From Paraburkholderia sp. IMGN_8 (GTDB lineage: Bacteria; Pseudomonadota; Gammaproteobacteria; Burkholderiales; Burkholderiaceae), in NCBI RefSeq assembly GCF_038050405.1, contig NZ_CP150901.1:4030001-4094000 (forward strand): a stretch of 64,000 nucleotides of DNA, written 5' to 3'. A model generated the notes under the pieces. The model made no database searches. It was not told where the DNA came from and was given only the letters and a program-made list of their open reading frames with translations. Position 1 is the stretch's first letter; each line of letters opens with the position of its first letter. A program made the translations under genes and the position numbers. Shown one piece after another: positions 1-64,000 of the stretch.

Positions 1-156
1 GCAGGCGCCGCAACCGCCGGCTCGCTGTCCGGCGGCGCATCCGCGTCTCGTGCGGCAATGATTGCACACTGCACCGGTTTATCGGAACCCTTAAACTACG
101 GGATCCTGCGGCACACGTTTGCCGCCGCAATACAGAATGAAACCGAGGCTCGCTGG

Positions 157-228
157 ATGGACGTCGATCACTACGAAAATTTTCCGGTCGCGGTGCGTCG
201 GCGCGCAGGCGCGTTCAATCGAGGGTAA
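157..228 (+). pseudogene. hpnC: Vestigial start of squalene synthase gene hpnC
   Basis: The ATG at 157 opens a peptide beginning MDVDHYENFPVA, which matches the conserved N-terminus of HpnC (hydroxysqualene/squalene-forming enzyme of hopanoid synthesis; the ENFPVAS motif is characteristic). After these 12 codons the match stops, and the reading frame ends at 226-228, six bases before the hpnB start. No other frame continues the HpnC sequence. A GAGG ribosome-binding-like sequence lies just upstream. I infer a deletion that left only the translation start of hpnC. It could instead be a leader or a chance match, since only 12 residues support it. Positions 1-156 are open in the same frame but hold nothing I recognise. 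Confidence 0.5.
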
Positions 229-234
229 TGCTTA

Positions 235-1407
235 ATGGCGGTGGTTCTGTTTCTTCTTTCGTGTCTGTCGTTGTTGATCTGGTGCGTGTTGCTGTTCGCG
301 CGTGGCGGTTTCTGGCGGGCCCGTCCTGCCCCACCGCTGACGCTCGAGCCGCGCGAAACATGGCCGGCGGTCGCTGCGGTCGTACCGGCGCGCAATGAAG
401 TCGATGTGATCGCCGAGGCCGTGACCACCTTGCTTCAGCAGGACTATCCCGGCGAATTCCACGTGATCGTCGTCGACGACCACAGTACCGACGGCACCGC
501 CGACGCCGCCCGCGCCGCGGCATTGCAACTGCAATGCGCGGACCGTCTGACGGTGCTGAGCGCGAAGCCGCTGCCGCCGGGCTGGTCCGGCAAGGTATGG
601 GCGCAGTCGCAAGGCATCGAGGCGGTGAGCACGCTCGATTTGCCGGCCGATTTCCTGTTATTGACCGACGCCGACATCGGCCATCCCGCCGACGCTGTCT
701 CCCAGCTCGTCGCCCGAGCAGATGCCGAAAAGCGCGACCTCGTCTCGCTGATGGTCCGTCTGCGTTGCGATTCGTTCTGGGAAAAGGCGCTGATTCCGGC
801 CTTCGTGTTCTTCTTCGCCAAGCTGTACCCGTTCGCGTGGGTCAACAACCCGCGCAATCGTACGGCTGCGGCGGCGGGTGGCTGCATGCTGGTCCGGCGC
901 AGCGCGCTCGAAGAAGCGGGCGGCATCGAGTCGATTCGTGCGGAACTGATCGACGATTGCAGCCTCGCCGCGCGTATCAAGCATCGCGGCGCCGGGCGCC
1001 ATCCGATTCGTCTGGATGTGGCGGCGCGCAGCGTGTCGCTGCGTCCATACGATAGCTGGCGCGAAATCTGGAACATGATCGCGCGCACCGCATTCACGCA
1101 ACTGCACTACTCGCCGTGGCTGCTGGTGGGCACCCTGGCGGGCATGACGATCATCTATCTGATGCCGCCCGTCGCCGCGCTGCTGCTCGGTCCGGCCGGC
1201 TGGCCCGCGTGGCTTGCCTGGGCGGCGATGTGCTGCGCCTATGCGCCGATGCTGCGCTACTACCGCCGCTCGCCGTTGTGGGCGCCGTTCCTGCCGTTGG
1301 TCGCGTTGTTCTATGTGGGCGCGACGTTTGCTTCTGCGGTGAGGTACTGGCGCGGCAAGGGCGGGCAATGGAAGGCGCGTGTGCAGGCGCCGGTGCAGGA
1401 GCGCTGA
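235..1407 (+). CDS. hpnB: Hopanoid-associated glycosyltransferase HpnB
   Basis: Predicted membrane-bound family 2 glycosyltransferase of the HpnB type, found in hopanoid clusters and thought to act on the side chain of bacteriohopanepolyols at the inner membrane. The 390-aa product has an N-terminal hydrophobic segment, then a GT-A fold with VPARNE near residue 50, VVDDHSTDGT near residue 80 and a DAD-type metal motif (LLTDADIG) near residue 143. Three hydrophobic segments follow at the C-terminus. Length fits the family. The start at 235 has GAGGG about 9 bases upstream. It sits directly behind the hpnC vestige and ends before a strong bidirectional terminator. hpnA is nearby on the opposite strand, separated by one gene, so the usual hpnAB co-linearity is broken here. 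Confidence 0.85.
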   Translation: MAVVLFLLSCLSLLIWCVLLFARGGFWRARPAPPLTLEPRETWPAVAAVVPARNEVDVIAEAVTTLLQQDYPGEFHVIVVDDHSTDGTADAARAAALQLQCADRLTVLSAKPLPPGWSGKVWAQSQGIEAVSTLDLPADFLLLTDADIGHPADAVSQLVARADAEKRDLVSLMVRLRCDSFWEKALIPAFVFFFAKLYPFAWVNNPRNRTAAAAGGCMLVRRSALEEAGGIESIRAELIDDCSLAARIKHRGAGRHPIRLDVAARSVSLRPYDSWREIWNMIARTAFTQLHYSPWLLVGTLAGMTIIYLMPPVAALLLGPAGWPAWLAWAAMCCAYAPMLRYYRRSPLWAPFLPLVALFYVGATFASAVRYWRGKGGQWKARVQAPVQER

Positions 1408-1462
1408 AGAGGAGCACTGAAGCGCGCGAACACGCAATGACGCGGATTTGTCGGATGAAAAG

Positions 1463-1491
1463 AAAAGCGGCGCTCTTGAGCGCCGCTTTTT
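1463..1491. terminator. Bidirectional intrinsic terminator
   Basis: A perfect 9-bp stem (GCGGCGCTC at 1467-1475 with GAGCGCCGC at 1478-1486) is flanked by an A run on the left and a T run on the right. It can therefore end both hpnB transcription and the convergent minus-strand gene that follows. Confidence 0.85.
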
Positions 1492-1495
1492 CATA

Positions 1496-2047
1496 TCACC
1501 CCTTGGTGAGCAGCATGTACAGCTGAATCACCATGTCGGGTGAGAAGGTGAACGGCACCCAGCCGTGGCCGGTGTGGCGCATGACCAGCAGACGGTCGCC
1601 ATTCGACTGTTTCTGCACCGCCATGACCGGGTTCTTCGTCGAGACGAAGCGCCAGCCGGGCGGAATGCCCGGAGGCGGCTCCGGTGTCATCGACGCGCGC
1701 GCGTTCGACAATTCCTCGATCAGTTGCCCGATCTGCTCAGCACGCAGTGCGACCGTCTGGCCGCCGATCGTCATCGTGATCTCGTTCTGAGCGGGGCGGT
1801 TGATTTCGAGCGTCGGCTGGATTTGCGCAGCCGGCTGTTCGGCTAGCGCCGACGTTTCCGCCGCCTGTGCTTCAGGCATAGCGCCTTCTGCTACGGATTC
1901 CGGCGTGGTGAAGTGATCCACCGGCGCTTGCGGCGCGGCAGTTTCTGCGGGTGTCTCGGGGATGTTTTCGGCCTGTGGGGCCACGACAGCCTGGATGAGC
2001 TGATCGACGCCCATTTCCAGCGCGCCGAGCTGTTCATGAAGATTCAT
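1496..2047 (-). CDS. Conserved hypothetical protein
   Basis: A 183-aa protein I cannot assign to a family. The start MNLHEQLGALEMGVDQ at 2047 is preferred over the longer open frame to 2158, because it has an AGAGAAA ribosome-binding-like site and the upstream residues look like untranslated sequence. The N-terminal 20 residues look helical. Residues about 25-75 are Ala/Pro/Glu-rich low complexity, and the C-terminal half (about 80-183) looks like a compact folded domain with a conserved-looking PPGWRFVSTKNP stretch. No signal peptide or membrane segment is seen. It lies between convergent hpnB and co-oriented hpnA. A hopanoid role cannot be inferred from position alone. Confidence 0.7.
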   Translation of the reverse strand: MNLHEQLGALEMGVDQLIQAVVAPQAENIPETPAETAAPQAPVDHFTTPESVAEGAMPEAQAAETSALAEQPAAQIQPTLEINRPAQNEITMTIGGQTVALRAEQIGQLIEELSNARASMTPEPPPGIPPGWRFVSTKNPVMAVQKQSNGDRLLVMRHTGHGWVPFTFSPDMVIQLYMLLTKG

Positions 2048-2184
2048 GCGAGGTTTCTCTGGTAAGACCCGCGATTTTACCTGCTGCGCGTAGGTTTTTA
2101 CCTTTCGCAAACAAAGTGACGTTGTAACAAAATGCGTGCGGGCCGCGCCGGATTGCACGGCCCGGCCTGATTTTCATGCAAGCG

Positions 2185-3195
2185 TCAGGGCTTCAGATAG
2201 CCCGCTTGCCTGAACCATTCGAGCGCATCGCTCAAGCCTTCGCGATACGGCCGCGCGCGATAGCCGAGCTCGCGCTCCGCCTTCGCCGACGTGAAGTACA
2301 TCTTGTTCTTCGACATCTTCAAGCCGTCGACGGTGACGAACGGTTCGCGCTTCGTGATCTTCGCGACCGCTTCAGCGCCTACCGCCAACGGATAGAGCGG
2401 CCAGCGCGGCAAACTCAGCGTCGGCGGTTTGCGGCCGGTCAGCGCGGCGATATCTGCGAGCATCGCCTGCAGCGGCAGATTTTCGCCGCCGAGAATATAG
2501 CGCTCGCCGATCTTGCCGCGTTCGAGCGCGAGAAAATGGCCGGCAGCCACGTCGTCCACGTGCACGAGGTTCAGACCCGTATCGACGAACGCGGGAATCT
2601 TGCCGAGCGCCGCTTCGACGATGATGCGTCCGGTCGGCGTCGGCTTGACGTCGCGCGGACCGATCGGCGTGGACGGATTCACGATCACCGCGGGCAGGCC
2701 GTCTTCGGCGATCATCCGTTCCACCGCGCGTTCGGCCAGCACCTTGCTGCGCTTGTAGACGCCGATTGCCTGGTCGGCTTTGAGCGGCGAGGTTTCGTCG
2801 GCGGACTGGCCGGAACTGGTGACCTTCAGCGTGGCCACGCTGCTCGTGTAGACGATGCGTTCGACGCCTTCCTTCAACGCCGCGCGCATCGTGGCCTCGG
2901 TGCCTTCGAGGTTCGAGCGTTCGATTTCGCTCGGGTCCGGCGCCCACAGGCGATAGTCGGCGGCGACGTGCAGCAGATAGCGCACACCGCGCAGCGCGAC
3001 GCGCATCGACGCTTCGTCGCGCATATCGCCGATGACGATTTCCGCATCCAGCGCCTCGACGTTTTGACGCGGACTGGTGGCGCGCACCAGCACGCGCACC
3101 TTGAAACCCTTCTGCTGCGCGATGCGCGCCACCGACGAGCCGACGAAGCCGGATGCGCCGGTCACGAGTACGAGATCGCGATTCTGTTCGGTCAT
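2185..3195 (-). CDS. hpnA: Hopanoid-associated sugar epimerase HpnA
   Basis: NAD(P)-dependent epimerase/dehydratase of the extended SDR family, 336 aa, matching HpnA proteins of hopanoid clusters (annotated as dihydroflavonol-4-reductase-like). The Rossmann motif VTGASGFVGSS lies near residue 11, and the catalytic YxxxK appears as YKRSK near residue 148. The family is proposed to supply or modify the sugar used in composite hopanoids. The start at 3195 has GGAAAGAGA immediately upstream. The gene is on the opposite strand to hpnB, with a hypothetical gene between them, although the two enzymes are usually encoded together. Assignment to HpnA rather than another DFR-like reductase rests on overall similarity and on the nearby hpnB. 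Confidence 0.8.
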   Translation of the reverse strand: MTEQNRDLVLVTGASGFVGSSVARIAQQKGFKVRVLVRATSPRQNVEALDAEIVIGDMRDEASMRVALRGVRYLLHVAADYRLWAPDPSEIERSNLEGTEATMRAALKEGVERIVYTSSVATLKVTSSGQSADETSPLKADQAIGVYKRSKVLAERAVERMIAEDGLPAVIVNPSTPIGPRDVKPTPTGRIIVEAALGKIPAFVDTGLNLVHVDDVAAGHFLALERGKIGERYILGGENLPLQAMLADIAALTGRKPPTLSLPRWPLYPLAVGAEAVAKITKREPFVTVDGLKMSKNKMYFTSAKAERELGYRARPYREGLSDALEWFRQAGYLKP

Positions 3196-3293
3196 TCTCT
3201 TTCCATTCCCAGCGTGACAGTCGACGGATTGTACGTGGCGCGCGCGCCGCGTGTCGCCTCGCGCAGTCAGCGAGCAATCTCGCCGCTACGCGA

Positions 3294-3309
3294 CTAGAAT
3301 GCCGGCTTG
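3294..3309 (+). promoter_or_regulatory. Possible promoter -10 element, duplicated at 5206-5221
   Basis: The 16-mer CTAGAATGCCGGCTTG occurs here and again at 5206-5221, each time upstream of a plus-strand gene (acylphosphatase here, rarD there). TAGAAT resembles a sigma-70 -10 hexamer. No convincing -35 is seen at either copy, so promoter function is a guess from sequence and duplication. Confidence 0.35.
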
Positions 3310-3321
3310 AAAGATTGCGTT

Positions 3322-3493
3322 GCATGGGACCGGAGTAAGTGCTGAAGCGCTAACTCTGGTCGACAGCTAAAGCGCTAACTCCGGTCGACCGCAACCACCT
3401 CGCATGGGACCGGAGTAAGTGCTTTGCATGGGACCAAAGTAAGCGCTAAAGCGCTAACTCTGGTCGACAGCTAAAGCGCTAACTCCGGTCGAC
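3322..3493. repeat. 68-bp direct repeats with internal inverted symmetry
   Basis: Two near-identical 68-bp units (3322-3389 and 3426-3493) flank a partial third copy (3402-3425). Each unit starts GCATGGGACC and ends CTAACTCCGGTCGAC. Within a unit, GGACCGGAGTAAGTGCT is an imperfect reverse complement of the AGCGCTAACTCCGGTC element, so each can form a hairpin. The array occupies the whole leader of the acylphosphatase gene and stops 15 bases before its start codon, right beside its ribosome-binding site. Confidence 0.85.
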
Positions 3494-3508
3494 ACAGGAG
3501 AATACGGC

Positions 3509-3802
3509 ATGGCCCCGGATCTGGATTCGCGGATCGAAACGTATTACGTGCGGGTGCGCGGCATGGTGCAGGGCGTCGGCTTTCGCCATGCGACCGTGCG
3601 GCAGGCGCACGCGCTCGGTATCAAGGGATGGGTGGCGAATCTCGACGACGGTTCAGTTGAAGCCATCTTGCAAGGACCGGCCAACCAGGTCGACCGAATG
3701 CTGTCATGGCTGCGTCACGGGCCGGCGGCGGCGCGGGTGACCGAGGTCACAGGCGAAGAGCGCGTGACGGAAAAGCGTTACGAGCGTTTCGAGCAGCACT
3801 GA
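3509..3802 (+). CDS. acyP: Acylphosphatase
   Basis: Small cytosolic enzyme (97 aa, typical family length) that hydrolyses acyl phosphates to carboxylate and phosphate. The two family signatures are intact. VRGMVQGVGFRH near residues 13-24 carries the phosphate-binding loop and catalytic Arg, and GWVANLDDGSVE near residues 41-52 carries the catalytic Asn. The start is fixed by GGAG eight bases upstream. It is a single-gene unit preceded by the 68-bp repeat array and closed by a very strong terminator. Transcription presumably reads through the repeats, so they may affect expression. Confidence 0.95.
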   Translation: MAPDLDSRIETYYVRVRGMVQGVGFRHATVRQAHALGIKGWVANLDDGSVEAILQGPANQVDRMLSWLRHGPAAARVTEVTGEERVTEKRYERFEQH

Positions 3803-3817
3803 GAACGCGCGTGATGG

Positions 3818-3869
3818 AACGGCAAGGCGGCGCGACATCACACTGATGTCGTGCCGCCTTGCCGTTTTT
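3818..3869. terminator. Strong bidirectional terminator
   Basis: A stem of about 23 bp (AACGGCAAGGCGGC through the mirrored GCCGCCTTGCCGTT, with one mismatch) and a 3-base loop are followed by TTTTT. It separates convergent acyP and the EgtD-type methyltransferase gene. Confidence 0.9.
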
Positions 3870-3905
3870 GCGTAGATTACTGCGTAGATCACCGCCTCTA
3901 TAGCG

Positions 3906-4886
3906 TTACCGCGCCACCAGCAGGCTCTCCGCAAAGCCCCATTCCTCTTCGATCCATTGATGGCTGCAGACGAAGCCGGCGTCGTCCGCAATCGCGGGCA
4001 CTTCTTCAGCGCGATATTTGTGGCTGCTCTCGGTCCAGATCGTTTCGCCTTCCTTCAGCGTGACCGTCAATTGCGCCGCGCCCACGTGTGCCGTGACGTC
4101 GCGTTTTGCGCGCAAATGCATTTCGATGCTGCGCGCGTCCGGATTGAAACGTGCGACGTGTTCGAACGCGTCGAGCGGAAAGTCGCCGTCAAGTTCGCGA
4201 TTGACCCGCGCCAGCAGGTTCAGATTGAACGACGCGGTCACGCCGATCGAATCGTCGTAAGCCGCCACCAGTACCGGCGTGGGCTTGATCAGATCGGTGC
4301 CGAGCAGCAACGCGTCGCCAGGTGCGAGCATGTTGCGGATGTCGCGCAGAAAACGCGTGGCTGCGAGCCGCCCGAAATTACCGATGGTGCTGCCGAGAAA
4401 CAGTACAAGCAAGCGTTCGTTCGATGCGCGGTTCTTGCTGACTTCGGCGAGGCCCGCGAGATAATCGCGCTCATAACCGACAATCGAAATCCGTTCGATG
4501 TCGCCGAGCTCGCGCCTGCACAACTGCAATGCACTGCGCGATATTTCAATCGGACAGTATGAAGTGGGGCGCTTTTTACACAGCGCTTCCAGAATGCGCC
4601 GCGTTTTGCGGCCGCTGCCGCTGCCGAGTTCGGCGACGGTGACGTCATGCGGCAGGTGCGCGACGATGTCTGCGGCGTGCTTCGCCAACAGGCGCTCTTC
4701 GGCGCGCGTCACGCCGTATTCGGGCAGCACGGTGATCACCTCGAACAGCGCCGAGCCGACTTCGTCATACAGATATTTCGACGGCAGTTCCTTCTGCGGT
4801 GCGTGGGTGAGTCCGGCGCGGACGGCCGCGGCGAAGGTGGAGCGTAGGTCGGGTGATACGTCGTACGTGAGGGCTGGCTGGGTCAT
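3906..4886 (-). CDS. egtD: L-histidine N-alpha-methyltransferase (EgtD family)
   Basis: SAM-dependent methyltransferase that trimethylates histidine to hercynine, the first step of ergothioneine synthesis. The 326-aa length matches EgtD (about 320 aa). Visible features are LPEYGVTRAEERLL near residue 52, the SAM-binding VAELGSGSGRKTR near residue 80, LGSTIGNFGR with the histidine-contacting Asn, and TESSHKY near the C-terminus, which corresponds to the substrate-binding Glu and Ser of EgtD. The start at 4886 has CTGGAG upstream; the longer open frame to 5054 lacks support. No egtB-type sulfoxide synthase gene is adjacent, so a complete pathway would need genes elsewhere. A related Methyltransf_33 enzyme with another substrate is possible. 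Confidence 0.85.
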   Translation of the reverse strand: MTQPALTYDVSPDLRSTFAAAVRAGLTHAPQKELPSKYLYDEVGSALFEVITVLPEYGVTRAEERLLAKHAADIVAHLPHDVTVAELGSGSGRKTRRILEALCKKRPTSYCPIEISRSALQLCRRELGDIERISIVGYERDYLAGLAEVSKNRASNERLLVLFLGSTIGNFGRLAATRFLRDIRNMLAPGDALLLGTDLIKPTPVLVAAYDDSIGVTASFNLNLLARVNRELDGDFPLDAFEHVARFNPDARSIEMHLRAKRDVTAHVGAAQLTVTLKEGETIWTESSHKYRAEEVPAIADDAGFVCSHQWIEEEWGFAESLLVAR

Positions 4887-5370
4887 GCTGGCTCCAGTAG
4901 TCACATTCGGTGGTCGGGGGTTGCTGACCGGACGGCGGCATGCGCGATGAAAGCACTTGGTGCGTGCCGCGGAGAGTGGAGCGGACCGGATTCGCCGTGA
5001 CGCGATGGCGTTTATTCCCGGACCGAAGGATTGATGCTGCAAGACTCGTAGCAAGATTCGCGCTTGTGCAACGAGGTTCGGCGTGACGACTTCAGAATTG
5101 CCGGTTACGCGTGAAGTTATGTTCTAGTGCATCGGCGCGCGATGCGCACGAAATAAATGCGGCGCGCTGCGGAAAACGTACGTGTGCTGTCGCCGGATAA
5201 CCCGTCTAGAATGCCGGCTTGCATCGAATATCGACGAAAAATCGTAGTGCTCGCGCAGTGCTTGATCTGCTTGCTGCACGGTAGAGACAACCAAACTTAA
5301 TGACAACAACCCAGACCACGCCGTCGCATGCTGCGCTGCACACGTTCCCGATTTCGCAGCAGGCCACTCA
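4887..5370. other. Intergenic region between divergent egtD and rarD
   Basis: This holds the divergent promoters. The duplicated CTAGAATGCCGGCTTG element is at 5206-5221. A 24-codon open frame starting at ATG 5300 ends in a TGA that overlaps the rarD ATG (ATGA at 5371). It could be a coupled leader peptide, but it has no convincing ribosome-binding site. Nothing else is recognised. Confidence 0.5.
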
Positions 5371-6267
5371 ATGAACCAGTATGACCCAAAGCGCGGGATT
5401 GCGTTGTCAGTGGGCGCGTCTGCGCTATTTGCATTGCTGTCGGGTTACGCAAAACTTCTCGCGCCACTCAGTGGCCTCGACATCTTCGCGTGGCGCATCG
5501 TGTGGACCATACCGGGCGCGTTATTGCTGATCGTTCTGCGCCAACGCCTGCCGATATTCCGGCAATTGATCGCCCGCATGTTCCGCGAGCCGGTGCTTGG
5601 CCTCTCGATGATCGTCGGCGCGGTGCTGCTCGGTCTGCAACTATGGGTGTTTCTATGGGCGCCGCTGCACGGCCGGATGCTCGAAGTATCGCTCGGCTAT
5701 TTCCTGTTGCCGCTGGTGATGGTGCTGGTTGGACGCTTCTATTATCACGAGCGGCTCGACGGTTTGCAGTGGCTGGCCGTCGCCTGCGCCGCATTGGGTG
5801 TCGTGCATGAACTTTGGGTGACAGGCGCGTTCTCATGGCCGACCTTGCTCGTCGCACTCGGCTATCCGCCGTATTTCGTGCTGCGCCGCAAAATCAACCA
5901 GGATTCACTCGCGATGTTCACCGTGGAGATGTCGGTGCTGCTGCCGGTGGCGATCATGCTCGTCATCAGCGGCGGCTCGCTGACGAAGATCGCCGGCCGT
6001 CTCGACATGTGGTGCCTGCTGTTGCCTGGCCTTGGCGCGCTCAGCACCGTCGCACTGGCTTCGTATCTGAAGGCGAGCCGCTTATTGCCGGTCGCGTTGT
6101 TCGGCATTCTCGGCTATGTCGAGCCCGTGTTGCTGGTGGTGGTCTCGGTGACCTTGCTCGGCGAAACGCTGGGCGCGCAGCAGTTGGCCACCTACATACC
6201 GATCTGGATCGCGGTCGCACTGACCGCGTTGCATAGCGTGCGGCTCGTCAGCCTCGCGCCGCGCTGA
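5371..6267 (+). CDS. rarD: EamA/RarD-family transporter
   Basis: Inner-membrane drug/metabolite transporter superfamily protein, 298 aa, with about ten hydrophobic segments arranged as two EamA repeats. The N-terminal KRGIALSVGASALFALLSGY and the YHERLDGLQWLAV segment are typical of RarD proteins. Substrates are poorly defined in the family. The ATG at 5371 overlaps the stop of a tiny upstream open frame. It stands alone, divergent from egtD and convergent with the DUF962 gene, so context does not suggest a substrate. Confidence 0.8.
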   Translation: MNQYDPKRGIALSVGASALFALLSGYAKLLAPLSGLDIFAWRIVWTIPGALLLIVLRQRLPIFRQLIARMFREPVLGLSMIVGAVLLGLQLWVFLWAPLHGRMLEVSLGYFLLPLVMVLVGRFYYHERLDGLQWLAVACAALGVVHELWVTGAFSWPTLLVALGYPPYFVLRRKINQDSLAMFTVEMSVLLPVAIMLVISGGSLTKIAGRLDMWCLLLPGLGALSTVALASYLKASRLLPVALFGILGYVEPVLLVVVSVTLLGETLGAQQLATYIPIWIAVALTALHSVRLVSLAPR

Positions 6268-6296
6268 GCGTTGCCGGCTGAATGCGGCACGCGCGT

Positions 6297-6836
6297 TCAG
6301 CGATGCGCCGCCGCACGGTGCGGGTTGATACGCGTTGGGCCGACTTGCGCTTCGATCGCTTCGCGCAGCGCAGGCCGCCAGCCGAAACCGAACAATGCTT
6401 CGGCGAGCACGAACAGCGGGCCGATCAGAAGCCCGATCACGTCGTCGACAAAGGCCGGCTTGCGATGCTCGAATGCGACGTGGCCGATGAACTGAAACAC
6501 CCAGCCGACCACGAACAGACCGATGCCCGAGGCCAGCCAGGTGAGCGTCGAACGCGCGGCCAGCCACTGACCGCACGCGACGCACAACACCGACACGACG
6601 GTCATCATCGCGCCGAGCGGCACGTCGAGCACGAAGTAATAGAGCGTTGCCGCTACGAACAACACCCATGCGGGCGACAGCGAAAACGGCAACGCGCCGA
6701 AAGTGAACGCCGGCCGGCTCGACAGCACCGCCAACGCCAGTACGATCATCGGAATGCCGATGAAATGCGTAGCGATATTGCGCCGGTCACGATGGTAGGC
6801 CGCGTATTGCGTAAGCTGTTCGGTCAGCGTTCTCAT
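6297..6836 (-). CDS. DUF962 / Mpo1-like membrane protein
   Basis: A 179-aa membrane protein with the Mpo1-like (DUF962, YGL010w) pattern. The N-terminal YAAYHRDRRNIATHFIGIP carries conserved histidines, several hydrophobic segments follow, and a second histidine motif QFIGHVAFEHRKPAF lies near residue 118. The yeast relative is an iron-dependent dioxygenase that alpha-oxidises 2-hydroxy fatty acids, with histidines as metal ligands. The bacterial role is inferred only by homology. The start is supported by GAGGAG upstream. Confidence 0.8.
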   Translation of the reverse strand: MRTLTEQLTQYAAYHRDRRNIATHFIGIPMIVLALAVLSSRPAFTFGALPFSLSPAWVLFVAATLYYFVLDVPLGAMMTVVSVLCVACGQWLAARSTLTWLASGIGLFVVGWVFQFIGHVAFEHRKPAFVDDVIGLLIGPLFVLAEALFGFGWRPALREAIEAQVGPTRINPHRAAAHR

Positions 6837-6938
6837 GGATGCCGCTCCTCAATCAAAGTCAGCATAATCGCAGGCGGCGGAATTTGAAACCATCGGGTAG
6901 CCGACAATCAGCCGGCAGTCGGGCAGGGATGCCATCCT

Positions 6939-7145
6939 GTGACTGCGAGTTTTTCATCGAATGAGCTTGCCGCGGTGCTTGGCCGCGGCGCGTGGTTTCG
7001 CTCGGCGCCCACTATGATGCAGGCGCAACTGATCGAAGCGGGCCGTATCGAGCGCCTGCCGGCAGGTCAACGGCTATTCACGCGAGGCGATCCCGACGAT
7101 GGCCTTTACTGCGTACTCGCCGCTTTGAATCCGGCTTCGGATTGA
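6939..7145 (+). pseudogene. Truncated Crp/Fnr-type regulator
   Basis: The 68-aa frame reads as the first part of a cyclic-nucleotide-binding domain (AQLIEAGRIERLPAGQRLFTRGDPDDGLYCVLA), the classic start of Crp/Fnr regulators. It then breaks off into unrelated residues and a stop. The rest of the binding domain and the helix-turn-helix are absent in all frames downstream. The sequence from about 7125 onward is unrelated, which points to a deletion rather than a simple frameshift. Confidence 0.7.
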
Positions 7146-7158
7146 CGGTATCCCTCGT

Positions 7159-7383
7159 TCACGCAAAAAACGCAAACGGCAGGGTGGCTGCGAGGTAGAC
7201 CGCAATACCCGTCGAAGGCAATCCCGCTGCGATCGCGATGGCGGCGACGGCGCTGCTCGCTACCGTCAACGCGAGCATGCGACGACGACGGGTTTGCCGG
7301 CCGGAGATAGCTGAGCGGTGCTGTGTGCCGCTTACGTCGTTCTGCGATGCCGCAGCGTAGGGACGGATATTCAGGCTGGACAT
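7159..7383 (-). CDS. Small hypothetical membrane protein
   Basis: A 74-aa frame with an ATG at 7383 and GAGGCG about 6 bases upstream. A basic stretch (RQTRRRRM) precedes two hydrophobic segments covering residues 36-74, so the product would be a small inner-membrane protein. I recognise no family. It is convergent with the broken Crp/Fnr fragment. Coding status rests on the start signal and the hydrophobicity pattern only. Confidence 0.45.
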   Translation of the reverse strand: MSSLNIRPYAAASQNDVSGTQHRSAISGRQTRRRRMLALTVASSAVAAIAIAAGLPSTGIAVYLAATLPFAFFA

Positions 7384-7600
7384 GATGACGCCTCGTTAAT
7401 CGGTCATCAGAGTTTGACACTGCTGAAATATCGAACACCTCAATAATGCAGTAAGAAGTGCAAAAGATACATATATGGCGCGCTTGGGCCCGCTTGACGC
7501 CGCATTTTTATAAGCATTTTACGGCGCACCCCTGTTTCTTTGGCGATTCGCTACACCGAGCCCGGTATGGTTTGATGCACCTGGTTAGGAAGCGAAGAAT

Positions 7601-8203
7601 ATGCACGGAAATGGCGCATTGGATGGTGTTCGAGTAACTCAAATTCACCCGGCATCCGGGCTGAAGATGCTGCTTGTAGCGATGGCTTTTTCACTTGCCG
7701 GCGCATGGCAGGCCGCCGATGCACAGTCGGCGACGGCTGCTCCAATCGCTGCCAGCGATACATTTCCCAACGTAGGCCTACCCACCCTAAGCGACATTGT
7801 CGAATTGTTGCGCGCGCAGTTCCGCGTGGCGCCCACCGAGTCCGCCAGGATCGCGCGCTCGGTCCTGACTGAAGCGGACCGTCACGCTATCTCACCGGTG
7901 TTGCTGCTCGCGGTGATGTCGGTCGAATCGAGCTTCGATCGTCACGCGGTCAGCGTTGCAGGCGCAAGGGGGCTCATGCAGGTCTTGCCTGCCGCGCATC
8001 CACAACTGATCGCGGGCACGACAGACTTGTCCGATCCGGCGATCAACGTGCGGATCGGCTCGACTATCCTGCGCGACTATCTGGACGAGGCAGACGGCGA
8101 TCTCGAGGCCGCCTTGTTACGGTACAGCGGTGGCGGTCGAGGCTACGCGCGGCGCGTCGTATTAAGAATGCGGCGATTCGACGCGAGCTTGCATCGGGAG
8201 TGA
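7601..8203 (+). CDS. Lytic transglycosylase, SLT domain
   Basis: Exported peptidoglycan lytic transglycosylase of 200 aa. A hydrophobic signal-like segment (residues 22-40) is followed by an SLT domain. LLLAVMSVESSFDRHAVS near residue 100 holds the catalytic Glu, GARGLMQVLP is the GLMQ signature, and the C-terminal LRYSGGGRGYARRV corresponds to the family's YN/YS-G-G motif. It cleaves MurNAc-GlcNAc bonds to 1,6-anhydro products in the periplasm. The start at 7601 follows an AGCGAAGAA stretch. No secretion machinery lies beside it, so a general cell-wall role is likelier than a conjugation role. Confidence 0.82.
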   Translation: MHGNGALDGVRVTQIHPASGLKMLLVAMAFSLAGAWQAADAQSATAAPIAASDTFPNVGLPTLSDIVELLRAQFRVAPTESARIARSVLTEADRHAISPVLLLAVMSVESSFDRHAVSVAGARGLMQVLPAAHPQLIAGTTDLSDPAINVRIGSTILRDYLDEADGDLEAALLRYSGGGRGYARRVVLRMRRFDASLHRE

Positions 8204-8230
8204 CAGACTCACTTCCGATGCAAGCTCGCG
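8182..8230. repeat. Perfect 16-bp inverted repeat across the transglycosylase stop
   Basis: CGCGAGCTTGCATCGG (8182-8197) is mirrored exactly by CCGATGCAAGCTCGCG (8215-8230), with the stop codon in the 17-base loop. There is no T run after the right arm, so it is not a textbook terminator. It may protect the 3' end of the mRNA or attenuate convergent transcripts. Confidence 0.7.
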
Positions 8231-8245
8231 CTCTTCAAACTCGCG

Positions 8246-9130
8246 CTAGCTCATTGCTCCGGCAAATTCGGCTCGCAGATCCTGCAAGCCGTCACGAGCG
8301 CGATACAGCTGCTCGACGAGTCGCGCCGAAGCGCGCGTGATCGGCATCCGCGTCTCGTCGGTGATTGGATGATCGAATGCCAGCATCGCCTTGATTGCGG
8401 ACGGATTCGGCGCGGCGAACAGCAAGCGCAACACCGGCAGCAAGCTGGCGAACAGATTGCGTGCGTCGCTATCGCGATTGGCCTGCGACAGTTCCTGCAC
8501 CGCTGCCAGAAGATCCGCACAGACATGTGCGCTCGCCAGAATGCCGCCTGATCCACCGGCACTCAGGCAGTCGGCGAAGGCGTCATCGTTGCCGCACAGC
8601 ACGTTGACCGGCAGGGCGCTCAGCTGATCGAAGTGTTCCTTCACGCACTCCTTGATCGCGACGATGTTGTCGCACTCGAGCAAGCGCGCGACCGTGGCCG
8701 GCGCAATCGTAACGCCGGTTCGATGTGGCACGTCGTACAAGACGATCGGCCGCTCGGTGGCGAGCGCGACCTGCTCGAAGTGCCACTGCACGCCTGCCTG
8801 ATCCGGACACACATACGACGGCGCGGATACCAGATAGCCGGCGCAATCCCAGCGCTCGTAACGTTGGATTTCGCGCAGGACATCGCGCGTGTCCGAGCCG
8901 CCGACGCCGATCAGCATCGGCAGACGCGAGCCGACGACATCAGTCAGCGCTTGCAGTACGGTGAGGCGCTCGGATTCCTGTAGTAGCGCGGCTTCGCCCG
9001 TCGTGCTCAAGGCGACAAAACCGCTGATCTCGGTGCGCAGGTAGTAGTCGGCGAGGCGCTGCAACGCATCGATGTCGACTTCGCCGTTGCGCAGCGGCGT
9101 GACGATGGGCAACCAGATGCCTGAAAACAT
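8246..9130 (-). CDS. Dihydrodipicolinate synthase/N-acetylneuraminate lyase family protein
   Basis: A 294-aa class I aldolase-type TIM barrel of the DapA family. STTGEAALL near residue 42 matches the substrate-binding TTGE motif, VLYDVPHRTG near residue 132 carries the catalytic Tyr, and VAIKEC near residue 158 carries the Schiff-base Lys. It may be a DapA paralogue or a sugar-acid/keto-acid aldolase; motifs do not separate these. The start lies two bases after the stop of the upstream hypothetical gene (TAG-TC-ATG), so the two are almost certainly translationally coupled. Confidence 0.85.
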   Translation of the reverse strand: MFSGIWLPIVTPLRNGEVDIDALQRLADYYLRTEISGFVALSTTGEAALLQESERLTVLQALTDVVGSRLPMLIGVGGSDTRDVLREIQRYERWDCAGYLVSAPSYVCPDQAGVQWHFEQVALATERPIVLYDVPHRTGVTIAPATVARLLECDNIVAIKECVKEHFDQLSALPVNVLCGNDDAFADCLSAGGSGGILASAHVCADLLAAVQELSQANRDSDARNLFASLLPVLRLLFAAPNPSAIKAMLAFDHPITDETRMPITRASARLVEQLYRARDGLQDLRAEFAGAMS

Positions 9131-9132
9131 GA

Positions 9133-9495
9133 CTAGCGCGCCTTTGCGACGACGTTGCGTCGCGTGAGCGGCCCGATCAATGCCGCGGGAAGCGTCCTGA
9201 TCAGTGTGTGCAGGGTGAAATCGAGGTCGTCGGGCGCGATGTCGAGTTGCAAGCGAACCTCATCGCGAACCACTTCCGTGCTGACGACGTACACGCCGAG
9301 TGGCGAGTGCAATAGCGTGCGGAGCCCGGTGCCTGCAGGGTCGTGCGACTGGTGAGGAAGGGTGACCTGCAAGCGGGCACGCGCCGCGGGGAAGGGGATG
9401 ACGTTGTTACGTCGAACGGTTGATTTGTTGAGCGGCTGCGTGTCGAGGCTGTCGAGCGATTGAGTGAGTGCCATGAGATGCGGCGTAGACGCCAT
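9133..9495 (-). CDS. Hypothetical protein coupled to the DapA-like gene
   Basis: A 120-aa protein of unknown family. It has no signal peptide or membrane segment. The C-terminal half (RLQLDIAPDDLDFTLHTLIRT) looks like a small alpha/beta domain. It is the first gene of a two-gene unit with the DapA-like gene, whose start is two bases past this stop. An internal ATG at 9474 is an alternative start; neither has a clear ribosome-binding site. Confidence 0.6.
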   Translation of the reverse strand: MASTPHLMALTQSLDSLDTQPLNKSTVRRNNVIPFPAARARLQVTLPHQSHDPAGTGLRTLLHSPLGVYVVSTEVVRDEVRLQLDIAPDDLDFTLHTLIRTLPAALIGPLTRRNVVAKAR

Positions 9496-9608
9496 GGTTG
9501 GTCAAGACAGTTTCGAGAGTAGACGTCCCTGAGTAAACGCAGTGCAAAAATTGAAGAGCCGAGTGAAAAAATGATGCGCGCTGTGCACGGCCAAAAGAGA
9601 CGACGCAT

Positions 9609-9635
9609 AAAAAAAGGCGAGTCATGAGACTCGCC
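9609..9635 (-). terminator. Intrinsic terminator for the Lys/Ala-rich exported protein gene
   Basis: Read on the minus strand, an 8-bp stem GGCGAGTC/GACTCGCC with loop TCAT is followed by seven Ts. It lies 75 bases beyond the stop of the gene at 9710-10087. Confidence 0.85.
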
Positions 9636-9709
9636 CTCCCTGAACGGCACAATTCGGCTTTGATTAACTACACATGCCTCGCCGGTGCGTGCCGAAAACC
9701 GGACACGTG

Positions 9710-10087
9710 TTATTGCGTTTTGGTCGTGTCGGTTTTTGCGCCGTCGGCCTTAACCGGGGCATTGCTGGCCTCGTTCGCGCTACCCGTTTTGGTTTTGTCC
9801 GCGCCTGCTTCGACAGCGTCTTTCTTCTTGCTGGTTTTATGGACCGGCTTCTTCGCGGCGTGAGCGGTAGAAGCCTTTTTCACATGCACTTTCGTCGCGG
9901 CCTTCGTCGTCGCCGTGCCGGTCTCGGCTGCGCCGGTTTGCACGGCCGTGCTGGCCTTCAGATTCGCCTGGCCAGCGGGTTGCGTTTGCGCGGGTTGCAG
10001 CGGCTGCGTGGTCGACGGTGCGGCGGTTTGTGCGAAAGCGGTCGACACGAGCAGAGCGGAAGCGAGAGCGGCGAAAAGCGTCTTCAT
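9710..10087 (-). CDS. Exported low-complexity Ala/Lys/Thr-rich protein
   Basis: The 125-aa product has a clean Sec signal peptide (MKTLFAALASALLVSTAFA, cleavage after AFA). The remainder is a disordered Ala/Thr/Lys-rich tail with many KK pairs in the middle (residues 60-90). AAGGAGTT sits at ideal distance from the ATG, and a strong terminator follows, so this is a real single-gene transcription unit. The basic tail could bind nucleic acid or envelope polymers, but that is a guess. No family is recognised. Confidence 0.75.
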   Translation of the reverse strand: MKTLFAALASALLVSTAFAQTAAPSTTQPLQPAQTQPAGQANLKASTAVQTGAAETGTATTKAATKVHVKKASTAHAAKKPVHKTSKKKDAVEAGADKTKTGSANEASNAPVKADGAKTDTTKTQ

Positions 10088-10316
10088 GGTTTAACTCCTT
10101 GGTTTAACCGGTTGAATCTTGTGTGGCGGCTGAGATTTTTCAGCGCTGCCGGTTTAACGTTGACCGGAAGACAGGAGTTGACGGTGCTCTGGTGACAAAA
10201 CGTAACGGTTGAAACAGGTTGGGTTGTATCGGCGACTGCCAGGACCGTGCGTAATCGAAATAAAGAGGGTGCACGCCGCGCTCGCGTTGTGCTGCGTGCG
10301 CGGCTATGCGGTAGCG

Positions 10317-10577
10317 CTATTGAAACGGGTTCTGCACCACCCCCGGCTTCGCATCCGGTTCGTCCTTCACCTTCGCGGGCAGATTCGTCTGCGCCTGCAA
10401 TGCAGCGACGATCGCATCCACCGCTTCCTTGAGCGCGAGCGCCGCCTTGAGTCCGCGCTGGTCCTGCGTTAGCTCCAGTGTTCCGTTCAGCACGACGCGG
10501 GTGGTGCCGTTGCTCACGGTGAGCGCATCGCCCTGAATGTTGAGCACGTCGTCATCGTTCGAATAGGGTTTAAACAC
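10317..10577 (-). CDS. Hypothetical protein coupled to the secreted nuclease
   Basis: An 86-aa protein starting at a GTG that overlaps the end of the nuclease gene by eight bases. GGGAGG lies within the nuclease coding end at the right spacing, so translation is probably coupled. There is no signal peptide. Residues 15-40 look like beta strands (DALTVSNGTTRVVLNGTLEL), followed by an Ala-rich helix. No family is recognised. A nuclease inhibitor would fit the arrangement, but nothing in the sequence shows it. Confidence 0.65.
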   Translation of the reverse strand: MFKPYSNDDDVLNIQGDALTVSNGTTRVVLNGTLELTQDQRGLKAALALKEAVDAIVAALQAQTNLPAKVKDEPDAKPGVVQNPFQ

Positions 10578-11319
10578 CTTTCAGTCCTCCCGGTCGCTGA
10601 TCTTTGAGGGTCTCCGGAATGCCCGGAAAACGGATACTGCTTGCCGCTTCGAGTTCGTGAATCGTCTTGATGTCGTAACGGTTGGTCGAGACATTGTCCA
10701 CCACCACCGCGAACGCCATCCGCTTCGACGGCACGTAGACGACCTTGAACAATTGCGTCGGCACGAAGACGCGCGTCGGCCCGATGGTCTGCAATTGCTG
10801 GCCGTTGAAAATCGGCCCGGTGACCACGTAGGTATCGTCGTACGACATCGCGATTTTGCGCACCGAGGTTTCGATGCGCGCCCACAAGCGCTGATTGTTC
10901 TCGCGGTTTTGCGGGACAACGTTGGCGAGCGAAAACGATTGTGCCATCGCTTCCTGATTCCAGCGATTGCCGGCAGGGCTCATATGGCCACGATCGAAAC
11001 CGCTGCGTTTATAGTCCGCCAGCTTCGCGCCTTCGCCGTCGGGCAAGCGTGCATCTTCGAAGAACTTGTTGGTGCGCACTATGTCTTTGGCGGCTTCGAT
11101 GTGATCGCGCGTCAGATGCTCGGCGGACCACAGTGGACCATGCGTGATACCGGAATGCAGAACGGCGAAATCGGTGTAGCAAAGCATGCGCGTTTTCGGC
11201 GCCATCTTCTGATTGGTCAGCACCGGCCATTGCGCGTTCGGTGTGAACTGAGTGCAGGAGGGCGCCGCGCTCGCGTGAGCGGCGACGGCAAACAACAGAC
11301 AGGCGAACCACTTCTTCAT
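10570..11319 (-). CDS. Secreted DNA/RNA non-specific endonuclease (NucA type)
   Basis: A 249-aa exported nuclease. A Sec signal peptide (MKKWFACLLFAVAAHASA) precedes a beta-beta-alpha-metal endonuclease domain with the signature FDRGHMSPAGNRWN near residue 108 (DRGH motif, catalytic His) and NVVPQNRENNQ carrying the metal-ligand Asn. Enzymes of this family cleave DNA and RNA using Mg2+ outside the cytoplasm, for nutrient scavenging or competition. It is first in a two-gene unit with the small overlapping gene. Confidence 0.9.
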   Translation of the reverse strand: MKKWFACLLFAVAAHASAAPSCTQFTPNAQWPVLTNQKMAPKTRMLCYTDFAVLHSGITHGPLWSAEHLTRDHIEAAKDIVRTNKFFEDARLPDGEGAKLADYKRSGFDRGHMSPAGNRWNQEAMAQSFSLANVVPQNRENNQRLWARIETSVRKIAMSYDDTYVVTGPIFNGQQLQTIGPTRVFVPTQLFKVVYVPSKRMAFAVVVDNVSTNRYDIKTIHELEAASSIRFPGIPETLKDQRPGGLKGV

Positions 11320-11653
11320 GAGTCAATCGGTCGAGGGATGGGGGGCGCAAGTATAGCGTTGCGAGCCCGATTCGAGCGACGTGGAACGCACGAAAACACA
11401 GCGGAAATTGAGGGGATTTGCGCGGAGCGCCTGGGAAAACCAGAGCTGCGCTGGACAAAAAAATGGGCCGCCTTGCAGCGACCCTAATGCGTGGATTTCC
11501 AACTCTACGCACGCAAACTTAAGAACGGCTTAAATGCCGACAAAGTGCAGATGGCGGATGAACTGCCCGCAAATCAGGTGTACAAGTCCGCCTGCACCCA
11601 GGCGGCGCCGTTCGATTCATACGGTCGTTCGCGCGAAAAGGAAGCGCGGGAAG
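11320..11653. other. Intergenic stretch, nothing firm recognised
   Basis: This is the upstream region of the nuclease gene and the downstream region of the next minus-strand gene. A plus-strand GTG frame from 11491 reads like protein for about 50 residues before it runs into the opposite-strand gene. I see no ribosome-binding site or family for it, and leave it uncalled. Confidence 0.4.
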
Positions 11654-12013
11654 CTAATTTCCGAACACGCTGTGTTCGGCGTGGATCGTTTGCCGGTCGA
11701 CGGCTTGCAGGCGCCAGAAGCCGCTTGTCTGCGCGTGCGTCGGCACGGCTGTCCATGCGGCAGCCCCTTGCGCCGCACTTACTTGCTGTTTGCGGTCCAC
11801 GTGTAATCCGCGCAGCGTGCACAGCGGTGCGTCCGCGCTCGGCGCGCAGAGCGTCGTGACGCCGTTTTCGTCGTGTAATTCGCCCCACGGGGGCAGATCG
11901 ATCCCTTGATGCGCTTCTCTCGACCAACGGTGCTCTTCGGTGTCGAGCCATAGCACAGCGTAATCGTGGCTAACGGTGGGATCGGAACCGTTGATGAGGA
12001 TGGTCAGGCGCAT
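11654..12013 (-). CDS. Hypothetical protein
   Basis: A 119-aa protein starting MRLTILINGSDPTVSHDYAV at 12013; the frame is open to 12028, but the internal ATG has the better context (GGAAC upstream). It has no signal peptide or membrane span. It looks like a beta-rich small domain with several Trp residues (AVLWLDTEEHRW, IDLPPWGEL). I recognise no family, and the neighbours give no functional clue. Confidence 0.55.
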   Translation of the reverse strand: MRLTILINGSDPTVSHDYAVLWLDTEEHRWSREAHQGIDLPPWGELHDENGVTTLCAPSADAPLCTLRGLHVDRKQQVSAAQGAAAWTAVPTHAQTSGFWRLQAVDRQTIHAEHSVFGN

Positions 12014-12155
12014 GGCAGTTCCGTACAAATTGCGAAGTATTGCTCTATCAGTCTACGCCGCGACGCGCGTTATGCAAGCTGAAAGGTATGGCCATCCGGC
12101 ACGAATAAACTTGACGCGATGTATGCGGCTGTACGATTGCGGCGGCATTGGTTGT

Positions 12156-12410
12156 GTGCCTGCTGCGTTGGCCTTTCCTTGATTTGTTAGTGGTCTATTA
12201 GCGTCGCCCCTGTGCGGGGCAGGCACTTACTTTCTTTGCCGCCGCAAAGAAAGTAAGCAAAGAAAGCGGCTTCACACCGCTAATTCCTAAGCGGGTCCCC
12301 TGGCTTGGAGGAGGCAGGGGAGCATCTGGAATCAGTGTCCTCGCACATTCCGCCCCGGTGACAAGGCAGTCATTCTTCCGGCGGCGCTGCGCGCGCCGTG
12401 GCGGTACTTC
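12156..12410. repeat. Left arm of large inverted repeat (dispersed repeat family)
   Basis: This arm of about 255 bp is closely matched in reverse complement by 12745-13000 and again, in the right-arm orientation, by 44140-44412. It contains a perfect hairpin CTTACTTTCTTTG/CAAAGAAAGTAAG (12226-12257) and a GCCCC/GGGGC hairpin. Open frames inside it, such as the minus-strand frame ending in ARSAAGRMTALSPGRNVRGH, come from the repeat and are not counted as genes. Confidence 0.9.
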
Positions 12411-12744
12411 ACAAAACCGTCGGGCGCTTTTCGCGCCTGCGGTTGCTCAGGTGTAACGGCTGGTGTTTGCTGCGCCAGCGTAACTTGCGGGCGCGTTTCG
12501 TTCGGCACTTTTTCCGTGCCTGCGGTGGCTCGCCCTCCCGTCTTCAACGCCTCACGGAGGCGCTAGCGTGTCAGCCGGAGTGATGGCTCACATCCGCACA
12601 CTTGGGCGCCTCGCCGAGGCGAAGCCGATGGCTCCCAGCAAATCAAAACGAAGCCCCGGGTTTCCCTTACAGACCGTTCCGGCGAGCACGCAGTGCGAGG
12701 CGGGAAGGATGATGCCGGAAGCGCATACGTCCCATTGGTGTTGG
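12411..12744. other. Spacer between the arms of the large inverted repeat
   Basis: These 334 bases carry short internal inverted elements (for example GGCGCCTCGCCGAGGCG near 12605) but no convincing gene. No transposase or integrase motif is present in any frame. Confidence 0.6.
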
Positions 12745-13000
12745 GAAGTACCGCCACGGCGCGCGCAGCGCCGCCGGAAGTATGACTGCCTTGTCACCGG
12801 CGCGGAGTGTGCGAGAACACTGATTCCAGATGCTCCACTGCCTCCTCCAAGCCAGGGGACCCGCTTAGGAGTTAGCGGTGTGAAGCCGCTTTCTTTGCTT
12901 ACTTTCTTTGCGGCGGCAAAGAAAGTAAGTGCCTGCCCCGCACAGGGGCGACGCTAATAGACCAATATCAAATCAAGGAAAGGCCAACACCGCAGGCACC
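12745..13000. repeat. Right arm of large inverted repeat (dispersed repeat family)
   Basis: Reverse-complement partner of 12156-12410, with the same hairpin at 12898-12929. It is the same orientation and family as the copy at 44140-44412, differing from it by scattered substitutions. Together with the left arm it could form a very long cruciform or RNA hairpin. Confidence 0.9.
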
Positions 13001-13056
13001 CAGACAAATCCCGCCGCCAAAAGGCAAAACCAAAAGCACAGACCAACACCAAACCC

Positions 13057-14745
13057 TCAGGCAAGATCAAGCGCACTAGTCAAATCCCCAAGCGGCGCGA
13101 GGCCATTCTCCGCAAAAGCGCGATCTCTCGCGACAACCCCATCAAGCGGTACTAGCCCAAACACGCGGCTGATAAATCGAAGAATCGAATTAGTGTCATA
13201 CACCGTATGATCGACATACCCTTTCTTCGCCAGCGGCGAAATCACAATTGCGGGAATCCGCGACCCCGGCCCCCAGCGATCGCCCCTAGGCGGCGCAACC
13301 GGATCCCACCAGCCGCCGTTCTCGTCGACGGTGACGATCACCACAGTGTTAGCCCACTGCGCACTGCGCTGAATATGCTCGATGACGTGCGCAATATGCC
13401 GGTCGCCTGATTCGACGTCCGCGTAACCCGCATGCATGTTGAGATCGCCCTGCGGTTTGTAGAACGTGACGGCCGGCAGGCGCCCCGCATCGATATCGGC
13501 GAGCAGGCGATTGGTCGACGCTTCGTTGCCCAAGCCCGCATCGCGCAGATATTTGCGGCGCGCCGCAGTGCCCGGTGCGTAATTGGCGAAGTAGTTGAAC
13601 GGCTGGTGGTGATACTGGAAGTCGGGTACGGCGCCCGTGTCCTGATGCTCGAGTGCGTATTGCCACGCACCGCTGTACCACGCCCAATCGACCCCCTTGT
13701 CCGTCAGACGGTCGCCGATCGTCGCGAACTTTTGCGGCGGCAGCACGCGCGGATTCGACGGGTCGGCGAGCGCCGGATCGCCACCTTGCACCGCACGCAC
13801 GTTGCTCGGCTGATAGGGCGGCGCCATCGTATTGACGGCGTAACCGTCGGCGGTGAACAAGCCGTCGTTGACGTATTTCGGCGGACCGTCGAGCGCGGAC
13901 GCGGGCGAATCCGCCGACAGCTTGAGGCGCGTGCCGGTCGGGTCGTCGCCTTCAACCACCGACACCAGCTTCTTCGCCGGGCTGTTATGCACATCCGGGT
14001 AGAACGGCGCCTGCGCCGAGATCAGAAAGATGTGGTTCAGCCACGAGCCGCCGAAGGCCGCCATGAAGAAGTTGTCGCATAGCGTGTACTGCCGTGCAAG
14101 ATTCCACAGACGCAGCGTGTCGGCGGAATTGCGATAGTGGCCCATCACCAGGCCGCCGGAATCGCTCCATGCGGCGAACTGATTGTTGCGCCCGGCGTTG
14201 ATCTGCATCTGGTTCTGATAGAAACGATGCACCAGATCGCGCGTAATCACCCCGTTCGGCAGCGGCACGCCCTGTGCGTCAGTGATGTGGAACGGCCGGT
14301 TGTGCAAGCTGCCGATATCGCGCTCGCCAATCATGTAGCGCTTGCCGTCCACTTCCTGCGCCTGCGGCACGAGGCCGCCCCAGATCTTCGGCAGCTGCGG
14401 CAGCGGCGTCTTGCCGTCGCGGTCGAGTTGCAGGTAACGCTCGGCTGTCACTGCATCGAGTGGGTACTGGACGCCGGGAAAATTGCCGTACAGGTTAGCG
14501 AAGCTGCGGTTCTCGGCATAGATCACCACGATATGACGGACCTGGTCGCGCAGCGCGGCGTCGAGTCGCAAGTCGGCGGCACTGCGCGGTGCAGCGCCGT
14601 TCGCCGCGCTCTGCTCAGCAGTGTGGCAGCCGGCGAGAGCGAGTCCCATGCCAACCGCTGCGAGGCCGGTCAGGACACGGCGGCGCTCGGGATCGTCAGG
14701 GGCGTCGTCAGGATTAGGTGGCAGGGTGGAGTCGTTGTCGGTCAT
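13057..14745 (-). CDS. AcpA-type acid phosphatase / phospholipase C superfamily phosphoesterase
   Basis: A 562-aa exported phosphoesterase. The N-terminus has a twin-arginine signal (ERRRVLTGLAAVGMGLALAGC) whose Cys could be lipidated. The mature part starts with HIVVIYAENRSFANLYGNFPG, the phosphoesterase-family metal and nucleophile region. Later motifs are FYKPQGDLNMHAGYADVESGD near residue 430 and VIVTVDENGGWWDPVAPP near residue 470, both typical of this superfamily. It resembles Francisella AcpA more than large phosphocholine-specific PlcN enzymes. The start at 14745 is the first ATG; a TTG at 14778 gives 11 more residues, and neither has a good ribosome-binding site. Confidence 0.8.
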   Translation of the reverse strand: MTDNDSTLPPNPDDAPDDPERRRVLTGLAAVGMGLALAGCHTAEQSAANGAAPRSAADLRLDAALRDQVRHIVVIYAENRSFANLYGNFPGVQYPLDAVTAERYLQLDRDGKTPLPQLPKIWGGLVPQAQEVDGKRYMIGERDIGSLHNRPFHITDAQGVPLPNGVITRDLVHRFYQNQMQINAGRNNQFAAWSDSGGLVMGHYRNSADTLRLWNLARQYTLCDNFFMAAFGGSWLNHIFLISAQAPFYPDVHNSPAKKLVSVVEGDDPTGTRLKLSADSPASALDGPPKYVNDGLFTADGYAVNTMAPPYQPSNVRAVQGGDPALADPSNPRVLPPQKFATIGDRLTDKGVDWAWYSGAWQYALEHQDTGAVPDFQYHHQPFNYFANYAPGTAARRKYLRDAGLGNEASTNRLLADIDAGRLPAVTFYKPQGDLNMHAGYADVESGDRHIAHVIEHIQRSAQWANTVVIVTVDENGGWWDPVAPPRGDRWGPGSRIPAIVISPLAKKGYVDHTVYDTNSILRFISRVFGLVPLDGVVARDRAFAENGLAPLGDLTSALDLA

Positions 14746-14870
14746 CGGTGTTTTCGCAGTTTGCGTGACGGGTGTCAAAGCGGGGTGTCAAAGCGGGTGT
14801 CAATGCGCTGCTCGCGGGCGGCGTGCGCGCGACGACGGTTTGAGGTTCGGACTGGCCCGGCCGGGCCAGC

Positions 14871-15158
14871 TTAAGGCAGACGCCGCTTGACGCGCCAACT
14901 GTTGTGCGTCGCGTCAACGGCCAGCAGCAGCCAATGCTTGGCGTCGACGGGATGGCGTCTTTGCGTGGCGTAGCCGTCGACAGTCAATTCGAGTTCGTCG
15001 GGCGCGCGGCGATGGCAGGTGGCGTGTGCGCCTGAGCCGTCCGCGAATTCGACTATCGCGGCGGCCGCGCGGGCCGGCTCGGGCAGGTGCGCGATGCGCA
15101 CCGCGCAGCCCGGATAAAGATGCGAGTCATCGACCTGAATCTGGATGGGATCGGACAT
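14871..15158 (-). CDS. Hypothetical protein
   Basis: A 95-aa cytoplasmic protein starting MSDPIQIQVDDSHLYPGC at 15158, chosen because GGAGGG lies upstream. It is beta-rich, with a central HATCHRRAPDELELTVDGY segment and a C-terminal HWLLLAVDATHNSWRVKRRLP. No family is recognised. It lies just upstream of the phosphoesterase gene in the same direction, about 125 bases away, so co-transcription is possible. Confidence 0.6.
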   Translation of the reverse strand: MSDPIQIQVDDSHLYPGCAVRIAHLPEPARAAAAIVEFADGSGAHATCHRRAPDELELTVDGYATQRRHPVDAKHWLLLAVDATHNSWRVKRRLP

Positions 15159-15385
15159 GAGCGTGCCCTCCGGACGCGTGCGAGGAGCGAAAGCGCGGCG
15201 AGACGGCCCAGCGCTACGAACCGCATCAAAGGATAGCACCGCGCGAAATGGTGGCGGTGCACAAACTGCGCTGCCGGTCGCCGAAAATAAGCGCCCGCCG
15301 CGCCGCCAGCCAGATAAATGGCCGTCCCATGCTTCGCGCTATCATGCTGATCTGTAAACGATGAACAGCAGAAACGGCAGCCAAG

Positions 15386-16357
15386 ATGGCAAAAGAAGAC
15401 CAGACAGGAGCGGGACGCAAGCACGCGAGGCCACGCGGTGCGGCAGCGCCGGCTCCTCAAGACGACGCGGCGTTGTCCCAGGCGGACAGCGCTGATTCCA
15501 CCGATTCCGCCGATGAAGAGAGCACCGGCGGATCGACCTACCTCGTGCCGGGGCTGGAGCGCGGCCTGCGCATCCTCGCCGAATTCAGCGCGCGCGAGCC
15601 GGTGCTCGGCGCGCCCGAATTGTCGAAGCGCATCGGCATTCCGCGCACCACCACTTTCCGTTTATTGCAGACGCTCGAAGCACTCGGTTTTCTCGAGCGC
15701 GTCAATGGTGACCGCTATTTCCGCCTGAGCGTCGCGGTGCTGCGGCTCGGTTTCGAATACCTGAGTTCGCTCGAACTGACCGACGTCGGCACACCGATTC
15801 TCGAACGCTTGCGCGATGCGACCGGCCTGAGCACGCACCTGCTGATTCGCGATCAGCGTGATGTGGTGTTCGTCGCCAAGGCGCAGACCCATGAGCCGAT
15901 GTTCAGTTCGGTGAAAGTGCATGTCGGCACGCGTTTGCCGGCGCATGCCACCGTGCATGGGCAGGTGCTGATGGGCGATTTGAGCTTCGAGGAATTGCGT
16001 CAGTTGTATCCCGAGCCGCAACTCGAACGCTTCACCGAACGTACGCCGGCGACTGTCGAAGAGCTGTACGGAAGAGTGCGCGAAAGCGCGGCGCTCGGCT
16101 ACGCGTTGAGCGAAGCGTCGTTCGAGCGCGGGATTTCGGTGGTGAGCGCGCCGGTACGCGACCAAAGCGGAAGGATCGTCGCCGCGCTGACCGTCACCAT
16201 TCCACGTTCCGATATCGGCGAAGCGGAGGAACGCGAACCGCTCGTCATCGCGGTGTGCCAGGCAGCGCTCGAATTGTCCGAACGGCTCAGCTATCGCCCG
16301 CGGCCGGATGATCCGACCGCGGCCCAAGCTCGCCGCAAACCCGTCGCGGCGAACTGA
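15386..16357 (+). CDS. IclR-family transcriptional regulator 1
   Basis: A 323-aa IclR regulator with a long Ala/Asp-rich N-terminal extension (about 50 residues). Then follow VPGLERGLRIL, a winged helix-turn-helix (LSKRIGIPRTTTFRLLQTLEALGFLER split around residues 75-105) and an effector domain ending in the usual GISVVSAPVRDQSGRIVAALT. It is a close paralogue of the IclR protein at 21974-22834. It probably responds to a catabolic intermediate and controls the neighbouring porin and/or dioxygenase operon, whose promoters carry palindromes of IclR type. Start chosen at ATG 15386. Confidence 0.9.
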   Translation: MAKEDQTGAGRKHARPRGAAAPAPQDDAALSQADSADSTDSADEESTGGSTYLVPGLERGLRILAEFSAREPVLGAPELSKRIGIPRTTTFRLLQTLEALGFLERVNGDRYFRLSVAVLRLGFEYLSSLELTDVGTPILERLRDATGLSTHLLIRDQRDVVFVAKAQTHEPMFSSVKVHVGTRLPAHATVHGQVLMGDLSFEELRQLYPEPQLERFTERTPATVEELYGRVRESAALGYALSEASFERGISVVSAPVRDQSGRIVAALTVTIPRSDIGEAEEREPLVIAVCQAALELSERLSYRPRPDDPTAAQARRKPVAAN

Positions 16358-16377
16358 TTCCGCGTCTGACCATGTTC

Positions 16378-16411
16378 AACGGCCCGGCTGTTTTCACAGC
16401 CGGGCCGTTTG
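16378..16411. terminator. Bidirectional terminator between iclR and porin genes
   Basis: A 13-bp stem AACGGCCCGGCTG/CAGCCGGGCCGTT with a short loop is followed by TTTG. It separates the convergent IclR and porin genes. Confidence 0.85.
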
Positions 16412-16436
16412 CTTTACACCACCGACATCATTCGCA

Positions 16437-17510
16437 TCAGAACGAGTGGTGGATGCCAGTCAGGATAATCGTCTGGTTCCGGCCACTCGACACACCCGCC
16501 GTAAAGAACGCGGCGTCCGTGTTGGAGCCCGCGCGCTCATAGAGCGCATTCACGTATAACTGCGTCGACTTCGACAGCGCGTAGATATCGCCGATCTCGA
16601 ACTGCGTCCAGCGATGGCCGGCCATCGTTGTCGTCGCGGCGCCGCCGGCCACGCTGTTGAACGGCGTGAACTGGTAATTCGCGCCGACGTCGTAGCTCTG
16701 ATACGTGTCCGAATGTCCTGACGATTCCAGCTTCACACGCGTGTACAGACCATGCACCAGCAGTTTGCCGAACTGGTACGACGCGCCCGCGCCCATGTTC
16801 TCGACCTTGCTCGCCGTGTAGTTCGCTGCCGCCACGCCCTGGAAGTTGGTGATGCCCGTCGTCACGATCGACGGCGTGCGGTCATGCTCGTTCGCGTACG
16901 TCGCGCCGGCCTTGAACGGACCGTTCGCATAGCTAAGCGCAAAGCTCAGCGTCTTGCCGGTCGAGAAGTTGGTCGTGTTGCCGAGCCCCATCATCGCGCC
17001 GAACGTGAAACCGCCGAAACTCGCCGAGCGGAATTTCATCGAGTTGTCGAACGGCACCACGCCGGTGTCGGCGAGTTCGTCGATATTGCCTGGGTGGAAC
17101 GCGTACCAGCTTGCAGCCAGATAGGCCGTGCTCAACGGACCCAGTACATCGAAGCTGAACGGCGTCTGATGGCCGAACGTCAGCGTGCCGATCTGGTCCG
17201 AACTCAGTCCGACAAAAGCCTGGCGATTGAACAGCGTGCCGGCTTTAGCAAAGTTACCGGTGTTCGTATAAAAACCGTTCTCCAGCTGGAAGACCGTCTT
17301 CAAACCGCCGCCCAGATCCTCGACACCCTTCAGGCCCCAGCGGTCCGGCTGCATGTTGCCCTGTTCCTCGATCCACTTCGAATGGCCACCCGCATTGCTG
17401 ATGTACGCGACACCGGCATCCAGGCTGCCGTATAGCGTCACGCTGCTCTGCGCCCAGGCGCCTGTCGTTGCGCAGATTGCCGCTACGCCGGCTGCAATGA
17501 TGTGCTTCAC
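16437..17510 (-). CDS. Outer-membrane porin (Gram-negative trimeric porin family)
   Basis: A 357-aa beta-barrel porin of the beta-proteobacterial OmpC-like family. The signal peptide MKHIIAAGVAAICATTGAWA is followed by SSVTLYGSLDAGVAY, the family hallmark. The eyelet-loop region lies in the middle, and the C-terminal strand ends TGIHHSF with the terminal Phe required for barrel assembly. The start is GTG at 17510 with AGGAG eight bases upstream. It is transcribed away from the dioxygenase operon and shares its control region, so it probably admits the pathway's substrate. Confidence 0.92.
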   Translation of the reverse strand: MKHIIAAGVAAICATTGAWAQSSVTLYGSLDAGVAYISNAGGHSKWIEEQGNMQPDRWGLKGVEDLGGGLKTVFQLENGFYTNTGNFAKAGTLFNRQAFVGLSSDQIGTLTFGHQTPFSFDVLGPLSTAYLAASWYAFHPGNIDELADTGVVPFDNSMKFRSASFGGFTFGAMMGLGNTTNFSTGKTLSFALSYANGPFKAGATYANEHDRTPSIVTTGITNFQGVAAANYTASKVENMGAGASYQFGKLLVHGLYTRVKLESSGHSDTYQSYDVGANYQFTPFNSVAGGAATTTMAGHRWTQFEIGDIYALSKSTQLYVNALYERAGSNTDAAFFTAGVSSGRNQTIILTGIHHSF

Positions 17511-17622
17511 CGTTGGTTCTCCTGATCACACGACGGATGGCGCTTTCGCGATTCCGTCATCCCTGATCCGTACTGTGGGTTGATGCAGCTTTGGGTTTAT
17601 GCGCCAAAACCGCTACGCTTTA

Positions 17623-17657
17623 TGTTCCACCTATGGGCGTTTGTATCGCCTATGGAA
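17623..17657. promoter_or_regulatory. Operator-like inverted sequence at the porin promoter
   Basis: TGTTCCACCTATGGGCG and CGCCTATGGAA form nested inverted parts (TTCC...GGAA and GGCG...CGCC). They lie just downstream of a minus-strand promoter candidate: -35 TTTTGA at 17681-17686 and -10 TATACT at 17659-17664, spacing 16. The TGTTCC and TATGGAA halves match those of the palindrome at 17909-17926, suggesting one regulator acts at both promoters. Confidence 0.5.
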
Positions 17658-17884
17658 AAGTATAGTGAGTCTAGGAGTGGTCAAAATAAATTTTCGGACC
17701 CCGTACAAACCCGCATGAGCGCATCGACATTTGTCTGGAAATAAGCCGAAAACCCATGCCTGGAAAGGTTCTGCGGCCAGCGCGGCCACTCGCATCAGTC
17801 CACGCGACGCTGTGTTGTGGGCACCACACTCGGTGTTTTCCCCTGGCTGCCACGATTTTTGTTTTTTCTCGCCGAAGCCAATCC

Positions 17885-17890
17885 TATAAT
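17885..17890 (+). promoter_or_regulatory. -10 hexamer of the dioxygenase operon promoter
   Basis: A perfect TATAAT lies 61 bases before the ferredoxin start. The region 17 bases upstream is only a T run (17859-17867), so the -35 is weak. The palindromic operator at 17909-17926 starts about 18 bases downstream, where a bound regulator could block transcription. Confidence 0.5.
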
Positions 17891-17908
17891 TATCCATACA
17901 CGAACTGC

Positions 17909-17926
17909 TGTTCCGTATATGGAACA
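17909..17926. promoter_or_regulatory. IclR-type palindromic operator
   Basis: TGTTCCGTATATGGAACA is an almost perfect 18-bp palindrome with the TTCC-N6-GGAA arrangement seen at many IclR-family operators. It lies between the TATAAT at 17885 and the ferredoxin start at 17952. Either of the two IclR paralogues in this locus is a candidate ligand-controlled binder. Confidence 0.65.
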
Positions 17927-17951
17927 TAGAGCTTCAGGAGAAAGGCGAGAA

Positions 17952-18266
17952 ATGACTGAACAATGGCGCTGCGCCGGCCATGCCGGCGACCTGTCCGAAG
18001 ATGCGCCGATCGAGTTCAAGCTCGACGGCACCGAAATCGGCATCTACAAGGTGGGCGATGCGCTGTACGCGCTGGAAAACGTCTGCCCCCATGCGTACGC
18101 GTTGTTGACGCAGGGCTTTGTCGACGGCGACACCGTCGAATGCCCGCTGCACGAAGCCGTGTTCCATATCCCGACCGGCAAATGCTTGAAAGAGCCCGGT
18201 GGCCGCGACCTGAAGATGTACTCGGTACGTCTCGCCGGCGAAGAAATCCAGATCAAGGTGGAATGA
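17952..18266 (+). CDS. Rieske [2Fe-2S] ferredoxin of a ring-hydroxylating oxygenase
   Basis: A 104-aa electron carrier. The cluster ligands are CPHAYA (Cys-X-His near residue 43) and CPLHEAVF (Cys-X2-His near residue 62), the Rieske pattern of BphA3-type ferredoxins. It should pass electrons from the FAD reductase encoded at the end of the operon to the Rieske oxygenase two genes downstream. The start MTEQWRC at 17952 follows AGGAG. The longer frame to 17817 would include the operator and is rejected. It is the first gene of the 14-gene operon. Confidence 0.92.
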   Translation: MTEQWRCAGHAGDLSEDAPIEFKLDGTEIGIYKVGDALYALENVCPHAYALLTQGFVDGDTVECPLHEAVFHIPTGKCLKEPGGRDLKMYSVRLAGEEIQIKVE

Positions 18267-18267
18267 C

Positions 18268-18579
18268 ATGCGAGAGGTAGCTGTGAACTTCAATCCCTTC
18301 CTGAAGCCGTGGCTCGCGCCGCAGCCGAACAACGTCGCCGGCAAGGGCGTGATCGAAAAGCCGGGCGCGACCGAGAACTTCATCTGGCAAACGCGCAAGG
18401 CCGAGCCGACCCAGTACGAAAACGACTTCGGCGATGCGCTCGAAAAAGTCTTCGAAGCCGGCGCAATGGAGTTGCAGGAAGTCGTCGACGGCTTGAATGG
18501 CATGGGTTTCCGCACGCCCGAAGGCAATGCGTGGGACGCCGAACGCCTCGCCGCCGAATTCCGCCTGCTCGCCGATTAG
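18268..18579 (+). CDS. Small recombinase-like helix-turn-helix protein
   Basis: A 103-aa protein beginning one base after the ferredoxin stop. Its C-terminal part (LQEVVDGLNGMGFRTPEGNAW followed by DAERLAAEFRLL) resembles the 'recombinase' helical DNA-binding segment of large serine recombinases (LN-x-G-x-x-TP-x-G-x-x-W). It has no catalytic resolvase domain and is far too short to recombine DNA. The N-terminal half (FNPFLKPWLAPQPNNVAGKG) is unlike any family I know. Its fixed place between ferredoxin and oxygenase genes suggests a regulatory or assembly role rather than mobility. Confidence 0.8.
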   Translation: MREVAVNFNPFLKPWLAPQPNNVAGKGVIEKPGATENFIWQTRKAEPTQYENDFGDALEKVFEAGAMELQEVVDGLNGMGFRTPEGNAWDAERLAAEFRLLAD

Positions 18580-18628
18580 GCGCGCTTTCCCGAACACGTT
18601 CCATCGCATCCGTATCCGGAGTCTCTTC

Positions 18629-19723
18629 ATGACGTCCCCTAGTACAACGACTCAAGGCACTGCCGACCCGATTCAGTCCTATCTGGACAAAGGCCTGCGC
18701 AACTACTGGTATCCGGTCTCGCCGAGCTGGCAAGTCGGCGACGCGCCGGTCGGCATCACGCGCCTCGGCGACCAGATCGTGCTGTGGCGCGACAAGGAAG
18801 GCAAAGTCCGCGCGCTCGAAGACCGCTGCCCGCACCGCGGCGCGCGTCTGTCGCTCGGCTGGAACCTCGGCGGCAGCGTCGCGTGCTGGTATCACGGCAT
18901 TGAAATCGACGGTGGCGGCACGGTCACCAAAGTGCCGGCTGTGTCGAACTGTCCGCTGGAAGGCCAGAAGTGCGTGAAGTCGTATCCGGTTGAAGAGCAC
19001 GCCGGCGCGATCTTCCTGTGGTTCGGCGACGACGCTCATAAAGAACCCACACCGCTCGTGCTGCCGGAAGAACTGGTCGGCGAGGCGTACGCGAACTTCC
19101 TGTGCATGTCGAACTGGAAGTGCAATTACCAGTACGCGATCGACAATGTGATGGACCCGATGCACGGTGCGTATCTGCACGCGACGTCGCACTCGATGGC
19201 CGAAGGCGACAAGCAGGCCGACATGCGCGTGCGCAAGACCGAAACGGGCTTGATGTTCGAAAAGGTCGGCCAGCGCGATGTGAACTTCGACTGGGTCGAA
19301 CTCGGCGAAACCGGCGCGCTGTGGATGCGCCTCGCGATTCCGTACAAGAAGAAGTTCGGCCCGGGCGGCAACTTCGGGATCATCGGCTTTGCTACGCCGG
19401 TCGACGAAAACAACTGCCAGGTTTATTTCTGGCGCACGCGCAAGGTGTCGGGCTGGCAGCGCGACGCATGGCGCTTCATGTACCGCAACCGCCTGGAAGG
19501 GTTGCACTGGGCGGTGCTCGAGCAAGACCGTTACGTGCTCGAAAGCATGGCGCCGAATGCACGTGAACACGAATTCCTCTATCAGCACGACGTCGGCATG
19601 ACGCGTGTGCGCCGCATGCTGCGTCAGCGCGCGCAACAGCACTTCGCTGAACTGGACGCACATCGCGCTCAGGCTGCAAGCGCAACACCGGCTATCGAAG
19701 CAGCAGGCCACAGCCATGCATAA
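18629..19723 (+). CDS. Rieske oxygenase, alpha (catalytic) subunit
   Basis: A 364-aa terminal oxygenase of a Rieske non-haem iron system. CPHRGARLSLG near residue 67 and CWYHG near residue 86 hold the [2Fe-2S] cluster. NVMDPMHGAYLH near residue 172 carries the bridging Asp and the two His that bind mononuclear iron, and a later Asp is available in VLEQDRY. No beta-subunit gene follows, so it is probably an alpha-only oxygenase (CarAa or phthalate-oxygenase-like). The substrate is unknown, presumably an aromatic or heterocyclic acid. The start is supported by GGAG upstream. Confidence 0.9.
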   Translation: MTSPSTTTQGTADPIQSYLDKGLRNYWYPVSPSWQVGDAPVGITRLGDQIVLWRDKEGKVRALEDRCPHRGARLSLGWNLGGSVACWYHGIEIDGGGTVTKVPAVSNCPLEGQKCVKSYPVEEHAGAIFLWFGDDAHKEPTPLVLPEELVGEAYANFLCMSNWKCNYQYAIDNVMDPMHGAYLHATSHSMAEGDKQADMRVRKTETGLMFEKVGQRDVNFDWVELGETGALWMRLAIPYKKKFGPGGNFGIIGFATPVDENNCQVYFWRTRKVSGWQRDAWRFMYRNRLEGLHWAVLEQDRYVLESMAPNAREHEFLYQHDVGMTRVRRMLRQRAQQHFAELDAHRAQAASATPAIEAAGHSHA

Positions 19724-20492
19724 CGAAGCGCCACCGGCATTGTCAGCACTCAAAGGCCGGCGCGTCCTCGTGACGGGCGGCGCGCGCGGTCTCGGCGCGG
19801 CGTTCGTCCGTGCGCTGGCGCAGGCCGGCGCGCAAGTGGTGTTCGGCGACGTGTTGCACGACGAAGGCCGGGCGTTGGCTGCATCGCTCGTTGAGCAAGG
19901 TCACGGGGTCACGTATCTGCCGCTCGATCTCGCGGACCCTGCCAGCATCAAGCAATTCGCCGATCAGGCTGCAGCGCAACTCGGCGGTCTGGACGCGCTG
20001 ATCAACAACGCGGCGATCACCCACTCCGGCGGCAAGTTTGCCGACGAGTTGTCGGTCGAGACGTGGGACGCCGTGATGAACGTCAACGTGCGCGGCACCT
20101 GGCTCATGAGCACTGCGGCGCTGCCGTACCTGCGCGACTCAGGCCGCGGCAGCATCGTCAACATCGCCTCGGATACGGCGATGTGGGGCGCGCCGAAGCT
20201 GCTCGCGTATGTCGCAAGCAAGGGCGCGGTGATCTCGATGACGCGTTCGTTGGCGCGCGAGTTCGGCGCGCACAACGTGACCGTCAACGCAATCGCGCCG
20301 GGCCTGACCGAAGTCGAGGCTACCGCGTACGTGCCCGCCGAGCGTCACCAGTATTACCTGCAAGGCCGCGCGCTGACGCGCGCACAAGTGCCCGACGACG
20401 TGACTGGGCCGGTGTTGTTCCTGTTGTCCGACGCCGCACGCTTCGTGACCGGCCAGTTGCTGCCGGTCAACGGCGGCTTCGTGATGAATTGA
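19716..20492 (+). CDS. SDR oxidoreductase 1
   Basis: A 258-aa classical short-chain dehydrogenase with intact motifs: VTGGARGLGAAF near residue 19 (cofactor loop), LINNAA near residue 96, Ser in NIASDTAMW, and YVASK near residue 164 (catalytic Tyr and Lys). In this setting it could be the cis-dihydrodiol dehydrogenase that re-aromatises the oxygenase product, or a later alcohol dehydrogenase. Its ATG overlaps the oxygenase stop by eight bases. The frame to 19605 is an artefact of the overlap. Confidence 0.88.
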   Translation: MHNEAPPALSALKGRRVLVTGGARGLGAAFVRALAQAGAQVVFGDVLHDEGRALAASLVEQGHGVTYLPLDLADPASIKQFADQAAAQLGGLDALINNAAITHSGGKFADELSVETWDAVMNVNVRGTWLMSTAALPYLRDSGRGSIVNIASDTAMWGAPKLLAYVASKGAVISMTRSLAREFGAHNVTVNAIAPGLTEVEATAYVPAERHQYYLQGRALTRAQVPDDVTGPVLFLLSDAARFVTGQLLPVNGGFVMN

Positions 20493-20518
20493 TCTTGTCG
20501 AATCGTAAGGAGAAAGAG

Positions 20519-21046
20519 ATGGCGGACGCCGAATTCGAACGCAAATCGTGGGACCAACCCGCGGACGCGAGCTTTGCCCAATGGCTGGACAGCCGCGTCG
20601 CGCGCCTGGAAACGCGTCGCTATGACTGGGACGCGCTCAAGTTCCAGGCCGACTACGACCCGAAATACCGCCGCGCGCAAATGCGCTATGTCGGCACGGG
20701 CGGCACGGGCGTCGCGAAGGACGTGAACACGGTGCCCGCAGGCGGCTTTACGTTCTCGACGATGGTGATCCCGGCCGGCAACATCGGGCCAAGCCATATT
20801 CATATGGATGTCGAAGAAATTTTCTTCGTGCTGCGCGGCAAGATGAAAGTGATCTGCGAGAAGGACGGTGAAACGTGGGAAGCCGTGCTCGGCGAACGCG
20901 ATCTGATCTCGGTGCCGCCGGGCGTGTATCGCACGGAAGTGAACATCGGTGAAGAAGACGCGTTGATGTGCGTCATGCTCGGTTCACCGAAGCCGATCAC
21001 GCCGACGTATCCGCCGGATTCGCCGCTGGCGAAGCTCAAGCGCTAA
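20519..21046 (+). CDS. Cupin-domain protein
   Basis: A 175-aa single-cupin protein. The first cupin motif is perfect (GPSHIHMDVEEIFFVLRGKM, residues about 88-107, two His and a Glu for metal). The second motif reads VPPGVYRTEVNIGE, with Arg where the metal-binding His usually stands. It could be a ring-cleaving or isomerising enzyme acting on the pathway intermediate, or a metal-binding accessory. The start at 20519 has TAAGGAG upstream. It sits between SDR1 and the hydrolase. Confidence 0.8.
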   Translation: MADAEFERKSWDQPADASFAQWLDSRVARLETRRYDWDALKFQADYDPKYRRAQMRYVGTGGTGVAKDVNTVPAGGFTFSTMVIPAGNIGPSHIHMDVEEIFFVLRGKMKVICEKDGETWEAVLGERDLISVPPGVYRTEVNIGEEDALMCVMLGSPKPITPTYPPDSPLAKLKR

Positions 21047-21082
21047 GCGCCCGCACTACCGCTCACTTTGAGAAGAGAACCC

Positions 21083-21973
21083 ATGTCCACAGTCCCGTCC
21101 GTCAACGCCGATCAGAAAGCCACGCTCGAAGCACGTCTCACGCGCTTCCCGGCGCAGCAGATCTGGCTGGCATCGCAACGCGCCGTGAGCTATCGCGAAG
21201 TGGATAGCGCCGACAGCGATGCGTTGCCGCTGGTGTTGTTGCACGGTATCGGTTCGGGCGCGGCTTCGTGGGTGCAGCAATTCGAAGTGCTCGGCGCAAC
21301 GCGCCGTGTGCTCGCGTGGGATGCGCCGGGTTATGGCGCATCCACGCCGGTTGCGGCCGAATCACCCGCCGCAAGCGATTACGCAACCGTGCTGAAGGAA
21401 TGGCTCGACGCGCTCGGCATCGAACGCTGCGTGCTGCTCGGCCATTCGCTCGGCGCGCTCATCGCCGGCGCGTTTGCTGCCGTGCATCCGCACCGCGTGG
21501 CCGGCTTGCTGCTGTTGTCGCCCGCTGGCGGTTATGGCGCGGCATCGGCGGACGTGCGCGAAACGAAACGTGACCAGCGTCTTGCCATGCTGAAAGAGCT
21601 CGGCCCGCTTGGCCTCGCCGAAAAACGCAGCACCAATATGTTGTCCGCTCACGCAAGCGACGAAGCCCGCGCATGGGTGCGCTGGAACATGTCGCGCGTG
21701 ATCCCGCACGGCTACGCACAAGCGACGCATCTGCTCGCCGATGCCGATCTCGCTGCCGACCTCGCGCGTTACAGAGGTCGCATCAGCGTGGCGGTTGGCG
21801 TCGACGACATCATTACGACCCCCGATGCCTGCGAGCGAATCGCACTGGCAGCGGGCACCCAATTGCAGGTCGTGCCACGCGCGGGGCACGCCGGTTATAT
21901 CGAAGCACCCGCCGCGTACACCGCGATCATCGACACGTTCTGCCGCACTAGCGACGGACAACGGAGCCAATGA
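21083..21973 (+). CDS. Alpha/beta-fold hydrolase
   Basis: A 296-aa serine-type hydrolase. The oxyanion region is LHGIGSGAASW, the nucleophile elbow is GHSLG (residues 119-123), the acid Asp is in VGVDDIITTP near residue 239, and the catalytic His is in RAGHAGYIEAP near residue 269. It resembles meta-cleavage product hydrolases and related C-C or ester hydrolases, which fits a role after ring opening. It ends immediately before the second iclR gene. Confidence 0.85.
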   Translation: MSTVPSVNADQKATLEARLTRFPAQQIWLASQRAVSYREVDSADSDALPLVLLHGIGSGAASWVQQFEVLGATRRVLAWDAPGYGASTPVAAESPAASDYATVLKEWLDALGIERCVLLGHSLGALIAGAFAAVHPHRVAGLLLLSPAGGYGAASADVRETKRDQRLAMLKELGPLGLAEKRSTNMLSAHASDEARAWVRWNMSRVIPHGYAQATHLLADADLAADLARYRGRISVAVGVDDIITTPDACERIALAAGTQLQVVPRAGHAGYIEAPAAYTAIIDTFCRTSDGQRSQ

Positions 21974-22834
21974 ATGACGCCCGACACGATTAGCGCCGAG
22001 CGCGACGCGGACGACGACCGCAACGACACCAGTTACCGGGTGCCGGGTCTCGAACGCGGCCTGAAGATTCTCACGGAGTTCTCGCCACGCGAGCCGGTTC
22101 TCGGCGCACCCGAATTGTCCAGGCGCCTGAAGATTCCCCGCACGACGGTATTCCGTCTGCTGCAAACGCTCGAATCGCTCGGCTTTCTCGAACGCGCCGA
22201 CAAGGACCGCAACTATCGCCTCGGCGTCGCGGTGCTGCGGCTCGGTTTCGAATATCTGAGCTCGCTCGAATTGACCGACCTCGGCTTGCCGATCATCGAA
22301 GCACTGCGCGACGACACTGGCTTGACGAGCCACATCGTGATTCGCGATGGGCGCGACGTCGTGTTCGTCGCCAAGGCACAAAGCCACGCGCCGATTTTCA
22401 GTTCGGTGAAAGTGAACGTCGGCACGCGCCTGCCTGCCTACGCGACGACCCACGGCCAGGTGCTGATGGGCGACATGACGCTCGACGAGTTGAAGAAGCT
22501 CTATCCCGAGCCGGAACTCGAACGCTTCACGAAGCAAACGCCCGCCACGATCGACGACCTGTACGAACGGATTCGCGACGACGCACGGCGCGGCTTCGCG
22601 ATCAGCGAGTCGTCGTTCGAACGCGGCATTTCGGTGGTCAGCGCGCCGGTGCGTAACGACACGGGCCGCATCGTCGCCGTGATCACGACGACGATTCCGC
22701 GCCACGAGATCGACGCGTCGCTGCTCGACAGCGGTCTGATCGACAAGGTCCGTCGAGCCGCCGACGAACTCTCGCAACGGCTCAACTATCGGCCGTCCTC
22801 CGGCACGAAATACATGAAGGCATTGGGGCTCTGA
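21974..22834 (+). CDS. IclR-family transcriptional regulator 2
   Basis: A 286-aa IclR regulator whose first base follows the hydrolase stop directly. It closely parallels the protein at 15386-16357 from VPGLERGL through the C-terminus, including nearly identical stretches such as VAVLRLGFEYLSSLELTD and SFERGISVVSAPVR. The N-terminal extension is much shorter. Being inside the operon, it is likely autoregulated through the palindrome at 17909. The paralogues may sense different intermediates or form mixed dimers. Confidence 0.9.
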   Translation: MTPDTISAERDADDDRNDTSYRVPGLERGLKILTEFSPREPVLGAPELSRRLKIPRTTVFRLLQTLESLGFLERADKDRNYRLGVAVLRLGFEYLSSLELTDLGLPIIEALRDDTGLTSHIVIRDGRDVVFVAKAQSHAPIFSSVKVNVGTRLPAYATTHGQVLMGDMTLDELKKLYPEPELERFTKQTPATIDDLYERIRDDARRGFAISESSFERGISVVSAPVRNDTGRIVAVITTTIPRHEIDASLLDSGLIDKVRRAADELSQRLNYRPSSGTKYMKALGL

Positions 22835-23631
22835 TGATTCAAATCGACTTGACCGGGCAGGTAGCGGTGGTGACGGGCGGCTCGTCCGGCATCGGCTTCT
22901 CGACTGCCGAGCTGTTTCTGCGGGCCGGCGCCTCGGTCGCGATTTGCGGCCGCGATACCGAACGTCTTGCGCAAGCGGAAGCCGCGCTGAAGGCGCAGTT
23001 CCCCGATGCGCAACTGTTGGCGCATGCCTGCGACGTGCTTGACGCCCGCGAAGTCGCAGCATTCGCGCAAGCCGTGCAAGCGCGCTTCGGCCGCACCGAC
23101 ATGCTGGTGAACAACGCCGGCCAGGGCCGCGTGTCCACTTTCGCCGACACCACCGACGACGCCTGGCGCGAAGAACTCGACCTCAAGTATTTCAGCGTGA
23201 TCCGCCCGACCCGCGCGTTCCTGCCGATGCTGCGCGACGCAACCAACCCAGCGGTGGTCTGCGTGAACTCGCTGCTCGCGCTGCAACCGGAGCCGCACAT
23301 GGTCGCGACCTCGTCGGCGCGGGCCGGCGTGCTCAGTCTGATCAAGTCGCTCGCGGTCGAACTCGCGCCGCAACGCATTCGTGTGAATTCGATTCTGATC
23401 GGCATCGTCGAATCGGGGCAGTGGCGCCGCCGTTTCGCCACGCAAGCGCAGCCGGGCCAGAGCTGGGAAGACTGGACCGCTGACCTTTCGCGCAAGAAAA
23501 ACATTCCGCTAGGCCGCTTCGGTCGCCCCGAAGAAGCCGCTCAAGCGCTCTTTTACCTGGCTACGACGCTGTCGTCCTATACGACGGGCAGTCACATCGA
23601 TGTTTCTGGAGGCGTTGCACGACATGTCTAA
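22834..23631 (+). CDS. SDR-family protein 2 with altered active site
   Basis: A 265-aa SDR fold. The cofactor motif VTGGSSGIGFS (near residue 12) and MLVNNAG (near residue 91) are intact, as is the active-site Ser region VNSLLALQ. The expected YxxxK is missing: the equivalent stretch reads MVATSSARAGVLSL, so Tyr appears replaced by Ser/Thr and Lys by Arg. It may be a non-redox or atypical enzyme, or bind cofactor without classical catalysis. Start and stop of adjacent genes overlap (TGATG at 22832; eight bases with the ThDP gene). Confidence 0.82.
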   Translation: MIQIDLTGQVAVVTGGSSGIGFSTAELFLRAGASVAICGRDTERLAQAEAALKAQFPDAQLLAHACDVLDAREVAAFAQAVQARFGRTDMLVNNAGQGRVSTFADTTDDAWREELDLKYFSVIRPTRAFLPMLRDATNPAVVCVNSLLALQPEPHMVATSSARAGVLSLIKSLAVELAPQRIRVNSILIGIVESGQWRRRFATQAQPGQSWEDWTADLSRKKNIPLGRFGRPEEAAQALFYLATTLSSYTTGSHIDVSGGVARHV

Positions 23632-25282
23632 CAAAACCACCGTTGGCGAGCTGATCGCCGCCTTTCTCGAACAATGCGGCGTTCAAACCGCATTCGGCGT
23701 GATCTCGATCCACAACATGCCGATCCTCGACGCGATCCATAACCGCGGCAAGATCCGCTATGTCGGCGCGCGCGGCGAAGCCGGCGCGGTGAACATGGCC
23801 GACGGCCTCGCCCGCGTTTCCGGTGGTCTCGGCGTGGCGTTCACCAGCACCGGCACCGCAGCGGGCAACGCAGCGGGCGCGATGGTCGAAGCACTGACCG
23901 CAGGCACCGCACTGCTGCACATCACCGGCCAGATCGAAACCGAGTACCTCGATCAGGACCTCGCGTATATCCACGAAGCACCGGACCAACTGTCGATGCT
24001 GTCGTCGATTTCGAAGGCCGCGTTCCGCGTGCGTTCCGTCGAAACCGCGTTGCCGACGATCCGCGAAGCGGTGCGCGTCGCGCAAACCGCGCCGAGCGGT
24101 CCGGTCAGCGTCGAAATTCCGATCGACATTCAAGCCGCCGAAATCGAATGGCCCGCCGATCTGGCCGCCCCGCACGTGACCACGCTTACGCATTGCAGCA
24201 AGCGTGTCGCGCAACTCGCCGATCAACTGGCGAAGACGAAGCGTCCGCTGCTGTGGCTGGGCGGCGGCGCGCGTCATGCACGTGCTGCGGTCGAACGTCT
24301 GGTGGCATTGGGCTTTGGCGTGGTGACCAGCGTGCAGGGCCGTGGTGTGCTGCCGGAAGATCATCCGGCGACGCTCGGCGCGTTCAACGTGCATGCCGCA
24401 GTCGAAAGCTTCTACAAGACGTGCGACGCGCTGGTGGTGGTCGGCTCGCGTCTGCGTGGCAATGAAACGCTGAAGTACAAGCTGGCGCTGCCGCAACCGC
24501 TGTATCGCGTCGACGCCGACGCGCTTGCCGACAACCGCGGCTATCGCAACGAAATGTTCATTCATGGCGATGCGTCGGCGGTGCTCGAAGAACTGGCGAT
24601 GCTGCTCGAAGGCCGCCTGAAGGTCGACCCATCGTTCGCACAGGATCTGGCCGCCGCGCGAGAGAGTGCCGTCGCGGATGTGGGCAAGGGCCTCGGCCCG
24701 TACAAGCGCCTCGTCGACGCGTTGCAACAGGCGGTGGGCCGCGACTACAACTGGGTGCGCGACGTCACGATCTCGAACAGCACGTGGGGCAACCGCATGC
24801 TGAAGATTTTCTCGCCGCGTGCGGGTGTCCATGCACTCGGCGGCGGCATCGGCCAGGGCATGCAGATGGGCATCGGCGCAGCGCTTGCCGGCAGCGCTGC
24901 GAAGACCGTGTGCCTCGTCGGCGACGGCGGCCTGATGGTCAACGTCGGCGAACTCGCCACCGCCGTGCAGGAAAACGCCAACGTCATGATCGTGTTGATG
25001 AACGACCAGTGCTACGGCGTGATCCGCAACATTCAGGACGCGCAATACGGCGGCCGCCGCTGCTACGTCGATCTGCATCAGCCGGATTTCGCGCAGTTCT
25101 GCGAGAGCCTGAAGCTGACGCACTACCGCATCAAATCGCTCGACCAGGCCGAAGAGATCATCCGCGAAGGCATGGCGAAGACGGGGCCGGTGCTGGTCGA
25201 AGTGGACATGTTGTCGGTCGGCTCGTTCGCCACCGCGTTCGCGGGTCCGCCGGTCAAGGAACAGGAGCCGGAACATGCGTGA
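23624..25282 (+). CDS. Thiamine-diphosphate-dependent enzyme (decarboxylase/acetolactate synthase-like)
   Basis: A 552-aa three-domain ThDP enzyme. The cofactor-activating Glu is in [14 protein letters not shown] near residue 51. The ThDP-binding motif runs from GDGGLMVN (near residue 432) to NDQCYG (near residue 460), the right spacing. The family includes benzoylformate, phenylpyruvate and sulfopyruvate decarboxylases and carboligases; substrate cannot be read from motifs. With the dehydrogenase and ALDH that follow, a route amino acid to 2-oxo acid to aldehyde to acid is conceivable. The start [10 protein letters not shown] overlaps SDR2 by eight bases. Confidence 0.85.
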
Positions 25283-26105
25283 TGCCGATTACGCCGGATG
25301 TCACGCGCCCGTCGACGTCGCGATGATCGGCTTCGGCGCGATTGGCCAGGCGGTGTACCGCTCGGTCGCCGCCGATCCTACTGTGCGCGTGTCGCACGTG
25401 ATCGTGCCGGAACGCCATGCGGTATCGGTGCGCGAAGTGGTGGGCGCATCGGTGGACGTGGTGTCGTCGGTGTCGGCGTTGAGCAGCAAACCGCACTTCG
25501 CGCTCGAATGCGCGGGACACAGCGCGCTGGTGGATCACGTGGTGCCGTTGCTGAAAGCGGGCACGGATTGCGCGGTGGCTTCGATCGGCGCGCTGTCCGA
25601 CATGATGTTGCTCGACGCGCTGTCCGCTGCAGCCGATGAAGGCGACGCGACGTTGACGCTGCTGTCCGGCGCAATTGGTGGCGTGGATGCACTGTCGGCG
25701 GCGAAGCTCGGCGGTCTCGACGAAGTGCTGTACACGGGCCGCAAGCCGCCTACGGGTTGGCTCGGCACGCCGGCGGAACAGGTCTGCAACCTGAACACGC
25801 TGACCGAAGAGACAGTGATTTTCGAAGGCAGTGCGCGTGAGGCGGCGCGTCTATATCCGAAGAACGCCAACGTTGCGGCGACGATCGCTTTGGCCGGCCT
25901 TGGTCTGGATCACACCACCGTGCGCCTGATCGCCGACCCGAACGTGACGCGCAACGTGCATCGGATCGTGGCGCGCGGCGCATTTGGCGAGATGTCGCTG
26001 GAGATGTGCGGCAAGCCGCTGCCGGACAACCCGAAGACGTCCGCACTGACCGCGTACAGCGCGATCCGTGCGCTACGCAATCGCGCGGCACGCTGCGTGA
26101 TTTAA
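25275..26105 (+). CDS. Aspartate dehydrogenase-like (NadX family) oxidoreductase
   Basis: A 276-aa NAD(P)-binding protein of the NadX/L-aspartate dehydrogenase family. The Rossmann motif is [15 protein letters not shown] near residue 15, followed by [16 protein letters not shown] and the C-terminal-domain stretch [14 protein letters not shown] containing the family's conserved region. NadX oxidises L-aspartate to iminoaspartate; in degradation operons relatives may act on other amino acids or amines. It overlaps the ThDP gene by eight bases and is followed by ALDH. Confidence 0.85.
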
Positions 26106-26149
26106 GTCCCCAAGTTGAAGCTAGTTTGAAGCACACCGGAACGACCGAC

Positions 26150-27640
26150 ATGACTCACTTCGATACCAGCCTCGTGCCCACCGGCGATATTTTTATCGGC
26201 GGCGAATGGCGGCAAGGGCGTGGCAACCCGTACAAAAGCCTGTATCCGGCGGATCAGTCGGTCAACATGGAAATCTCGACGGCCAACGCCGACGACGCCT
26301 GCGAAGCAGTGGAAGCCGCGGACATCGCATGGCGCAAAGCCGATTGGTCCGGCCTCAAGCCGCATCAACGCGCGCTGATTCTGTACCGCATCGCCGATCT
26401 GATCATGGCGCGTCACGAAGCGCTTGCGCAGTTGCAGCGTCGCGACAACGGCAAGCCGATCGGCGAAACGCGCGTACTGGTGGCGAGCGCAGCGAACACG
26501 TTCCGCTACTTCGCCGCGTGCCTCGAAACGCTCGATGAAGACGTGACGCCTTCGCGCGGCGACTATCTGACGATGAGCATTCACGAGCCGATTGGCGTGA
26601 TCGCGGCGATCACGCCGTGGAACTCGCCGATTGCCTCGGATGCGCAGAAGCTCGCCCCCGCATTGGCAGCAGGCAATGCCGTGGTGCTGAAGCCCGCTGA
26701 AGTGACGCCTCTGGTTTCTCTCGCCTTGGCGCGCATCTGCGAAGAAGCCGGCGTGCCGAAAGGTGTACTGAGCGTGCTGCCGGGCAAGGGTTCGGTGATC
26801 GGCGACGTGCTGGTGCGTCATCCGTTGGTCAAGAAAGTGTCGTTCACGGGCGGCACCGAAGTGGGCCGCGGCATCGCGCGCATTGCTGCGGACAAGCTGA
26901 TGCCGGTGTCGCTGGAACTCGGCGGCAAATCGCCGACCATCGTGTTCGACGACGCCGATCTCGATCACGCGGTGAACGGCGTGCTGTACGGTATTTTCAG
27001 TTCGTCGGGTGAAGCGTGCATCGCCGGTTCGCGCCTGTTCGTGCAGCGCTCGATTTACGACGCGTTCATGAAGCGTCTCGCGGAAGGCGCACGCAAGCTG
27101 CGCGTCGGCGATCCGTCACATGCGGAAACGCAGATGGGTCCGTTGATCACCGCGGCGCATCGCGAAACCGTCGAACGTTACGTCGCATTGGGTCTGGAAG
27201 AAGGCGGCCGCCTGCTGTGCGGCGGCGAGCGTCCGGTCGGCGACGGCCGCGAACAAGGCACCTATTTCCAGCCGACGATCCTCGAAGGCCTCACGAACGA
27301 CGCCCGCATCTGCCAGGAAGAAATCTTCGGCCCGGTGCTGGTCGCCATGCCGTTCGACGATGAAGCCTCGCTGCTGAAAGAAGCGAACAACAGCGTGTTC
27401 GGCCTCGCCGCCGGCATCTGGACGCGCGATTACAAACGCGCCTACCGGATCGCCCGCGCGCTCGAAGCCGGCACCGTCTGGATCAACACCTACAAGCTGT
27501 TCTCGATCTCGACGCCGTTCAGCGGCTGGAAAGAGAGCGGCATGGGACGCGAGAAGGGCCGTCTCGGCATCCGCGAATACATGCAGCAGAAGAGCCTCTA
27601 CTGGGGCTTGAACGACGCGCCGCTGGCGTGGGCGAACTAA
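26150..27640 (+). CDS. NAD(P)-dependent aldehyde dehydrogenase
   Basis: A 496-aa aldehyde dehydrogenase. It shows ITPWNSP, KPAEVTPL, FTGGTEVGRG, the general-base Glu in ELGGKSP (near residue 255) and the nucleophile Cys in GEACIAGSR (near residue 290). It oxidises an aldehyde to the acid, probably the aldehyde made by the ThDP enzyme or by hydrolytic cleavage of the ring-opened product. The start MTHFDTSLVP at 26150 is preferred; the open frame to 26006 overlaps the dehydrogenase gene. Confidence 0.92.
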   Translation: MTHFDTSLVPTGDIFIGGEWRQGRGNPYKSLYPADQSVNMEISTANADDACEAVEAADIAWRKADWSGLKPHQRALILYRIADLIMARHEALAQLQRRDNGKPIGETRVLVASAANTFRYFAACLETLDEDVTPSRGDYLTMSIHEPIGVIAAITPWNSPIASDAQKLAPALAAGNAVVLKPAEVTPLVSLALARICEEAGVPKGVLSVLPGKGSVIGDVLVRHPLVKKVSFTGGTEVGRGIARIAADKLMPVSLELGGKSPTIVFDDADLDHAVNGVLYGIFSSSGEACIAGSRLFVQRSIYDAFMKRLAEGARKLRVGDPSHAETQMGPLITAAHRETVERYVALGLEEGGRLLCGGERPVGDGREQGTYFQPTILEGLTNDARICQEEIFGPVLVAMPFDDEASLLKEANNSVFGLAAGIWTRDYKRAYRIARALEAGTVWINTYKLFSISTPFSGWKESGMGREKGRLGIREYMQQKSLYWGLNDAPLAWAN

Positions 27641-27654
27641 GCAAGAGGCACGTT

Positions 27655-28620
27655 ATGACGATTCTCGGCATTGAACAGATTATTTACGGTGTGACGGATC
27701 TCGCTACCTGCCGTCGGTTTTTCGCGGACTGGGGCCTCAAAGAGACCGAGCACGACGACAAGCACGCGCGCTTCGAAACGCTGAACGGCTGCACGATTCT
27801 CGCCGTCGATGCGAACGATCCTTCGCTGCCGCCCGCCTTCGAAGAAGGTCCGACGCTGCGTGAAGTGACGTGGGGCGTCGCGACGAAAGCCGAACTCGAC
27901 GAACTGCGTGGCCGTTTCGCCGGCCAGCCGGGCCACTTCGAAACCGACGACGCGGTCGGCTGTATCGATCCGAACGGCATGGCGATCCGCGTCGAAGTGA
28001 CTCGTAAGCGTGCGCTCGATATTCACGGCTCGCCATCGAACGTGTGGGGCCAAACGCTGCGCGTCGATCAACCGTCGCCGATTTACGAGCGCGCCGAACC
28101 GGTCGAAGTGGGCCATGTCGTGTTCTTCACGAACCGTCTCGCGGAACAGGAAAAGTTCTATCAGGAACTGCTCGGCTTCGAGATGTCGGATCGCTATCCG
28201 GGCCGTGGCGCATTCATGCGTTGCGCGCCGCACGGCGGCCACCACGACATCTTCCTGCTGGCACTCCCTGGTGGCAAACGCGGCCTGAATCACGTTGCAT
28301 TCACAGTGCGGGATATCCACGAAGTGTTCGGCGGCGGCATGCACATCAGCCGTTGCGGCTGGGATACGCAACTTGGCCCGGGGCGTCATCCGGTGTCGTC
28401 GGCGTATTTCTGGTACTTCCAGAATCCGGCGGGCGGCCTGATCGAGTACTACGCCGACGAAGACCAATTGACGCCCGAATGGCAGCCGCGCGATTTCGAA
28501 CCGGGTCCGACCGTGTTCGCGGAATGGGCGATCGACGGCGGCATCGACGGCAATACGCGTCGCCAGAAGAACGCGAAGGCGCCGGAAGGCAAATTCATGA
28601 CGGAGCGAAAAAATGACTGA
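27655..28620 (+). CDS. VOC-family extradiol-type dioxygenase
   Basis: A 321-aa protein with two VOC modules, the layout of type I extradiol dioxygenases. The second module supplies the expected iron ligands: His in VGHVVFFT (near residue 154), His in LNHVAFTV (near residue 217) and Glu in LIEYYAD (near residue 270). The first module is degenerate, as usual for the family. It is predicted to cleave a catecholic ring next to the hydroxyls. The ATG at 27655 follows AAGAGG, 14 bases after ALDH. Confidence 0.85.
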   Translation: MTILGIEQIIYGVTDLATCRRFFADWGLKETEHDDKHARFETLNGCTILAVDANDPSLPPAFEEGPTLREVTWGVATKAELDELRGRFAGQPGHFETDDAVGCIDPNGMAIRVEVTRKRALDIHGSPSNVWGQTLRVDQPSPIYERAEPVEVGHVVFFTNRLAEQEKFYQELLGFEMSDRYPGRGAFMRCAPHGGHHDIFLLALPGGKRGLNHVAFTVRDIHEVFGGGMHISRCGWDTQLGPGRHPVSSAYFWYFQNPAGGLIEYYADEDQLTPEWQPRDFEPGPTVFAEWAIDGGIDGNTRRQKNAKAPEGKFMTERKND

Positions 28621-29878
28621 CGCTGCTGCTGCAAAGGCGCAAGCCGCGCACGCCGGACTCGAAGCGCCGCGCACGATCGTTGTGATCGGCGGCGGCCAGG
28701 CGGCGGGTTGGGTCGTGAAGACATTGCGCAAGGAAGGCTTCGACGGCCGCCTCGTGATGATCGCCGATGAGATTCATCTGCCGTACGAGCGCCCGCCGTT
28801 GTCGAAGGCCGTGCTGGCCGGGGAAGCGGATATCGAAACCGTACGTCTGGTGACGCCCGACGATTTCGAGGCGCTGAACGTCGAAACGTGGCAACCGGAT
28901 TGCGCGACGTCGATCGATCGCGAGCAACGCATCGTGCGCACGCAATCGGGCCGCGACGTGCAATACGACCGCCTGGTGATCGCCACCGGCGGCGCGGCGC
29001 GCCGTCTGCCGGATGCACTGGTGAAGACCTCGCACATCGCCTATCTGCGCACGCTCGACGAAGCCGTCGCACTCGGCGAACGGCTGCGCAAAAGCAAGCG
29101 TGTGCTCGTGGTCGGCGGCGGCTGGATCGGTCTCGAAGTCGCGGCGACCGCGCGCAAGCTCGGCGTGCAAGCGACGGTCGTGGAAGGCGCGCGGCGTCTG
29201 TGCGCCCGTTCGTTGCCGCCGATGGTGTCGGACTTCCTGCTGGATCTGCATCGCGCGAACGGTGTGGATGTGCGCTTGAACGCATCGCTGGTATCGCTCG
29301 CAGATCGCCCGAACGACGCCGACCGCATCCGCGCGACCTTTGCTGACGGCTCGACACTCGACGCCGACTTCGCCGTCGCCGGGATCGGCCTCACGCCGCA
29401 CACCGTACTGGCTGAAGCCGCCGGCCTCAAGGTGCAGGACGGCATCGTCGTCGACCATTTCGGCGCGACCGAAGACCCGCGCATCTTCGCCTGTGGCGAC
29501 GTCGCGAATCATCCGAGCGCGTGGCTCAGGCGCCGCGTACGGCTCGAATCCTGGGCCAACGCGCAGAACCAGGCGATCGGCGCGGCAAAAGCCTTGCTCG
29601 GCACCTTCGAACCGTACGCGGATATTCCGTGGTTCTGGTCCGATCAATACGACGTCAATCTGCAAATCCTCGGCGACATTCCGGCCGATGCGCAGCTCGC
29701 CGTACGCGGCGATCTGGCGGACAAACGCGCCACGCTCTTCTATCTGGAAGACAACGCGATTCGCGGCGTCATCGCCATCAACAATCCACGCGAACTGAAA
29801 CTGTCGCGCAAGTGGATGAACCAAGGCCGGACCATCGACCTTGCCACACTGACCGACGCCTCAACGGCGCTTGCCTAA
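28613..29878 (+). CDS. FAD-dependent ferredoxin reductase
   Basis: A 421-aa pyridine-nucleotide-disulfide-fold reductase of the ring-hydroxylating oxygenase type. The FAD motif is VVIGGGQAAGWV near residue 25, the NAD motif is VLVVGGGWIGLEVA near residue 165, the second FAD motif is IFACGDVANHP near residue 290, and a reductase C-terminal domain follows. It transfers electrons from NADH to the Rieske ferredoxin encoded at the head of the operon, completing a three-component oxygenase. It overlaps the VOC gene by eight bases. Confidence 0.9.
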   Translation: MTDAAAAKAQAAHAGLEAPRTIVVIGGGQAAGWVVKTLRKEGFDGRLVMIADEIHLPYERPPLSKAVLAGEADIETVRLVTPDDFEALNVETWQPDCATSIDREQRIVRTQSGRDVQYDRLVIATGGAARRLPDALVKTSHIAYLRTLDEAVALGERLRKSKRVLVVGGGWIGLEVAATARKLGVQATVVEGARRLCARSLPPMVSDFLLDLHRANGVDVRLNASLVSLADRPNDADRIRATFADGSTLDADFAVAGIGLTPHTVLAEAAGLKVQDGIVVDHFGATEDPRIFACGDVANHPSAWLRRRVRLESWANAQNQAIGAAKALLGTFEPYADIPWFWSDQYDVNLQILGDIPADAQLAVRGDLADKRATLFYLEDNAIRGVIAINNPRELKLSRKWMNQGRTIDLATLTDASTALA

Positions 29879-29903
29879 CCACACCTACGGACGGCACCAC
29901 GGC

Positions 29904-31307
29904 ATGAGAACCATCGACAACACCATCGGGGACCGCAGCAGCGCCGGTGTCTCCGGCCCTGTGACACGGGGCTCGATCATCGCGCGTCTCGAGCGGTTGC
30001 CGAAGAATTCGATGCAGGTGCGCGCGCGCATCCTGATCGGTCTCGCGACGTTCTTCGACGGCTTCGACGTGATTGCGATCGCGGCCACACTGCCGATCCT
30101 GATCGCGAAGTGGCATCTGACGCCATGGGAAATCGGCTTCCTGATCGGCTCCGGCTCGGTCGGCCAGTTGATCGGCGCGTTCGTGTTCCCGTGGTACGCG
30201 GAACGCAAGGGCCGTGTCAGGGCGATTGCGTTGAGCTCGGGGATCATCGGCATGACCAGCATCGCGTGCGGTTTTGCGCCGACTTTCGCCGCGTTTGTCG
30301 TGTTGCGTGTGATTCAGGGCTTGGGGCTCGGCGGTGAATTGCCGGTGGCCGCGACGTACATCAACGAGATCAGCCGGGCGCATGGCCGTGGCCGTTTCGT
30401 GCTGCTGTATGAAATCGTTTTTCCGGTCGGCCTGCTCGCGTCGAACGCGTTGGGCGCGTGGATCGTGCCGCGCTTCGGCTGGCAAGCGATGTACTTCATC
30501 GGCGGCATGCCGTTGATCCTGTTCTTCGTGCTTCGCAAGCTGGTGCCGGAGTCGCCGCGCTGGCTCGCCGAACGCGAACGGATGACCGACGCCGATGCAG
30601 CCGTGCATGCGTTCGAGCGTGCCGCGAAAGGTCCGCTACCGCCGGTGGCTCATTCTGCCGAATTCGAAGCGATGGCCAATCGTCATCCGAAACGCCGCAT
30701 GGGCGACCTGTTCGGCCCGGCGTATCTGAAGCGCACGCTGGCCGTGGCGATGTTGTGGATCACCTGCGGCTTCATTCAATACGGTCTGTCGACCTGGCTG
30801 CCGACGATCTATCGCACGGTTTATCACGCGCCACTGCAACTGGCGCTGAATCTGGCGGTGGCCGCTTCGGTGCTCGGCGTGGTGGGGTCGCTGACCTGCG
30901 CGTTGCTGGTCGATAAGGTGGGACGCAAGCCGATCATCAACCTGTCGTTCGTGTTGTGCGCGCTGTCGTTGTTGCTGGCAGGCGTGTTCCACGCTTCATC
31001 GGTGTATGTGGTCGCGACGTGCTGCGCATTCTCGCTCGGCTTCCTCGCTTGCGGTTTCATCACGGCATACGTGTACACGCCGGAGTTGTATCCGACCAGC
31101 ATCCGCGCGATGGGCTGCGGTGTCGGTGGCGCGTGGCTCAAGGTGGCGGCAATTTTCGCACCGGCTATCGTGTCGAAGACGATGATCGGCGGCAATCTGC
31201 AGGTCGCGTTCTATATCCTCGCGGCGGTGCCGTTTCTGGCAGCGATCACGGTGCACTTGCTCGGCATCGAGACCAAGGGCAAAGTGCTGGAACAACTCGA
31301 GGCTTGA
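29904..31307 (+). CDS. MFS transporter, aromatic acid:H+ symporter-like
   Basis: A 467-aa inner-membrane transporter with about 12 hydrophobic segments. The first is followed by FFDGFDVIAIAATLPIL, matching the DGFD/DGYD motif of aromatic acid:proton symporters, and the cytoplasmic loop motif is YAERKGRVRAI. The central loop contains PESPRWLAERERM. As last gene of the operon it probably imports the pathway substrate, complementing the porin. The start is taken as ATG 29904; a TTG at 29871 inside the reductase end is the alternative. Confidence 0.88.
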   Translation: MRTIDNTIGDRSSAGVSGPVTRGSIIARLERLPKNSMQVRARILIGLATFFDGFDVIAIAATLPILIAKWHLTPWEIGFLIGSGSVGQLIGAFVFPWYAERKGRVRAIALSSGIIGMTSIACGFAPTFAAFVVLRVIQGLGLGGELPVAATYINEISRAHGRGRFVLLYEIVFPVGLLASNALGAWIVPRFGWQAMYFIGGMPLILFFVLRKLVPESPRWLAERERMTDADAAVHAFERAAKGPLPPVAHSAEFEAMANRHPKRRMGDLFGPAYLKRTLAVAMLWITCGFIQYGLSTWLPTIYRTVYHAPLQLALNLAVAASVLGVVGSLTCALLVDKVGRKPIINLSFVLCALSLLLAGVFHASSVYVVATCCAFSLGFLACGFITAYVYTPELYPTSIRAMGCGVGGAWLKVAAIFAPAIVSKTMIGGNLQVAFYILAAVPFLAAITVHLLGIETKGKVLEQLEA

Positions 31308-31355
31308 CGGTTTGGTGGGCGGTAGGTGTAGAAGTGAAGCAGTAGCATGAAGACG

Positions 31356-31388
31356 AAGGGCGCACTGGGTGGTGCGCCCTTTGTTTTT
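31356..31388 (+). terminator. Terminator of the catabolic operon
   Basis: A 10-bp stem AAGGGCGCAC/GTGCGCCCTT with a 6-base loop is followed by TGTTTTT, 49 bases beyond the MFS stop. It can also act on the convergent GNAT gene. Confidence 0.85.
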
Positions 31389-31397
31389 GCAGCAGCG

Positions 31398-31859
31398 TTA
31401 CAGCGCCTTGCGATACACCACGAAGCCCGAGCGTTCAGCAACGCTGTCATAGAGCCGCATCGCCGTCTGATTCGTTTCATGCGTCTGCCAATAGACGCGC
31501 TGCGAACCGTCGGCCTTGGCCCGCGCATACACCGCTTCGATCAGCGCCCGGCCGACGCCCTTGCCGCGCTCCGTTTCCAGCGTGTACAGATCTTGCAAAT
31601 AGCAGGTCGGGCCCGCCATTGTCGTGTGACGGTGGTACAGGAAGTGCACGAGGCCGAGCAATTTGCCGTCGCGCTCGGCGACCATCGCGTGCATCGGCTC
31701 GTAGCCGTCGAAGAAACGCCCCCACGTAATCTGCGTGATCTCGCGCGGCAAGGCGGTTTCGCCCGAGCGGCCGTAGAACGCGTTATAGGCGTCCCACAGC
31801 GGCAACCACGCGTCGAAGTCGGCGGGTGTGACGGGGCGGATTTGAATCGATTCGGACAT
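31398..31859 (-). CDS. GNAT-family N-acetyltransferase
   Basis: A 153-aa acetyltransferase. It starts IQIRPVTPADFDAWLPLWDAY, has CYLQDLYTLETERGKGVGRAL with the acetyl-CoA pyrophosphate-binding loop (ERGKGVG near residue 100), and ends with the typical HETNQTAMRLYDSVAERSGF segment. The start at 31859 has AAGGAG upstream; the longer frame to 32030 is rejected. The acceptor substrate is unknown. It is divergent from the MocR gene. Confidence 0.88.
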   Translation of the reverse strand: MSESIQIRPVTPADFDAWLPLWDAYNAFYGRSGETALPREITQITWGRFFDGYEPMHAMVAERDGKLLGLVHFLYHRHTTMAGPTCYLQDLYTLETERGKGVGRALIEAVYARAKADGSQRVYWQTHETNQTAMRLYDSVAERSGFVVYRKAL

Positions 31860-32007
31860 GACTGCGGCTCCTTGTCTGGTTATGGGTTGTGGGCGAGCGG
31901 TTCGCGCCGTTACGGCTGAGTCGAGCAAGCGTAGAGGGCTGCGCCCGTGTGTGGCAACCCGACAGCCGTCAGCATAAGAAATTTGTGGCACCATTGTTAG
32001 CTCCACA

Positions 32008-33525
32008 ATGCAGTCAGAATTTGGAGCCACGAATTTGGACTACGGTCTGTTGATGTCGAACGTCGAGCGGGCACTAGGCGGCCGCAAGCTGACGCAGCAG
32101 GATTTGCTGTACGAAAGCCTGCGCCGCGCGATTCTCGATGGCGCCATCCGCCACGGCAGCCAGCTCGTGCCGACGCGTGCGCTCGCCGAGCAACTAGGCA
32201 TTGCGCGAAATTCCGTGTTGTACGCGTACGAACGGCTGACCGAAGAAGGCTTCATTACCACGAGCCGGCATGGCTCCATCGTCAGCATGGTGAGCGGCGC
32301 GGGCGCGTCGATAACCACGACCAGCGGCGGTGTATGCCCACCCGCGAACCGTCTGTCGCATCGTGTCACCGGGCTGCCGCGCGAGCGCAGCAACCCGGAC
32401 GACCCCACGCCGTTTCGTCCCGGCGTGCCCGCACTCGATGAATTTCCGCTCGCGCAATGGCGCGCTTCGATGGAACGCGCGTGGCGCTCGGTCGAGCCGA
32501 ACGAACTCGGCTACGGCAACAATTCAGGACATCCCGCCTTACGCCGCTCGATTGCCGAATATGTGAGCGTGTCGCGCGGCGTGCGTTGTTCGCCCGAACA
32601 GGTGTTCATCACCGCGGGCACCCAGGCGAGTCTGGATCTGTGCGCATGCATGCTGGCCGATCCCGGCGATAGCGTGTGGGTCGAAGATCCCGGTTATCAC
32701 GGCGCGAAGGCCGCGTTTCAGGCCGCCGGTTTGCGACTGGTGCCGATTCCCGTCGACGCCGCGGGCATCGCGCCCACACCGGATCACTGGCAGCAGACGC
32801 CGCCGCGCCTGATGTACATCACGCCGTCGCATCAATATCCGCTTGGCAGTGTGTTGAGCCTGGAGCGGCGCTGGTCGATCATCGAGAACGCGGTGGCGCG
32901 CGGCGCGTGGATCATTGAAGACGACTACGACAGCGAACTGCGCCACAGCGGTCCGCCTTTGCCGTCGATCCAGGGGCTCGCGGCCGATACGCCGGTGATC
33001 TACCTCGGCACCTTCAGCAAGACGATGTTCCCGGCGCTGCGCATGGGCTTCATGATCGTGCCGGCGCATCTGGTCACTGAGGTGGACGAGGCGCTCAGCG
33101 AGATCGCGCGGCAGGGGCGCGTGGCCGAACAGATCGCGTTGGCGGATTTCATCGATAGCGGGAAATATGCGCGGCATCTGCGGCGCATGCGGCGGCTCTA
33201 TCAGCAACGCCGCGCCGCGTTGGTCGACGCGATCGAGCGGCACATGGGCGACCTGGTGACGATCTCGTCCGATGGCGGCGGCATGCATCTGACGATGCGG
33301 CTCGATGCGCCGCTGCGCGATCAGGATGTGAGCGCGGCCACGCGCGAACACGGCTTGCATATCGCGGCGCTGAGCGCGTTCTGCCAACCGCCCGCAAAGG
33401 AAGCCGCGCACTACAACGGCTTTATGCTCGGCTACGCGGGCATCAAGCCAGACGAAGCCGATGCATTGGTGGCGCGCCTCGCCGCCGTGGTGCGTGGACT
33501 GGATCGCGAACGTACGCGGCGTTAG
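32008..33525 (+). CDS. MocR/PdxR-type regulator (GntR HTH fused to aminotransferase domain)
   Basis: A 505-aa chimeric regulator. The N-terminal GntR winged helix (LLYESLRRAILDGAIRHGSQ then LAEQLGIARNSVLYAYERLT) is joined by a linker near residue 110 to a class I aminotransferase-fold domain with the PLP Lys in TFSKTMFP and the motif ITPSHQYPLGS. Such proteins sense PLP or amino compounds and often regulate a divergent or downstream gene. Likely targets are the GNAT gene or the FAD oxidase next to it. The ATG at 32008 is used; an internal ATG at 32053 is possible. Confidence 0.88.
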   Translation: MQSEFGATNLDYGLLMSNVERALGGRKLTQQDLLYESLRRAILDGAIRHGSQLVPTRALAEQLGIARNSVLYAYERLTEEGFITTSRHGSIVSMVSGAGASITTTSGGVCPPANRLSHRVTGLPRERSNPDDPTPFRPGVPALDEFPLAQWRASMERAWRSVEPNELGYGNNSGHPALRRSIAEYVSVSRGVRCSPEQVFITAGTQASLDLCACMLADPGDSVWVEDPGYHGAKAAFQAAGLRLVPIPVDAAGIAPTPDHWQQTPPRLMYITPSHQYPLGSVLSLERRWSIIENAVARGAWIIEDDYDSELRHSGPPLPSIQGLAADTPVIYLGTFSKTMFPALRMGFMIVPAHLVTEVDEALSEIARQGRVAEQIALADFIDSGKYARHLRRMRRLYQQRRAALVDAIERHMGDLVTISSDGGGMHLTMRLDAPLRDQDVSAATREHGLHIAALSAFCQPPAKEAAHYNGFMLGYAGIKPDEADALVARLAAVVRGLDRERTRR

Positions 33526-33557
33526 AGCGGCGTGTTCGTTGTTGTGACGAACCGCCG

Positions 33558-34661
33558 CTATGCCATTTCCGCTCTGAGCCAGCGCGCGAGCATTGCGTCG
33601 TCGTCCGAATGCAGTGCTTGCGCGATGCGCTGCCCGACCGCCGCGCCGAATTTATAGCCATGGCCCGAGCATGCCGAGACAACCAGCGTATTGCCGATAC
33701 GCTGCGAAAAGAAGCGGCTATCCGCGGTGAACGTGTACGCGCACGTCTTGACTTCGGTGACCGTATATTCGTCGATGCGGCCGAACGGCGGCGAGAATAG
33801 CCGGCGCAACCTGTCGCCTTCGCCGGGCGCGGCAACGCGATTGGCGTCGGGGTCGGCGGCAAGTGTCTTGTGCACGCCCGCGCCGAACTTCAGACCGACG
33901 CCGTCGATCGGCGGCAGAACGTAACCGGCGCTATCGCCGCCGATATCGACAATCGCCGGCGCGTTCGACCACGCGTCCTGCAAGTCCGCGGGCGGCTCCA
34001 TATAGGCAACCGCGTTGCGATAAGTCATCAGCTTTTCAGCGAGGGCGGGGAACAATTGCAAGGTCCAGGCGCCCGCGGTGATCACGAGCTTGTCGCCGCG
34101 AACAGTGCTGCCGTCTTCGAGTCGAACGGATGCCGTAGCCGGATCGGCGGCGAGCGCTTTTGCATGCATGCGAATCTCGGCGCCGCTCATCTTGAGCCAC
34201 GCTTTGACATCGCGTGCTATGCGTTCGCTGAAGAGCGCGCCGCCGTCATGGTCGAGGTAAGCGTAGCGAAAGGTAGCGGGGTCGAGAAACGGATAACGTT
34301 CGGCCGCTTCGCGCGCATCGAGCCGTTCGTATTCGAATTCCATCCGGTCGAGGCCGGCGCGGAACAGTTCGGCGCCGTCGCCCGCGTATTGTGAAATGCC
34401 GAGCACGCCGCAATTGGCATAGTGCGAAACGCCAAGGTCGTTCCACAGCAGATCCCAACTATCGAACGCTTCGGCGATGGTGTGTGCGTAGCCGTCGGCG
34501 TCGCCGTATGCGCGGCGGATCATCCGGTGCTGGTCGCCCGATGCGGCCAGCGGATTGGGAATCGAGCCTTGCTCGATCAGCGTAACGTCATGCCCCAACT
34601 TCACGAGCGCCCATGCCGTGCTCAAGCCCGCAATGCCCGCGCCTACGATTGTCACCCGCAT
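33558..34661 (-). CDS. FAD-dependent amine/amino-acid oxidoreductase (DAO family)
   Basis: A 367-aa flavoprotein. The ADP-binding motif VTIVGAGIAGLSTAWALVK starts at residue 3, followed by the DAO-fold and a C-terminal VVSACSGHGYKFGAAVG, typical of sarcosine oxidase/glycine oxidase relatives (monomeric sarcosine oxidase-like). It oxidises an N-methyl or alpha-amino substrate, yielding an imine and reduced flavin. The start at 34661 has GGGAGAAG upstream. It is convergent with the MocR gene. Confidence 0.85.
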   Translation of the reverse strand: MRVTIVGAGIAGLSTAWALVKLGHDVTLIEQGSIPNPLAASGDQHRMIRRAYGDADGYAHTIAEAFDSWDLLWNDLGVSHYANCGVLGISQYAGDGAELFRAGLDRMEFEYERLDAREAAERYPFLDPATFRYAYLDHDGGALFSERIARDVKAWLKMSGAEIRMHAKALAADPATASVRLEDGSTVRGDKLVITAGAWTLQLFPALAEKLMTYRNAVAYMEPPADLQDAWSNAPAIVDIGGDSAGYVLPPIDGVGLKFGAGVHKTLAADPDANRVAAPGEGDRLRRLFSPPFGRIDEYTVTEVKTCAYTFTADSRFFSQRIGNTLVVSACSGHGYKFGAAVGQRIAQALHSDDDAMLARWLRAEMA

Positions 34662-34818
34662 GACTTCTCCCCCCAAATCGGTGCGTTGGGTTCAGAGTCT
34701 AGCAGCGTGAAAATTAAGTCGGTGCGCGTTTGTGCGAATCAGCGCGCGCAAACCAGCGCGGCTTGTGCGTCGTGCAAAAGCGGTGTAAAGCAGGCGGTGG
34801 TCTCCGCGCGCCAACGTA

Positions 34819-35025
34819 TCAATGTTTTCGATTCGACGAATTCCGCAGCTGGTCGCGGACTTTCTTTGCTGCGAAGAGCGGCACGTAATCGAAGACGCGC
34901 GCGTCGATTCGATAGTCGGCCAGGGTATCGGCGTACATCTTCAAGACCGTTTCGGTGGGCGTATCGGTTTCTTCCGCGATGTTTTTCACCACTTCGTCGA
35001 CATTGGGCTCGGGCTGATGGGACAT
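34819..35025 (-). CDS. DUF3562-family small protein
   Basis: A 68-aa protein resembling the DUF3562 family of Burkholderia: VVKNIAEETDTPTETVLKMY, then a charged helical stretch and VPLFAAKKVRDQL. No enzymatic role is known. It looks entirely helical and cytoplasmic. GGAGAG precedes the ATG at good spacing. It is a single gene between the oxidase and transporter genes. Confidence 0.75.
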   Translation of the reverse strand: MSHQPEPNVDEVVKNIAEETDTPTETVLKMYADTLADYRIDARVFDYVPLFAAKKVRDQLRNSSNRKH

Positions 35026-35189
35026 GGATCTCTCCGGAGTAGGCAGGATGAACCGCGGGCGACAGGAGCTTTATTAGAGAACGTGATTCGCGTTGATGCC
35101 AATTGAATCGGTCTATCGCGTGATCTGTTCCACAGAGATTTTTGTCTTGCGGTGCCGCTAGTTCCTGCGTCGCGCCGTCATGCGAGAAA

Positions 35190-36254
35190 TCAATGTGTAT
35201 GTCGATGATGAATATCTGGGAAATGCGCGTGAGCGTGCGTGATTGGTGCATGGCGATGCGGGTGGGTGTGCGGCTCGTTGCCATCCCATGCAAAGTCATG
35301 TTCGTGCTGATGATGCGCGTCGTGGCGATGACGATGCGTGTGGTCCAGCGCGTGATGAGTGTGCGGATGTTCATGACGTTCGCGGATGTGCAGCCAGACG
35401 CCCAGCGTCATCAATGCAGCCGCGACCCAGAACATGAGCGGCGGCATGTCGGGCCACAGTACCCACGACAAGGTCACGCCGAATAGCGGCGCGACCGAGA
35501 AATAAGCGCCGGTGCGCGCGGTGCCGAGATTGCGCAATGCTACGACGAACAGCACGAGGCTCACGCCGTAGCCGGCGAAGCCGGTCAGCATTGCAAGCGC
35601 GATGGTTGCGGCCTTCGGCCATGCGGCGCCGAGGGTGAGCGCGAGCGCGACATTCACCGAACCGGCCACGAGCCCTTTGACGCACGCAATGAACATTGCA
35701 TCGTTAGCCGATACTTTGCGCGTGAGATTGTTGTCGATGGCCCAGCAGGCACACGCGGCAGCCAGCAGCAGGGTGCCGGGCGGCAGGCCGATGGCGCCCG
35801 GCTGCCACGACAATACGACCCCGCCCGCGACGATCGCGACCATGCCGAGGAACACCTGCACGTCGACGTTCTCGCGAAACACGACCCATGCGATCAGCGC
35901 GGTGAATACGCCTTCGAGATTCAGCAGCAGCGAACCGGTAGCCGCGGGCGTCGTTTGCAAACCGAGCATCAAAAGCGCCGGACCGGCGACGCCGCCAGCC
36001 GCGATCGCGCCGGCGAGCCATGGGACTTCGCGTAAAGGGAAGCGGTCGTGGCTGACGTGCTGGCCGCGGGCATGGCTTTGCAGCCGGCGCATCAGGATCA
36101 CGACGGCAAGGCCGGTGCCGCTGCCGAGGTAGAACAGGCCGGCGAGCAAAAACGGCGACAACGAGCCGAGCAGCGCCTTGGCGAGCGGCGTGGTTGCGCC
36201 GAACAGCGCGGCGGCGAGCAAAGCGGTGAAGGCTGCGTTAAAGCGGGTAGACAT
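35190..36254 (-). CDS. DMT/EamA-family transporter with His-rich C-terminal tail
   Basis: A 354-aa inner-membrane protein with ten hydrophobic segments in two EamA repeats (residues 1-290). A remarkable cytosolic tail of about 65 residues follows, containing about 25 histidines in HxH and HH clusters (HEHPHTHHALDHTHRHRHD and more). EamA proteins export amino acids or metabolites. The tail suggests binding of Zn, Ni, Co or Cu, either as a sensor or as the cargo site. The start is taken at ATG 36254; upstream residues to 36392 are not membrane-like. Confidence 0.82.
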   Translation of the reverse strand: MSTRFNAAFTALLAAALFGATTPLAKALLGSLSPFLLAGLFYLGSGTGLAVVILMRRLQSHARGQHVSHDRFPLREVPWLAGAIAAGGVAGPALLMLGLQTTPAATGSLLLNLEGVFTALIAWVVFRENVDVQVFLGMVAIVAGGVVLSWQPGAIGLPPGTLLLAAACACWAIDNNLTRKVSANDAMFIACVKGLVAGSVNVALALTLGAAWPKAATIALAMLTGFAGYGVSLVLFVVALRNLGTARTGAYFSVAPLFGVTLSWVLWPDMPPLMFWVAAALMTLGVWLHIRERHEHPHTHHALDHTHRHRHDAHHQHEHDFAWDGNEPHTHPHRHAPITHAHAHFPDIHHRHTH

Positions 36255-36298
36255 GAATTGGAAATCCGGTTGAAGCGAGCGTTGCCGACACGATAGTG

Positions 36299-37207
36299 CT
36301 ATCTGCGCGCCGGCGCCTCGGGAAATAACCGCTCCGACAGAAAATCCACGAAGGCCCGCAGTTTCGGCGACAACTGCCGGCTCGACGGCCATAGCACCGA
36401 AAACTGTCCAGCGTGCGCCAAATGGTCTTCGAGAACGGTGCGCAGCGTGCCTGCGCGGAGTGCGTCGCGCGCCAGAAAGTCCGGCATGTACGCGATGCCC
36501 AAGCTCAATTGCGCCGCCGCGCGCAGCGCCTCCATGTTATTGCAGGTCAGCGCGGTCGGAAAGCGCGCGGCCGCATCCTCGGGCAGTCCGCGAAACGCCC
36601 AGTGTTGCAGCTTGCCCGAGGTCGGAAAGCGAAAGCGCAAACATGCGTGCTTTGCCAGATCGGCCGGCGTGAGCGGCACGCCGTGCTGTTGCAAATAGGC
36701 GGGCGATGCGCACAGCACGAAGCGGAACGGCCCGAGCCGTTTGGCCATCAATTGCGAATCGGGCAGATCGCCGCTGCGAATGGCGGCGTCGAAGCCGCCT
36801 TCGATCACGTCGACGATGCGGTCGTTGAAATCCAGTTCGAGATCGACCTCGGGATAGCGTTCTGCGAACTCGGGCAGGACCGGCAGCAGGAAGCGATAGC
36901 CGATGGTCGGCAGACTTACGCGCAGCCGCCCGCGCGGCGCGGCGTTGGCTTGCAGCATCATCGACTCGGCTTCGCCGAGCGCGTCGAGAATCTGCCGGCA
37001 GCGCTCGTAGAAGCGCTCGCCGTCGCCAGTCAGGCTGACGCGCCGCGTGCTTCGCTGCAACAGCCGCACGCCGAGGTGCTGTTCGAGCCGTGCGACGCTT
37101 TTGCCCACCGCCGAAGGCGACAAGCCAAGCCGCTGCGACGCACCGACGAAACTCGACGCCTCCACGGTTTGCACGAACGCGACGATGCCGGTCAGGTTTT
37201 CCACCAT
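36299..37207 (-). CDS. LysR-family regulator
   Basis: A 302-aa LysR-type regulator. Its N-terminal winged helix-turn-helix reads GASQRLGLSPSAVGKSVARLE, then LGVRLLQRSTRRVSLT, and a substrate-binding domain starts near residue 90 (GRLRVSLPTIGYRFLLP). The pattern belongs to the AaeR/CrgA-like group. It is divergent from the MFS efflux gene with about 105 bases between the starts, the usual LysR-target arrangement. Confidence 0.9.
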   Translation of the reverse strand: MVENLTGIVAFVQTVEASSFVGASQRLGLSPSAVGKSVARLEQHLGVRLLQRSTRRVSLTGDGERFYERCRQILDALGEAESMMLQANAAPRGRLRVSLPTIGYRFLLPVLPEFAERYPEVDLELDFNDRIVDVIEGGFDAAIRSGDLPDSQLMAKRLGPFRFVLCASPAYLQQHGVPLTPADLAKHACLRFRFPTSGKLQHWAFRGLPEDAAARFPTALTCNNMEALRAAAQLSLGIAYMPDFLARDALRAGTLRTVLEDHLAHAGQFSVLWPSSRQLSPKLRAFVDFLSERLFPEAPARR

Positions 37208-37311
37208 GTATCGATTCGAGAATTGAAGTCCGGAGTGTGGCGACTTTATCAGTATTTATCGCGTTGGACTCCGCAATTAAGCTCTGGCAGATCTCCTTCT
37301 TAGGAAGCGCC

Positions 37312-38868
37312 ATGTCTGTCAGTACCGTTGCACAATGTTCTTCGACCGGCTCCGCCGTGCTGGCCGCAGTCTGCCTCGCCGCGGTGATCCTACCGCTCAG
37401 TTTCTCGGCAGGCGCGATTGCCACGCCGGCGATCGGCCGCGCCCTCGGCGGCGGGCCGGTCGCGCTCAACTGGATCACCAACGCTTTCATGCTCGCGTTC
37501 GGCAGTTGCCTGATGGCTGCGGGCACGCTCGCGGACCGTTTCGGGCGGCGCCGCGTGTTCATGGCCGGCGTCGCGGCGTTTGCCATGATTTCGACCTTGC
37601 TCGCGCTCGCGCCGGGCATCGTCTGGCTGGATCTGCTGCGCGCGGCGCAAGGCGTGGCGGCGGCTGCCGCGCTGGCGGGCGGCTCGGCGGCACTGGCGCA
37701 GGAATTCGACGGTCACGCGCGCACGCACGCGTTCAGCCTGCTCGGCACGACCTTCGGCGTGGGCCTGGCGTTCGGGCCGGTGCTGGCCGGCGGCTTGCTC
37801 GAAGTCTTCGGCTGGCGCGCCGTGTTCGTGTCGACGGCGCTGCTCGGCGCCGTGTCGCTGTTGCTCGCTGCGCCGCGGATGCGCGAAACGCGCGATCCGG
37901 CTGCGGCCTGCGTGGACTGGCCGGGCATCGTCAGCTTTACGGCGATGCTGGCGCTCTTTACCGTCGCGATTCTTGAAGCGCCGGAAATCGGCTGGCGGCA
38001 TCCGGCGATCTGGGCGTTATTTGTGGCGGCAGCGGTCGCGCTGACCTCGTTCATCGTGATCGAACGGCGCACCGCGCGGCCGATGCTCGACCTTTCGTTG
38101 TTTCGCTATCCGCGCTTTATCGGCGTGCAATTGCTGCCGATTGCGACCTGCTATTGCTTTGTCGTGCTGCTGGTGCTGCTGCCGATCCGCTTCGTCGGTA
38201 TCGAAGGACATGCGCCGCTCGCGGCGGGTCTGATGATGATCGCGCTGTCGGCACCGATGCTGGTGATGCCGATGCTGGCGGTGCGCTTGAGCCGCCACGC
38301 GTCGGCGGGATGGATTTCGGGCGTCGGCTTGCTGGTGGCCGCCGCAGGGCTGCTGTGGCTCGGCGACATACCGACGGGCGCCGTGCCGGCAGCGATTTTG
38401 CCGCCGATGGTGCTGATCGGTATCGGCGCGGGGCTGCCTTGGGGCTTGATGGATGGCTTGTCGGTCAGCGTGGTGCCGAAGGCGCGCGCCGGTATGGCGA
38501 CCGGCATTTTCAGCACGACGCGCGTCGCCGGGGAAGGGCTGGCGCTGGCGATGGTCAGCGCGACGCTGGCCGGCATCACGGCGCTCCGGCTCGCGCCGGC
38601 AGGCAGCGCGGCGACTGACGCCGGCGTCGTCTCACGCGCGGCCGAGCGGCTTGCAACCGGCAACCTGCACGGCGCGGCGGCGCTGCTGCCAGGCATGCCG
38701 CTCGCGCTGCTCCAGCAGCAGTATTCGGAAGCCTTCCGCCTGCTGACTTACGGGCTGGCTGCCATTACAGTGCTAGCCGCGCTGGCGACGCTGCGTTATC
38801 TCGGCGCGGACGCCGTTGCCCGCGACACGCAGTCGGCGCCCATCGCTCCCGCCTGCGACGACGTCTAG
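37312..38868 (+). CDS. MFS efflux transporter, DHA2-like (14 TM)
   Basis: A 518-aa major facilitator with about 14 hydrophobic segments. The loop after segment 2 carries GTLADRFGRRRVFMAG (motif A), and the region near residue 145 GTTFGVGLAFGPVLAGGLLE matches the drug:H+ antiporter motif C. It is probably a drug or metabolite exporter controlled by the divergent LysR protein. The start at 37312 has AGGAAG upstream. The open frame extending to 37090 lies within the lysR gene and is rejected. Confidence 0.88.
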   Translation: MSVSTVAQCSSTGSAVLAAVCLAAVILPLSFSAGAIATPAIGRALGGGPVALNWITNAFMLAFGSCLMAAGTLADRFGRRRVFMAGVAAFAMISTLLALAPGIVWLDLLRAAQGVAAAAALAGGSAALAQEFDGHARTHAFSLLGTTFGVGLAFGPVLAGGLLEVFGWRAVFVSTALLGAVSLLLAAPRMRETRDPAAACVDWPGIVSFTAMLALFTVAILEAPEIGWRHPAIWALFVAAAVALTSFIVIERRTARPMLDLSLFRYPRFIGVQLLPIATCYCFVVLLVLLPIRFVGIEGHAPLAAGLMMIALSAPMLVMPMLAVRLSRHASAGWISGVGLLVAAAGLLWLGDIPTGAVPAAILPPMVLIGIGAGLPWGLMDGLSVSVVPKARAGMATGIFSTTRVAGEGLALAMVSATLAGITALRLAPAGSAATDAGVVSRAAERLATGNLHGAAALLPGMPLALLQQQYSEAFRLLTYGLAAITVLAALATLRYLGADAVARDTQSAPIAPACDDV

Positions 38869-39026
38869 CCGCCGCGGGCGCCGGCTGAAACCAGCGACGA
38901 TTGCTGATAACGCTGTGAACACGGCCGGCTGTTCGATGGCGTGATCCGCTGCGGCATGCGTCGGTTGAAGCGCCAGCGGTTGCGCGACAAAGCGGTCGAC
39001 AACAGCGCTGTGGTTGACCAGGCACC

Positions 39027-39632
39027 GTGTACGGCGTAAACGTACAGGATCACGTACAGCATCGCCGCCAACGCCCGGGTGGGCCTACGATAACGCGTCC
39101 GTTTTTCACGATCGGTCATTCCACGCGTCCGCTGCGCGAGTTCGTCGATTTGCTCGAAGCATCGGAGATCGAAACGCTGGTGGACGTGCGCAGCATTCCA
39201 CGCTCGCGCACCAATCCGCAATTCAATCGCGATACGCTGCCGGGCTCGCTCGCACCTGCGCATATCGACTACCTTCACCTGAGCGAACTGGGTGGCCGCC
39301 GCAGCCATCACAAAGGCGATGCGCCGTCGCCGAACGGTTACTGGACGCATCCCGCGTTTTGCAACTACGCCGACTACGCGACGACGGCCGCATTTCAGGA
39401 AGGCCTCGCACGCCTGCTCGACCTCGGCCACCGCCGCCGTTGCGCGATCATGTGTTCGGAAGCGGTATGGTGGCGTTGCCACCGGCGTATCATCGCCGAC
39501 TATTTGTTGCTGCGCGGCGAGACCGTGTTGCACATCATGGATACGCACCACACCAACCCCGCAACGATGACGCCAGGCGCACGAGCGCAACCCGGTGGCA
39601 CCTTGATTTATCCACCGGAAACCGAGTCCTGA
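39027..39632 (+). CDS. DUF488 family protein
   Basis: A 201-aa protein with the DUF488 signature: FFTIGHSTRPLREFVDLLE near residue 26, VDVRSIPRSRTNPQFN near residue 52, and CAIMCSEAVWWRCHRRIIA near residue 139 (conserved CSE/CHR). The family is often found near DNA repair or stress genes, with no defined activity. The only in-frame start is GTG 39027, giving about 20 non-conserved residues first. It ends 15 bases before the uracil-DNA-glycosylase-family gene, so the two are probably co-transcribed. Confidence 0.8.
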   Translation: MYGVNVQDHVQHRRQRPGGPTITRPFFTIGHSTRPLREFVDLLEASEIETLVDVRSIPRSRTNPQFNRDTLPGSLAPAHIDYLHLSELGGRRSHHKGDAPSPNGYWTHPAFCNYADYATTAAFQEGLARLLDLGHRRRCAIMCSEAVWWRCHRRIIADYLLLRGETVLHIMDTHHTNPATMTPGARAQPGGTLIYPPETES

Positions 39633-39647
39633 TCTCTGCGACATTGC

Positions 39648-40247
39648 ATGAACGCCAGAAAACTCGCTTCACTGAATACGCTGTTGCGCGAGATCCGCGC
39701 CTGTACGATCTGCGCGCCGATGCTGCCGCATGCGCCGCGGCCGGTCGTTGCGGCGTCCGCTGATTCGCGCATTCTGATCATCGGCCAGGCGCCCGGCGCG
39801 CGCGTGCATGCTTCGGGCATTCCATGGAGCGATGCGAGCGGTGCGCGCCTGCGCAACTGGCTCGATGTCTCGGATGAGACTTTCTACGACGAGTCGAAAT
39901 TCGCGATCGTGCCGATGGGTTTCTGCTATCCGGGCAAAGGCGCAAGCGGGGATTTGCCACCGCGGCCCGAGTGTGCCGCGCATTGGCATCAGACCTTGCT
40001 GGCGCAGTTACGCGACGTACGACTCACGTTGCTGATCGGGCAATACGCGCAACGCTTCGGTCTCGGCGACGGGTTTGGGCCGACGCTAACCGATACGCTA
40101 CTGCGTTGGCGCGAGTATGGGCCGAACGTCATGCCGCTGCCGCATCCATCGCCGCGCAATGTCGCGTGGTTCAAGCGCAATTCGTGGTTCGAAGCAGAGA
40201 TGTTGCCGACGCTGCGGGAGCGGGTAGAGGCGGCGTTGAACGGGTGA
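39648..40247 (+). CDS. Uracil-DNA glycosylase superfamily protein
   Basis: A 199-aa protein with the UDG fold. An N-terminal Cys pair region (RACTICAPMLP) precedes ILIIGQAPGARVHASGIPW (motif A region, near residue 43), and the leucine-loop motif is LPHPSPRN near residue 165. This group removes or binds damaged bases; catalytic activity is not certain because the motif A polar residue differs from classical UDGs. It lies directly after the DUF488 gene, suggesting a shared nucleic-acid-related role. Confidence 0.8.
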   Translation: MNARKLASLNTLLREIRACTICAPMLPHAPRPVVAASADSRILIIGQAPGARVHASGIPWSDASGARLRNWLDVSDETFYDESKFAIVPMGFCYPGKGASGDLPPRPECAAHWHQTLLAQLRDVRLTLLIGQYAQRFGLGDGFGPTLTDTLLRWREYGPNVMPLPHPSPRNVAWFKRNSWFEAEMLPTLRERVEAALNG

Positions 40248-40472
40248 TTTCATCTCGCGTCATTTACTCCGCTTCCGCTGCCAGGTTATCGCCCCCGGCA
40301 TGTCGCGCCACGCGCGTACGAAATAAACCGAAATATCCATTTAAGCGTCTGACGGAATAAAACGGCACACTAATACGTATGCCTTATGCCGGCGGCGCAA
40401 TCACACATGCGTCGGCATGGCCATATTTCAAACAGCTTTCGCAGAAACGCCTTCTTGCCGACGGAACCACCA

Positions 40473-41072
40473 ATGAACACCCACGCCGACACCCTTACCG
40501 ATTCAACCGGCACTCCCCTGCCATCGCGCTACACCCGCACCGCGATGCTGTTGCACTGGCTGATCGCGCTACTGATGATCGGCAACGTCGTGCTCGGCCT
40601 GAGCGCCGACTCATTGCCCGACGACTGGGTGCGTCCGGTGGTCGATACCCACAAATCGATCGGTATCACGGTGCTCGGTCTCGCGCTCATGCGCATCTTG
40701 TGGCGCGTGTCGCACAAGTCGCCACCGTTGCCGCGCGAATTTCCGTCGTGGGAAAAGATTGCCGCGCACATCGCGCATTTTCTGCTGTATCTGCTGATGA
40801 TCGCGCTGCCGCTGTCCGGCTGGCTTCACGATTCGGCCTGGAAAGACGCAGCGACCCATCCCATGCGCCTGTTCAACCTGTTTCCGTGGCCGCGCATCGG
40901 CTATGTGATGAGTCTCGATCCGACGCTCAAGGAGACCTTGCACGACCGCTTCGGCGCGCTGCATACGTGGCTCGGTTACGCGCTGTATGCGTTGCTGGCG
41001 ATGCATATCGGTGGCGCGTTGAAACACCAATGGATCGATCGCAAGTCGGTTCTCAAGCGCATGGTGCCGTAA
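40473..41072 (+). CDS. Cytochrome b561
   Basis: A 199-aa inner-membrane dihaem cytochrome with four hydrophobic helices. Candidate haem-ligand histidines are in MLLHWLIAL, DTHKSIG, HIAHFLLY and LGYALYALLAMHIGGALKH. It probably passes electrons between quinone and a periplasmic acceptor or superoxide, as E. coli CybB does. The start MNTHADTL at 40473 is preferred over the frame to 40386. The next gene in the same direction is a glycosyltransferase, about 60 bases away. Confidence 0.88.
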   Translation: MNTHADTLTDSTGTPLPSRYTRTAMLLHWLIALLMIGNVVLGLSADSLPDDWVRPVVDTHKSIGITVLGLALMRILWRVSHKSPPLPREFPSWEKIAAHIAHFLLYLLMIALPLSGWLHDSAWKDAATHPMRLFNLFPWPRIGYVMSLDPTLKETLHDRFGALHTWLGYALYALLAMHIGGALKHQWIDRKSVLKRMVP

Positions 41073-41131
41073 GCGCCGCGGCCAACACGCCCAATCTTTT
41101 AACCGCACTTTCGACGGACTCAGCCGTTATT

Positions 41132-42583
41132 TTGAAGAAAACTCTGGACCAGGCGCTCGCTCTCGCATCGCCACGCATTCTGCCGCGTCCCGCTACGCTG
41201 TCGAGCACGCTGATTCATGTCAGCGTCGTTGCGTTGTGGCTGTTGCTGTTCGCGCGCGCGTTCTTTCTGCAAGGCGTAGTGGCGTGGTCGACTGGCATTG
41301 CGTACGTGGTGTACGACACCTTGCTGCTCGCGTTCGTCACGTTGAAAACGCTGCCGCTGATGCGTCCCACGCCGCCGCTCGAACCCGACTTCGACCAGCG
41401 CGATTTGCCGAGCATGGGCGTGATCGTCGCGTCGCATAACGAGGCGGCGGTGTTGCCGGTGACGCTCGCCGCGCTTTTGCGTCAGACGCACGGTCCGGCG
41501 CAAATCGTGATCGCCGACGACGGTTCCACCGATCACACCGGCGAACTGCTCACCGAACGCTTTGGACTCACTGCCGCAGCCGAAGGCGTACTGAGCGCGC
41601 CGAGTTTGCTTTACCCGAATCTCTACTGGCTGCGTGTGCCGCACGCGGGCAAGGCGCGTGCACTGAACGCCGCGATCGCGATCATGACGACCGACACGGT
41701 GATGACCGTCGACGCCGACACGCTGCTCGACGACGACGCCACCTACGCGATGCGTGCTGCCTTCGCCGGCGAACCGAAGCTGGTCGCGGCGGCGGGCATT
41801 CTGGTGCCGGTCTGCGGCAAGTCGGTTTCGGGCCGCGTATTCCAGTGGTTCCAGACCTACGAGTACATGCGCAACTTCATCGCCCGCTTTGCGTGGATGC
41901 GCGCCGACAGTCTTCTGCTGATCTCGGGCGCGTTCGCGTCGTTCAAGCGCGACGCGCTAGTCGACGTGGGCGGCTTCGATCCTCAATGTCTGGTGGAAGA
42001 CTACGAACTGATTCATCGTCTGCGCCGCTATTCGGTCGATCACGGCCTCGACTGGGACGTGCGCGTGGTCGGCAACGCGCATGCGCATACCGACGCGCCA
42101 GGCAACCTCAGCAGTTTCCTGCGGCAGCGCCGCCGCTGGTTTGCGGGCTTCCTGCAGACGCAGTACTGGAATCGGGACATGACCGGCAATCCGCGCTACG
42201 GCACGCTCGGCATGCTGATGCTGCCGGTCAAGGCGATCGATACGATGCAGCCGATCTACGGACTGACCGCGTTCGCACTGCTGCTCGGGTTTCTGTTCGG
42301 CAGGCATGGCGCGATCGTCGTGTCGATTTTCAGCGTGATCGGTCTGAAAACCGCGATCGATCTCGCGTTTTATCTGTGGTGCATCCACCTGTACCGCCGC
42401 TGGACCGGCGAGCGCACCGGCTCGAGTTTGCGGATGGCTGTCCTCGCGGCGATCGCCGAGCCGTTCACGTTCCAGCTGGTGCGTCATGTCGGCGCACTGC
42501 TCGGTTGGCTGCATTTCCTGCGCGGCGGACGCTCGTGGGGCGTGCAACGTCGCTCGGGCCTCGTGGCGCGCGACGAAAGTTAG
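41132..42583 (+). CDS. Membrane glycosyltransferase family 2
   Basis: A protein of about 483 aa with two N-terminal hydrophobic segments and a GT-A domain: VIVASHNEAAVLPV near residue 93, IADDGSTDHTG near residue 128, VDADTLLDDDA near residue 193 and the processive-type RQRRRWFAGF near residue 333. Four C-terminal hydrophobic segments follow. It resembles poly-GlcNAc/cellulose-type synthases. The start is uncertain: no ATG exists near the domain edge. TTG 41132 (MKKTLDQAL) is my choice, and the frame is open far upstream through the cytochrome gene. Confidence 0.78.
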   Translation: MKKTLDQALALASPRILPRPATLSSTLIHVSVVALWLLLFARAFFLQGVVAWSTGIAYVVYDTLLLAFVTLKTLPLMRPTPPLEPDFDQRDLPSMGVIVASHNEAAVLPVTLAALLRQTHGPAQIVIADDGSTDHTGELLTERFGLTAAAEGVLSAPSLLYPNLYWLRVPHAGKARALNAAIAIMTTDTVMTVDADTLLDDDATYAMRAAFAGEPKLVAAAGILVPVCGKSVSGRVFQWFQTYEYMRNFIARFAWMRADSLLLISGAFASFKRDALVDVGGFDPQCLVEDYELIHRLRRYSVDHGLDWDVRVVGNAHAHTDAPGNLSSFLRQRRRWFAGFLQTQYWNRDMTGNPRYGTLGMLMLPVKAIDTMQPIYGLTAFALLLGFLFGRHGAIVVSIFSVIGLKTAIDLAFYLWCIHLYRRWTGERTGSSLRMAVLAAIAEPFTFQLVRHVGALLGWLHFLRGGRSWGVQRRSGLVARDES

Positions 42584-42777
42584 CGGCGGATAGCCTCCTC
42601 CGTTGACGCGCCAGGGCGTCGGCCTGGCGCGATTGTGGCGAGGGGCGGTGGCGAACGGCATGTAAGGGTGAGCGGCAGTCCCGACCCACTGCTGGTTCGA
42701 GTAGACTGTGCGACGACGTCGGCCGCTATTTGCAGCGGCGGTGACACCCATTCCGCTCGTGCACGGAGACTCCACCT

Positions 42778-44004
42778 ATGCAGGCTGTTCCCCCGCTCGA
42801 ACAAGACACCGTCGACGTGCTCGTCGATGCGCCGCCTGCTGATGCAGGCGCGCATGCAGCCGTGAATGCGCACGCGCCCAGCCATGCCGCCAACGACGCG
42901 CCGGTGCGCGATCTGCGCCGCGTCGGCATTCATCCCGATTACTGGTATCCGCTGGCGTGGTCGAACGAGGTAAAGCGTGGCAAGGCGCACGGTGTGACGT
43001 TCGCGGGCGAACCGATCGTGCTGGTACGCACGGAATCGGGCGCGGTGTTCGCATTGGAGGACCGCTGCGCGCATCGTCAGGTGCCGTTGCATCAGGGCGT
43101 GGTGGACGGTGAGTCGATCCGCTGCTGCTATCACGGCTGGACGTACGACTGCTCCGGCAAGTGCATCGACGTGCCGTATCTGGGCCGCGATCGTTTGCCG
43201 AACGGCGTTCGTTCGTATCCGTGCCGCGAAGTCGAGGGCCTGATTTTCGTGTTTCCCGGCGATGCCGCTCTGGCTGAAGAGCGTCCGTTGCCGGCTCTCG
43301 GTTCGGTATCGGACAAGAAGTACAAGACGCGCCGGTTCGGCCGCGCGGTGAGCTGCCACTATTCGTTCATGCACGAGAACCTGATGGACATGAACCATCA
43401 GTTCCTGCATCGCCGGCAAATGGGGCAGATGCGTGCGCGTTCAGTGGGTCGCCGGCGTGGCGAAGGCTGGGTCGAAGTCGATTACACGTTTGCACGCATG
43501 GCTGGCCAGCAGCCGATCGGCGAAGCGATTGTATTCGGCCAGAGCCGCAAGACCGGGGGCGACAACGACAAGGACGTGATGACGATCCGCACCGGTTACC
43601 CGTATCAGACGCTGCAAATCCGCACGTCCGATCAGACGCTGGTGATGGATTTATGGATCGTCTACGTGCCGCTCGATCGCGAGCAGCGCACTAACCGCAC
43701 GTTTGGTTTGCTCTCGATCCGCAAGCCGGGCATTCCGGGCGTGCTGAATCTCGCGTGGCCGCTGCTGGTGTGGTTCACCGAACGCATTTTCAAGGAAGAC
43801 CGCGAGATCGTAGAAGCCGAACAGCGCGCGCACGACAAGCAGGGCGCGGACTGGAACCACGAAGTGTTTCCGGTCATCAACGAACTGCGCGCGTTGCTGC
43901 GGGAGAGCGGCGCGCCGGACCACGTGGTGGGGGGTGGCACCGGCGATACGTCGGTGATTCGGTTCTGGGATTCGCGTCACGGCAATCCATTGTCGAATAC
44001 CTGA
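42778..44004 (+). CDS. Stand-alone Rieske oxygenase, alpha subunit
   Basis: A 408-aa Rieske oxygenase. An N-terminal Ala/Asp-rich stretch of about 35 residues precedes YWYPLAWSNEVKRG. The cluster ligands are CAHRQVPLHQG and CCYHGW (residues about 96-122), and the iron site is NLMDMNHQFLH near residue 201. It is distinct from the oxygenase at 18629 and has no ferredoxin or reductase gene next to it, so it must borrow electrons. The start has GGAG upstream. It stands alone after the glycosyltransferase; the substrate is unknown. Confidence 0.87.
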   Translation: MQAVPPLEQDTVDVLVDAPPADAGAHAAVNAHAPSHAANDAPVRDLRRVGIHPDYWYPLAWSNEVKRGKAHGVTFAGEPIVLVRTESGAVFALEDRCAHRQVPLHQGVVDGESIRCCYHGWTYDCSGKCIDVPYLGRDRLPNGVRSYPCREVEGLIFVFPGDAALAEERPLPALGSVSDKKYKTRRFGRAVSCHYSFMHENLMDMNHQFLHRRQMGQMRARSVGRRRGEGWVEVDYTFARMAGQQPIGEAIVFGQSRKTGGDNDKDVMTIRTGYPYQTLQIRTSDQTLVMDLWIVYVPLDREQRTNRTFGLLSIRKPGIPGVLNLAWPLLVWFTERIFKEDREIVEAEQRAHDKQGADWNHEVFPVINELRALLRESGAPDHVVGGGTGDTSVIRFWDSRHGNPLSNT

Positions 44005-44139
44005 TATTCGAATTTTTTGACGCCGCGCAGGATCGTACAATCGTCGGCGACGATGACCTGCGAGCCGCCGGCACCGGCTATAACAACACACGCGAGGCGC
44101 AGGACCATCGGCTATTCCAAACCATAACTAATCGCCGAG

Positions 44140-44412
44140 GCGCCCGATGGTTTTGTGAAGTACCGCTACGGCGCGCGCAGCGCCGCCGGAAGTATGACTG
44201 CCTTGTCACCAGCGCGGAATGTGCGAGAACACTGATTCCAGATGCTCCACTACCTCCTCCAAGCCAGGGGACCCGCTTAAGAATTAGCGGTGTGAAGCCG
44301 CTTTCTTTGCTTACTTTCTTTGCGGCGGCAAAGAAAGTAAGTGCCTGCCCCGCACAGGGGCGACGCTAATAAACCAATATCAAATCAAGGAAAGGCCAAC
44401 GCCGTAGGCACA
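44140..44412. repeat. Third copy of the dispersed repeat
   Basis: About 270 bp, near-identical to 12745-13000 and inverted relative to 12156-12410, with the same hairpin CTTACTTTCTTTG/CAAAGAAAGTAAG (44310-44341) and GCCCC/GGGGC element. It lies in the intergenic space between the Rieske oxygenase and the small membrane protein gene. Frames inside it are not genes. Confidence 0.9.
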
Positions 44413-44637
44413 CAGAGGTAAGCGCCGCGCAGGCAAACAAGCTTAAGCAAAAGCCAACGCCGTGCACAACAACCCCCCAAAAAAAACCATGAAGAATTGG
44501 TCCATCTCCAAAGGGTAACGAATCCAGCCCGTTCGAGAAGCGACAATGGCACTAATGCACATCGGTTTGCGCAAATCGGCATGCGCCAGCCCCAACCCCA
44601 TGTACTATTTCGTTTTTTCCGTAATCAAGAACGCCAC

Positions 44638-44772
44638 GTGACTGCTTCCAAATCCCCTATCGCCCAACAAATTCCCGCTTCTTCGCGTAAATCCCTCACA
44701 TTGCTGCAATTGCTTGGCCTCATCAGCGGCGCGGCTCTGATCGCCGCTATCCTGCTGAACCAGCTGGTTTAA
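44638..44772 (+). CDS. Small single-span membrane protein
   Basis: A 44-aa frame starting GTG at 44638 (VTASKSPIAQQIP). A polar 20-residue N-terminus is followed by one hydrophobic helix (LTLLQLLGLISGAALIAAI) and a short LLNQLV tail. An AAGA stretch lies upstream. The longer frame to 44497 begins in unstructured sequence and is rejected. It precedes the rubredoxin gene by 78 bases. Existence is plausible but rests only on the pattern. Confidence 0.5.
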   Translation: MTASKSPIAQQIPASSRKSLTLLQLLGLISGAALIAAILLNQLV

Positions 44773-44850
44773 TCCCGCCGCAAGCCCTCGCTGCACGCAT
44801 CCGACCTAACGCCGGCGCTGGCCGCCGGCTTCATCGAACTCCGATTTGCC

Positions 44851-45267
44851 ATGTACAAGAAGGGCGTAGCCGTAGAAATCCAGTTTTCCCCCGAGCGGCT
44901 GAACGACGGCGCCGGCGACCCGTACTGGATCGATTTGACGCACACAGAAGCGCAGCGTCTGTTGGAAAGCCTGCAGGCGCGTCTGGCCGAAAGCGCCACG
45001 GGCACTGCCGCGCCGCTGGTCGTGAGTCTCGATGAGACGCCGGCTTTGCAGGGAGCCGATGCGCCGCACGCAGTGGTAGAAAACCGGGCACTGGCGGACG
45101 ACTTCAAGCAGTGGGTCTGCGTGATCTGCGGCTGGGTCTACGACGAAGCCGCCGGTTTGCCCGACGAGGGCATCGTGCCCGGCACGCGCTGGGCGGATGT
45201 TCCGGCCGATTGGCGTTGCCCTTTGTGCGATGTGGGCAAGGAAGATTTTGCGTTGGTCGAGTTTTGA
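44851..45267 (+). CDS. Rubredoxin with N-terminal extension
   Basis: A 138-aa protein. Residues 85-138 are a rubredoxin domain with both iron-binding pairs (CVICGWVYDEAAGLPDEG and CPLCDVGKEDF). The first 80 residues (VEIQFSPERLNDGAGDPYW, then a helical LTHTEAQRLLESLQARL) form an unfamiliar extra domain, whereas free rubredoxins are about 55 aa. It is a one-electron carrier in the cytoplasm. Possible clients include oxygenases or peroxide detoxification, but none is adjacent except the lone Rieske oxygenase 850 bases upstream. Confidence 0.85.
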   Translation: MYKKGVAVEIQFSPERLNDGAGDPYWIDLTHTEAQRLLESLQARLAESATGTAAPLVVSLDETPALQGADAPHAVVENRALADDFKQWVCVICGWVYDEAAGLPDEGIVPGTRWADVPADWRCPLCDVGKEDFALVEF

Positions 45268-45403
45268 GGTTGGCCAATGGCCTGGCTTGGCGCCGGGTAC
45301 AAATCAGCGTTAGCCCGCGCCTTCCGGAAAATCCGCCCCAACCGTTGTGGCTTCCCTCACATCGAAGTCGCCACGCATGAAGTCCAGCTTCGTGTGCGCC
45401 AGT

Positions 45404-46360
45404 TCAGACGTGTTTCTGCGTTCGAGCGCCCGACGTGCGCCGAGCGTGAGTGTGATTTTTCAACTGTAGCCGCAGCGCAGCCGCCTCGCTCTGCAGCGCC
45501 TCGACGAACGCGCCAGCCAGCGGATGGCTCGGACGATGCTCCGGATGTACCACGCTCACGCGAAACGGAAACGACACGGCGAGCGGCCGGATATGCAGAT
45601 TACGGCCCACGAAATCGAGCGCGGTAAGCGGATTGACGATAGCTAAACCAAGGCCTCGCCGTACGAAACTGCAAACGGAAACGGCCGTGGGTGTCTCGAT
45701 CATCTGCCGGCGTGCGATGTCCGCTTGCGCGAACGCTTCGTCGATCTGAATCCGGTACGGATCGCTCGACGACAAGCTGATGAAAGGCTGATTCGCGAAA
45801 TCCTTCAGTTCAATCGCGCGCTTTGCAAGCAGCGGATGCGCGTCGGGCAGCACGCAGACTTCGTCCACTTCGAGCAGCGGCGTGAGTAGCGTGCCGGCCG
45901 GCGGCGCGCCGTGTTCGGTCAGGCCGAGATCGTAGCGCTGCGCGGTCAGCCACTCTTCGAGAAACGGCGATTCCTGTGTGGCGATCGACAGGCTCACGCC
46001 CGGCTGAGCGTCGTGGAATCGTTTGGACGCGCCGGGCAGGATCGAATGTGAAAACGCGGGCAGCGCGATGATCGAGAGCTGCCCGCCCTGAAATTCGCGC
46101 AGGCTTGCCGCTGTCGAGGCGACTCGTTCGAGTCCGATATACGCGCGCTTGATCTCGTCGAAGAGCGTCAGTGCGGACATGGTGGGACGCAGGCGTCCAT
46201 GCACGCGTTCGAACAACGCAAAGCCGATGCTTTGTTCCATGCGCGCGAGTTCACGGCTCACGGTGGGCTGCGAGGTGAACAACATCTCGGCCGCTTTGGT
46301 GACGCTGCCTGCGGTCATCAACGCGCGGAAGACTTCGATATGCCGATGCGTGAGCGCCAT
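45404..46360 (-). CDS. lysR: LysR, activator of lysA
   Basis: A 318-aa LysR-family regulator that matches the founding member, E. coli LysR: HRHIEVFRALMTAGSVTKAA, then TSQPTVSRELARMEQSIG, ERVHGRLRPT, and the distinctive IATQESPFLEEWLTAQRYD, followed by DEVCVLPDAHPL. It should activate the divergent lysA gene in response to diaminopimelate/lysine levels. The start at 46360 is set by the MALTHRH N-terminus; the frame to 46561 is rejected because it lies in lysA. Only about 70-106 bases separate the two starts. Confidence 0.88.
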   Translation of the reverse strand: MALTHRHIEVFRALMTAGSVTKAAEMLFTSQPTVSRELARMEQSIGFALFERVHGRLRPTMSALTLFDEIKRAYIGLERVASTAASLREFQGGQLSIIALPAFSHSILPGASKRFHDAQPGVSLSIATQESPFLEEWLTAQRYDLGLTEHGAPPAGTLLTPLLEVDEVCVLPDAHPLLAKRAIELKDFANQPFISLSSSDPYRIQIDEAFAQADIARRQMIETPTAVSVCSFVRRGLGLAIVNPLTALDFVGRNLHIRPLAVSFPFRVSVVHPEHRPSHPLAGAFVEALQSEAAALRLQLKNHTHARRTSGARTQKHV

Positions 46361-46430
46361 GGTGCCTATATCAGGAATGAATGGAAGAGCGAAGAATTGG
46401 TATTTTACTGAATGCACGGTTCTCAGCATT

Positions 46431-47708
46431 ATGCCGGTCAAGCCTTCGCATAGAGACGTGAGAACCGTGACCACTTTCGATCCGCAACAACTCGTTGAAC
46501 TCGCCGGACAGCACGGCACGCCGTTGTGGGTGTATAACGCCGACGTAATCCGCCAACGCATCGCCGAATTGCGCAGCTTTGACGTGATCCGCTACGCGCA
46601 AAAGGCGTGCTCGAATCTGCATATCCTGAAGCTGATGCGCGACGAAGGGACCATGGTCGACGCTGTGTCCTTGGGCGAAATCGCGCGTAGTCTCGCGGCG
46701 GGCTTCACACCGGATGGCGATCCAGAAGGTGTCGTTTTTACCGCTGATCTGATCGACCACGCGACGCTGGCTACGGTGCTCGCGCACCGCATCACCGTCA
46801 ACGCCGGGTCGCTCGATATGCTCGAGCGCGTGGGGCTGAACGCGCCTGAAGGTCATCGAGTGTGGCTGCGGATCAACCCAGGTTTTGGACACGGACACAG
46901 CAATAAGACCAACACGGGCGGCGAGCATAGCAAGCATGGCATCTGGCTCGATGACGTGGCGCGCGCAGTAGAAATCGTGCGTCGTTACGGCTTGACGCTG
47001 GTTGGACTGCACATGCATATCGGCTCAGGCGTCGACTATGCGCATCTGTCGCGAGTGTGCGATTCGATGGTCGAGGCGGTCAAACGTTTGGGTCACGATA
47101 TCGAAGCGATTTCCGCCGGCGGCGGCTTATCGGTGCCGTATGGTGAAGGCGAGCCGCGCATCGACGCCGAACATTATTTCCGTCTTTGGGACGCTGCGCG
47201 CCGGCAGATCGAGGCGCATGTCGGGCATCGCGTGAGGCTGGAAATCGAACCGGGGCGTTTTCTGGTCGCAGAAGCGGGCGTGCTGGTCGCCGAGGTGCAC
47301 GCACTGAATCGACGGCCGAACCGGCATTTCGCGCTCGTCGACGCGGGCTTCAATGATCTGGTGCGTCCGTCGTTTTACGGCAGTCGTCACGAGATGAGCG
47401 TGGTGAAGCGCAACGGCACGCTTAGCGAAAAGCCGCGCGAATCGTTCGCGGTGGCCGGCCCTTTGTGTGAAGCCGGCGATGTGTTCACGCAAGCAGCGGG
47501 CGGCGTCGTTGAGAGCCGGTCTATGCCCGCGCCTGAAGTGGGGGATTTTGTCGTGTTTCACGATGCGGGCGCATATGGCGCATCGATGTCATCGAACTAC
47601 AACAGCCGGCCGCTCGCGCCTGAGCTGTTGCTGGAGAACGGCAAGCCGCGTCTGATCCGTCGTCGGCAGACGATCGAGGAGTTGTTGACGCTGGAGGCGT
47701 TGGCCTGA
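46431..47708 (+). CDS. lysA: Diaminopimelate decarboxylase (E. coli LysA type)
   Basis: A 425-aa PLP enzyme converting meso-diaminopimelate to lysine. RYAQKACSNLHILKLMR holds the PLP Lys near residue 58. NPGFGHGHSNKTNTGGEHSK, MHIGSGVDYAHL and LEIEPGRFLVAEAGVL follow, with the second-subunit catalytic Cys in VAGPLCEAGDVF. Sequence is much closer to the enterobacterial short-type LysA than to the usual beta-proteobacterial enzyme. It is divergent from lysR. The start is uncertain: ATG 46431 is used; GTG 46467 (VTTFDPQQ) is nearly as good and leaves more room for the operator. Confidence 0.88.
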   Translation: MPVKPSHRDVRTVTTFDPQQLVELAGQHGTPLWVYNADVIRQRIAELRSFDVIRYAQKACSNLHILKLMRDEGTMVDAVSLGEIARSLAAGFTPDGDPEGVVFTADLIDHATLATVLAHRITVNAGSLDMLERVGLNAPEGHRVWLRINPGFGHGHSNKTNTGGEHSKHGIWLDDVARAVEIVRRYGLTLVGLHMHIGSGVDYAHLSRVCDSMVEAVKRLGHDIEAISAGGGLSVPYGEGEPRIDAEHYFRLWDAARRQIEAHVGHRVRLEIEPGRFLVAEAGVLVAEVHALNRRPNRHFALVDAGFNDLVRPSFYGSRHEMSVVKRNGTLSEKPRESFAVAGPLCEAGDVFTQAAGGVVESRSMPAPEVGDFVVFHDAGAYGASMSSNYNSRPLAPELLLENGKPRLIRRRQTIEELLTLEALA

Positions 47709-47726
47709 TTCACCGAGGTCGCTCCG

Positions 47727-48638
47727 TCAGCGCGCCCTCACCGTGCGTGTGTACGAAGCAATCATCGTGGCGAGCTCCTGCGCGGCGGGCGTGACCGGAA
47801 TCGCCGCACGCTGCAACAGGCACACGTTCTGTTCGACCGCGCGTTCACGCACCGCGATCGACGTGAGCGTGCTCGCAAACGGCCCGTGCTTCGCGACGAT
47901 CGACGGTTCCAGCGACAGACAATCCGTCGCGCCGACCAGATGCAGCGCCTCGAACAGGCCTTCCACCGTCGCGATGATTTTCGGCGCGGGCAAGCCGTGG
48001 CTCTCGAACAGATGGTTCAGGCGATTCACCTGCGGATCGCCGGTGAGATTCGGCGAGCGCGTGGCTACCCATGTGCAATCGGCCAGTTCGGCCAGCGAGG
48101 TCGCACCCGCTTTCGGATGACCGTGCCGGCAGACGATCACCGGATCGGACGGATACAGCGGCGTGATCGACAGATCGGCTGTATCGGTATGTTTCGACAC
48201 CAGCGCGACGGCGAAATCCAGCGTGCCTTCGCGGATCCACGAAATCATCATCCGCGAGGTGCCGGTGCGCAGATGTACCGCGACGCGTTCGAAGCGCGCC
48301 CGAAATTCCGTCAGCACTGGCGCGAACGCATCGATCAGCGGCTCGGTGGTCATTCCGAACGTGACTTCGCCGGCGTAGTCGCCACGCAACTGCTGCACTT
48401 CCTGTTCGGCCCGCTCGCATTCGCCGAGAATCGCGCCGGCACGCTGCAACAGCCGCTGACCCAGCGCGATCCCGCGATTCGCGCGGGTGAACAGCGTCGC
48501 GCCCAGCATCGCTTCGAGGTTTTGCAGTTGCTGGGTGATGCCGCTCTGCGCGATGCCGAGCGCCCGCGACGCCGCGCGGATGCCGCCGTGTTCGGCGACC
48601 GCCGTGAACGCGCGCAGCTGGGAGATCGTCAACGCCAT
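47727..48638 (-). CDS. LysR-family regulator (Nac/CbbR-like)
   Basis: A 303-aa LysR regulator with N-terminal winged helix-turn-helix GGIRAASRALGIAQSGITQQ then LEAMLGATLFTRANRGIAL. The ligand domain begins near residue 90 (GEVTFGMTTEPLIDAFAPVL). It lies 18 bases past convergent lysA and is divergent from the succinylglutamate desuccinylase-like gene, its likeliest target; the intergenic region carries TGATCA elements near 48662. The ligand is unknown. Confidence 0.85.
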   Translation of the reverse strand: MALTISQLRAFTAVAEHGGIRAASRALGIAQSGITQQLQNLEAMLGATLFTRANRGIALGQRLLQRAGAILGECERAEQEVQQLRGDYAGEVTFGMTTEPLIDAFAPVLTEFRARFERVAVHLRTGTSRMMISWIREGTLDFAVALVSKHTDTADLSITPLYPSDPVIVCRHGHPKAGATSLAELADCTWVATRSPNLTGDPQVNRLNHLFESHGLPAPKIIATVEGLFEALHLVGATDCLSLEPSIVAKHGPFASTLTSIAVRERAVEQNVCLLQRAAIPVTPAAQELATMIASYTRTVRAR

Positions 48639-48754
48639 GAAAGATTTCCACGATCAGAAAAAGTGATCATGATAGTCCGATCGGGACTTCTTTGAAGCGC
48701 GATGGCGACATAGGATGGCCCGGTAGGACTCCGCCCAACCCACATCCTTCGCCC

Positions 48755-48850
48755 ATGAAAATCCCGCTGACGATCTTGAGCGCCGCGCTGACTTTCAGCT
48801 GCGGCACGTTCGCGCGGAAGTACTTCGGCTTCGATCCGTACGGCAATTGA
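48755..48850 (+). other. 31-codon open frame, possible truncated exported peptide
   Basis: The frame MKIPLTILSAALTFSCGTFA followed by 11 residues looks like a lipoprotein-type signal sequence broken off after 31 codons. No ribosome-binding site stands out. It may be a remnant of a lost exported-protein gene or a short leader in front of the desuccinylase-like gene 33 bases downstream. Confidence 0.3.
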
Positions 48851-48883
48851 TTTTTTATTTCCTATTCTCCAGACCTTCCGCTC

Positions 48884-49999
48884 ATGAACAAGCAATCGAT
48901 TTCGCTTCTTTCGCCGGCTATCGGCACGCACCGTGAACTGGTTTCATTTCATTTTGGGCCCTCGAATAGTGGGAAAAAGATTTATATCCAGTCGTCGCTG
49001 CATGCCGATGAAACGCCGGCGATGCTGACGGCTGTTTTGCTTAAGCGTCGTTTGCTTGAGTTGGAGAAGCAGGGCGCGTTGGCGGCCGAAATCGTTCTGG
49101 TCCCTGTGGCCAATCCGGTCGGGCTTGGGCAGTTCGTGCTCGGACAGTTTCTCGGGCGCTTCGATCTTGGCAGCGGCAAGAACTTCAATCGACACTTCTT
49201 GCAGTTTTCGAAGCTGGCGGCGCGGGCTAAGGAGGTTTTGGGTTCTGATCCTTCGGAGAATCTTCGAATCGTTCGCGAGTTAATTGCTGAGGAGCTTGCG
49301 CAGCAGAAGCCGTTGACTGAGTTCGAGTCACTGCAATTGGCGTTGCTGAAGCTTTCTTTCGATGCCGATGTTGTTATCGATCTGCATTGTTCGCTTGAAG
49401 CGGCGATGCATCTCTATACCAGTGAGGCGGCTTGGCCGGAGTTTGAACCTCTGGCTCGGTATCTTGGGGCGCAGGCTTCGTTGCTTGCCACTAACTCAGG
49501 CGGTGAGTCGTTCGATGAAACGCATAGTTTGCTGTGGTGGCAGTTGCAGCAGGAGATGTCCGTCGGTAAGCCTGTGCCCGATGGGACGATTGCAGTGACT
49601 GTTGAATGCCGCGGGCAGCGGGATGTTTCTTATTCTGTTGCTCAAAAGGATGCTGATGCGATTGTTGATTTTCTTGTTTGGCGGAAGGCTATCAAGCTTG
49701 ATGCCAGGCCTTTGCCCAAGCTGCTGGCGCCTGCTACGCCGCTCGCCGGTAGTGAGCAGTTTTATGCGCCTGTTAGTGGGATTCTGGTTCATCGCGCGAC
49801 GATTGGGGACACGATTCGTGTCGGGCAAGCTTTGTTCGATATCGTCGATCCGTTGACGGATGAGACTACTACTGTTTCTAGTCAAACCGAAGGTGTGTTT
49901 TATATGCGGCGCGCTATTCGGTTTGTGACGGCTGGCGCGCCGTTGGGCCGCGTGACTGGTGCGCGGGCCTTTCGGACTGGGGTTTTGTTGGGGGCCTAA
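48884..49999 (+). CDS. Succinylglutamate desuccinylase/aspartoacylase family protein
   Basis: A 371-aa zinc-dependent M14-type hydrolase. Zinc ligands and catalytic residues are in SSLHADETPA near residue 38 (His, Glu), NFNRHFLQF (Arg site) near residue 104, VIDLHCSLEA (His) near residue 165 and AVTVECRG (general-base Glu) near residue 235. A C-terminal beta-barrel-like domain (YAPVSGILVHRATIGDTIRVG) follows. It deacylates an N-acyl amino acid. Codon use is visibly less G/C-biased at third positions than in neighbours, suggesting recent acquisition. Confidence 0.82.
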   Translation: MNKQSISLLSPAIGTHRELVSFHFGPSNSGKKIYIQSSLHADETPAMLTAVLLKRRLLELEKQGALAAEIVLVPVANPVGLGQFVLGQFLGRFDLGSGKNFNRHFLQFSKLAARAKEVLGSDPSENLRIVRELIAEELAQQKPLTEFESLQLALLKLSFDADVVIDLHCSLEAAMHLYTSEAAWPEFEPLARYLGAQASLLATNSGGESFDETHSLLWWQLQQEMSVGKPVPDGTIAVTVECRGQRDVSYSVAQKDADAIVDFLVWRKAIKLDARPLPKLLAPATPLAGSEQFYAPVSGILVHRATIGDTIRVGQALFDIVDPLTDETTTVSSQTEGVFYMRRAIRFVTAGAPLGRVTGARAFRTGVLLGA

Positions 50000-50417
50000 G
50001 TCCGGGCGCACTGCGCGGTACGACATCACACAATAGCGTTGCCGGCCGCAAACCTGTCGCCGCTCCGGAGCATCACGGTACGGTGCTCGCACGTTGCCGT
50101 CGTGTTTGCAATGGCCAGTGTCGTACAGATTGCCAACCCGGTTCCATCTTTTGTATTTCAGACTTATCCGATAGCTTTGTTTTAAGTGTCGATCCAGCAT
50201 TCTTGAGCGAGAACGAAACACAAGTGGGGCCGCTCAACTCGAGCCGAGGAGACTTCAAGAAAACACCTCAGTTCACTCGTCGGACGAGGGTGCAGCCTCG
50301 TGACCAGCCCCGTCAGTTTTTGATCTATACACGGACGTGTAGATGCCGAAAATCGTTGTCCGAAATTTGTTGAATGCAGCATTGATGGAACGTTGATCGC
50401 ATGCTCTGGTTGAGAAA
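50000..50417. other. Gene-poor junction at the edge of the accessory island
   Basis: Short frames on both strands give no recognisable protein. Base composition is mixed. This stretch and 50814-51121 look like eroded DNA left by past rearrangement. Confidence 0.4.
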
Positions 50418-50813
50418 ATGTCAATACATTCACGCTTCGATGCTGCGCTTCTTGCCGCAGAAGGTGATCTTCAGGCGTTCGCCGCAAAAGACCCTGCCTC
50501 TCGGGGGCGAATTCACGATATCGCATTCGGATACTCGTCGTATAAGGCGGTTCTTCACTATCGTCTTGTTCGCGCCCTCAACGAAATGGTGGCGGATGAC
50601 AACGATGCCACTCGAGAAATCGAAAGCGTCGCCGCGCTTGTGTCATCGCGCGGAAAACTGTTGTCAGGAGCCGAAATTCATCCGCGCAGGTACATTGGTC
50701 AACGTTTCGTACTGGATCACGGATGGGCTAAGGAGGGCTGTCTTGCCCGTTCAGGGATGCGGTATTCGACATCGATGCATTTCACCCCTGACGCCAGCCG
50801 AATACAAGTGTAG
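50418..50813 (+). pseudogene. Truncated serine acetyltransferase-like gene
   Basis: A 131-aa frame that begins like CysE-type serine O-acetyltransferases: AAKDPASRGRIHDIAFGYSSY, a hydrophobic helix region, and LLSGAEIHPRRYIGQRFVLDHG, matching the family's GAEIHPGARIG-FVIDHG. Immediately after DHG the sequence becomes unrelated (WAKEGCLARSG). The left-handed beta-helix hexapeptide repeats needed for catalysis are absent in all frames. I interpret a rearranged 3' end. It is a non-functional remnant, or at best a shortened orphan protein. Confidence 0.6.
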
Positions 50814-51121
50814 ATCATGCTGCCGGTCCGATCAGGAACGCACCCCCGCAGAGGTCATTTCTTATGAACCACTCGCTGAGTCACGCATGCCCGCGTAACT
50901 CAAATGAGTCTTCGAGTCTGTCGGCCGGTTCATATTGATCCTTTAGTAGCCATATTACTCGCAGTCATCCGGCACAAATACGCGTTAGAAATAAGACGGG
51001 AGGCGGATGTTTGAAAAATTGTCAACCCAACGCTATCCCGAAAATATTTGGTTGACCTGATGAGATTTAAATGGTCAGTTAGCGGGTTTGGCGACCGGAT
51101 CAGGAACAGGGGGAGCAGTTT
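50814..51121. other. Intergenic region upstream of vgrG
   Basis: No gene is seen. It presumably holds the vgrG promoter; no sigma-54 -24/-12 pair was found by eye. The only clear signal is ACAGGGGGAG at 51106-51115, a strong ribosome-binding site for the TTG start at 51122. Confidence 0.45.
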
Positions 51122-53458
51122 TTGGACTCAACAGCTGAGTATTGGGACGAGCTTAAACGTAACGCGAAGAAGCTCACGGGGGATGGTGACCACGAGAAAT
51201 ATTTCCTTCAGGTGCTCGGGCCTGAACGGATCAGCGATATTTCGGTGGTGTCATACCGTACCGTCGAAAGGATGGGGCAGCCCTATCGCATCGATATCGT
51301 CGCGACTTTCCCGGAGAAGCTGAAGCGTGATGTGATCCTGGGACATGAGGCGAAGTTCAGGCTCGTGCCCGACGATGGCGGCGAGCCAGCCGTGTACTGG
51401 GGACGCATTACACGCTTCTCGCATACGAAGACGACAAATGACTTCAGCGGTTACGAGATTGTTCTCGAAGCGCACATCGGTTGCCTGAATCCCCGCACGA
51501 CGCAGACCTACCAGAACCAGAGCGCGCCCGAGATCATCGATTCGGTCCTGCGTCGCAACGAACTGAAGGGGCATCAGTTCATCTTCAAGTTGCGTCGCCA
51601 GTACCCAAGGCACCAGTTCAGGTTCCAGTACCAGCAGGGAGACTGGGATTTTGTCAACATGCTCATGCAGCAGGAGGGCATGTACAGTTATATCATCCAG
51701 GGCGATCACGGCGATGTCGTAGTCTTTGGCGACGATATCGACCACTATGTGTATCAGCCCAAGCTCACGGCCCTGCACCGGGCCATCTCGGGCCTGATGA
51801 CGGGCGAGGAGTCCGTGTTGGCGTTGCGCACGGACACCGAAATGGTGCCTCAGTCCTTTGTCGTGGCCGACTATAACCCCGACCAGGCATGGGAGCGGTT
51901 CAGGGCCGAGGGGAACGTCGCTCGAAGCGATACAACGACTTACGGCCGGCCATATATCTACGGCACGGGTCATCTTGACCAGTCCGGCGCACAGTGGGAA
52001 GCGCAGTTACGTCATGAGGCTGCGCTTGCGTGGCAGGTCGTCTATACCGGCGAGAGCAACCTGCGCGAACTGCGCCCCGGTCGCATCCTGACCACAGACG
52101 ATATTCTGCCGGATGCGCCGCACGGTCAGGTCATCATCGAAGTCACGCACTGGGGCGGGCGTGACCAACCCTATCGCAACACCTACAAGGCCATTCCTTC
52201 GGACCGGCGTTTCCGGTTAGGAATCGAGGATCACAAGTGGCCGAAAATCACGGGAACCCTGAGTGCCCGTGTCACCTCACCGGGCAAGTACAAGTATGCG
52301 TACCTGACGCAGCAGGGCTGGTACGTCGTCCGCTTCGACTGTGACTATGGCGAGTGGCCTGCCGGTGGTGAGAGCGTGCCGCTGCGGCTTGCGAAACCAT
52401 TCGCGGGCGGCTTGCAGACCGGCTTCCATTTCCCTGTAGTGGAGGGGACAGAAGCCATCATCGAATTTAGAGACGGTTGTCCCAACAAGCCGTATATCAG
52501 CGCTTTCCATCACACGAGCCAGCAGGCCGACCTGATTACCAGCCAGGATCGCCTGATGTCGCGCAACCGCATTTATACGCAGAGCGGCAACGAGTTTGAT
52601 CTTGAAGACTGGGAAGGTGAAGAGCACGTCAGGCTCTCCACCGAGCATTCAGGCAGGAGCCAGCTGACCCTGGGTCACATCGTCAGTGGTAAACGTGAGC
52701 ATCGTGGGAACGGTTTTGAACTGCGCACCGATGAGCAGGGCGTGGTGCGTGCCGGTGGCGGGTTGATGCTGTCCAGCGATATACGGCAACAGGCCGACGG
52801 CAAACAGACCGACATGGCGGAAGCCATGAAGCAGTTCCAGACACTGCAGGTCCAGGCTCAGGGCCTGGCTGACCTTGCGAACACGGCGAAGGCCGAGATT
52901 GCTGACCTGAAGGCCGAAAACGACTGGCTCAGGAACAGCGTGAACGAGCTGAAAGAGGCCGTCATGCTGCTGTCCTCGCCCAGGGGTATCGCCGTTTCGA
53001 CGCCTGATCGCTTATCAATTGGCGCGGGTAAGGACGTGAACGTGACGACAGGCGCAGGCTTCAATGTGAGTGCCCTAAAGAGCATCGTCATGGCGGCCGA
53101 AAGCGCGCTGTCGCTGTTCGCGCATACCCTCGGCATCAAGCTGTTTGCAGCACGTGGCAAGGTCCAGATTCAGGCGCAGAGCGATGAGCTTGATATGTCG
53201 GCCCTGAAAGATATCAAGATAACCAGCTCGAACGGCAAGCTCATCCTCTCGGCGAAGGAAGAGGTCTGGATTGGCGCGGGCGGTTCATACGTCCGCATCA
53301 CCCCCCACAACATCACTAACGCCACACCTGGAGACTATATCGAAAAGGCGGCGTCGCTCCAGAAGGACGGCCCGGATTCGGCAATGGTCAAGGAAGGGCT
53401 CCCGTGGACGACCGATCTGCCGGATACGGGCGCTCACGGTTCGCGGTTCTCCGGCTGA
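51122..53458 (+). CDS. vgrG: Type VI secretion spike protein VgrG (TssI)
   Basis: A 778-aa VgrG. The N-terminal two-thirds is gp27/gp5-like: EPAVYWGRITRFSHTKT, FRFQYQQGDWDFVNMLMQQE near residue 165, then an OB-fold region VRFDCDYGEWPAGGESVPLR and FPVVEGTEAIIEF near residue 435. A helical insert follows at about 555-610, then a beta-helix/DUF2345 segment to residue 760. It trimerises as the needle tip of the type VI system. The start is TTG 51122 with GGGGGAG upstream; there is no in-frame ATG. No structural tss genes are near, so it is an orphan that uses a system encoded elsewhere. Confidence 0.92.
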   Translation: MDSTAEYWDELKRNAKKLTGDGDHEKYFLQVLGPERISDISVVSYRTVERMGQPYRIDIVATFPEKLKRDVILGHEAKFRLVPDDGGEPAVYWGRITRFSHTKTTNDFSGYEIVLEAHIGCLNPRTTQTYQNQSAPEIIDSVLRRNELKGHQFIFKLRRQYPRHQFRFQYQQGDWDFVNMLMQQEGMYSYIIQGDHGDVVVFGDDIDHYVYQPKLTALHRAISGLMTGEESVLALRTDTEMVPQSFVVADYNPDQAWERFRAEGNVARSDTTTYGRPYIYGTGHLDQSGAQWEAQLRHEAALAWQVVYTGESNLRELRPGRILTTDDILPDAPHGQVIIEVTHWGGRDQPYRNTYKAIPSDRRFRLGIEDHKWPKITGTLSARVTSPGKYKYAYLTQQGWYVVRFDCDYGEWPAGGESVPLRLAKPFAGGLQTGFHFPVVEGTEAIIEFRDGCPNKPYISAFHHTSQQADLITSQDRLMSRNRIYTQSGNEFDLEDWEGEEHVRLSTEHSGRSQLTLGHIVSGKREHRGNGFELRTDEQGVVRAGGGLMLSSDIRQQADGKQTDMAEAMKQFQTLQVQAQGLADLANTAKAEIADLKAENDWLRNSVNELKEAVMLLSSPRGIAVSTPDRLSIGAGKDVNVTTGAGFNVSALKSIVMAAESALSLFAHTLGIKLFAARGKVQIQAQSDELDMSALKDIKITSSNGKLILSAKEEVWIGAGGSYVRITPHNITNATPGDYIEKAASLQKDGPDSAMVKEGLPWTTDLPDTGAHGSRFSG

Positions 53459-53513
53459 CAACGTTGCGTCGAACCTGACTTACTGACCATTACCACTACC
53501 ACACCACACAAGC

Positions 53514-56309
53514 ATGCCCGCACAAGCTCACCCGCATCCAGCACCAGCAACGGTCCCTGCGCCCGCGTCAGCGGCCACCGCGCCGACCCCAGCGACCTCG
53601 CCGCTAACGTGGGGCTATCCGTTTCCGGACAGGGACAACAAGGAAGTGACCAGCCCGCAGACCTTCTATCAGGCACTGGCCGGAATGGATGATGGCTTTT
53701 TCCCGCTGGGGGTCAATGGCTTTCCGCACGGCGGTATCCACCTGAACAACGGCGTCGGCATGTTCGGGACGAAGGACGGCGTGCGCTGCATTGCTGACGG
53801 ATACATCGTCGCCTACAAGATCGATGACGCCTATCCACACCTGCAATTCAAGGACGGCAAGTGGGCCATGTACTCGACCGGCTTCGTGCTGGTACGCCAT
53901 ACGCTGACGCTGCCGCCCGCGCCCAACAGCACGGGCGTACAACCGGCTGACGAGTCACACGATATCTACAGTCTCTACATGCACACGGCGGACTGGGCGA
54001 CCTATCTGGCCGATGAGAAACTGAAGCGTCCGTGGTGGTGGCTGGATGTTGACGCGTTCCGCGTTCAAGACAGGGATCATCAGATGGCCCCGCCCGAGGG
54101 AGGCACGACCGGGGCGGCGGGCGCATTTGTCTGGACGGAGCCGAAGGCGGGCAAGAAGGCCGGAAGCTTCACGGCGGGCGAACGGGTCGGCTTCCTGCCC
54201 GCAGGCAGCGAGGTCATCATCAGCGAGACGCGCGGCCAGTGGGTACACATCAAGGCCATCACGGCGGGTCATATGGTCAGCCTGGTCAATGGCGGCTATT
54301 TTGGGTGGGAGGACCAGAATGTTCCGTGGAAAACTGAAGCCGAGAACGCGAAGGTCACTCCCGAAAACGACTGGGGCTGGCTGTACAAGCCGAACCTGCA
54401 AGGGATCAAGGAACCGGACCCGGTAGGACAGGTGGTGATTCCGCCGAAGCCGGTATTCGTCAAGGCCGGGACGCCGCTCGGCCAGATCGGTGAGTATCAC
54501 GATTACGAGCGTGCGACGCCGCTGCCACCTGTGCCGAAGCGCCAGCTTTTGCATCTTGAAGTGTTTGCCGACGATGGCTTCAGCGCGTTTCTGGACAAAA
54601 GCCGCGCGCGGGCAGCACGGCTACCCGTCGATCAGCGGACACTTCTGGTGATAGATGTGGGTGCGAAACTGGTGAAAGACATCGCTCCGGCAGATCGCAA
54701 GTTGTGTGACTGGCATCCCCTGTACCGGGCTGACGTGACACCGGACAGTCCGGCAAGCGGTCCCTGGGTCAAGGTGCAACCGCGCTATCAGGACTCAAAC
54801 ACGACCCTGCTCATGCCCGAGGGGCCGCCTGTATGGATTGAGCGAGAGAAACTCGCAACCGCAACGGCCACAACGCCCGCCTGGAGCCGGTTCCCGCTTG
54901 GCCTGCAAAACGTGGCCGACCCAGCGAACGCATTTACGCTGGTGTATCCACGCAGTCAACTCGATGGACTGAGGGCGCAGGACAAGGCTGTTGACGATGG
55001 CAAGACGCAATGGTGGCGTGTGAAATTTGGCAATGCAGACGGACACCCGGCTACGGGCTGGGTCTGCGAAAAGAACCATCCCGGTACACAGTGGCAGAGT
55101 CCGTGGGCGTGGCCTGGCTTTGAAAAGGTGGACGCCACCGGTATCAATCTCACGGACGCTTTCAAGCGCAATCTGGTCCTCACCGGTGCAGCGGACTGGA
55201 AGGAACAGAAGGAGTTCGAGCCATCGATCACGGCAGTCAATGGCAGTCCATTGTTGCTGAAACTGGAACAGACGATTGCAAAGCTGTCTCCCCCTCCGAC
55301 CTACGGGGCCGGTAGCAAGCCCAAACCGGAGAATCCTGCTGGCAAGGTCACGGCCAGGGCTATGCAGGCAGCAATGCGCACGCCGTGGCTCGCGCAGGCC
55401 CTATCACACGTGATCCTTCGCTACGAAAGCGAATGGGGCGGTGACATGTCGCGATGGGATGCAATCACACCGCTGATGCGAAACGCAAAGGATAACTGGC
55501 AGGTTGAAGTGCAGCGCATCCACAAGCTGCAATGGTGGAGCGAGGTGAAGGGCAAGGTCGCGGGCTTTCCTGTCAGCGCGACGGTGCACCACATTCACCC
55601 TATTGGTCTGATCACGAATTTCATGTGTAACTGTAACTGTATCGATATAGATACATTTTTGCAGGCCTACGAAGCTGAGCACATATCATTTGAAGCAGGT
55701 ACGCAGCCGCTAGATGACACGTCAAAAAATAATCTGCGAATTTTTATTCAAGGAATTCTCGACTACTACAAGAAATATAAAAATGGAGAGTGCAATGTCC
55801 CCTATATTGCCTACATGCTTGGAACGGCTCGTTTGGAAACAAAGAAATATCATGCAGATCAACATAAAACTATTTATTTCGAACCAACTACGGAAGGCGG
55901 TCCCATGTCCTATTTTAATAAATACGACCCAGTTTTAGCGGATACGGCAGCCCATCGACAACGCGCGCTTGACGACGGAAACACACATCAAGGAGATGGT
56001 TACAAATATCGTGGTCGTGGGTACGTCCAGGTGACCTGGAAGAGTAACTATCAAGCGATCGGGCAACTAATTGGTGTCGACTTGGCGAATAGTCCCGATC
56101 GAATGTTGGAACCGGAAATCGCAGCATGGGCGACTGTCTATGGCATGGAAAATGGAATTTTTACTGGGAAAAAACTCTCAAACTATATCAGTGCAACGAC
56201 GCAGGATTACGTTAACGCTCGGCGGATAATAAACGGCTTGGATCAGGCCGATAAGATCGCTGGTTTTGCGGTTAGGTTTAAAATAATTCTTGAGGCGGCA
56301 AAATGCTAA
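53514..56309 (+). CDS. T6SS effector: M23-like N-terminal region with GH19-like C-terminal domain
   Basis: A 931-aa predicted peptidoglycan-attacking effector. After a Pro/Ala-rich start comes TSPLTWGYPFPDRDNK. An M23/LytM-like region follows (HGGIHLNN near residue 72, YSLYMHTADW near 155, LLHLEVFADDG near 346), then SH3-like modules (residues 380-560). The C-terminal third begins after VHHIHPIG near residue 694 and is GH19/lysozyme-like: GTARLETKKYH near 775 and GRGYVQVTWKSNYQAIGQL near 834. DNA from about 55,610 onward is abruptly AT-richer. It lies 55 bases after vgrG and overlaps the next gene by seven bases, the usual effector-immunity layout. Confidence 0.82.
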   Translation: MPAQAHPHPAPATVPAPASAATAPTPATSPLTWGYPFPDRDNKEVTSPQTFYQALAGMDDGFFPLGVNGFPHGGIHLNNGVGMFGTKDGVRCIADGYIVAYKIDDAYPHLQFKDGKWAMYSTGFVLVRHTLTLPPAPNSTGVQPADESHDIYSLYMHTADWATYLADEKLKRPWWWLDVDAFRVQDRDHQMAPPEGGTTGAAGAFVWTEPKAGKKAGSFTAGERVGFLPAGSEVIISETRGQWVHIKAITAGHMVSLVNGGYFGWEDQNVPWKTEAENAKVTPENDWGWLYKPNLQGIKEPDPVGQVVIPPKPVFVKAGTPLGQIGEYHDYERATPLPPVPKRQLLHLEVFADDGFSAFLDKSRARAARLPVDQRTLLVIDVGAKLVKDIAPADRKLCDWHPLYRADVTPDSPASGPWVKVQPRYQDSNTTLLMPEGPPVWIEREKLATATATTPAWSRFPLGLQNVADPANAFTLVYPRSQLDGLRAQDKAVDDGKTQWWRVKFGNADGHPATGWVCEKNHPGTQWQSPWAWPGFEKVDATGINLTDAFKRNLVLTGAADWKEQKEFEPSITAVNGSPLLLKLEQTIAKLSPPPTYGAGSKPKPENPAGKVTARAMQAAMRTPWLAQALSHVILRYESEWGGDMSRWDAITPLMRNAKDNWQVEVQRIHKLQWWSEVKGKVAGFPVSATVHHIHPIGLITNFMCNCNCIDIDTFLQAYEAEHISFEAGTQPLDDTSKNNLRIFIQGILDYYKKYKNGECNVPYIAYMLGTARLETKKYHADQHKTIYFEPTTEGGPMSYFNKYDPVLADTAAHRQRALDDGNTHQGDGYKYRGRGYVQVTWKSNYQAIGQLIGVDLANSPDRMLEPEIAAWATVYGMENGIFTGKKLSNYISATTQDYVNARRIINGLDQADKIAGFAVRFKIILEAAKC

Positions 56310-57322
56310 AATCAGTATTCTGTGCATTTGTTATTTCAGTGCCATTGTTGATTTCTGAAAAAACTATTGCGTCTGACTTGGGGCGAGATGGTCATGCGGA
56401 CAAGATATTGATTGAGAAAGTAAATAAAGCGGGTGAGGTCGAAATTTATGAAGGTGGCAAATCGCTAGGAAAATATGAAAATTTAATCGTCAACGCATCT
56501 TCGCTTTCTTCAAATCTAGTGCCGCTTGTAGACGGAGGGCTCGCCATTGAAATTGATTCAGAAGGATCGAGAAATAAGTTTCATATCGTCGCGCCGATAA
56601 ATAGAATCGGAGGTCGCCTCTATGTCGATTGCATATACAGAACGTTCTATGATTCCGTTGACGAGACACGTTCAGTTGGCTCTTCCTGCAAGAGGGTAGA
56701 GTTAGGCAGTTTCGACGTTGCTGCTGCGATTAGTGAAGACGGCATGATTGCTTACAGTGACGGAAAGGATTGGCTGAAAAACATACAACGCGCAGCTTGT
56801 ACTAACCCGACTGGATTGGAATATGGGGATTTTCGTTTTGTTAGATGTAGTGCCGATGGGGCCTCGGATACAAAGAACCAAAAAATTATAATTCTCGACA
56901 AAGGCGGGAAATCCCTTGCTACTCTTGTTGGTTATGAGTTGATTCCAAAGGTGGACGGATTTGGGTTCGCAATAATCGCTGGTCTTCAAAGCCAGGCGAT
57001 TGTTTTCAGTGGGGATGCTCGGTGTCTATCGAAAGAGATGGTCAATTCGAATCCTTCATCTGGTGTGGCCAAAATTGCAAATGGACTTGCTATTAATTAC
57101 ACGCTCAACGAGACTAATGCGTGTATTTCTGGTCATTATTCGTATGCTGGGAGAAATGGAGATATTGTGCTAAAAGGTTATAAGGACAATGGGATATTTT
57201 ATTTGCTGGAAATGGTATCGCATAAGATCTCGAGTGGCCTTTTTATACTCAATCGACTGGATGGCGGCGCTCGGGGTGTGTGGGTTGCAGTTCCTCCAAA
57301 GGAACCGCTCATGGTAAATTAA
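56303..57322 (+). CDS. Exported protein, candidate T6SS immunity protein
   Basis: A 339-aa protein with a Sec signal peptide (MLKSVFCAFVISVPLLISEKTIAS). The mature part is beta-rich with six Cys (for example VDCIYRTFYD, GSSCKRVEL, NACISGHYS), consistent with disulfides in the periplasm. I recognise no family. Its start overlaps the effector stop by seven bases and it shares the AT-rich composition. Periplasmic location matches where a cell-wall toxin would act. Immunity is inferred from context only. Confidence 0.7.
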   Translation: MLKSVFCAFVISVPLLISEKTIASDLGRDGHADKILIEKVNKAGEVEIYEGGKSLGKYENLIVNASSLSSNLVPLVDGGLAIEIDSEGSRNKFHIVAPINRIGGRLYVDCIYRTFYDSVDETRSVGSSCKRVELGSFDVAAAISEDGMIAYSDGKDWLKNIQRAACTNPTGLEYGDFRFVRCSADGASDTKNQKIIILDKGGKSLATLVGYELIPKVDGFGFAIIAGLQSQAIVFSGDARCLSKEMVNSNPSSGVAKIANGLAINYTLNETNACISGHYSYAGRNGDIVLKGYKDNGIFYLLEMVSHKISSGLFILNRLDGGARGVWVAVPPKEPLMVN

Positions 57323-57341
57323 GTATTTACGATGCCCGAGT

Positions 57342-57737
57342 ATGAAGAGCGTTCTCTATTTTTTTGTAAGGCTCAATATAGTTGCCGCATTGATATTTTC
57401 GTCGATTGCGGCATTCTCAGAACCATCCTCTGGTGCGTCGGGTATTGAAAGGCTACGCATCGATTTTATTTCCGTTCCAGATTGGATCGAGATAAAGCGT
57501 ATCGAAGAAGAACCTGAAAAACTTGTGGTTCGGCTTGTGCGTAAAGACGGGGTGGTGATTCCGATTGCGACATTTAATCAAGACGGCCTGCCTACCCGGA
57601 ATTGGTTGGCACTTTCAAGAATTCAGCCGGTGGGGGGAGTGCTATTTGCAATTGTCAAGTGGCGATATTACCTATCTGGAGTCGATGCGGAAGGTGATTG
57701 CTATGAAGTGCATGCGTGTGAGACTCAAAAAAAGTGA
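57342..57737 (+). CDS. Exported hypothetical protein, probably interrupted by a frameshift
   Basis: A 131-aa frame with signal peptide (VRLNIVAALIFSSIAAFS) and a small alpha/beta body ending YEVHACETQKK at a run of seven A's (about 57725-57731). One base out of step, the next frame continues as ESGGIAFSENKKISVFFGSG to 57891, ending right at the following gene's start. Deleting one A would join them into a single protein of about 182 aa. Either the run carries an indel, or translation or transcription slips there. A second immunity candidate by position. Confidence 0.6.
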   Translation: MKSVLYFFVRLNIVAALIFSSIAAFSEPSSGASGIERLRIDFISVPDWIEIKRIEEEPEKLVVRLVRKDGVVIPIATFNQDGLPTRNWLALSRIQPVGGVLFAIVKWRYYLSGVDAEGDCYEVHACETQKK

Positions 57738-57891
57738 AAGCGGCGGAATTGCTTTCTCGGAAAACAAAAAAATATCGGTTTTTTTTGGTTCTGGATCTGA
57801 CGGAAAGCGGGAGGGTGAAATGGTGAATTTTCGATTTAAGGATACTGCCTCCATTCGGAAGAGTGTGAGCCAGGGTAGGGTTTTGAAATAA

Positions 57892-58470
57892 ATGAAGATA
57901 ATTGGTATGGTATTGGCGGGGCTATTTTTGATTTCTAATGCTGCTCATTCTCGGCCGGTATGTGGCAGTCCGGTAACGCGCGAGATTGAGACTTGTGCTG
58001 AATCAAATTTCAAGGAAGCTGATGCTGAATTAAATCGTGTTTATCAGGCGCTGGGAAAAAAATGGGTGGAAGGAGATCGCAAGCAGTTGCAGCAGGCGCA
58101 ACGCTATTGGATTCAGTACAAGACTAAGTACTGTCAAGCAGCATTTGACGAAACCAGCCCAGGTCAGGAAGCGGGTATCGATAAATGGGCTTGTTTAGAA
58201 TCGGTAACGTTCACGAGGACGCGCGAACTCCTTTTCCTTGATAACTCGTATAGCATGAAGGATTTTAAGCGAGCTTTAACTTTCATGGCGAACGAGTATG
58301 AAAATGGCAATGAGGGGCAGGTGCTCAATAAATTGGCTCGTGATATGCCAGATGGAAAGAATCAGGACTGGTTGCGGTACGTCGAAGCTAATTGTCAAAT
58401 GACTCACACCAAGCTTCGAGAGGAGCACGACGTTTGTGTGGCGAGGATGAATTTTTACAAAAACTGGTAG
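57892..58470 (+). CDS. LprI-like (DUF1311) exported protein, candidate lysozyme-type immunity
   Basis: A 192-aa exported protein (signal MKIIGMVLAGLFLISNAAHS). The mature N-terminal domain matches the LprI/DUF1311 lysozyme-inhibitor pattern: CAESNFKEADAELNRVYQAL, then QLQQAQRYWIQYKTKYC, with paired cysteines. LprI of Mycobacterium is a lysozyme inhibitor, so this gene fits immunity against the GH19/lysozyme-like tip of the effector. The C-terminal 80 residues are an additional Cys-containing helical part. It begins where the preceding (frameshifted) frame ends and shares the AT-rich composition. Confidence 0.78.
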   Translation: MKIIGMVLAGLFLISNAAHSRPVCGSPVTREIETCAESNFKEADAELNRVYQALGKKWVEGDRKQLQQAQRYWIQYKTKYCQAAFDETSPGQEAGIDKWACLESVTFTRTRELLFLDNSYSMKDFKRALTFMANEYENGNEGQVLNKLARDMPDGKNQDWLRYVEANCQMTHTKLREEHDVCVARMNFYKNW

Positions 58471-58525
58471 CCTCACAATGCCGAATGAACAGCGCTGCTA
58501 TAACGAGACGCGGGAATAACGGAGG

Positions 58526-59173
58526 ATGACGTTGCTGACTCCCAGTATCCGGTATGACCACAACGGGATTTCGTTCTTCAGGGTGCTGCCTGTCTACGTT
58601 CTCTTTTTTGAAGATGAGGATGGCGACCCCTGTTTTGTCACCGAAAGAACTGAGCAGGGCCAGGCAGTCGTGTGCTTTCTCTCCCCTTTCGATGCGGTGT
58701 TCGAGGCGGCTCACGCTGTAACACGCGGCAGGTTCTATCATGTGCTGCCCGCGTCTGAGGTCGACTGGAGAGTATTTCGCGATGCTGACCAACTCGGATT
58801 CATTGCCGACATCCACCTGGGATGGCCTTCGATTGACGGCAATATTCTCCTGCGCCCCTCGGGCAGGCTCGGCGGGGTTTGCAGGTTGATGCACCACTGG
58901 GCGCGTGACCCGCTGATGTTCGAAGTGGACCCGATTATCCTCGCGGAGTATTCCCGGATTCGCGAGCTTGCCGGTCTATTCGCCTGGGAGGAGACTCACA
59001 GGGAGGTTTTGAACTGGGACAGTCATCGCCTGTATCAGGTTGCCGAGCGTGCCTTTGGCTCGATTGAGCTATTGCGACGGAACGCTACGGGTTGCAAACA
59101 GGTTGCCCTGTTCGATCCCGAGTTTGGGCAGTGGCATTTCGTCCCCTTCACAGAAATACCGCAGCGGCGATGA
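58526..59173 (+). CDS. T6SS-associated hypothetical protein
   Basis: A 215-aa cytoplasmic protein of unknown family with many aromatic and acidic residues (FFRVLPVYVLFFEDEDGDPCF, DWRVFRDADQLGF). Base composition returns to the GC-rich level of vgrG, so it belongs to the conserved backbone rather than to the exchanged tip. Its position between immunity genes and PAAR suggests an adaptor, chaperone or second component of spike loading. No signal peptide is present. Confidence 0.65.
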   Translation: MTLLTPSIRYDHNGISFFRVLPVYVLFFEDEDGDPCFVTERTEQGQAVVCFLSPFDAVFEAAHAVTRGRFYHVLPASEVDWRVFRDADQLGFIADIHLGWPSIDGNILLRPSGRLGGVCRLMHHWARDPLMFEVDPIILAEYSRIRELAGLFAWEETHREVLNWDSHRLYQVAERAFGSIELLRRNATGCKQVALFDPEFGQWHFVPFTEIPQRR

Positions 59174-59218
59174 CGCGGCCGCCCAGATATCCATCAGACC
59201 GCTTTCAAGGAAATAACA

Positions 59219-59503
59219 ATGAGTCAACGCTACACCATTCGCGATGGTGATAAGACCACGGCAGGGGGGACTGTGATAGCACATCGCGCCGACATGCTGT
59301 ACGGCCGTTCGATAGCGTACGAAGGTGATCCGGTCGTGTGTCCGGCATGCAACACGACCGGGTATATCGTTTGTGTGGGCGATCGTGTTTCCAGCAGAGG
59401 CGTGAATGGTCGTCAGGAGGCATTGAGCTATGACTGGTGCATGTGCAAGTGCGAAAAAGAACCGCTACTGATCGCGTCGCAGAACCGCTCAATGAGTAGA
59501 TAG
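59219..59503 (+). CDS. PAAR-domain spike-tip protein
   Basis: A 94-aa PAAR protein that caps the VgrG trimer. It has the family layout: GDKTTAGGTVIAHRADMLYG, IAYEGDPVVCPACNTTGYI with the Cys pair, and VCVGDRVSSRG, the repeat-sharing cone motif; more Cys (WCMCKC) near residue 75 could bind Zn. It has no C-terminal toxin domain, so it works with the separate effector. It is the last intact gene of the cassette. Confidence 0.85.
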   Translation: MSQRYTIRDGDKTTAGGTVIAHRADMLYGRSIAYEGDPVVCPACNTTGYIVCVGDRVSSRGVNGRQEALSYDWCMCKCEKEPLLIASQNRSMSR

Positions 59504-59518
59504 CAGACCACCGTTGCT

Positions 59519-59677
59519 GTGATGCCCCGGAAAACCGCAGTGCTTCACGCCCGCGCGAGCGGTTGTCTTTTTGTGCGTGATTGCGGCGATCCAGAAATCC
59601 TAGGGTGTGATTTCTACACGACCCCGGCGGTCACACCGCTGACGTGGCGCTATCCGTTTCCGGACAGGGATAACAAG
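59519..59677 (+). pseudogene. Fragment of a second effector gene (N-terminus only)
   Basis: The frame contains VTPLTWRYPFPDRDNK, matching SPLTWGYPFPDRDNK at the start of the 53514 effector. At DNA level, 59650-59677 and 53615-53642 agree at 27 of 28 bases. Homology stops exactly at 59677, where the IS-like sequence begins. I infer that another effector gene once followed PAAR and was cut by insertion and deletion. Confidence 0.75.
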
Positions 59678-59690
59678 TTGGCCCTGCAAT

Positions 59691-60489
59691 TCAAATTGCG
59701 AATTGAGGTGAGCCGGGCAAGGGATGTGAGGGCCGCTTTGCCCGCACAAAGCCGGCGAGCAGACGCGAGAGCATAAGCGCAAAAAGCATGGGCTCGATGC
59801 CCAGGCGGACGATGGCGCGCAGCAGCCAGCGCAGGTTGTAGCCGGCGGCGCATAGCACGGCATGCAGCGCATCGCCAGTTTGTCCTTTGAGCCAGCAGCG
59901 CCGCGTGCCGTGGTCCTGCTTCACGTGCCCGATGATTGGCTCGATGGCCTGTCGCCGTTTCAGCCAGCGCCGCTGAACGCCCGACAAGGTTTTTGCTCTT
60001 GCCGCGATGCACGACCTGGCCAGCAGTTCTTCGACACCGGTTTCGCCCAGCGCTTGCCGGAAGCGCACCAGATTGGTCGGGTCGCACGGCAGGCGCGGCT
60101 GGAAGTACTCCTCGCCGCAGAAGAACTGGAAGTACACGTCCTGCGCCCAACGCTCGCACACCGACTCATCGCTTTCGTTGTACGCGTGCTTCACGTAGAG
60201 CAGACCGACCATCAGCCGAACTGGCAACCGTGGCCGACCGGCCGCGCTCGGACTAGCTCCTGCCAGCACAGGCGTCACGCCGAACAGATCGATGCCTTCA
60301 CTGACCTGGCCTTCGCGCGCGCCGCTCGAACACCGGACCCAGCGTTGCTCCGATCGACGCCCACGGCATCCGCGTGGCCAGCACGGCCAGCGCGTGACGA
60401 AGATCGATCACGCGTCCAGGCGGCTGCGGAAAAAGTCGGGGGTGGTCATCGGCGTCGCTCACAAACTTCCAGAAAGAAATGCAGATCAA
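59691..60489 (-). pseudogene. IS5-like transposase remnant lacking its catalytic core
   Basis: Read on the minus strand, one frame (60489 to about 60298) gives an N-terminus ending LGPVFERRARRPGQ. A second frame (60278 to 59691) continues RLPVRLMVGLLYVKHAYNES, FQPRLPCDPTNLVRFRQALG, then jumps from GVEELLARSCIAARAK directly to RRQAIEPIIGHVKQDHG and the C-terminal NLRWLLRAI. The middle of the normal protein, including the DDE acids, is missing, and a frameshift separates the first two pieces. It is immobile without help. Terminal inverted repeats could not be fixed by eye. Confidence 0.82.
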
Positions 60490-60576
60490 TATCGTTTCTG
60501 GGAGTTCGCCAATTCACTAAGCCCCAGTGAATCCTTGCTGCGCTTGCCTACTGAGATTTCTGAAAAGCCGACTCTT

Positions 60577-60753
60577 GTAGTTGCTCGTGTCCGGCAACGG
60601 CGGAATCCTCGAGTCGGGTGTGCGGAAGTCGAACGCAGTGGTCAGGTCGCCGCACACTGCGCGGCGCCACGCCGTGATGTTCGGCTCATACACGCCAAAC
60701 CGCGTTTCGATGAAGCGAATCACCGATGTGTGATCGAACACCTGCGAGCGAAC
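60577..60753 (-). pseudogene. C-terminal scrap of a phosphocholine-type phospholipase C
   Basis: The minus-strand frame reads SQVFDHTSVIRFIETRFGVYE followed by PNITAWRRAVCGDLTTAFDF, the highly conserved C-terminal catalytic block of PlcN-type phospholipase C. Neither the N-terminal Tat signal nor the main domain is present on either side. It is a remnant abutting the IS-like element. It is not part of the AcpA-like gene at 13057, which lacks this exact block. Confidence 0.75.
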
Positions 60754-60887
60754 AAAACTTAACAATTCGCGTCGATTTCTCGACAGGCAACGGAAAGCGA
60801 TAAGCTGGCGAATGTTCACGATAGCGCCACGCGCCTGAAGTCCAGGCATACCGAAAGATCTGCGGTTTGCATAACCCAGGTAAATCC

Positions 60888-62867
60888 ATGACACGCATCG
60901 GCAGACCCTTCGACATTTCGCGTCTCGAAGACGAGTGGCTCGAAGCAGACGGCTTCGGCGGTTTCGCATCGGGCACCGCCGGCACGTTACGCACGCGCCG
61001 CTATCACGCGTTGCTGCTGACCGCTACACGTGCCCCGGGCGGGCGCATCGTTCTCGTCAACGGTGTCGAGGCGTGGCTCGAGGCCAACGGCAAACGCTAT
61101 CCGCTAAGCATGCAGCGCTATGTGCCGGACGTGATCTATCCGGACGTGACGGCGAGCCTGTTGGACTTCGACACTCAGCCGTGGCCGACATGGCGCTTTC
61201 AACTCGACGCGCAAACGCTGCTGACGGCCGAAGTGTTCGTCAGCAAGGCAACGTGCGAAACGGTTTTGCGTTGGCGCGCGGAAGCTTCCGAACCAAGCGC
61301 CAACTCGAACGCGTTCACGTTGAAGGTCAGGCCGTTGCTTTCCGGCCGCGACTATCATGCGCTGCACCACGAAAATCCCGCGTTCAACTTCAACGCGCAA
61401 ACGAGTGACGAGCAAGCGCGCGTCAGTTGGCAGCCATACGGTGACTTACCAGCTATTCAAGCGGTGACGAACGGTGTCTACACGCACGCACCCGACTGGT
61501 ATCGAAACTTCTACTACGTCCGCGAGCGTGAGCGTGGCCTCGATTTCAGCGAAGATCTCGCGACGCCCGGCGTGTTCAGCTTCAATCTCGCCGAGGGCGA
61601 AGCGGTGATGATCCTGAGTGCATCCATAGCGGCTGCGGCTAGGACTGCAAACATTGAACCAGCCACCGCCCATGCCACGCAACTCGCCACCATCGAACAA
61701 CAACGCCGCGCCGCGCCAGGCTCTCGCCTCCAGCGCTCCGCCGATGCCTATGTCGTCACGCGTAACGAAGGCCGTACGATCATCGCGGGTTTTCCGTGGT
61801 TCACCGATTGGGGCCGCGATACGTTCATCGCCATGCGCGGCTTACTGATTGCATCGGGCCGATATAGCGACGCCGAAGCGATCCTGCTCGAATGGGCCGG
61901 CACACTGTCTGAAGGCATGCTGCCGAATCGCTTCCCTGACTATGGCGATACACCGGAATACAACTCCGTCGATGCGTCGTTGTGGTTCGTCGTCGCAGTG
62001 CACGACTATCTCGCGACCCATCACGCCACCGCCGCCACGCGCACGTGCTTGCAGCAGGCAATAGAAACCATCCTCACGGGCTATACGAACGGCACGCGCT
62101 TCGGAATCAAAGCGTCCGCTGACGATGGACTTTTGAGCGCGGGCGTGTCCGGCGTGCAACTGACGTGGATGGACGCAAAGGTCGGCGACTGGGTGGTCAC
62201 GCCGCGCATCGGCAAACCAGTGGAAGTACAAGCACTCTGGATCAACGCATTGCGCATTGCAGCAATGTGGAATCCGCGGTGGCAGCAACCGGCCGAGCGA
62301 GCGTTGCAAGCGTTTCATGAACGCTTTATCGATCCGTCGACGCAAGCGCTTTTCGACAACATCGACGTCGATCACGTAAATGGCGCTGTCGATCGCTCGA
62401 TCCGGCCGAATCAGATTTTCGCCGTGGGTGGCTTGCCGTTTCAATTACTCGACGGCGCGGCGGCGCGTGCGGTAGTCGATCAGGTCGAAGCGGAGCTGCT
62501 TACGCCGCTAGGTTTAAGAACGCTCGCGCCGTCCGATCCTGGCTATCGGGGCCACTACGCCGGTACTCCGTTGGAACGAGATGGCGCCTATCATCAAGGC
62601 ACAGTCTGGCCGTGGTTACTAGGTCCGTTTATAGAAGCGTGGCTACGGGTTCACGCGACCGGGCACGATGTCTGCATGCAAGCCAAAGCGCGCTTTCTCG
62701 AGCCGCTGTACGCACATCTCGACCACGCCGGTCTCGACCACCTCTCCGAAATCGCCGACGGCGACGCGCCGCACAGACCCGCCGGCACGCCGTTTCAGGC
62801 GTGGTCGCTCGGCGAGCTGCTACGCATTGAAAATCTGCTTGCCCGGATGGAGCGCATCGCCGCGTAA
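60888..62867 (+). CDS. Glycogen debranching enzyme (amylo-alpha-1,6-glucosidase family)
   Basis: A 659-aa GDE-type debranching enzyme. The N-terminal domain has EWLEADGFGGFASGTAGTLR, the family's glucan-binding hallmark. The (alpha/alpha)6 catalytic domain follows (FPWFTDWGRDTFIAMRGLL near residue 305, with the catalytic Asp in DWGRD), then SVDASLWFVVAVHDYL and the late acid region EIADGDAPHRPAGTPFQAWS. It removes alpha-1,6 branches in cytosolic glycogen turnover. The start at 60888 is the only ATG near the conserved N-terminus. The next gene, another carbohydrate-active enzyme, starts 51 bases later. Confidence 0.88.
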   Translation: MTRIGRPFDISRLEDEWLEADGFGGFASGTAGTLRTRRYHALLLTATRAPGGRIVLVNGVEAWLEANGKRYPLSMQRYVPDVIYPDVTASLLDFDTQPWPTWRFQLDAQTLLTAEVFVSKATCETVLRWRAEASEPSANSNAFTLKVRPLLSGRDYHALHHENPAFNFNAQTSDEQARVSWQPYGDLPAIQAVTNGVYTHAPDWYRNFYYVRERERGLDFSEDLATPGVFSFNLAEGEAVMILSASIAAAARTANIEPATAHATQLATIEQQRRAAPGSRLQRSADAYVVTRNEGRTIIAGFPWFTDWGRDTFIAMRGLLIASGRYSDAEAILLEWAGTLSEGMLPNRFPDYGDTPEYNSVDASLWFVVAVHDYLATHHATAATRTCLQQAIETILTGYTNGTRFGIKASADDGLLSAGVSGVQLTWMDAKVGDWVVTPRIGKPVEVQALWINALRIAAMWNPRWQQPAERALQAFHERFIDPSTQALFDNIDVDHVNGAVDRSIRPNQIFAVGGLPFQLLDGAAARAVVDQVEAELLTPLGLRTLAPSDPGYRGHYAGTPLERDGAYHQGTVWPWLLGPFIEAWLRVHATGHDVCMQAKARFLEPLYAHLDHAGLDHLSEIADGDAPHRPAGTPFQAWSLGELLRIENLLARMERIAA

Positions 62868-62918
62868 ACCGCGCTACGATATGAGTCCCGCCGCCAAGCT
62901 CGACGCAAGGACGTATTC

Positions 62919-64000
62919 ATGCCACCGCTGCGCGCTGCCAATTTGCTCGCCACTACTGAAGGTTCACGCCTGCATTCGGCCGAGTGTGACCACTGGCAAC
63001 GCTGGGGGCCCTATCTCAGCGAGCGTCAATGGGGAACGGTGCGTGAGGATTACAGTGCGAACGGCACCGCATGGGACTACTTCCCGCACGACCACGCGCG
63101 CAGCCGCGCGTATCGCTGGGGAGAAGACGGCATCGCCGGTTTCGGCGACGACAAGCTCAGCTGGTGCGTCTCGCTTGCGCTGTGGAACCGCAACGATCCG
63201 ATTATCAAGGAACGCCTGTTCGGCCTCACGAACGCGCAGGGCAATCACGGCGAGGACGTGAAGGAGTTGTACTTCTACGTCGACGGCACGCCCACGCATT
63301 CGTACATGCGAATGCTCTACAAGTACCCGCAAGCGGCCTTTCCGTACGACGATCTGATTCAGGAAAACGCGCGGCGCGGTGCCGACATGCCGGAGTACGA
63401 AATCCTCGATACCGGCGTGTTCGACGATTCGCGCTATTTCGACGTGCAGGTCGAGTACGCGAAACATGCCCCCGACGACATCCTGATGCGCGTGACGATC
63501 GAGAATCGCGCGGACCGGGCGGCGTCGCTCGATGTGCTGCCGCAGATCTGGGCGCGCAATTCGTGGTCATGGAAGGAAAACAAGGACAAACCAACGCTGG
63601 TCGCCGGCGAAGACCACAGCGGCGAGATGCATGTGGTCGGCCGTCAGCATGGTCATGAGCCGATCGTCGTGACTGCATGGTCGAAAGATGCGCCTCACCT
63701 GACGTGGCTGTTCTGCGAGAACGACACCAACGTCAAGCGCCTGTTCAACATGGACGGCGCGGGCCCGTTCAAAGACGGTTTCAACGATTACCTCGTGCAC
63801 GGTGACGCGCAAGCGGTACGCCACGACGCCGGCACCAAGGCGGCCGCGCACGCACCGCTCGAACTCGCGCCGCATGGCCGCGCCGTGGTGTACCTGCGCT
63901 GGCGTCCGGAGTCGAGTCCGGATGATGTCTTGCTCGACGCCGACGCGGTATTCGCTCACCGCATCGCCGAGGCAGACGAATTCTATGGCGCGTTGCAGCA
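62919..64000 (+). CDS. GH63/MGH1-like glycosidase, partial
   Basis: At least 360 aa, running off the end of the window. The start at 62919 (MPPLRAANLLATTEGSR) has AAGGA upstream. The sequence resembles MGH1-type (GH63-related) glucosidases: RWGPYLSERQWGTVREDYS near residue 30, WDYFPHDHARSRAYRWGEDG near residue 52, and GLTNAQGNHGEDVKELYFY near residue 105. Such enzymes act on glucosylglycerate, mannosylglycerate or trehalose-like substrates. The catalytic domain lies beyond the window. Linked to the debranching enzyme, it suggests a glycogen/compatible-solute locus. Confidence 0.82.
   Translation, partial: MPPLRAANLLATTEGSRLHSAECDHWQRWGPYLSERQWGTVREDYSANGTAWDYFPHDHARSRAYRWGEDGIAGFGDDKLSWCVSLALWNRNDPIIKERLFGLTNAQGNHGEDVKELYFYVDGTPTHSYMRMLYKYPQAAFPYDDLIQENARRGADMPEYEILDTGVFDDSRYFDVQVEYAKHAPDDILMRVTIENRADRAASLDVLPQIWARNSWSWKENKDKPTLVAGEDHSGEMHVVGRQHGHEPIVVTAWSKDAPHLTWLFCENDTNVKRLFNMDGAGPFKDGFNDYLVHGDAQAVRHDAGTKAAAHAPLELAPHGRAVVYLRWRPESSPDDVLLDADAVFAHRIAEADEFYGALQ

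Follow-up and report, generated by a model that had tools for sequence, protein, structure and literature searches.

Results

Organisation and conservation of the operon

We wanted to investigate which compound is broken down by the products of a gene block in Paraburkholderia sp. IMGN_8. The block lies in a stretch of 64,000 nucleotides (the window) and had been predicted to be a catabolic operon that has a full oxygenase chain and whose lower pathway departs from the standard ones. Our results support this prediction. Positions 17952-31307 hold 14 consecutive genes on the plus strand and, as expected, they overlap or are separated by short gaps (-8 to +49 bases for the chosen starts). Pfam and NCBIfam assigned them, in order, to the families Rieske ferredoxin, HTH_62, Rieske+VanA_C oxygenase, SDR, cupin, alpha/beta hydrolase, IclR, SDR, ThDP enzyme, aspartate dehydrogenase, ALDH, VOC extradiol dioxygenase, ferredoxin reductase and AAHS-type MFS. 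This confirmed the families proposed for the oxygenase chain, hydrolase, two SDRs, ALDH, importer and regulator, as well as for the VOC and cupin proteins, the ThDP decarboxylase-like enzyme and the NadX-like dehydrogenase. The hydratase/aldolase pair was likewise absent: Pfam detected neither family among the 14 genes, and Pfam and NCBIfam together found no classical meta-cleavage lower genes (hydratase/aldolase or decarboxylase/tautomerase) among them.

We compared the gene order in 80 fetched loci. All 14 genes were present in 51 of them, which fall among the 70 loci of at least 16 kb, and the order was identical in 51/51. The genes therefore do not stand together by chance. From the spacing and the conservation we infer that the operon is transcribed as one mRNA. 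The scan for sigma-70 promoters gave 0 sites where 2.6 were expected. A terminator-like site lies 60 bp past the last gene; with 9 sites of this kind in the region vs 12.9 expected, it does not stand out from chance. Neither separate transcription units nor an identical cluster already assigned to a pathway came to light, as the order is conserved and the open-access literature (subscription papers are largely outside this coverage) gave no assignment.

The oxygenase system and its small partner

The oxygenase (18629..19723, +; PF00355+PF19112) is of the VanA_C type and is a candidate kynurenate 7,8-dioxygenase. Its residues C67, H69, C86, H89, D176, H179, H184 and D300 were invariant in 26 aligned sequences; we take the first four to be the Rieske ligands, D176 the bridge and the last three the iron ligands. 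With both domains, an intact cluster, intact iron ligands and its own ferredoxin and reductase, it has the features of a VanA-type Rieske system. The Rieske-type ferredoxin (17952..18266, +; PF00355, CxH...CxxH) has C45, H47, C64 and H67 invariant in 9 aligned sequences, and the reductase (28613..29878, +) combines Pyr_redox_2 and Reductase_C. The nearest solved structure to the oxygenase was dicamba monooxygenase (90 bits); 2-oxoquinoline 8-monooxygenase reached 54 bits.

The small HTH_62 protein (18268..18579, +; PF20552, 87 bits), whose family the original prediction did not list, is a steady genomic partner of the oxygenase. In a profile search of 399 Burkholderiales genomes it was over the cut-off in the same 15 genomes as the oxygenase and in no others. 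All 16 over-cut-off genes lay upstream of the oxygenase (15 within 90 bp, one at 1.7 kb), and no association with recombination or mobile genes was seen in these genomes. The pairing also held in 21/21 plasmid records. Since HTH_62 is strictly paired with one Rieske oxygenase family, its recombinase-like name seems misleading.

The remaining enzymes and the regulators

SDR1 (19716..20492, +; PF13561), encoded immediately 3' of the oxygenase in many relatives' arrangements, is a putative cis-dihydrodiol dehydrogenase. The VOC enzyme (27655..28620, +; PF00903) is probably a type I extradiol dioxygenase, judging by its 2-His-1-Glu iron site (H154, H213, E264) and second-sphere H245 and Y254, all invariant in 21 aligned sequences. 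Its nearest NCBIfam model was HpaD, homoprotocatechuate dioxygenase (75.9 bits, below cut-off). The cupin (20519..21046, +; PF07883) may be a metal enzyme of the lower half, with H93, H95, E99 and E100 invariant in 27 aligned sequences; its PDB match, quercetinase QueD, was weak (24 bits), and its predicted model (mean pLDDT 69.9) supports no claim. SDR2 (22834..23631, +; NCBIfam PRK07062.1, 475.7 bits vs cut-off 266) is closely related to solved structure 3lf1 (Q9HYA2, 366 bits), presumably a P. aeruginosa protein.

The alpha/beta hydrolase (21083..21973, +; PF00561), a putative C-C or lactam hydrolase, had S122, D242 and H269 invariant in 26 aligned sequences. Its PDB matches at 47-57 bits include BphD, HsaD, MhpC and RutD. 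The first three fit an aromatic substrate whose side chain is an amino acid (2,3-dihydroxyphenylalanine type), a reading in line with the original prediction. Meta-cleavage and C-C hydrolysis of such a compound would release aspartate, to be oxidised by the NadX-like enzyme, and aspartate-releasing cleavage has a precedent in chloridazon degraders. We consider this distinctly unlikely: the co-product hydroxypentadienoate needs a hydratase and an aldolase, which the operon lacks, the ThDP enzyme and ALDH would be idle, and aspartate requires no dedicated dehydrogenase.

The ThDP-dependent enzyme (23624..25282, +) scored 966.8 bits (cut-off 495) with PRK07064.1, its own NCBIfam model, which names no reaction. 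E52 and GDG433-435...N460 were invariant in 27 aligned sequences. The next NCBIfam matches, all below cut-off, were a function-less model (295.6 bits), 5-guanidino-2-oxopentanoate decarboxylase (283) and biosynthetic acetolactate synthase (245.5); the nearest solved structure was an acetolactate synthase (176 bits). The AruI-type model PRK07524.1 gave 283 of 500 bits, under its cut-off, and we propose only that the enzyme may work like an AruI-type 2-oxo-acid decarboxylase, with the ring-cleavage product as its substrate. The next protein (25275..26105, +; H229 invariant in 26 aligned sequences) reached 534 bits (cut-off 479) with PRK13303.1-1, the NCBIfam equivalog for NadX aspartate dehydrogenase, and is thus a predicted member of that group, with an imino-acid step as its candidate role. 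The aldehyde dehydrogenase (26150..27640, +; PF00171, 573 bits) matched betaine-aldehyde, HpaE and StyD types in NCBIfam, all below cut-off.

The operon also encodes an IclR regulator of the PcaR/PobR group (21974..22834, +; PF01614; TIGR02431 below cut-off) and an MFS importer of the aromatic acid:H+ symporter type (29904..31307, +; TIGR00895 223 bits, below cut-off). A divergent porin (16437..17510, -; PF13609) was more than 60% identical in 51/51 full loci, and a second IclR regulator past it (15386..16357, +) was more than 65% identical in 49/51.

Relatives of the operon

Genes of relatives were called by codon usage, with a gene finder that was trained on genes of the window, as ORF calling was poor in high-GC DNA; it fails on the AT-rich L160 and on L108, for which we relied on deposited annotation or BLAST. 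About nine of the enzymes form a core that was found again, rearranged, in Klebsiella, Acinetobacter, Novosphingobium and further proteobacterial genomes. No function for this core was found in the open-access literature, which largely leaves out subscription papers. Class-level scans of thin samples found the ThDP family over cut-off (274 genomes) and the oxygenase (1/252) in the own genome only. P. aeruginosa PA3504-PA3511 presumably has the same gene order; no paper with these locus tags was found in the open-access literature, therefore we did not use it as evidence.

The NadX-like gene stood beside the cluster in 15/21 fetched genomes found by the oxygenase alone. It was missing from the ThDP-ALDH stretch in G442 and G661; the remaining genomes without it were cut by contig ends. 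These distributions bear on a rival reading, in which the operon acts on an aromatic or fused-ring acid that contains no nitrogen, such as one derived from lignin, coumarin or naphthoate. Here the oxygenase, SDR1, VOC enzyme and hydrolase would form a biphenyl-like upper route, the ThDP enzyme and ALDH would handle the keto acid, and the NadX-like enzyme would merely recycle oxaloacetate/aspartate. The AAHS-type importer, PcaR/PobR-type IclR and porin fit an aromatic acid generally, the nearest VOC model is homoprotocatechuate dioxygenase, and G442 and G661 manage without the NadX-like gene beside the cluster. We nevertheless regard such a substrate as unlikely, as it leaves unexplained how common the NadX-like gene is, together with the RidA and molybdenum-hydroxylase accessory genes.

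A RidA-family protein occurs in Pandoraea L117 (PF01042 over cut-off) and, by similarity, in L227 (G011) and L193 (G044). In L189 (G480) a three-subunit molybdenum hydroxylase and CoxG lie directly 3' of the oxygenase, and two other loci of this genus, L187 and L188, have the large subunit in that position as well. Immediately upstream of the cluster, L188 encodes an isochorismatase-fold hydrolase and an HpcH/HpaI protein, and NMT1-type binding proteins are present in L117 and L080. Pyridine routes typically involve genes of the molybdenum hydroxylase, RidA and isochorismatase-fold kinds, so a monocyclic acid of the picolinate or nicotinate family would fit these relatives. Such an acid is very unlikely in our estimate, however: it has no call for a dihydrodiol dehydrogenase, catechol-type extradiol enzyme, decarboxylase and ALDH, and known pyridine routes rely on other ring-cleaving enzymes.

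Several candidates were discarded. G011 (L045) seemed to lack the oxygenase but does not, as the next stretch has a second-type oxygenase (56%), RidA and a DmmA-like reductase. Putative molybdenum hydroxylase ORFs near L084, L086, L093 and L111 were not counted, because the only one tested (L195, same contig as L093) resembles CO dehydrogenase. Two ORFs of L222 guessed as molybdenum hydroxylase are actually a pentapeptide protein and a topoisomerase.

Discussion

Kynurenate as a candidate substrate

Kynurenate, or 4-hydroxyquinoline-2-carboxylate, is formed from tryptophan in animals and plants and is both immune- and neuro-active. With confidence just short of even, we propose that the operon enables the cell to take up and aerobically degrade a benzo-fused N-heteroaromatic carboxylic acid, kynurenate or a close quinoline-2-carboxylate being the best candidate. 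The acid would be imported by the porin and MFS protein under IclR regulation. The oxygenase with its ferredoxin and reductase would form the 7,8-cis-dihydrodiol, SDR1 would re-aromatise it to 7,8-dihydroxykynurenate, and the VOC enzyme would cut the 8-8a bond, giving a pyridine with a CH=CH-CO-COOH chain. This alpha-keto acid would be decarboxylated by the ThDP enzyme to an enal, which ALDH would oxidise to the acid, so that these two enzymes would take the place of hydratase/aldolase; SDR2 may carry out an accompanying reduction or oxidation. Finally the NadX-like dehydrogenase, hydrolase and cupin would open the dihydroxypicolinate ring, the first using as its substrate an alpha-imino acid, cyclic or ring-opened, that resembles iminosuccinate. 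The steps assigned to the cupin and SDR2 are not well supported.

Of the two options in the original prediction, the non-standard lower pathway thus stands, and an amino- or keto-acid side chain on the substrate is not needed. The ThDP enzyme would obtain its alpha-keto acid from extradiol cleavage of a fused ring's carbocycle, and the NadX-like enzyme its imino acid from the opening of an N-heterocycle with an alpha-carboxylate.

The first five steps reportedly come from 1960s Pseudomonas work of the Hayaishi group (EC 1.14.99.2, 1.3.1.18, 1.13.11.10), which is said to have named enzymes and no genes. At the level of class, all five enzymes of this reported step list are encoded together in the operon. 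This match includes the ThDP decarboxylase and ALDH, which the classical meta pathway leaves unexplained. The catalytic residues of the oxygenase, VOC enzyme, hydrolase, cupin and ThDP enzyme were invariant across 21-27 aligned sequences. In G438 the oxygenase, SDR1, SDR2, VOC, ThDP enzyme and ALDH lie in one gene run and the AspDH, hydrolase and cupin in a second one, which is the split expected from the proposed upper and lower halves; Novosphingobium L161 and the f254 alphaproteobacteria are not divided in this way. The nitrogen-linked accessory genes of some relatives also count for kynurenate. Molybdenum hydroxylase was excluded from this count, because that of L189 is nearest to 4-hydroxybenzoyl-CoA reductase (455 bits vs 308 for quinoline oxidoreductase) and the one flanking L195 is CO dehydrogenase-like.

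Against kynurenate, the nearest solved structures of the oxygenase and ThDP enzyme give no indication of a quinoline substrate. Of 24 genomes with the cluster, 15 had kynureninase over cut-off, 2 had a weak match and 7 had none; only in G891 was it near the cluster (9.4 kb, with mostly unrelated genes between), the other 14 being on another contig. Two sulfur-related observations are not predicted by kynurenate either. A. baumannii ABUW_2942, 2943 and 2946 are listed among sulfur-acquisition genes, rising with sulfonate and sulfate uptake genes, in Table 1 of PMC12892962; they are the ALDH, AspDH and cupin, ordered as in L160. The alphaproteobacterial L219 has an arylsulfatase-type gene (PF00884; arylsulfatase model 230 of 481 bits). 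Both would suit a sulfated or sulfonated aromatic acid supplying sulfur as well as carbon, which we find highly improbable: the Klebsiella, Acinetobacter and Novosphingobium versions appear without an annotated sulfatase or desulfonating gene, none was found in the window operon, and the main text of the mucin expression study PMC5757984 has no "sulfur" or "sulfonate".

Breakdown of kynurenate by Pseudomonas was described in 1961-1963, as is shown by two papers that cite Taniuchi and Hayaishi 1963 and Horibata 1961. No genes assigned to it were found in the open-access literature, subscription papers being largely outside that coverage. More tentatively than the substrate, we suggest that the operon family is the missing kynurenate gene set across proteobacteria. 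It would serve the three old enzyme activities, with ThDP decarboxylation replacing hydratase/aldolase, a NadX-family imine reductase/dehydrogenase in pyridine-ring opening and HTH_62 as a dedicated small oxygenase partner. If true, this would provide genes for enzymes described sixty years ago, and the operon would mark those soil, plant and host-associated bacteria that are able to consume kynurenate. The 14-gene block is common to many soil and host-associated bacteria and appears to act on a ring-shaped nitrogen-containing acid. A core retained from alpha- to gammaproteobacteria is a clear target even if the substrate is another acid.

Comparison with known systems

Kynurenate degradation in Pseudomonas reportedly has, for the carbocyclic half, the same class sequence: dioxygenase, dihydrodiol dehydrogenase, extradiol dioxygenase, keto-acid decarboxylation and aldehyde oxidation. 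That pathway is reportedly known by its enzymes, whereas kynurenate as the substrate of the operon is proposed. Classical meta-cleavage systems (bph, hca/mhp) share the Rieske system, SDR, extradiol VOC enzyme and alpha/beta hydrolase; the operon has no hydratase, aldolase or acylating dehydrogenase, and a ThDP enzyme, NadX-like protein and cupin instead. In the AruH-AruI-KauB arginine transaminase pathway a ThDP enzyme decarboxylates a 2-oxo acid and ALDH oxidises the aldehyde, with no ring chemistry. The operon would share this pair of steps; it differs in its ring chemistry and in its ThDP enzyme, which stays below cut-off with the 5-guanidino-2-oxopentanoate decarboxylase model (283 of 500 bits).

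L-aspartate dehydrogenases of P. aeruginosa, R. eutropha, Delftia and K. pneumoniae belong, by the family model, to the same NadX family. In PMC5554190 they were studied as amination enzymes, the authors could not obtain such high activity again with the R. eutropha enzyme, and the main text nowhere has the term "gene cluster". The Nocardioides lum pathway for lumichrome/riboflavin (PMC12746152) also joins thiamin-dependent decarboxylation, a Rieske dioxygenase and an extradiol catechol dioxygenase in one N-heteroaromatic pathway. Unlike the operon, it has a two-protein thiamin enzyme (LumK/LumL), an alpha/beta Rieske oxygenase, a P450 and amidases, and the word "aspartate" is absent from the main text.

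Operon structure and conservation

The fourteen genes at 17952-31307 lie on the plus strand of a 9.1-Mb Paraburkholderia genome, with intergenic gaps of -8 to +49 bases. We assigned gene families from Pfam and NCBIfam profile matches. Curated equivalog cut-offs were passed by three plus-strand products: the second short-chain dehydrogenase (SDR2; PRK07062.1), the ThDP enzyme (PRK07064.1) and the aspartate-dehydrogenase-like, or NadX-like, protein (PRK13303.1-1 and two related aspartate dehydrogenase models). These names label a family and not a reaction. The ThDP protein shares 98% identity with those of P. aspalathi and its relatives. A divergent porin gene and a second IclR gene are located upstream of the operon. 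After it, at 32008-34676, there are a MocR-type regulator (PdxR model over cut-off) and, on the opposite strand, an FAD oxidase gene. The nearest model for this oxidase is N-methyl-L-tryptophan oxidase (176 of 257 bits), and several relatives retain it at this place. A second VanA-like Rieske oxygenase gene was found at 42778-44004 on the plus strand, 11 kb downstream; its best NCBIfam model is 4beta-methylsterol monooxygenase (178 of 600 bits).

Of 20 loci retrieved from genomes within and outside the genus, 17 have all fourteen genes in order behind the porin. One of the 20 (L045) carried a different oxygenase set and another (L047) was a 6-kb contig. In L048, from a 5.2-Mb genome of the same genus (G008), all fourteen genes were recognisable, five of them (oxygenase, SDR2, NadX-like, ALDH and reductase) only in pieces; this locus is a decaying copy of the operon in a smaller genome.

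Scanning named genomes for relatives of the NadX-like protein gave 457 places encoding one, and the best 80 were kept. Among these best 80 of 457, 70 loci are at least 16 kb long and 51 hold all fourteen genes. Gene order was identical and the divergent porin present in all 51 full loci, while the second IclR gene was found in 49. Among the full loci are that of P. xenovorans LB400 (L125, within 3156481-3177248 of NC_007952.1) and those of P. graminis, Caballeronia and Burkholderia. In the genus sample of 35 genomes, own genome counted, 22 scored above the cut-off of the NadX family model. The original observation of a fourteen-gene catabolic operon stands. The operon has no hydratase and no aldolase, and in their stead a ThDP enzyme and an ALDH. 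It encodes a genuine catabolic pathway that is conserved across many genomes, is uncharacterised in the open literature searched, and departs from the standard in its middle and lower sections.

Wider distribution and constant core

The gene order of the window was also observed on a Caballeronia plasmid (L162). Rearranged versions with most of the same genes were found in Klebsiella (L159), Acinetobacter (L160) and Novosphingobium (L161); in Pandoraea (L117) the set is likewise rearranged and comes with a different oxygenase. The oxygenase query matched 15 of 399 Burkholderiales genomes, own included, at E <= 1e-90, and 15 of 398 genomes across the phylum at E <= 1e-80; 7 of the latter 15 had also been part of the Burkholderiales sample.

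We chose 27 locus groups, one per genus or arrangement, from loci found via NadX, oxygenase or the extradiol dioxygenase (VOC). The first short-chain dehydrogenase (SDR1), the cupin and the ThDP enzyme were present in all 27 groups. Oxygenase, hydrolase and NadX-like protein were detected in 26 each and VOC in 25, the counts of NadX, oxygenase and VOC being biased upward because these three were the search queries. IclR followed with 24, SDR2 and ALDH with 22 each, HTH_62 with 20, reductase with 11, ferredoxin with 10 and MFS with 6. In the sole group scored without oxygenase (G011) the gene sits just beyond the fetched piece, and the VOC of genome G891 is present at 32% identity.

A less biased count was obtained from the 21 genomes fetched via oxygenase alone, in 15 of which the NadX-like gene adjoins the cluster. 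In two of these 21 (G442 and G661) it is absent between the ThDP enzyme and ALDH genes. The contigs of G044, G358, G036 and G706 end too early to score it beside the cluster; in G044 it lies on another contig, together with VOC and ALDH. From the group counts and this less biased count, the constant core is oxygenase, SDR1, VOC, hydrolase, cupin, ThDP enzyme and mostly the NadX-like protein; SDR2 and ALDH are usually present as well. The variable parts are the electron carriers, the importer and the regulator. Genome G438 has the cluster in two parts, one with oxygenase, SDR1, SDR2, VOC, ThDP enzyme and ALDH, the other with NadX-like protein, hydrolase and cupin; L161 and the loci of the alphaproteobacterial family f254 are also split, with a different division.

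HTH_62 and catalytic residues

HTH_62 (PF20552, named recombinase-like) is a 103-residue protein encoded at 18268-18579. Among 399 Burkholderiales genomes, 15 encode it above the Pfam cut-off, exactly the 15 with the oxygenase, and two further genomes gave only weak matches below the cut-off. Fifteen of the 16 HTH_62 genes lie within 90 bp upstream of the oxygenase; that of G485 is also upstream, at a distance of 1.7 kb that includes ABC-transporter genes. One exception among 17 oxygenase matches, the second oxygenase of G485, had no adjoining HTH_62 over the cut-off. None was found near the second VanA-like oxygenase gene of the window (42778-44004), and the genome holds one HTH_62 in total. 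In the plasmid collection, 23 records have a VOC of 46% identity or more, and these include all 21 records with HTH_62. Because of the same 15 genomes, the upstream position and the plasmid overlap, we regard HTH_62 as a steady partner of the oxygenase family, probably a small oxygenase partner and not a recombinase.

Residue alignments took only matches with >60% coverage. The expected positions of the Rieske cluster, the mononuclear iron and the extradiol iron site were invariant in the 21-27 aligned sequences, and likewise the Ser-Asp-His triad, the cupin His-x-His...Glu and the ThDP motif; these residues presumably have the roles familiar from their enzyme families. Judged by these alignments, the operon enzymes look functional.

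Accessory genes and substrate

In three loci (L193, L117 and L227) a second oxygenase type, of approximately 53-56% identity, is accompanied by a RidA-family protein and by another small protein. The RidA-family genes adjoin it in all three, a DmmA-like reductase accompanies it in L117 and L227, and in G044 (L193) both oxygenase types stand side by side. In G480 the oxygenase is directly followed by a three-subunit molybdenum hydroxylase and CoxG; the large subunit recurs at 87% in L187 and L188, from the same genus. These lineage-specific RidA and molybdenum hydroxylase additions favour an N-heteroaromatic acid, although the closest solved relative of the G480 molybdenum enzyme is 4-hydroxybenzoyl-CoA reductase.

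A sulfated variant of the substrate is hinted at by L219 (f254), where the two halves of the cluster flank an arylsulfatase-type gene and FAD monooxygenase genes, and where a TRAP importer also joins the pathway core. In L218 and L221, of the same family, this position is taken by ORFs of comparable length that may be counterparts of those identified in L219. In published expression tables for A. baumannii, ABUW_2942, 2943 and 2946 were up together with genes for sulfur acquisition in response to vitamin B12 (PMC12892962), and A1S_0954, 0956, 0957 and 0958 were up 2.2- to 3.7-fold with mucin (PMC5757984). We inferred orthology from product names and gene order in L160. The joint change of these orthologues supports co-expression. 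Kynurenate as substrate would predict neither its sulfur setting nor the arylsulfatase-type gene of L219.

An oxygenase, an SDR and a VOC enzyme commonly work together to make and then cleave a catechol. Extradiol cleavage of the carbocycle in a fused bicycle gives a side chain with a terminal alpha-keto acid, which a ThDP decarboxylase and an ALDH would process. With kynurenate as substrate, the ring left over would be a dihydroxypicolinate bearing carboxylate and nitrogen at C2, and its imino form would resemble iminosuccinate, on which NadX-family enzymes naturally act. Ring opening would fall to the hydrolase and the cupin.

Other results are neutral or do not fit kynurenate. Among 24 cluster-bearing genomes, kynureninase was over cut-off in 15, weak in 2 and without a match in 7, and only in G891 was it near the cluster, as kynA-kynU 9.4 kb away with mostly unrelated genes between. 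The closest solved structures are dicamba monooxygenase for the oxygenase and acetolactate synthase for the ThDP enzyme. As a separate observation, a Tritonibacter plasmid (L163, 12001-24146) has genes for kynureninase, ALDH and 3-hydroxyanthranilate 3,4-dioxygenase approximately 7 kb from an aspartate dehydrogenase gene that is more remotely related (48% identity).

In summary, we tentatively consider kynurenate the most likely substrate, at a little short of an even chance; a benzo-fused N-heteroaromatic acid more broadly is perhaps somewhat more likely than not. In the open-access literature searched, we found no paper assigning a function to the cluster or genes to kynurenate breakdown. 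The kynurenate route of the 1960s reportedly has the same intermediates as the proposed sequence of cleavage, decarboxylation and oxidation. The text of PMC5610271 and a reference title in PMC11354673 confirm that a kynurenate pathway was described in Pseudomonas.
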